Source: a virus. Taken from it: 23,729 nucleotides of DNA. Where the stretch lies: IMG/VR virus record IMGVR_UViG_3300020442_000931, positions 1-23,729 of that record. One strand, written 5' to 3'. Both the position numbers and the translations under genes were made by a program. Under the pieces are notes generated by a model. It was not told where the DNA came from. It ran no database searches and saw only the letters and a list, made by a program, of their open reading frames with translations. This document shows positions 1-23,729 of the stretch, in pieces. Numbering within the stretch: position 1 is the stretch's first letter; every line of letters begins with the position of its first letter.

Positions 1-807
1 CCTACACAAGGTTCAGTATCAGCGATTGGAATTGAGACAGCAAGCACTGGTGCTTATGGCGTATCTCAATCATATAATGGTGTGATATCAACAGGACAAT
101 TTGAAGGTACAGGAGCAACATTCAATGTTACAACCAATGGAAGTGGAAACATAGATCAGATAAACATTGCAACTGGTGGTGATTTCTATGAAGAACAGGA
201 AGTTATAACAATAGCTGGTGATCTACTTGGTGGTGCTAGTCCTGCTAACGACGTAACATTCCCAGTTACAACTCTATCAAATACTAAATCACCATTTGCT
301 CGTACTGATGTAATTCAACAAGACTTTGTTACAAGACTAGATTCTAAAGCATTCATATCTTTAGATGCAAATGGTTCTGAGTGTGCGTGGAAGATTAACA
401 GAGGTTGGAATGGTGGAACAACATCATATCTAACTGTCTTCGATTCTACAGGTGATTTTGTTGAACTAGATGACTGTAGAGTAGAAGGTGGACAGTTAAC
501 TTCCTTCACTGCCAACTCAGCAATAACACAGTTTGATAAGACAGCATATAAGGGTGCTAAAACATTGATTACTATTGAAAGTAACGATGGTAAAGTTCAT
601 ATGTTAGAGGTCACAACTGTATGTGCTGCAGCAGGAACAACCGCCCATGCTACAGTCACTAACTCGGTAACATCTGATAATGATCTTGTAGATGTAACAA
701 TTGCTGTTGCGGGTTCTAACGTTAATATATCACTTGCCAAATCTAGTGCAGCAACATCATCAACATCCTTCACAGGTAGATTTACGACTACTAAGGTCAA
801 GGTATAA
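1..807 (+). CDS. C-terminal part of a large virion structural protein (5' end outside window)
   Basis: The frame is open from the first base, so only the last 268 residues are seen; the in-frame GTG at 82 is internal, not the start. The visible part is rich in Thr, Ser, Asn and Gly and looks all-beta. Near visible residues 53-80 there is a module with 'ATGGDFY' then 'ITIAGDLLGG', related to the GGxGY modules of the giant fibre gene downstream. The last ~150 residues (from 'LDSKAFISLD', with 'AYKGAKTLITI') look like a beta-sandwich end module of a kind I recall from marine T4-like phage tail proteins. It ends in KVKV and its stop codon lies inside a late promoter octamer. Probably a tail, baseplate or fibre component. 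The structural role is inferred from composition and neighbours; the exact product is unknown. Confidence 0.8.
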   Translation, partial: PTQGSVSAIGIETASTGAYGVSQSYNGVISTGQFEGTGATFNVTTNGSGNIDQINIATGGDFYEEQEVITIAGDLLGGASPANDVTFPVTTLSNTKSPFARTDVIQQDFVTRLDSKAFISLDANGSECAWKINRGWNGGTTSYLTVFDSTGDFVELDDCRVEGGQLTSFTANSAITQFDKTAYKGAKTLITIESNDGKVHMLEVTTVCAAAGTTAHATVTNSVTSDNDLVDVTIAVAGSNVNISLAKSSAATSSTSFTGRFTTTKVKV

Positions 808-810
808 ATA
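803..810 (+). promoter_or_regulatory. T4-type late promoter TATAAATA
   Basis: Exact match to the T4 late promoter -10 octamer. It overlaps the stop codon of the preceding gene and lies 21 nt before the ATG at 832, so transcription would start only a short way ahead of that gene. In T4-like phages this site is read by the phage late sigma-like factor (gp55 type). It would drive the 832 gene and the giant gene behind it. Confidence 0.7.
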
Positions 811-831
811 AACCATAGGTATTATACATCC

Positions 832-1365
832 ATGTCAATAAAGAACTTTTCATCTATAGGAGGATACGCAGTTGCTGCAACTGAGGTATTAAACACTTCT
901 AGAGCTCTGAAAAATATTTCTGCGATGCATATGGTGAGCGATCACTTTGTGGATGCTAATAAAGATATTTTTATCTTAAAAAGGCAGACTGATGCATCTA
1001 ATAATACGATGCAGATTTCTTTAGATGGTAACACTCCAATAGCAACCAATGTACCACCTTTAGCAAATGACTCCGTTTCTTTTGCTTCTGGGACTGTATT
1101 CGGACAGGAGACAACAAATAATACTTACGTTTATGCAGCAAAATTTGATCTTATTATTACAACAAACTCTAGCGGAGTCCCAACTGTGGCAGTTACTAAC
1201 GAAGTAGTAATTAGAAACAATCCGCCAGGTCAAGAAACATGGAATGTAGTTCCTGCAGCAATTCAAATTGGAGGAGTTCCATTTTTTACATTTCAAGTTT
1301 CAAGCGTGACATCCAGCTCTACAGTGAAGTGGGTTGGTGTGCTAGATATAACAGTCGTAACATAA
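832..1365 (+). CDS. Small beta-rich virion protein, function unknown
   Basis: 177 residues starting ATG-TCA-ATA, 24 bases after the previous stop and just behind a late promoter. No strong Shine-Dalgarno is visible. The N-terminus ('MSIKNFSSIGGYAVAA') is short and polar, with no signal peptide or membrane segment. From about residue 60 on it is a run of alternating polar and hydrophobic residues typical of a beta-sandwich, ending 'KWVGVLDITVVT', which recalls the end module of the preceding protein. It has no cysteine and no catalytic motif. It sits between two large fibre or tail genes, so a small structural, adaptor or fibre-attachment protein is the likely role. I do not recognise a named family. 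Confidence 0.75.
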   Translation: MSIKNFSSIGGYAVAATEVLNTSRALKNISAMHMVSDHFVDANKDIFILKRQTDASNNTMQISLDGNTPIATNVPPLANDSVSFASGTVFGQETTNNTYVYAAKFDLIITTNSSGVPTVAVTNEVVIRNNPPGQETWNVVPAAIQIGGVPFFTFQVSSVTSSSTVKWVGVLDITVVT

Positions 1366-1381
1366 CTCCTATAGGAACGAG

Positions 1382-4300
1382 ATGAGCTTAAAGTTTAATG
1401 TAGACCAACAGAGGATTGAAGCATCTGGGTCAAAAGCGACAGGAAATTGGACGAATGCCACGTACAGCAGGACAGCAGCTGGCGTAGGTAATATTGTCTC
1501 GGTTGCTCATGGATTTATTGGCGAAGAAGAAATATACATTGACTTTACAAGTGGTGGCGAGGTAGACGGAAAATTTACAGTAACGAAGGTAGATGATGAT
1601 AATTTAAGATTTACAGGTTCTTCAAATAGCATAATTACAGCGGGTGCAACTCTAGCATATAAAAGAGTCCGTTCATTAAGTATCCAAGGTGACGAGACAA
1701 TCGAATTGTCTGTCGGTACTGGTGCATTAGAAAAAGATGCGATATTTGTAAATAAGAACGCTTCTGAAAACATTCGTGTTGGTGTCAACACTAACGACCC
1801 ACAGTTTGAACTTGATGTAGAAGGTCAAATTAGAACGACTCGTTCTATCATTTCTGATACTGCACAGGTTACAAACCTTGATATCGGTACAATTGTTAAC
1901 CCATCACTAAACTTTCGTGCACCAAACTTAGTTAACTTTGAAGATACAGACGTTACAAGTCCTACTTTCGGACAGACATTCTTCCCAACTGCTGACACAC
2001 CTCCATTAACAGATCAGTCAAGAAGAATTGCAACTACTGATTTTGTATATAAAGTTGCTACTAATGACACTGGTGGTCGTGTTTATGTATCACAAACAAT
2101 TGGTTTAGATACAAACGATGGTCGTTCAGCTGCAAGACCAGTTAAAACCATTAAAAAAGCAGCACAGATTGCTTATGGTTTGCAGAAAGCAGTTCCAGCT
2201 TCTACTGATGAATACGTTTCTATTATTGCATCTGGTGGTGAATATCTAGAAGACAACCCTATATCACTACCTAGAAACTGTTCTCTAATTGGTGACAACT
2301 TACGTCGTGTGATCATGCGACCATTGAATGCTGATCGCCACATGATTAAGGCATCTAATGAAACATACATTAACGGTGTTGTATTCAGAGACGCACTACA
2401 AAACTCATCAGATCCACAAAGTACAGTAATTCATACTTGGAAGTATGCATTTGTGTTTGATGACAAACAGAGGTTGTATTACGAACCTGCTGTAAGACAA
2501 ATTCCTGCTATTGCGGGTGACAAGTTTCGTGGCCAAAACATATTTAAGATTACCTTTAACAACCACACAGGTAATAACACAACTCTACAAACAGGCTACT
2601 TCGTACAAGGTGGATCATCTGGTACACTGGGTAAAATCCAAAGCGTTAATTTTACAGGTCCTATTGCATCACCATATTCAACTGGTTCTGTAATTATTCT
2701 TATTACATCAGGTGTTAATGATGTATTCCAAGACGCTGAAAAAGTTTTCTATGATCCTGTTGCTGCAAATATTATTACAGATCTCAACAATGCATCTGTA
2801 TCAAATAGATTTGACGTTGTAGATGGTGAGTCATTAAGACCAGAACTTGAAACAATTTCTAACCAGATCTATCAGCACACTGTTGATAGTGAAAGAGAAC
2901 TGGTAACATTCCGTGGTAGTGCAAATTATATTGATGTAACTAACGATAGAATTTTACTTACCAACCACAGATATAAGACTGGTGATGCAGTTTATTATTC
3001 TAAGGACGAAAATGTTGCAGCATTGCCTGGTTTAATTGACACTACAACTTATTATCTAAGAGTTTTTGATGCTAATAACATTGAGTTGTATGATACATAT
3101 GCCAACGCTGTTAACGTATCTGAGACTCAGGGTAGAAAAGATATTACAGGTGTATCTCCTGACGATAGTTTCCATGTATTTGAGTCAGGGCATGTTATGC
3201 CAGAACTCAATAATATCTACATTGATAATCATCAATTTACAACTGGCGATGGTGTAATATATCGTGCAAGTAAAATGGGTGCGATTGGTGGTCTTGTCGA
3301 GGGAACTGCTTACTTTGTATACAGAGAAAATGATGATTACATAAGACTTGCTGCATCTGCTGCAGATGCTACTCAAAAAGATGCATCTGGAAATGATAAT
3401 CCAGTAACGATAGATTTAACATCTGCAGGAATAGGATTCCAAAGGTTTGATTTACAGGAGAAACTATTATCAATTACAACTATTGATACTTCTCTGAATA
3501 CAATATCAACTTACAACGGTCCTATCTTTACTCTCGCTAGTTCTAGCACATCATCAGATTTCCATGACTATGAAATCGGACAAGAAGTCGAGGTTTACGG
3601 TTTCCAAAATACCTCACTTGATCTTGGTACTTCTACGAATACTAGCTTTAGTATTAGTGGTGGACAAATTACTGTTACCGTAGCAAACTGCGATAACTCA
3701 AAAACAGGAACTTTATTTGCTAATTGGGCGTCTCTTACAGAATGTGGTATCACATTTAACTTCCCAGCTGGTTACGAAAGATTTAGTAAGACATATTCTA
3801 TAGATGGTTTTAGTACAGGATCAGGCACACCCACCCTTGCAAGTAATACTGATTTAGGTATCGGTATTGCAAGATATAATAGTTCTAACTTAACTGCTAC
3901 TTTTGTATTAAATCAACCAAACATACCAACTGCAAGTGATGTTACATCTGGTTCTGGATCAGGAGTTAGTCTCCTCGATAACCTTGCTAGTTTAAATGGT
4001 AGAAAATATATTACACACCGTATAGAAAGAGCAGATGGTTATTCTCTACAATTTGTAATTCGTGGAAACATATCTCAAATTGGAACAGCAATTAATCCAA
4101 CTGGTAACCAATCGGTTGTTGGTTCTAATAACTATGTTTTAGCATCCTTAAGAAACTCTCCTTACGGATTTACTAAGATTAATCAGGCAGACAGATTTAA
4201 AGATGGTGCCGAGGCAATCAAAGCAAACCAAGAGTTTATCGCACAGGAGGCAGTAGCGTATGTCAAATATTATTATGAGTCATCCGCTACTCGTAGTTCT

Positions 4301-7300
4301 GCACTTACTATTGGTGGAACAAATTTCGGACAAGCCGCAGATACAATAGCAAAAAATATTACATCATGGTCTGTGAGTGGTGATGAGTTAACAATTATTT
4401 CTCAGAGGGGTCATAATTTATATCCCAACTTTACTCAACATACCCCTACCAATGCATCTTACACTCCTGCAAGTGGTTTACTACAAGTAACACTTACTGG
4501 TCACGGATTTAGTAATGGAGATCTAATTAAGTTTGACGCGGGTGCTCTAGTCTTCTCTTCTTCAACATCACCTATCATTCCTGCAGCATCAGACCCTGCA
4601 TTTGACAAGTGGTTAAAAATATCTAATAAAACAAATGATACTTTTGAAGTTACTGTAGGAACATCATCTGACACCTCATCTCATACATTTGTAAGTGCAG
4701 GAACTAACTCTCTTAAGAGAGCACTTACCACTGTAACTATTGCAAACTCTGGAAACTCCACAGTCAATGGAACTCACGGTATTAAAGACATATATGATGA
4801 TAGAAAGTTTGTATTAGATCTTACTGATAATTCTGCTAACGGACAGACTGGAACAGCAGGAACATTTACAGATTTACAAAAACCATTTAGAACTCCTAAT
4901 AGCATACCACAAGACAACAAGTATGCTGATGCTGCAGAGTTACTATTTGGTAATGCAGACATGATTGCTGATTATGCAGTCAATAAAATGCTTGCTGCAA
5001 ATAGTGGTTACACAATACCTACAGGTAGTACAGCATGTTATGATGATGTTAGGGACTTTATTCAAAAATGTGTATCACACAACCTTAAATGGGGTGGTAA
5101 CGACAGAGTATACGATCAGGCAAAATTCTATATTGATCCTGGTTTCTCATTAACAAGAGATCGTTACGTAGAAGTATTCAACAATGCAAAAGATGCTTGT
5201 ATTTTAGCAGCAAGAAATTTACCAATATATCGTTACAATGGTAGTAGTAGTGCAGGAACAAGTAAGTTACAGTACTACCATACTCTTACATTAGATACTG
5301 CAGCACAAACTGTATCTGGATATGCTGCAACTCTTATATTAAAGAACCTTGACTTAATCGCATTTGAGTCAGTGCAACGCTACAATGTAGATAATCCTGC
5401 ACACAATGTACCTGGCGGAAATCAGAATTGTATTGATGACGTTAGTGATTTCTTACGTGCTGTTGTTTACAACTTGAATCATGGTGGAAACGAACAAGTT
5501 TACGATCACTCACAATTATACACATCATCCACATTCTTAGACGGGGAAGAAACAGAATCCCGTGCAGTATTCCAAATAGCAAAAGCAATTGCTAAACAAG
5601 CATGTGCTAGTGAAACTATTACCATAGAGGGTAATCATGGATTTACTCAAGTAACTAATAGTTCATTAAAAGGAACAACTGTAGAACAGAATTTAGTTGA
5701 TGGATTCTTCACAATGCTTGACACTGCTATCGCTAACGATAACATGTCTCATGCTACTAGAACAGTTGCAACTAACCCTTCCTGTACTAATGTTATCTCA
5801 GCGATTACAACCTTCTTCAGCACCGTTACAACAGCGTTAGGAAGCGGTTCTACAGCAGGATCTGTATCGGGTGTTACAAGAACATCTGCACCTGGCGATC
5901 AACAATGTATTGATGACGTCATGAAGATTTGTAGGGCATTCCAATTTGACCTACGTTACGGTGGTAACTCTGCTATTGTAGAGGCAGCAAATCTTTATAT
6001 CAACAGCGGTGCAATACAATACCTAGACAATGAAGTTCAGTACAGTCGTGCAATGTTTGCAGCTGCAAAAGAACTTTCTATTGACGCATTAAGAAATAAT
6101 CTAGAGGTGGGACAATTCTCACAAATAGCTCCTGTATCAAACGGTTCTGTAACTGTAGATAGTAGCAAACCAGAATGTGCTAACGTTGTATCTGCATTAA
6201 CTACAAACTGGGGTATATTAGATAACGTATTGTCTAGTGGTACAGCATATAGTGGAGCAGTAACAAATCCTGATCCAGTAATTACAGAACAGGATCAAAA
6301 CAAATATAGTTTCCCACTTGGAAATGTATTCTTAGATCTTCCTGTTATTGAGGCATCACCTTATATTCAGAACTCTTCACTAATATCATTCCTTGGTGGT
6401 TCTGGTTGTGAAATTGATGGTGCTAAAGTTGCCACACCTAACGTTCCTAGACCAGGTTTAAAACAAAACGCACAAGGTAATACAGTAGCACAATTTGACC
6501 CACAAGGTAAGTCAATGGTTGCAAACGCATTTACCATTATATGTTTTGGTGGTACTGCGTACAATATTAGTAATGATGGTTACACACAGTTAGTTTCTGT
6601 GTTTGCTATCTTCTGCCAAGATGGTATTTTAGTACAGTCTGGTGGATATGCTTCCGTAACCAACTCTGCGTCTAACTTCGGAACATTCTCTCTTCGTGCT
6701 AGTGGATTCAGAGCGGAAGCATATTCATTTGACATTGGTGTTATTGATAGCATCACTGAAGATGTTGATGGTAATGGTACACCAACTGGTAGACAGGTAA
6801 TTCAAGTCAGTGGTACAACTCTAACAAATATTCCAATTGAAGATTATATTATCAAGATTGACGGGCACAGATCTTCAGATACTTCAATAGAACATATTAT
6901 TCTAGAGACAGAGGTTGTTTCTGGTGCACCTGGCACCGCCATTGTTGCTAAGATTAAGACCAACAGGGCGATGGACTTTACCAATACCAGTAATGGTAAT
7001 AGGTATCAGTCAACCAATGATCCAAGTTTTGTAAGTGGAAGTCTTGCGTTAAGTAATTTAGTTGGTTTAGGAATTAAATTCCACAGACCATCTATATGTA
7101 ACTCATCATCTCATACTTGGGAATATGCAGGATCTGGTAATACATATGCTGCTTTACCACAGAACGGAGGTTTTGGTTTAGGTACTGCATTTGAAGCAGC
7201 GGAGCAAGAATTCGGACAGGTTTATACATCAGGTACTAACGAGTTCGGTGACTTTAAAGTTGGTAACTTTGTTACAATCTTCAACAGAACTGGTGCTATT

Positions 7301-10300
7301 AGTTTTGTTGGTACTGTTGCAATTTCAGAACTTACATCTATTAAAATTGTTGGTGGTGACATCACGATTACAGGATTCTCTGCTGCTGATACACTTGGTG
7401 GTACATTCGCATCCGACTCCTTACTACCTACACAGGCATCTGTTAAGGATTATATCTCTAACAACTTAGGACCTTATCTTAACCAACCATTCTCAACTAA
7501 CGCAGTTCCATCTGCACTGGTTCAGTTAACATCAAATGGTAAGATTAACATAGATCAGATTCCTGCTCTACGTCCATTCAATATTACATCTGTTGCATCA
7601 CAGGCAGAAAGACTTGCTATTGAAGATGCTAATGCGGGTGACATCGCAATTGAGACATCTGCTACAACATTTAACGTTGCATCTTCATCTGTTAACACAG
7701 GTGCTGATAGTATTACAATTACAAATCATGGAGTTTCAACTGGAGATCAATTAACATATACAGAAGGAACATCAGCGATTGGTGGATTAGCAACAAACAA
7801 TGTTTACTATGCTATTGTAGTTGACGCAAATACAATTAGACTTGCCACTACAACGTCCAATGCAAATTCAAACTCCTATATTACATTAAGCAGTCAAGGT
7901 TCTGGTACTCATACTCTTGTAACAGCTGGTATAGCAATATCATACATTCTAGAAAATGATCTAGAAAGTCAGTTCTTATCGTTCACACCAAACAGTGCGT
8001 TCCAATTCAATGTAGGAGATATTCTTACTGGTAGTTCTACAACTGCTCGTGGTACAGTCACAGCATATAATGATGGTGCTGTATTTAACTATGTTATTAG
8101 TAGTGGTGGTTCTGGATATTCTGGAGATTTCAACCTTACAATATCTGCACCTGACGATACATCTAATGGAGTTCAAGCTGCTGCCACAGCAAAAGTAACC
8201 AGTGGTGTTGTAACTAGCGTTCAGATTACAAACCTTGGTAAGGGTTACTATAATCAACCAACAATACAGGTATTGACATCGCCTAGTGGTGCTTCTAACA
8301 ATGCAGTCATTGCTGCTCAGGTAGAAGGTAGAGTCAGTATTGATATTGCCAACAGCATCAAGTTTGATGCGGGTGACTTTATTGTAGACCAAGCATTAGC
8401 AAACCTAGCAACAGGAACTTATTCTCAAAATAATTCAACAACCATAACATTTACAGAGTCCAATCATGGTCTTGCAAATGGTGCATTACAATTCTTTGAC
8501 TTTACTACAGGTAATGCTCCTGATGGATTCTATACTATAACTCTATTAAACTCTAACCAGTTTACTATTACCTCTCCTAACTCTGCTACCACATCTGGTA
8601 ACTTTGCTAGAAAGAGAATTGTTGACCTTTCTAGAGTTGTTAATACATCCGCACAAAATGCTTCTAACTGGACTCAGTTAACATCAACAAACATTGATGC
8701 TTCTAACATTGTTGCGGGTACAATTGACCCAGAAAGAATGGCGAACAAGGGTACTGCAAACTCTTACACATTCTTACGTGGTGATTCATCATGGGAGTAT
8801 GCACTACAGTCAATTAGACCTACCACACAAGATGCTCTTCTTGTTGGTGGATCAATCACAGATAGTTCATACATTGATAGTATTACAATCATAAATGGTG
8901 GATCTGGATATACAGATGGAACCTATCAGAACATTCCAATTGAAGGTGGTAATGTTTCTGTTACCAGTCAAGATGTTGCTCGTGCAACATATATTGTATC
9001 AGGTGGTGCAATTACATCTGCCACCGTTACCGACTCTGGTACTGGTTACACCGCAACATTCTCTGTAGTCATACCAAGCGAACTTGGTTCTGGTACCAGT
9101 GCAACGTTGAGTGCTGTTAAAGGAACTATCAACCGTGCATTTGGTAACATTGAAGTTGATATAAGAAAAGGTGATAACTTAACTTCAAGTGCATCTGTTT
9201 ATGGTAACTACGGTGTATTCAAATTTAGAAAAGACGTTGCGAACCAAGCAGTTGCCAACCAGACAGAAGGTGGATTTATTATTGACAACAACGGTCAAGT
9301 AAGTATAGATCAAGGTCCTGGTTCAGAACTTAATGCTGACAGACTAGATGGTAACCAAGGTTCATATTATCAGACTGCTGATAACATTGTCTTTGGAACT
9401 CTACCCGCTGCGAGACTTGCAAATATAACATATGCAATATCCATATCTGGTACTGCTGACAAAGCAAACGTAGTCTTTAACGAGACTGCATCACTTACAT
9501 CAAACCCTGCCCCCGCACAGGCAGCAAACGGTCTTGGTGCTGCACTTAGGAATAACTCTGCTACAGCATTGAATGACGGTGGAACTACACACGGTATTCT
9601 TACATATAGAAGAGAGGCAACTGGAACTGCTTCTACTCAATTAGGATTTACAAATAACAACAACTTATACATTAGAGGTAATAGTGGTACTGCTGCTGTA
9701 TACTCTAACTGGGAGAAAATTTGGTCTTCTGGTAACGATGGTGCAGGAAGTGGTCTCGATGCTGACAAACTTGACGGTAAACAAGGTCTATGGTATCAGT
9801 CTGGTTATAACATTGGTAACCAACGTGCAGGAATTCATCCTATCGGTGACTCATTCATACCCGAAGCACTTGGTAGAGACAAGATTGTATTTGAGAACTT
9901 GTATGTTAATGACACAGGACTAAAATATACTCTATACATTCCAGACTTCCACTGTAATAGTGGTGTTGGTGGTAACATCAATAACAATGGAACATACACT
10001 ATCTACTCTGATGTTGGTGCAACAAATAACATTGGTTCTATTGTAGTTGATGCAAATGGCGTACAAGAACTTACACATGTAACTGGTGAAATATATTCAC
10101 TCGTAACTGGTACTATTAACTTTGTAGGTAGTAACACAAACTCAAACATTTACGTCTTCGGTCCTAATCCTGGCACAAAATGGACTGTAACTTCTTCTAA
10201 TGAAGTATCAGGTGGTTCATCTACTGTTATTGGATTACGTGACGCTGCAGCGGGTGCTAAGTTACAAATTGGTAAAGCATCTGTATCTACCACACCAACT

Positions 10301-11755
10301 GTAGACTTTAGATCATCAGGTCAAGCACCAAACTATGACGTTCAAATGATCGTCTCTGGTGGTAATGGTAGTAATGGAAATGGTACATTAAGATTCAATG
10401 CAGCTGATCTTACCGCTAATGGTAATACAATCTGGCATGCAGGAAACGATGGAGCATCATCACAGTTAGACGCTCACTATGTTGATGGTTATACACAGTC
10501 AACATCTGCATCAGCAAACACTCTTGCTCGTAGAGATGGATCAGGTCACTTAACAGTCAATGATTTATATGCCGATCAAGGTATATTCTCTAACACTGGT
10601 ACATCTATCTTACAGTTAGGTGATGGTAATGGTATCAACGTAGGTAAGGCAACCACTAACCAGTTATCAATTAAGGGTAGACAAGATAGTAATCAAGGTT
10701 ACATTCGTTTTGGTAATGATAGCAACTCCTTTGGTTGGAATGGTTCATACTTACAATACAATAATGTTACTTTCCGTAGTGGTCGCATAGGTATTGGCGA
10801 GACCAATCCTTTATGTCGTCTTCACTTAGATGAAGGTGGTAACACTAGTGATGGTGATGGATCAGCATCCATGACTGCAAATGGTAATGAATCAATAATG
10901 ATTCAAACTGACACAGCATTTACTGTGGGTCATACTTTAGGTTCTATAGTATGGAGAGTTGGAGGTCGTAGACGTGCGATGATTACTGGTGTTTGTGAAA
11001 ACACCGATAGTGATTTCCTAGGTTTATCATTCTTCACACAGGGAACCAACGGTCCTGGCGATTTCTTCGAGTCGTTCAGAATTGCAAGAAGTGGTAACGT
11101 GGGCGTGGGTAACTTTGGTAGTGGAGTGCCATCCTACAAACTTGATGTTAAAGGTGACATTCGTTCAACAAATACTATAAGATCAACAGTCGCACAAGGT
11201 AGTGCACCAATCGCTGTTAGTTCTACAACTGTATGTCCTAACCTTAACGCAGACTTACTTGATGGTTACAGTGCACTTAATCTTCCATACTTAGGTGCTA
11301 GTGTCAACCAATGGTTGAGTGATGATGGCGGTCAAGAAAGATTCTACTTTGCTAACAACTCATCCACATATCTTAGAACTGGAGATGACTTCTACTTTAG
11401 ATCAAATAATAATACTGGAATGGGTTCTATTAATGGTGACGGTGGTTACTGGACGATATATTCTGGTGGAGATCAAACACAGTCAACTTATAGAATGGAG
11501 ATCAGAGGATCAAATGGTCTAAATATCAATACATCATCTGTAGGTCAATCTAGCGGACAGAGATCTGTTGTTCTTCGTGCTGATGGAGACAAGCAATGGA
11601 TTGATAGATATGGTGTATTGAAGCGTAATAGAAACTCTATTGGTGAGAGCACCTCAATCAATAACGGAGACAACTGTTTAAGTTCAGGTCCTGTTACTAT
11701 AAATAACGGTGTAACTGTTACCATAAACAGTGGTGGATACTGGAGCATAGTTTAA
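1382..11755 (+). CDS. Giant mosaic tail-fibre-like protein (3457 residues)
   Basis: One uninterrupted frame; the start has a good AGGA five bases upstream (1373-1376). In order: an N-terminal beta region with 'VGVNTNDPQFELDVEG' near residue 134; a pectin-lyase-like beta-helix start at ~234-345 ('YVSQTIGLDTNDGRS', 'KTIKKAAQIA'); several 'HGxxxGD' beta modules; three alpha-helical 'CxDDV' repeats at ~1180-1620; GGxGY modules at ~2240-2315 and ~2500-2580; a linker 'IVAGTIDPERMA' near 2441; and from ~2650 to the end T4 gp37-like fibre elements: four LDADxLDG motifs, 'WHAGNDG', and 'GIGETNP' and 'YKLDVKGDIR'. It ends 'TINSGGYWSIV', with no intramolecular chaperone domain. Most likely a trimeric long-fibre or baseplate-attached protein for host contact. 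Fibre assignment is firm by motif; position in the virion is inferred. Confidence 0.9.
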   Translation: MSLKFNVDQQRIEASGSKATGNWTNATYSRTAAGVGNIVSVAHGFIGEEEIYIDFTSGGEVDGKFTVTKVDDDNLRFTGSSNSIITAGATLAYKRVRSLSIQGDETIELSVGTGALEKDAIFVNKNASENIRVGVNTNDPQFELDVEGQIRTTRSIISDTAQVTNLDIGTIVNPSLNFRAPNLVNFEDTDVTSPTFGQTFFPTADTPPLTDQSRRIATTDFVYKVATNDTGGRVYVSQTIGLDTNDGRSAARPVKTIKKAAQIAYGLQKAVPASTDEYVSIIASGGEYLEDNPISLPRNCSLIGDNLRRVIMRPLNADRHMIKASNETYINGVVFRDALQNSSDPQSTVIHTWKYAFVFDDKQRLYYEPAVRQIPAIAGDKFRGQNIFKITFNNHTGNNTTLQTGYFVQGGSSGTLGKIQSVNFTGPIASPYSTGSVIILITSGVNDVFQDAEKVFYDPVAANIITDLNNASVSNRFDVVDGESLRPELETISNQIYQHTVDSERELVTFRGSANYIDVTNDRILLTNHRYKTGDAVYYSKDENVAALPGLIDTTTYYLRVFDANNIELYDTYANAVNVSETQGRKDITGVSPDDSFHVFESGHVMPELNNIYIDNHQFTTGDGVIYRASKMGAIGGLVEGTAYFVYRENDDYIRLAASAADATQKDASGNDNPVTIDLTSAGIGFQRFDLQEKLLSITTIDTSLNTISTYNGPIFTLASSSTSSDFHDYEIGQEVEVYGFQNTSLDLGTSTNTSFSISGGQITVTVANCDNSKTGTLFANWASLTECGITFNFPAGYERFSKTYSIDGFSTGSGTPTLASNTDLGIGIARYNSSNLTATFVLNQPNIPTASDVTSGSGSGVSLLDNLASLNGRKYITHRIERADGYSLQFVIRGNISQIGTAINPTGNQSVVGSNNYVLASLRNSPYGFTKINQADRFKDGAEAIKANQEFIAQEAVAYVKYYYESSATRSSALTIGGTNFGQAADTIAKNITSWSVSGDELTIISQRGHNLYPNFTQHTPTNASYTPASGLLQVTLTGHGFSNGDLIKFDAGALVFSSSTSPIIPAASDPAFDKWLKISNKTNDTFEVTVGTSSDTSSHTFVSAGTNSLKRALTTVTIANSGNSTVNGTHGIKDIYDDRKFVLDLTDNSANGQTGTAGTFTDLQKPFRTPNSIPQDNKYADAAELLFGNADMIADYAVNKMLAANSGYTIPTGSTACYDDVRDFIQKCVSHNLKWGGNDRVYDQAKFYIDPGFSLTRDRYVEVFNNAKDACILAARNLPIYRYNGSSSAGTSKLQYYHTLTLDTAAQTVSGYAATLILKNLDLIAFESVQRYNVDNPAHNVPGGNQNCIDDVSDFLRAVVYNLNHGGNEQVYDHSQLYTSSTFLDGEETESRAVFQIAKAIAKQACASETITIEGNHGFTQVTNSSLKGTTVEQNLVDGFFTMLDTAIANDNMSHATRTVATNPSCTNVISAITTFFSTVTTALGSGSTAGSVSGVTRTSAPGDQQCIDDVMKICRAFQFDLRYGGNSAIVEAANLYINSGAIQYLDNEVQYSRAMFAAAKELSIDALRNNLEVGQFSQIAPVSNGSVTVDSSKPECANVVSALTTNWGILDNVLSSGTAYSGAVTNPDPVITEQDQNKYSFPLGNVFLDLPVIEASPYIQNSSLISFLGGSGCEIDGAKVATPNVPRPGLKQNAQGNTVAQFDPQGKSMVANAFTIICFGGTAYNISNDGYTQLVSVFAIFCQDGILVQSGGYASVTNSASNFGTFSLRASGFRAEAYSFDIGVIDSITEDVDGNGTPTGRQVIQVSGTTLTNIPIEDYIIKIDGHRSSDTSIEHIILETEVVSGAPGTAIVAKIKTNRAMDFTNTSNGNRYQSTNDPSFVSGSLALSNLVGLGIKFHRPSICNSSSHTWEYAGSGNTYAALPQNGGFGLGTAFEAAEQEFGQVYTSGTNEFGDFKVGNFVTIFNRTGAISFVGTVAISELTSIKIVGGDITITGFSAADTLGGTFASDSLLPTQASVKDYISNNLGPYLNQPFSTNAVPSALVQLTSNGKINIDQIPALRPFNITSVASQAERLAIEDANAGDIAIETSATTFNVASSSVNTGADSITITNHGVSTGDQLTYTEGTSAIGGLATNNVYYAIVVDANTIRLATTTSNANSNSYITLSSQGSGTHTLVTAGIAISYILENDLESQFLSFTPNSAFQFNVGDILTGSSTTARGTVTAYNDGAVFNYVISSGGSGYSGDFNLTISAPDDTSNGVQAAATAKVTSGVVTSVQITNLGKGYYNQPTIQVLTSPSGASNNAVIAAQVEGRVSIDIANSIKFDAGDFIVDQALANLATGTYSQNNSTTITFTESNHGLANGALQFFDFTTGNAPDGFYTITLLNSNQFTITSPNSATTSGNFARKRIVDLSRVVNTSAQNASNWTQLTSTNIDASNIVAGTIDPERMANKGTANSYTFLRGDSSWEYALQSIRPTTQDALLVGGSITDSSYIDSITIINGGSGYTDGTYQNIPIEGGNVSVTSQDVARATYIVSGGAITSATVTDSGTGYTATFSVVIPSELGSGTSATLSAVKGTINRAFGNIEVDIRKGDNLTSSASVYGNYGVFKFRKDVANQAVANQTEGGFIIDNNGQVSIDQGPGSELNADRLDGNQGSYYQTADNIVFGTLPAARLANITYAISISGTADKANVVFNETASLTSNPAPAQAANGLGAALRNNSATALNDGGTTHGILTYRREATGTASTQLGFTNNNNLYIRGNSGTAAVYSNWEKIWSSGNDGAGSGLDADKLDGKQGLWYQSGYNIGNQRAGIHPIGDSFIPEALGRDKIVFENLYVNDTGLKYTLYIPDFHCNSGVGGNINNNGTYTIYSDVGATNNIGSIVVDANGVQELTHVTGEIYSLVTGTINFVGSNTNSNIYVFGPNPGTKWTVTSSNEVSGGSSTVIGLRDAAAGAKLQIGKASVSTTPTVDFRSSGQAPNYDVQMIVSGGNGSNGNGTLRFNAADLTANGNTIWHAGNDGASSQLDAHYVDGYTQSTSASANTLARRDGSGHLTVNDLYADQGIFSNTGTSILQLGDGNGINVGKATTNQLSIKGRQDSNQGYIRFGNDSNSFGWNGSYLQYNNVTFRSGRIGIGETNPLCRLHLDEGGNTSDGDGSASMTANGNESIMIQTDTAFTVGHTLGSIVWRVGGRRRAMITGVCENTDSDFLGLSFFTQGTNGPGDFFESFRIARSGNVGVGNFGSGVPSYKLDVKGDIRSTNTIRSTVAQGSAPIAVSSTTVCPNLNADLLDGYSALNLPYLGASVNQWLSDDGGQERFYFANNSSTYLRTGDDFYFRSNNNTGMGSINGDGGYWTIYSGGDQTQSTYRMEIRGSNGLNINTSSVGQSSGQRSVVLRADGDKQWIDRYGVLKRNRNSIGESTSINNGDNCLSSGPVTINNGVTVTINSGGYWSIV
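1505..8580 (+). repeat. Dispersed 'HGxxxGD' beta modules inside the giant fibre gene (about six copies)
   Basis: Protein-level repeat family. Approximate copies: 1505-1625 ('AHGFIGEEEIYI'), 2960-3110 ('NHRYKTGDAVYY'), 3226-3350 ('NHQFTTGDGVIY'), 4498-4660 ('GHGFSNGDLIKF'), 7720-7860 ('NHGVSTGDQLTY') and 8462-8580 ('NHGLANGALQFF'). Each begins with His then a Gly-Asp-type turn. In several a 'TYYLRV/NNVYYAIV' strand and a 'DANNIELY/DANTIRLA' strand follow after 20-35 residues. Copies are diverged, so they are old duplications rather than recent DNA repeats. Confidence 0.65.
4919..6238 (+). repeat. Three helical 'CxDDV' repeats inside the giant fibre gene
   Basis: Three protein repeats centred on Cys-x-Asp-Asp-Val at residues 1219, 1350 and 1509 (DNA 5036, 5429 and 5906). 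Each continues as a helix, then a Gly-Gly-Asn turn ('LKWGGNDRVYD', 'LNHGGNEQVYD', 'LRYGGNSAIVE'), then a Tyr-rich strand and another Ala-rich helix. Unlike the rest of the fibre they look mainly alpha-helical. Unit spacing is 131 and 159 residues; the outer limits given are approximate. Confidence 0.75.
8092..9117 (+). repeat. GGxGY beta-modules in the giant fibre gene
   Basis: Two protein-level blocks of Gly-rich beta modules, at about 8092-8331 ('SSGGSGYSG', then 'NLGKGYYNQP') and about 8875-9117 ('INGGSGYTDG', then 'DSGTGYTATF'). A weaker relative occurs in the truncated gene at about 163-235, which suggests module exchange between neighbouring virion genes. Confidence 0.55.
9329..11269 (+). 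repeat. LDADxLDG tail-fibre repeats in the giant fibre gene
   Basis: Four copies of the phage fibre motif: 'LNADRLDGNQGSYYQ' (DNA 9329, residue 2650), 'LDADKLDGKQGLWYQ' (9755, residue 2792), 'LDAHYVDGYTQST' (10466, residue 3029) and 'LNADLLDGYSALN' (11243, residue 3288). They are interspersed with 'SSGNDGAGSG' and 'WHAGNDGASS' elements. These are hallmarks of T4 gp37 and lambda Stf-type fibre shafts. Confidence 0.85.
11698..11705 (+). promoter_or_regulatory. T4-type late promoter TATAAATA inside the 3' end of the giant gene
   Basis: Exact octamer match, 57 nt before the ATG at 11763 and still within the coding sequence of the giant fibre gene. If active it would let the adhesin-like gene and those behind it be transcribed independently of the 10-kb gene ahead. 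The match could be chance, since here the octamer is also constrained by protein coding. Confidence 0.5.
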
Positions 11756-11762
11756 ACTAATC

Positions 11763-12518
11763 ATGGCAGGAATTTTAAGAGTAGACCAAATTCAGAGTAC
11801 AGCTGGAGCAAACGTAATTGATGTTTCCTCTGGTGCTTTTAAAATTTGGAATGGAAGTTCATACCAGAACTTCACTGTAAGTGGTGCTTTACTTAGCATC
11901 AACACTTACACGTCACAGAATGGTACTTGGAACTCTAAATCAACTTCTGGTGGATCTGGAGTATGGAGTAAACCATCTGGTTGCAATCACGTTTTAGTGT
12001 ATGTGACTGGTGGTGGCGGTGGAGCAAGAGTTAATGACAACTCTTATCGTGGTGCAGGAGGCGGTGGCGGTGCTACTGCTATCAGATATATTGATGTATC
12101 TAACGTTAGCTCTGTCAACTACACATATGGTGGTGGAGGAGGATATTCTCGTAACGGTGGTAGAGGAGCGACTGGAGGAACTTCATCCTTTGGTTCTTAT
12201 GTAACTGCTACTGGCGGTCAGGGTGGACAAACCGATAACCCATATCAGGGAGGTCCTGGTGGAAATGCCTCTGGTGGTGATATCAACATACCTGGCGGTG
12301 GTGGTGAAATGGCACACGGAGCAGATAGAGAAGGTGGCGGTGGATCATCATTCTGGCATAAAGCAGGATCATCACACCATTATGCTAACAACCAAGAAGA
12401 GATTACTCACGGTCAGTGGGGATCTGGAGGAGGTTATGGTTACTACTCACAAAACGGTTATGGACACAATAACTCAAACGGTGGTGCAGGAGCTGTTATC
12501 GTTTACAACTACACTTAA
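11763..12518 (+). CDS. Glycine-rich distal tail fibre / adhesin-like protein
   Basis: 251 residues, starting 7 bases after the giant fibre stop. The N-terminus 'MAGILRVDQIQS' and following ~60 residues look like a fibre-attachment segment. From about residue 65 a strand pair around 'WSKPSGCNHVLVYVTGGGG' opens a glycine-rich domain: about eight runs of Gly3-Gly5 separated by short polar or aromatic loops ('GAGGGGGA', 'YGGGGGY', 'IPGGGGEM', 'REGGGGSS'), ending in a strand 'GGAGAVIVYNYT'. The layout resembles polyglycine-II adhesin tips such as the S16 gp38 type, where Gly strands pack as a sandwich and the loops between them bind receptor. Position straight after a long fibre fits a receptor-binding tip. 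The resemblance is by pattern, not a confirmed homology. Confidence 0.8.
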   Translation: MAGILRVDQIQSTAGANVIDVSSGAFKIWNGSSYQNFTVSGALLSINTYTSQNGTWNSKSTSGGSGVWSKPSGCNHVLVYVTGGGGGARVNDNSYRGAGGGGGATAIRYIDVSNVSSVNYTYGGGGGYSRNGGRGATGGTSSFGSYVTATGGQGGQTDNPYQGGPGGNASGGDINIPGGGGEMAHGADREGGGGSSFWHKAGSSHHYANNQEEITHGQWGSGGGYGYYSQNGYGHNNSNGGAGAVIVYNYT

Positions 12519-12523
12519 AAATT

Positions 12524-12874
12524 ATGAGTTTCGCATTAATTAACAAATCTAATAACAACGTTTGTCAGTTCGTTGCGACTGAAGACGAGTGTTTTGAGAC
12601 GCATGAAGATTATTTTTGGAAAGATATTCCTGATGAATTTATAGAAGGAGAGCAACCAGCTGATTTCAAATATGAGCCAGCAAATGGTAACGTAATTAGA
12701 CAAGTATATCCAGAACCAGATTTCCACATGTTAAGGCAACTGGATTATGAAGACTTAACCGTAGGGCAACAGTTAAATCTTTTATGGAAGGATATGGATG
12801 CAGGATTAGTGCCAGGTAAAGATGGCAATTGGTTTAAAACAATTAAATCAATTAAAGAAAAACATACCGAGTAA
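12524..12874 (+). CDS. Small tail-fibre accessory or assembly-like protein
   Basis: 116 residues, start ATG 5 bases after the previous stop, no clear Shine-Dalgarno; translation probably couples to the gene ahead. The N-terminal half ('FALINKSNNNVCQFVATEDECF', then 'WKDIPDEF') is a short alpha/beta segment. The C-terminal half has 'QLDYEDLTVGQQLNLLWKDM' and then 'GNWFKTIKSIKEKH', a pattern I recall from small proteins next to tail fibres in phages (fibre-assembly or XkdW-like). It is acidic in the first half and basic at the end. Its position between two fibre-tip-type genes supports a chaperone or connector role. Family membership is tentative. Confidence 0.7.
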   Translation: MSFALINKSNNNVCQFVATEDECFETHEDYFWKDIPDEFIEGEQPADFKYEPANGNVIRQVYPEPDFHMLRQLDYEDLTVGQQLNLLWKDMDAGLVPGKDGNWFKTIKSIKEKHTE

Positions 12875-12877
12875 ACT

Positions 12878-14257
12878 ATGTCACAGTTAAATGCTGCTAC
12901 CACACAGGTAAACACGCTAACATCTGGCGGTAGTACAGTTGCTATTCCAAAAAACATTGACGTCACTGGTAACATAAACTTTACTGGTGATTTGTTGCAG
13001 AACGGTGTTTTATTTGAAACACTACCAACTCAAAGTCCTAAGACTGCGGGTGGTATTTTAATGTCTGACGGTCAGAATGCTTTTTGGGGAACTGCTGTTG
13101 CAGCAGAATCAAGTCAGGCAGCAGTGCAGGGAAGTTATGGTAATAACAACTTCGGTCCTTATCAAACAGATACTGGTGGCATTAACTCACAGAACCCAAG
13201 TGTAAGTTCTGCTAACTATAAACCTTATAGTGGAACAGGTCAATGGTATGACTATCAAGGAAATTTATATAACATAACAATTGGTTCGGCATTTATATAT
13301 CGCAGTATTTTTACACATGGATATTTGGTTGGTGGATATAGAGGTTCTAATCCATGGAGAACTGTAAACCAGATATATCATGCGACTGACATTACTATTT
13401 GTAGAGGAGACCAATTAGACCGAGCAGCATCATATGTTGATGGAAACTTTGGTGACTTTAATGGATATGTTTATGGTACACAAAACTCATACGGTGGTTC
13501 TGGTCAGGCAGTGAGTGCCATAAATTTACACACAGGAACAAATAGATCTTTCGGTCCTAACGGAACTTACGGACATGGTGATGGTTATAACTCAACCCCA
13601 GATAGTCTTGGTGCTTCAATAGACAGTTGGGATGGAACTGATGATCCTGGTTGTGCTTCTGGACAGCAAACTCAAAGAGGATATACAGCGGGTGGAGGTC
13701 CTGGCAGCATACAGAGATTGAACTTTGTTACTGAACTATCTACTAGACTGGGTAACGGTTTTGGTAACGCAGGTGCTACTGGATCAGAGGGTGAGACTAG
13801 ATGCCATTTATTCGGTGACACTGGTAACGCAAGATACGTACAGTTCAGTAATGAGTCTGTATCATCCTACAGTTTATCTGGATGGGGTGGAGATGGTTGG
13901 AAAAAAGACTTGTCAACCAAATGGGGATTCTGTTATCATGGAAATGGAAACAATGTTACTCTACCATGGCTCAAATTTAACGATGTCACAACCACAACTA
14001 TTGGTAGTGCATTTAACCAAGCAGATATATCTTCTGGTGAAGAAAATATGTGTATGGGTCAAGACTGGGGTTATTGCATGGGTAACTATGCAGGAGGTGG
14101 TGGTGGATACCAGAACAATAGAACATGGAAGAGATTGCATGCCACCGATGGTGATATTGTACTAGGGTTCAAAGCAGAACCTAAAGGACATTTGGGTCAA
14201 TCATCTGGTGCATGTTTGACTGGAGCATTTGCAGTAACAGGATTGAGGTATCAGTAA
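12878..14257 (+). CDS. Tail fibre / receptor-binding-like protein with possible propeller-like repeats
   Basis: 459 residues, start ATG 3 bases after the previous stop. The first ~60 residues ('MSQLNAATTQVNTLTSGG', then 'DVTGNINFTGDLLQNG') form a fibre-attachment leader of a type common in marine phage fibres. Residues ~60-459 contain 'HGYLVGGYRG', 'NGYVYGTQN', 'QRGYTAGGGPG', 'CHLFGDTGN', 'WGFCYHGNG' and 'DWGYCMGNYAGGGGG', spaced roughly 35-65 residues apart. Each looks like a Gly-aromatic strand start and is followed by a Thr/Asp/Asn loop, as in kelch-like beta-propellers. His, Trp and Tyr are unusually frequent, which fits a carbohydrate-binding tip. Likely a receptor-binding or side-fibre protein. 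Propeller fold is a guess; fibre role rests on the leader and neighbours. Confidence 0.75.
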   Translation: MSQLNAATTQVNTLTSGGSTVAIPKNIDVTGNINFTGDLLQNGVLFETLPTQSPKTAGGILMSDGQNAFWGTAVAAESSQAAVQGSYGNNNFGPYQTDTGGINSQNPSVSSANYKPYSGTGQWYDYQGNLYNITIGSAFIYRSIFTHGYLVGGYRGSNPWRTVNQIYHATDITICRGDQLDRAASYVDGNFGDFNGYVYGTQNSYGGSGQAVSAINLHTGTNRSFGPNGTYGHGDGYNSTPDSLGASIDSWDGTDDPGCASGQQTQRGYTAGGGPGSIQRLNFVTELSTRLGNGFGNAGATGSEGETRCHLFGDTGNARYVQFSNESVSSYSLSGWGGDGWKKDLSTKWGFCYHGNGNNVTLPWLKFNDVTTTTIGSAFNQADISSGEENMCMGQDWGYCMGNYAGGGGGYQNNRTWKRLHATDGDIVLGFKAEPKGHLGQSSGACLTGAFAVTGLRYQ

Positions 14258-14409
14258 TGGCAGGATCAATTAAAACAGGAAGTGATGCGTTGATGTATTT
14301 TAATCAACCAGACTATGCAAGTCACAAAGCATTCTTACTTCTCAAAAAACAACATGATGATTTAAGAAAAGAATTTGATGAATTGAAGAAGAAGGTAGAT
14401 GGAGAATAG
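14257..14409 (+). CDS. 50-residue coiled-coil protein, function unknown
   Basis: Starts at the ATG that overlaps the previous stop codon (TAATG), giving 'MAGSIKTGSDALMYFNQPDY'. An in-frame ATG at 14212 lies inside the upstream gene and would add 15 residues not needed for a fold, so it is rejected. Residues ~22-48 are a strongly charged amphipathic helix ('LLLKKQHDDLRKEFDELKKK') that could form a coiled coil. No cysteine, no membrane segment. The TAATG overlap means translation is probably coupled to the fibre gene ahead. Small coiled-coil proteins in this position may be assembly factors, but nothing specific is visible. Confidence 0.7.
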   Translation: MAGSIKTGSDALMYFNQPDYASHKAFLLLKKQHDDLRKEFDELKKKVDGE

Positions 14410-15334
14410 TTTTATAACCGAGAAAAAACTACGCGAAGATACTGCGTGGAAGCAACACATCCCATCTCATATGATTGAGGATGAGGAATTTTTACGTCCC
14501 AAATATCAACCACAACATCCTCTAGAATTAGAAACTAGAAAATTTACAAAAGACAAAGAGCATATTAAAGAAGGTTTTATATACATGCTTATCCATGAGG
14601 ATGTATTGAGAACTGCAGATTTGAAACCGCATTCTACAACTTATTCAGTTGTGTATAATTTTCATAATGTGTCCACAGTTAAGATGAATAAACTTGTATT
14701 TGAAACTGTTAAATCTTGTTTTAAAAGGTATATCGAACTAGATGAAAAAGAGTTTGAAGATGCTATAAAATTTCAAGGAGAGATTAGGACACACTATAAA
14801 GATTATGTTGTAGAGATGAATGCAGACGGTGAAATGGAGCATGTCAAGAGAAAGAAAAAAACACCGTCTAAAAGGATACAACGTGCAATATCATATATGA
14901 CAAAACAAGCTATCTTAGTGATAGAGCACGAGTTTGAATTGAGATTTAAAAACTTTAAAAACTGTTGTGATGTTGAGTCTGAAAGTTGGGTTTATCAACT
15001 TGAAGAAGCAAGAAAGTTTACTGAAAACGAAGATGCTAAAACTCCCTTTATAGATATATTATGCATGACGAGAGGAATGCAAAAGCAGGAACTTGTAAAA
15101 AGGATCCTCAAAAACCATGATAAATACCTTATAGATTATGCCTCTTTATTAGGCAAATATCATGCAATACGTTCCCAGTTTAGGAACTGTGACAATATGT
15201 GGGATATGAACATCTTGTACGAAGATTACTTGAATGTTGGAATGCCGATTAAGCAGGGTCAAAAGTTAGGACGTATTGACGAAAATCAAAAACGACTTGA
15301 CGGAGAACTAGCTTATGGAACTTTCGGATTCTGA
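14399..15334 (+). CDS. Basic alpha-helical phage protein, function unknown
   Basis: 311 residues, start ATG inside the 3' end of the previous gene (11-base overlap), with a purine-rich AGAAGG a few bases upstream. The composition differs from the fibre genes: many Lys, Glu, Phe, Tyr and Cys, and mostly helical. Features seen: a helical N-terminus with 'WKQHIPSHMIEDEEFL'; a central stretch 'YVVEMNADGEMEHVKRKKK' with a basic cluster at ~141-150; five cysteines without a metal-ligand spacing; and a helical C-terminus 'LLGKYHAIRSQFRNCDNMW'. No transmembrane segment or nucleotide-binding motif. It overlaps the next gene by 20 bases, so the two are probably co-translated. A baseplate, neck or assembly role is possible given the context, but I do not recognise it. 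Confidence 0.8.
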   Translation: MENSFITEKKLREDTAWKQHIPSHMIEDEEFLRPKYQPQHPLELETRKFTKDKEHIKEGFIYMLIHEDVLRTADLKPHSTTYSVVYNFHNVSTVKMNKLVFETVKSCFKRYIELDEKEFEDAIKFQGEIRTHYKDYVVEMNADGEMEHVKRKKKTPSKRIQRAISYMTKQAILVIEHEFELRFKNFKNCCDVESESWVYQLEEARKFTENEDAKTPFIDILCMTRGMQKQELVKRILKNHDKYLIDYASLLGKYHAIRSQFRNCDNMWDMNILYEDYLNVGMPIKQGQKLGRIDENQKRLDGELAYGTFGF

Positions 15335-16094
15335 GAAGAGTTGGATAGAACTTTCGTATAAACTAGAAGGTGGACAGACCAAATATCAAAACCAGAATTT
15401 TGTAGTTGGGACACAGATAACACCATTTAAAAAAGTACAGCAAGCATTGCTAGAACTACAGTCTAGAGATAACACTAGAGTGGAGTTGCAGTATCGTCTT
15501 GATAAAAATGCTATTGATATTAAAAAACTCAATAGACAATTAAAACTAGCAACTGATCCTTTAGATAAGGAGATGATTGAAGTTGAGATTGAGAAAGCAC
15601 ACTATGATAGAACTATCTGGGAGCAGAAAGTTACAGTTTGCAAAAGAGAGATTGCAAACTTTACAGGTCAGTTAGAAGAGTTGGTAGACAAAGCTAAAGG
15701 AGTAGAGTATTATCTAGATACCAATGAGGAGGAAGATAAGAAATATTGGATCAGTCGTATGGCAAAACAAGCTGCTTGCGATATGATTTCTTTCGGACAT
15801 GTTGGTACTGGTAACATGGATTCTATTATGAATCTACCTCCTGACGATCAGATTCAAGTATTGTCAGGTGCGGTTCATCACTCTGCTTTAATTGGAGCAG
15901 GAGTCGAAAAAATGAGACAACAGATGAGTGGATCTGTTGCTAATATATTAGAGGGTGGTAAATTTAATCCACCACAAATTAATGGTTCTGAAATTTTACA
16001 ACCAGAGGAAAATTCTCCTCAATTACCTGAAGTGAAACATGACATCCCCAAAGAAAAAATCCGTCTTCAGTCTTCCAATAAATCCAAAGATTGA
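15315..16094 (+). CDS. Coiled-coil phage protein, function unknown
   Basis: 259 residues; the ATG has a GGAG at 15302-15305 and lies 20 bases inside the previous gene. Residues ~35-130 form a long helical region of Leu/Ile/Val heptads and charged residues ('VQQALLELQSRDNTRVELQY', 'LNRQLKLATD'), ending at 'NFTGQLEELVDKAKG'. Residues ~140-205 are a second helical block ('YWISRMAKQAACDMISFG', 'DDQIQVLSGAVHHSALIGAG'). The last ~50 residues are Pro/Asn/Gln-rich and probably disordered. The 3' 56 bases also encode the start of the next gene, so the tail is under double coding constraint. It has no recognised motif; a scaffold, chaperone or baseplate component is conceivable. Confidence 0.8.
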   Translation: MELSDSEKSWIELSYKLEGGQTKYQNQNFVVGTQITPFKKVQQALLELQSRDNTRVELQYRLDKNAIDIKKLNRQLKLATDPLDKEMIEVEIEKAHYDRTIWEQKVTVCKREIANFTGQLEELVDKAKGVEYYLDTNEEEDKKYWISRMAKQAACDMISFGHVGTGNMDSIMNLPPDDQIQVLSGAVHHSALIGAGVEKMRQQMSGSVANILEGGKFNPPQINGSEILQPEENSPQLPEVKHDIPKEKIRLQSSNKSKD

Positions 16095-17820
16095 TTCAAG
16101 ATATGCTGAGGAAGTTTTTATTCCTTGGTTGAATAGGTATAAAGAATATATTGTTGATTTGTATTTTACATGTCGAATGCCACCTTTCGTGCAAGATGCG
16201 ATGGGTGATGTTTTTCAAGGAGATGCAGTTCAATTATTTTATAACGCACAATCTATACATCAACAAACTGGTATTCCATTATCTGCCACGTTTAATAACC
16301 TTTACGTAAGACCAGATTTAGAACACTTAGATTTGTTTGTGAGAAATTTTAGACAGATATATGAGGTGGGTGTAAAGATAGTGACTATACCTCATACGAG
16401 TTGGGTTGCTACAGGTATTTTACAAAAAGAATTTCCAGATTTAAAAATAAAAAATACAATACTTAGAAATGTAAGTAGAGCAAATGAGATAGTTTCTCTT
16501 GCTGAAGCAGGATTTCATTACATCAATCTAGATAGAGATTTGATGCGTGATAGGGATACTCTATTAAAGATAAAGAAAGCAAAAGAATTTTGTGCTTCTA
16601 TTGGTAAACCTGTAGAATTATCCATTCTAACCAATGAGGGTTGTTGGGGTGGTTGTTCTATGATGGATGAACACTACCATTTTAATAGCACTAGAACTAA
16701 AGATAATCCACAATACTTTATGGATCCTATTAGTACAAACTCTTGTGCTAAATGGGACATAGAAGATAACTCTCATGCTTTAAAAGCAGCAAATTTACCA
16801 CCATGGAAATCTGATTGGAATGAGTTTCTTGATCTAGGTATTGATGTCTTTAAAATGCATGGTAGAGAAAATGCCATGAAACTTAAAGAGTCTATGGATA
16901 TTGTTGCTGCGTGGGGAAATGATAGCGTAGAAGTAATGTTTTCAGACTTTAACAAATACATGGATGATCTTTCTGTAAAAGAAAGACCCATAGATGTCTG
17001 GAGAGAAAAAATTAAGACTTGTAGTTTTGATTGTTGGGACTGCAATTACTGTGAGACTGTGGTTAACACTCATCTTAAGAAACAAGATAGACCTGTAGAG
17101 GTTGATAACTACGTGCAGAGAGTATTGTCTGCTATCGACGATGGTATGACAGGAAGTTCAAATTTCAATAACGATCAGTTTGAACCTTCTACAATGTCTT
17201 TGTCTTCTGATAGAATTAGACATTTTTTAAATAGTCTCTGTTCTCATGATGATGCAGTATACCTCGAAGTTGGAACTTATGTTGGTGGCACATTCTTTGC
17301 TGCCACTATGAATAACAATGTTAAATGTTTTGGTGTAGATGATTTTTCAGAAGCAAATGTAAAACCTTTGACAAATAATATAAGATGGCAAGACTGTGGT
17401 AATCCCTATGATGTATTTGTTAATTACTGGGAAAGATATGAAAATGGTAATGCTGCCTTTATAAAATCACCAGTCTCCGAACTTACACAGGATGACTTTG
17501 ATGCAAAACCCAACATCTTGTTTTATGATGCAGATCATGATATGATGGAACAGATGAATAATCTAAATCATTTGTTGCCTTTCATGGACGACCAGTTTAT
17601 ACTAGTTGTTGATGATGCTAACTTTGATGGTGTTGTTGAAGGAACAATGCAATTTATCGAAGAAAACCAATTAGAGATATTCTTTGAAAGAAGAGTACTT
17701 AGCGGGGTAATTGAAAATCCTACACATTGGTGGAACGGTATACATATTCTTGTTCTGAGAAAAGATACAATGGTAAAAAATTATTTCGGTAGTAATAGAG
17801 ACGCATCTCAAATCGCATGA
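16039..17820 (+). CDS. Fusion of a U32-like (Fe-S type) TIM-barrel-like domain with a class I SAM methyltransferase
   Basis: 593 residues. The ATG lies 56 bases inside the previous gene; no later in-frame ATG precedes the conserved region (next Met is residue 47). Residues ~20-345 resemble the U32 'peptidase' superfamily (relatives of UbiU/UbiV, RlhA, TrhP): alternating beta/alpha units, 'LSATFNNLYV', then 'TNEGCWGGCSMMDEHYHF' with Cys202, Cys206, His212 and His214, Cys236, and a cluster Cys328-x3-Cys332-x2-Cys335-x2-Cys338, well placed for an Fe-S cluster. Residues ~395-580 are a Rossmann methyltransferase: motif I 'YLEVGTYVGG' (Glu410, Gly412, Gly416), an acidic strand end 'GVDDF' (434-435), 'FYDADHD' (495-501) and a C-terminal 'WWNGIHILVLRK'. 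It precedes the oxygenase gene with an ATGA overlap. Methyltransferase call is strong; U32 relationship is moderate; substrate unknown. Confidence 0.75.
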   Translation: MTSPKKKSVFSLPINPKIDSRYAEEVFIPWLNRYKEYIVDLYFTCRMPPFVQDAMGDVFQGDAVQLFYNAQSIHQQTGIPLSATFNNLYVRPDLEHLDLFVRNFRQIYEVGVKIVTIPHTSWVATGILQKEFPDLKIKNTILRNVSRANEIVSLAEAGFHYINLDRDLMRDRDTLLKIKKAKEFCASIGKPVELSILTNEGCWGGCSMMDEHYHFNSTRTKDNPQYFMDPISTNSCAKWDIEDNSHALKAANLPPWKSDWNEFLDLGIDVFKMHGRENAMKLKESMDIVAAWGNDSVEVMFSDFNKYMDDLSVKERPIDVWREKIKTCSFDCWDCNYCETVVNTHLKKQDRPVEVDNYVQRVLSAIDDGMTGSSNFNNDQFEPSTMSLSSDRIRHFLNSLCSHDDAVYLEVGTYVGGTFFAATMNNNVKCFGVDDFSEANVKPLTNNIRWQDCGNPYDVFVNYWERYENGNAAFIKSPVSELTQDDFDAKPNILFYDADHDMMEQMNNLNHLLPFMDDQFILVVDDANFDGVVEGTMQFIEENQLEIFFERRVLSGVIENPTHWWNGIHILVLRKDTMVKNYFGSNRDASQIA

Positions 17821-18527
17821 AACTTATTGACCCAAAAATACTAAATTCATTACACCCAAAAGATTGGGATGTGGAACAGTTGCATATAGGTAAAGCAAAA
17901 AATAGAGTTATAAAAATAAAAAACTTTTTTGTTAACCCAGAGCAAGTCAGAGCATACGCTATGGCAGCAGATTACGTATCCACTGTGAATGGTGAGTTTT
18001 CTAATTTGCCAGGTTATGTTTGTAGATTGGGACATGTATCTAATCAATTACTACCACAGTTTAGATTCATATTGTCAAATTATTTTGAAGCATCAAAAGA
18101 TGCAATGAAGCATCCACAAGATTCTCATTTTACATTTCAAATGTATGAGGTGCAAGAAAAGTGTAGGATGTGTAGTTTAACTCCCCATACAGATGACACA
18201 CATTATGCTGCTGTGCTATCATTAAACTATGATGAAGAAATGGAGGATACTGACAACGGTACTGCATTTTGGAGACATGTAGAATATGATGAAGAGTTTG
18301 TTTCTTCAGATAAAAACTACAGAATAGAAAGGGTTGTTAACAAAACAAATGCTTTTGTTAACTTTGACCCATCAAAATATAAAACTAAAAGTTGGGAAAA
18401 GTATCATGTAGTTCCACATGAATTTAACACTCTTGTAATTTACGAGGGTAGATGTTGGCATTCGCCATACTTCAAACAGGATGGTTGGGAAACAAACCGA
18501 CTAACCTTCAATGCATTTTTGCACTAA
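17817..18527 (+). CDS. 2OG-Fe(II) oxygenase-like protein (DUF6445-like)
   Basis: 236 residues; the ATG overlaps the previous stop by 4 bases (ATGA), so the two enzymes are probably co-translated. The double-stranded beta-helix signature is complete: 'TPHTDDTHYAAVLSLN' supplies His124-x-Asp126, 'NGTAFWRH' is the typical following strand, 'FNTLVIYEGRCWHSPYF' supplies the distal His215, and 'NRLTFNAFLH' supplies Arg228 for the 2-oxoglutarate carboxylate. The order and the GTAF-RH / WHS / RLT-N-F pattern match what I recall of DUF6445. Such proteins hydroxylate small molecules, nucleic acids or protein side chains. The substrate is not evident; adjacency to the U32-methyltransferase fusion and to fibre genes suggests joint modification of a shared target. 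Confidence 0.8.
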   Translation: MKLIDPKILNSLHPKDWDVEQLHIGKAKNRVIKIKNFFVNPEQVRAYAMAADYVSTVNGEFSNLPGYVCRLGHVSNQLLPQFRFILSNYFEASKDAMKHPQDSHFTFQMYEVQEKCRMCSLTPHTDDTHYAAVLSLNYDEEMEDTDNGTAFWRHVEYDEEFVSSDKNYRIERVVNKTNAFVNFDPSKYKTKSWEKYHVVPHEFNTLVIYEGRCWHSPYFKQDGWETNRLTFNAFLH

Positions 18528-18530
18528 ATA
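18523..18530 (+). promoter_or_regulatory. Possible degenerate late promoter ACTAAATA
   Basis: One mismatch from the NATAAATA late consensus; it overlaps the oxygenase stop codon and lies 21 nt before the ATG at 18552, the same arrangement as the better match at 803-810. Call rests on position and partial match only. Confidence 0.3.
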
Positions 18531-18551
18531 GTACACTTATCATTCCTAAAC

Positions 18552-18737
18552 ATGGACGCTGAAACAATGGTGAAAGACTTCACCAATCAATTGAAAGAAC
18601 AAAAGGCAACAATTGTTGAACTTGAGAAACAACTTGCGACTCGTAAAGAGCAAGTATTAAGATTAGAAGGTGCAGTCGAAGCACTACAAATGACACTAAA
18701 GAAACCAGATGAAGAGGAAGACGTTTCCGTCAAGTGA
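18552..18737 (+). CDS. 61-residue coiled-coil protein, function unknown
   Basis: Starts at the ATG 24 bases after the oxygenase stop; no clear Shine-Dalgarno. Nearly the whole protein is one amphipathic helix with Leu/Ile/Val heptads ('LKEQKATIVELEKQLATRKE', then 'LRLEGAVEALQMTL'), followed by an acidic tail 'PDEEEDVSVK'. This is a short oligomerising coiled coil. It overlaps the next gene by 29 bases. Small proteins of this build are common in T4-like marine phages, but I cannot name a role. Confidence 0.7.
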   Translation: MDAETMVKDFTNQLKEQKATIVELEKQLATRKEQVLRLEGAVEALQMTLKKPDEEEDVSVK

Positions 18738-19050
18738 TGCTAGGAAACTAGAACACGTAGCATCAAGACAAAATAAAGTTATATTTGATGGTACAACCGA
18801 GACATGTCCCTATCAAGTAGGTGACTTGTACGATGGTAGAGAGATCATATCAATAGGATTTGCCGAGAATGTATATGGTAAGTCCTATCATATTATAGTG
18901 GAAAGAAACAAAACTCACCTTAGAACTAAGTTTGAATTTGATGAGAAGCATGACCTAAAGTTCACAAAACCAGTTGAACGAATGATTGCTCCTGTAAGAG
19001 AACCAGAGATAAACAGACTATTAGCAAAAGCAACTGACGCAACTTCATAA
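18709..19050 (+). CDS. Small mixed alpha/beta protein, function unknown
   Basis: 113 residues, starting at the ATG 29 bases inside the previous gene in another frame; no later start precedes the folded part. Residues ~22-90 look like a compact beta-barrel: 'NKVIFDGTTETCPYQVGDLY', 'REIISIGFAENVYGKSYHII', 'HLRTKFEFDEKHDLKF'. The C-terminus is helical and basic. The 'YQVGDLYDGREIISIGF' turn resembles an SH3-like or OB-like start, but this is weak. Its stop codon lies inside a CATAAATA late promoter element for the next gene. Confidence 0.7.
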   Translation: MKRKTFPSSDARKLEHVASRQNKVIFDGTTETCPYQVGDLYDGREIISIGFAENVYGKSYHIIVERNKTHLRTKFEFDEKHDLKFTKPVERMIAPVREPEINRLLAKATDATS

Positions 19051-19053
19051 ATA
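19046..19053 (+). promoter_or_regulatory. Late promoter CATAAATA
   Basis: Matches the NATAAATA form of the T4-like late promoter that I recall from cyanophages. It overlaps the previous stop codon and lies 27 nt before the ATG at 19081, in the same stop-codon-overlap arrangement as at 803-810. It would give the subtilase gene its own late transcript. Confidence 0.65.
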
Positions 19054-19080
19054 CATCTGAAGGACTTATTGTACCAATAG

Positions 19081-22000
19081 ATGAAGAGGGTAGTAGTAAG
19101 GGTCAGCGATAACTATAATCTAGATCAAGCTGCTTCAGCGATCTTGAAATTATATGGTTACCTATCCTTTGTAGAATCTTTTAGAACTTTTTCAATCATA
19201 ACATTTGATTGTCCTGAGAGATATGAAAACGTAATTTTAAATCAATTAAGAGCTCTTAATGTAGTAAAGAGAGCGACTTGGGATGGAGATAAATTCTCAT
19301 GCAATCCAGTATATGAGTCAGAGTTAACACACTCTACAAGTGGTAGTATCACATTAAATTCTGTTGGAGAGACAACTACTACAGCAAATACTAGAAACTT
19401 AACTGGATCTGGTACAGGTACAATATATGTAAAAGTTCAGAACATAGGTGGTAGTAATTTCTATGTGTTCTCTCAAACACAAGGAGGAAGTTACAGTAGG
19501 TTTGCTAACCAAACAGGATTCTTACAAGGTGCTACATACACCTTCGATCAGAGCGATTCATCTAACGCTACTCATCAATTAGTATTTTCAGAAACACCTG
19601 ACGGGACACATACTACTGGAGGATCAGCATATACTACAGGTGTAACTACAACAGGAACTGCAGGGCAAGCTGGTGCACAGGTTGAAATAACCATGGGTGC
19701 AACAACTCCATCTGTTCTATACTTCTATTGTAATATGCATTCTGGTATGGGTAGATATCAGGTTACTCCCGATAGATATGGAACAATTAATTTACATGAC
19801 TATTGGCATTTAGATAGAATTACAAAACAAGACAGGCAATATTTAAACAGACAGTTTAGTTATACTCAAGATGGTGATGGTGCTGACATTTATGTAATTG
19901 ATACTGGAGTTCGTGGTGCAAGCAGACCAACTGGTAACAACGCAGCACTCCACTCAGAACTATACAACCCAGACTATGTTGCTGACCTCAACGGTACTAC
20001 AGAACAACAGAACTACAGAGTATTTCAGTTAGCAAACTATGCAGGTGCACATGGGACGAACAATGAAGATGATAACGGACATGGAACTTACTGTGCTATT
20101 TTGTCGGCTGGGAGACTAGCTGGAGTTGCAAGGAAAGCAAAGGTATATGCACTTAAGGCATTTAATAGCAGTTTAACTGCATCTTATACCGATATACTTG
20201 GTGCATATCAAGCAGTTATAGATCATAACGATAGTGGTAACGCTAATTACAAAGGTAATAATCGTCCAGCTATCATCAACGCATCTTTCGGACCTACAAT
20301 ACCTACACAGAACTATCCATATATTGAATTAAATGATACGGGAGATGATACGGGAACTGATGAAGAGATTTTAGATGATATTGAAGGAACAATATCTAGT
20401 CAAAAAAATCTTATCATAGTTAGATCAGCTGGTAATGGTTTTAAAAATAGTAGTGATAATTTTGCAGGACCTATACAAGGAAAGTGCATTGCGGGTACAA
20501 GAACTGCAGGATATCCTGATAACACTAATGGTGGTATAAACAACGTAGATGCAAATCAAAATAAAGTATCTGTTGGTGCAACTGAATACAATGACAGATG
20601 GGCTGACTTCTCAAACTATGGTGCGGGTGTAACTACAACTGCACCTGGTGCAAGGATACTAGTGCCACAGTATGATTGGTTAGCAAATACTCCACAGACA
20701 AGTGCAACTAACTATACAACTATAGGTGGAACATCTTTCTCAGCACCTTTAGTCACAGGTATAGCAGCTGCATGGTGTGGTGCAAACGGATATACTTTAA
20801 CTACAAATAATTTACCTGGCACATTCAAAACTTACATGAGAACTCCTGATGCTACGGGAGACATAAGGAAAGGTGGATCTACATACTATCCTACAAATAG
20901 TATAGAAGATAGAAAGTTAATTGATAATCCATATGAAACTAACAATGGATCTGACTTCTTAATTGTAAAATTCAATCCTGCTGATGCTTCTCATTTCTTA
21001 GGTAATGTTGGTAAAAAAGTACAACTTAGAACCACAGGATCAACAGCGGGATCTGGTTCTTCTACACCAACAACGTATAATATTACAGTTACAGCACCAA
21101 GTTCTGCTTATTACACATTAAACGGAACTGATAGAAATGGTTCAGTTAGTGGTAACAACGCAAGTATAACAGTTAATGTTGGAGACACAATAAATTTAAA
21201 CTTATCTAACGTATCAACTATCCACCCAACTTATTTTAGAGACTCAAGTAATGGTCCTAACGTAAGCACTCCTGCTGCAACAGGACAAGGTGGCACAGGA
21301 AACTCTGTTGTATCATGGACACCAAATCAAGTAGGATCATACATCTATCAGTGTAGTGCTCACTTAGGAATGATGGGTACTATTACCGTCAACAGTGCAT
21401 CAGGTGGAGCTGGTAGTGTTGTAGTTGGTGGTATCAATGTTTCTGCTCTATCACAGTCTGGTTGGTTAAACATTGCAGCAGAAAGTGCAGTTAACAATAC
21501 AATTACGGTACAGAATAGTTCTAATGCTACTGCAAGCACAACAGGTGGTGGATCAAATAATTATCTCGCACTGATAAAATCAGAAGCAATAACACATGAA
21601 AGTATTGATGGTGTGGTATCTACATCAACATCATTAAGATCACAGACAGATACACAGGAAGCTGGTGGTAGCGGACAGTACTCAAACGTAGCATACTATC
21701 CCGTTGATTCAGGTGTTGATTTTGACTATTCAGGAACTGGGTCTACACTCACTAAGAAACGTGGTGCATTCTTCTCATATATTGATACTAGTGTAACATG
21801 GACTACAAGTTCTGGTGCATTAAATGGTAGTCCTTACGCTGATGGTGCAAGTGTTAGTGTTCAGTTGGGATTAACAGGACAGACATTTGCATCTGAACCA
21901 ACATTTGAAGCATATACGATTAGTGGAGATGGTATAGGTGCATCTGGATTGACATTCAATACTGCAACAGGTGAGTTGTCTGGAACTGTAACATCAGATT

Positions 22001-23729
22001 ATCTTGATACAACGTTCAACTTTACAGTTACTGAGAACGTGACTGGTAATGCACGTGCATATTCATTTACTACAACAGGAACTGGTGTTCTAATAACTGT
22101 TACAGGAAACCCTGTATCTACAAGTATAGAAGCTGGTGCAAACGTCAACGCTACTTTCGGTCCTGTTGCTGCTACAAGTTCTGATGGATCTACAATACTA
22201 TACCAGTGGGAGTTTTCTAGTAACGGTGGTGTAGGTTGGTCTGATGTAATTAACGGTGGTTTTTATAGTGGTGCAACTTCAGCAACATTACAAGTAGATG
22301 ATGAATATTCACTTAATGCTTATCAATACAGATGTAAGATGGAAACGTCTACATCTATTGCACCAGGCACAACAACTGCTGCAACACTGACTGTATTCCG
22401 TGTAATAACAATAGATACGCAACCATCAAATGCACAACCCATGGCTCCTGCTGCAGCTGCATTTACCACTGCTGCTAGTACTAAAGATGGAGCAGCAATA
22501 ACCTACCAATGGCAGTCATCACAAAACGGTGATGGTGTAACATATGCTGATATAAATGGTGCTACTTCTACAACTTATACAACTGGCAGCACATCTTATG
22601 ACAATGATTACGGTGACTACTACAGATGTAAGGTAAATGCAACGGGTGCTGCTGAGGTAATTACAAACGCAGGAAGAAACCTAGTACAACGTAGTATAAA
22701 TGTAACATCACAACCAGCTAACGTAACTGGTGCTGTTGGTGGTACAGTTTCGTTTGGTGTTGCTGCAAATACATCTGATAATGATGCAGGAGATATAACA
22801 TATCAGTGGGAAGTATCTATTACATCTGGTGCCTCATGGTCTAACGTATCTGAAGGAACTGGTGGTACAACCTCAACTTACACAACTCCTACATTAACTA
22901 CAGCATACGACTCATACCAATATCGTTGTTTATTATCAGCAAATGGTGCAACAACTATACCTTCTAATGCTGCTACATTACAAGTTGAAACGGTAACAGT
23001 AGTTGTATCAAATCAACCAAGTAATGCATCAGTTAACGAAGGTGCTACAGCGACATTTACTACATTAGGTGGAGTATCAATGGCACCTGTGGGTGGTAAC
23101 GCTGCTTCATCTTCATTTGAAGTAGATCAGTTTGATACACCTAGCAGTGGTGGAGGTAATGCTGAGGGACAATCTCAACACGAACCTAGTGTTACATATC
23201 AGTGGGAAAAAACTGACGATGGTAATAGAACTGTTGTTGTGACTGTAGGAACTGATACAAATAACGGACAAGCAACAGGGGTATTTTATCTTGACGGTGT
23301 AGAAGCACCCGCATCCTTCCCTCTTAAGAGGGGAGCAACATATTTGTTCGATCAGAATGATGCATCAAATGCTAACTGGAATAATCAAGCTCATCCAATA
23401 ATGTTTAGCACCACTGTAGATGGAGATTTAGTACCAGGCGGAGCTCACTATGATCCTTCAACTACAGTCTACAGATTAGATGGTGTTATCAAAACCATGG
23501 CAGAATATACTAGTGGTTTTGCTAGTGCTACCACTAAGACCGTACATTTTACACCTCCAGCTAATGCACCCGCAACCCTTTACTATTGGTGCCATTTCCA
23601 TACAGGTCAAGGTAATAGTTTAGCTCTTACAGATCAGACATGGAATTCACTTGGTGGTGCAACTTCTGCATCATATACAACTGCAGCAACAACTTATGCT
23701 GACGATCACCAAGACAAGTATCGCTGTAA
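19081..23729 (+). CDS. Giant subtilisin (S8) protease with cupredoxin-like and Ig-like domains, 3' end outside window
   Basis: An open frame of 1549 residues with no stop before the last base; the final 'gtaa' is out of frame (…Arg-Cys-aa). A TAG directly precedes the ATG, so the start is fixed. In order: residues 3-72, beta-alpha-beta-beta-alpha-beta like an I9 propeptide; ~100-230, cupredoxin-like (His165, Cys217-x2-His220-x2-Met223); ~235-640, proteinase-K-like S8 domain with 'YVIDTGVRG' Asp274, 'DNGHGTYCA' His334, 'SAGNG' oxyanion Asn452 and 'GGTSFSAP' Ser552; ~662-776, cupredoxin 2 (His715, Cys758-x2-His761, Met764); ~935-1000, cadherin-like (He_PIG) domain; then Ig-like repeats from ~1003, the last split by cupredoxin 3. 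No evident signal peptide. The catalytic set is complete, so an active protease is likely. Virion location is inferred from the Ig/fibre build and late promoter. Confidence 0.9.
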   Translation, partial: MKRVVVRVSDNYNLDQAASAILKLYGYLSFVESFRTFSIITFDCPERYENVILNQLRALNVVKRATWDGDKFSCNPVYESELTHSTSGSITLNSVGETTTTANTRNLTGSGTGTIYVKVQNIGGSNFYVFSQTQGGSYSRFANQTGFLQGATYTFDQSDSSNATHQLVFSETPDGTHTTGGSAYTTGVTTTGTAGQAGAQVEITMGATTPSVLYFYCNMHSGMGRYQVTPDRYGTINLHDYWHLDRITKQDRQYLNRQFSYTQDGDGADIYVIDTGVRGASRPTGNNAALHSELYNPDYVADLNGTTEQQNYRVFQLANYAGAHGTNNEDDNGHGTYCAILSAGRLAGVARKAKVYALKAFNSSLTASYTDILGAYQAVIDHNDSGNANYKGNNRPAIINASFGPTIPTQNYPYIELNDTGDDTGTDEEILDDIEGTISSQKNLIIVRSAGNGFKNSSDNFAGPIQGKCIAGTRTAGYPDNTNGGINNVDANQNKVSVGATEYNDRWADFSNYGAGVTTTAPGARILVPQYDWLANTPQTSATNYTTIGGTSFSAPLVTGIAAAWCGANGYTLTTNNLPGTFKTYMRTPDATGDIRKGGSTYYPTNSIEDRKLIDNPYETNNGSDFLIVKFNPADASHFLGNVGKKVQLRTTGSTAGSGSSTPTTYNITVTAPSSAYYTLNGTDRNGSVSGNNASITVNVGDTINLNLSNVSTIHPTYFRDSSNGPNVSTPAATGQGGTGNSVVSWTPNQVGSYIYQCSAHLGMMGTITVNSASGGAGSVVVGGINVSALSQSGWLNIAAESAVNNTITVQNSSNATASTTGGGSNNYLALIKSEAITHESIDGVVSTSTSLRSQTDTQEAGGSGQYSNVAYYPVDSGVDFDYSGTGSTLTKKRGAFFSYIDTSVTWTTSSGALNGSPYADGASVSVQLGLTGQTFASEPTFEAYTISGDGIGASGLTFNTATGELSGTVTSDYLDTTFNFTVTENVTGNARAYSFTTTGTGVLITVTGNPVSTSIEAGANVNATFGPVAATSSDGSTILYQWEFSSNGGVGWSDVINGGFYSGATSATLQVDDEYSLNAYQYRCKMETSTSIAPGTTTAATLTVFRVITIDTQPSNAQPMAPAAAAFTTAASTKDGAAITYQWQSSQNGDGVTYADINGATSTTYTTGSTSYDNDYGDYYRCKVNATGAAEVITNAGRNLVQRSINVTSQPANVTGAVGGTVSFGVAANTSDNDAGDITYQWEVSITSGASWSNVSEGTGGTTSTYTTPTLTTAYDSYQYRCLLSANGATTIPSNAATLQVETVTVVVSNQPSNASVNEGATATFTTLGGVSMAPVGGNAASSSFEVDQFDTPSSGGGNAEGQSQHEPSVTYQWEKTDDGNRTVVVTVGTDTNNGQATGVFYLDGVEAPASFPLKRGATYLFDQNDASNANWNNQAHPIMFSTTVDGDLVPGGAHYDPSTTVYRLDGVIKTMAEYTSGFASATTKTVHFTPPANAPATLYYWCHFHTGQGNSLALTDQTWNSLGGATSASYTTAATTYADDHQDKYRC
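19378..19770 (+). other. Cupredoxin-like domain 1, between propeptide and protease
   Basis: Beta-rich domain with 'GATYTFDQSDSSNATHQLVF' and 'VLYFYCNMHSGMGRYQV'. His165, Cys217, His220 and Met223 match the His-Cys-His-Met ligand set of blue copper proteins (C-x2-H as in plastocyanin, shorter gap to Met). It sits where proteinase K-type enzymes have only a short link between propeptide and catalytic domain. Copper binding is plausible, not shown. Confidence 0.65.
19783..21000 (+). other. Peptidase S8 (proteinase K-like) catalytic domain
   Basis: Residues ~235-640. It opens like proteinase K with 'WHLDRI' followed by 'FSYTQDGDGADIYVIDTG'. Asp274, His334 and Ser552 form the triad in the usual order and spacing; Asn452 supplies the oxyanion hole. 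'VSVGATEYNDRWADFSNYG' and 'APGARILVP' are the standard strands between Asn and Ser. Confidence 0.92.
21064..21408 (+). other. Cupredoxin-like domain 2
   Basis: Residues ~662-776: 'ITVNVGDTINLNLSNVSTIH' supplies His715, and 'GSYIYQCSAHLGMMGTITV' supplies Cys758, His761 and Met764 or Met765. The C-x2-H-x2-M end and 'GTITV' last strand are the plastocyanin-like pattern. It differs from domains 1 and 3, which share a 'GATYxFDQxDxSNA' strand. Confidence 0.7.
22087..23727 (+). repeat. Ig-like repeat array of about 100 residues per unit
   Basis: At least four units share 'QPxN…GA…F', a central 'YQW', a 'W…GAT…YTT' segment and an end 'YxYRC'. YQW positions: 22201 ('YQWEFSSN'), 22504 ('YQWQSSQN'), 22801 ('YQWEVSIT'), 23197 ('YQWEKTDD'). 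YRC ends: about 22327, 22621, 22921 and 23719. The Trp and Cys fit an I-set-like sandwich, though the partner Cys of a classical Ig fold is missing. The array runs off the window. Confidence 0.75.
23230..23640 (+). other. Cupredoxin-like domain 3, inserted in an Ig-like repeat
   Basis: Residues ~1384-1520 lie between the 'YQWEKTDD' and 'WNSLGGATSASYTT' parts of one Ig unit. 'GATYLFDQNDASNA' matches domain 1, followed by His1438 and 'LYYWCHFHTGQG' with Cys1504 and His1507. The position of the usual Met is Gln1510, as in stellacyanin-type copper centres. Confidence 0.7.

Follow-up and report, generated by a model that had tools for sequence, protein, structure and literature searches.

The 23,729-nucleotide virus record IMGVR_UViG_3300020442_000931 (IMG/VR), which we analyzed over its entire length and refer to as the window, encodes a giant modular protein in which a subtilisin-type S8 protease domain shares one chain with three cupredoxin domains and an array of Ig-like repeats. 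The S8 enzyme adds a new sequence to an already recorded family; its coupling to copper-type domains and the insertion of domains inside other domains look new. Within the literature searched, drawn mostly from outside the subscription journals, we found no functional study of a cyanophage S8 protease and no paper on cupredoxins of cyanophages or phage tails or on plastocyanin-like phage domains, and the coupling of S8 and cupredoxin in phage structural proteins appears undescribed so far. The source is best explained as a T4-like Prochlorococcus phage of the Eurybiavirus group in which the S8 gene is a late structural gene.

Table 1. Features of the giant S8-cupredoxin-Ig protein and its upstream region (positions in the window)
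Feature	Residues	Position	Strand	Basis or remark
T4-late-type promoter motif CATAAATA		19046..19053	+	28 bases before start codon
Giant S8-cupredoxin-Ig protein		19081..23727	+	1549 aa in window, 3' end missing (~410 aa)
Propeptide-like domain	1-75	19081..19305	+	AlphaFold2 pLDDT about 72-89
Cupredoxin 1	111-232	19411..19776	+	ligands H165, C217, H220, M223; own profile, ligand conservation
S8 subtilase domain	238-590	19792..20850	+	Pfam, solved relatives, invariant residues, model
Catalytic codons	D274, H334, N452, S552	19900-19902, 20080-20082, 20434-20436, 20734-20736	+	
Cupredoxin 2	664-772	21070..21396	+	ligands H715, C758, H761, M764
Ig-like repeats 1-3 and first half of repeat 4	~1005-1382	22093..23226	+	
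Cupredoxin 3 with flanks	~1383-1519	23227..23637	+	H1438, C1504, H1507, Q1510; inside Ig repeat 4
Second half of Ig repeat 4		23638..23727	+	cut by the window's end

The reading frame stays open up to the edge of the window with no stop codon. Orthologs of the same architecture end at ≈1962 to 1970 amino acids, so about 410 residues of the protein lie beyond the window. Dozens of orthologs likewise carry a single uninterrupted frame, which rules out a chance open reading frame, a frameshift, or an assembly artifact. One orthologous contig (L064) has the gene split into two frames of 1037 and 716 amino acids, reflecting a frameshift or an assembly error. By direct reading, the start of the protein, MKRVVVRVSDNYNLD, has no hydrophobic segment and no signal peptide is seen.

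The preliminary description of this DNA, made from its letters, had read a stop-free frame, a full S8 catalytic set in a proteinase-K-like enzyme, three cupredoxin-like domains, an Ig array, and a late promoter of the gene's own, and each of these readings was upheld by the comparisons that follow. A Pfam search, one of the checks it had proposed, matched the S8 profile PF00082 at residues 266 to 575 (E = 3.1e-26; 92.8 bits versus a cut-off of 21.8). Asp274, His334, Asn452, and Ser552 are invariant in every ortholog that covers them (75–76 sequences) and also in 90 aligned phage S8 domains, at identities down to 18%; with the Asp-His-Ser order and the oxyanion Asn in a PF00082 fold, the domain belongs to peptidase family S8. 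From alignment to enzymes of known structure alone, Asp274, His334, and Ser552 are predicted to come together in one active site. An AlphaFold2 model of the domain by itself, computed with 90 diverse sequences (pTM 0.71; core pLDDT 80–93), superposes on the proteinase-K-like structure 2b6n with a Z score of 29.2 and an rmsd of 3.0 over 252 residues, and PCSK9 is also among its fold matches. An earlier model spanning residues 1 to 780, computed with 33 close orthologs, gave pLDDT values of only about 21 to 47 in the S8 part. By a simple counting method applied to pairs with dS of 0.15 to 1.2, dN/dS is lowest in the S8 domain (0.148), compared with 0.26 in the propeptide, 0.24 to 0.38 in the cupredoxins, 0.24 in the Ig part, and 0.59 in the linker. 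This constraint, the strongest in the protein, together with the invariant catalytic set, argues for a working enzyme, and we predict that the domain is proteolytic.

AlphaFold2 predicts with fair confidence that residues 1 to 75 follow the β-α-β-β-α-β topology of I9 propeptides, and this segment sits at a propeptide's usual place, except that cupredoxin 1 intervenes before the enzyme. We therefore describe the N terminus as a predicted I9-like propeptide fold. The I9 profile PF05922 had no Pfam match in the giant protein at E values up to 1, and a propeptide profile searched against solved structures returned no meaningful relative. In a second clade of cyanophage S8 proteins, the starting stretch resembles, by reading, a typical I9 propeptide.

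The three cupredoxins are assigned to the type-1 class by fold or profile similarity and by their His, Cys, and His ligands, with cupredoxins 1 and 2 having the full H...C-x2-H-x2-M copper set including the axial Met. Cupredoxin 3, whose domain proper spans residues ≈1396 to 1519, has an axial Gln, as do 13 of the 16 sequences compared, the other 3 having Met. All four ligands of cupredoxin 2 are kept in each of the 56 to 57 orthologs that cover it. Those of cupredoxin 1 are kept except in one clade of nine (L005, L006, L007, L012, L017, L023, L047, L057, and L062), in which Cys is replaced by Asn and His by Thr jointly while the other two ligands remain; because this clade has lost two ligands, the copper site of cupredoxin 1 is dispensable, and the clade offers a natural apo version for comparison. 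Counting every arrangement, the His plus C-x2-H-x2-M set is present in 175 of 190 distinct phage copies; Gln replaces Met in 7, and 8 are incomplete.

A profile built from 40 copies placed plastocyanins first among solved structures, with the copper ligands aligned (E = 6e-07 for the Prochlorothrix plastocyanin); the underlying alignment (A4) contains neither the Cys-to-Asn clade nor any third cupredoxin, and the invariance of its ligands is in part a product of that selection. By itself, the window protein falls below Pfam's cupredoxin cut-off (18.2 versus 21.2). The cupredoxin 2 model matches the N-terminal domain of a nitrite reductase, also a cupredoxin, with a Z score of 11.3 and an rmsd of 2.5 over 100 residues. 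Weak structural matches in BFVD (E = 4e-4 to 8e-4) link the model to β-sandwich proteins of giant viruses, namely A0A481YVH3 (Marseillevirus LCMAC201) and A0A481Z7Q7 (Pithovirus LCPAC304). The cupredoxins have kept the residues of type-1 copper sites and most likely bind copper.

The Ig-like repeats, which we defined by repeat spacing and comparison of orthologs, match phrog_613 and PDB 9ncf_S. In orthologs that lack cupredoxin 3, the fourth repeat is unbroken and reads, for example, VTYQWEKSDDGGGAWASVGGATSASYTT (contig L024). The window protein has VTYQWEKTDDGN, then ≈137 residues holding cupredoxin 3, and then TWNSLGGATSASYTT. In Synechococcus phage S-BM3, as in three contigs related to it, it is the S8 domain that houses a cupredoxin. 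Phage S8 proteins thus carry cupredoxins between the propeptide and the enzyme, after the enzyme, inside the S8 domain, and inside the Ig array.

A cupredoxin occurs in the same protein as S8 in about half of the phage species (counted from an S8-only query plus Eurybiavirus and S-BM3); among the fetched contigs the figure is 152 of 163 S8 frames, a number inflated by the queries used. In the S8 tree, absence of the cupredoxin requires at least four changes, and the pairing appears, by these sequence counts, to be frequent and not obligatory. Selection for this pairing in particular cannot be claimed, because cupredoxins are common in neighboring structural genes. They are found in gp9-type baseplate proteins and in tail fibers of many cyanophages, and their presence in the former makes the cupredoxin a wider feature of cyanophage particles. 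The gp9-type genes with cupredoxin-like stretches (hits H68–H100 and H150–H181) are annotated as baseplate wedge tail fiber connectors. In P-SSM2 and Sf-CH5, a cupredoxin-free S8 gene is directly followed by a tail-fiber gene with one or two cupredoxins (L167, 9377–12661, and L172, 9299–12892, respectively), and contig L109 (862–3934) has an S8 frame followed by five consecutive cupredoxin matches. A search of one cyanobacterial genome, a scope too small to be informative, did not find the cupredoxin.

The whole protein has orthologs in cultured phages. It matches phrog_27200 with 2399 bits over residues 1 to 1401 and is orthologous along its whole length, at 64 to 70% identity, to PHM2_106 of P-HM2 (ADO99884.1, T4-GC 519) and to proteins of P-HM1 and MED4-213; full-length similarity and gene place identify it as a member of the T4-GC 519/phrog_27200 family. 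These three orthologs share the S8 domain, cupredoxins 1 and 2, the Ig array, and the promoter motif with the window protein, differ in lacking cupredoxin 3, and are annotated as hypothetical. Further orthologs are found in ≈80 marine viral contigs. The remark in the preliminary description that no characterized T4-like tail protein has this architecture needs qualifying: none has apparently been characterized, but full-length orthologs exist in the three cultured phages.

The family also has a history in the literature. Among 70 genes exclusive to P-HM1 and P-HM2, Sullivan et al. (2010; PMC3037559) listed an S8 peptidase (T4-GC518), and they suggested that genes of this kind may play a part in infecting MED4. 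The P-HM2 record GU075905 assigns the S8 gene to T4-GC 519 and a 111-amino acid protein to 518, so the number in that paper is probably a slip. Annotations as S8, subtilisin, or peptidase are also found in P-SSM2, S-H9-1, S-WAM2, S-H38, S-CREM1, Sf-FR1, and S-BM3.

By profile matches, the window opens with a baseplate wedge gene (1–807), a 3457-amino acid protein of a tail-fiber family (1382–11755), and a member of a tail-fiber-assembly family (11763–12518), and the S8 gene lies within this run of structural genes. The run also includes a borderline methyltransferase match at 16039 to 17820 (Methyltransf_24; 25.5 bits versus 26.3) and a DUF6445 protein at 17817 to 18527. In P-HM2 and MED4-213, the S8 gene stands directly before gp13, which encodes a neck protein, with a gap of 1 base in P-HM2; gp13 would fall outside the window, and the comparison of gene place rests on the upstream side, where two small genes agree in size and order with those of both phages. 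Given the adjacent neck gene in P-HM2, and an Ig part that matches Hoc-like and head-decoration families as well as tail families, the label "tail protein" used in the preliminary description is not borne out.

The motif [A/C]TAAATA is present in all 41 distinct ortholog upstream regions, at 32 to 36 bases ahead of the start codon, whereas the sequence farther upstream varies. It is not over-represented across the window (4 found versus 8.1 expected), and a scan for the σ70 promoter consensus did no better than shuffled sequences. The conserved motif agrees with late expression of the S8 gene. A GAAGGA element (19059–19064), ≈16 bases before the start and conserved in nearly all orthologs, is too distant for a usual ribosome-binding site.

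S8 relatives always lie among structural genes, adjoining tail-fiber or baseplate genes. One of them, gene 228 of S-SCSM1 (1411 amino acids, with S8 in its N-terminal part), was labeled "(virion protein)" by its depositors. Because this label, carried by 48 S-SCSM1 genes, is missing from others that are plainly structural, it most likely records detection by mass spectrometry; 45 proteins were detected by this method in CsCl-purified S-SCSM1 particles (PMC9602691). This evidence belongs to the other S8 clade, and we found no Eurybiavirus virion proteome in the literature; by analogy, the window protein is probably virion-borne.

The preliminary description had offered three functions for the protease, of which digestion of host surface proteins appears to fit best, with maturation of virion proteins and action inside the cell ranked lower. 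We give about an even chance to a virion-displayed, zymogen-type protease whose role at adsorption is to trim the surface proteins of the host. The giant protein would be carried on the exterior of the particle. Its small N-terminal domain would fold first and plug the active site of the proteinase-K-type enzyme, keeping it inactive while particles are assembled in the host cytoplasm; such a domain is what would be expected of a latent enzyme. Autocleavage or exposure would then activate the protease, which the Ig-rich C-terminal half would anchor to the particle, and during adsorption it would trim proteins on the surface of the host cell. The cupredoxins would be mobile β-sandwich modules, most likely copper-binding, with a role as stable spacers or binding modules. 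A stronger role for the metal, in which working blue-copper domains would be loaded with copper on leaving the reducing cytoplasm and their copper state would control folding, activation, or host contact, making a copper-responsive virion protease, seems unlikely to us. Some S8 genes have no cupredoxin, which means that copper is not needed for the S8 enzyme in general.

Among the alternatives, the one with the most in its favor, though we would still bet against it, is that S8 cuts phage structural proteins in the cell during assembly of the tail or neck and is present on the particle incidentally. The late-type promoter and the position directly before gp13 suit such a role, and phages do use maturation proteases, for example T4 gp21. 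Yet gp21, the usual maturation protease, is encoded a few genes downstream in P-HM2, and related phages have S8 only sporadically and at varying places, which does not resemble a core assembly step; a secreted-type S8 enzyme with a propeptide would also be odd for a cytoplasmic one. S8 enzymes remove their own propeptides, and the enzyme here is located within the first third of a long chain of modules, so it might cut only that chain, freeing the N-terminal part or exposing an Ig-cupredoxin fiber. A full proteinase-K-like fold under strong constraint speaks against so limited a task, as do several short relatives that consist of the enzyme alone and offer little to cleave, and we consider self-processing alone rather improbable. 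Virions can carry enzymes that act in the cell, but a giant chain built from numerous rigid Ig and cupredoxin domains is unlikely to pass the tail tube and no release signal was seen; delivery into the host, or release at lysis, to act on host proteins is accordingly judged a long shot. Least probable of all is a pseudoenzyme that keeps the S8 fold as a binding platform. PCSK9, an S8 protein that acts mainly by binding, gives this idea a precedent and is among the fold matches, but all four catalytic and oxyanion residues are invariant in 90 sequences, and the strongest purifying selection of any domain falls on S8.

Proteases on phage particles that are directed at surface proteins of the host have received little attention, and the phages considered here infect Prochlorococcus, which outnumbers all other small phototrophs in the open ocean. 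With the gene present in the cultured phages P-HM1, P-HM2, and MED4-213, whose host is Prochlorococcus MED4, protease activity, virion content, and copper are directly measurable. Ig-like domains are the known example of mobile modules on phage surfaces; cupredoxins, which retain their copper ligands in positions between, behind, and within other domains, would extend that set by a domain with a metal site.

Aqualysin I and proteinase K, of the proteinase K subfamily of S8, are the closest solved relatives of the enzyme by sequence and fold (≈24–30% identity); they are secreted cellular enzymes with the propeptide directly before the enzyme and neither a cupredoxin nor an Ig part. A scan of bacterial genomes found, among the matches listed, S8 relatives at ≈28% identity over the domain and no window-type cupredoxin in any of 83 bacterial S8 frames, and the S8 tree neither supports nor rejects a single group of all phage S8 domains. 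Cyanophages hold two S8 clades, both adjoining structural genes. The window protein falls with the "peptidase S8" SBM3_00202 of S-BM3 (100/100 support), which is ≈41% identical in S8 and differs in its length of 2648 amino acids, its cupredoxin within the S8 domain, and its YHYH domain. The two share a C-terminal stretch of 229 amino acids at 44% identity and not the middle, a pattern that an attachment or assembly module would be expected to show. The second clade (S-CAM4, ACG-2014j, S-H9-1, S-RSM4, P-SSM2, S-SCSM1, S-H38, and others) has the same catalytic set, an I9-like start, and structural neighbors, and several members have a C-terminal cupredoxin; it is separate (100/99) at ≈20% identity in S8, its proteins are mostly 550 to 690 amino acids long, the short forms lack the Ig array, and several members lack a cupredoxin. 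The phage cupredoxins align with plastocyanin at the copper ligands and differ from it in sitting in structural proteins and in their C-x2-H-x2-M spacing, which is that of amicyanin and not the x4 of plastocyanin, with copper binding predicted.
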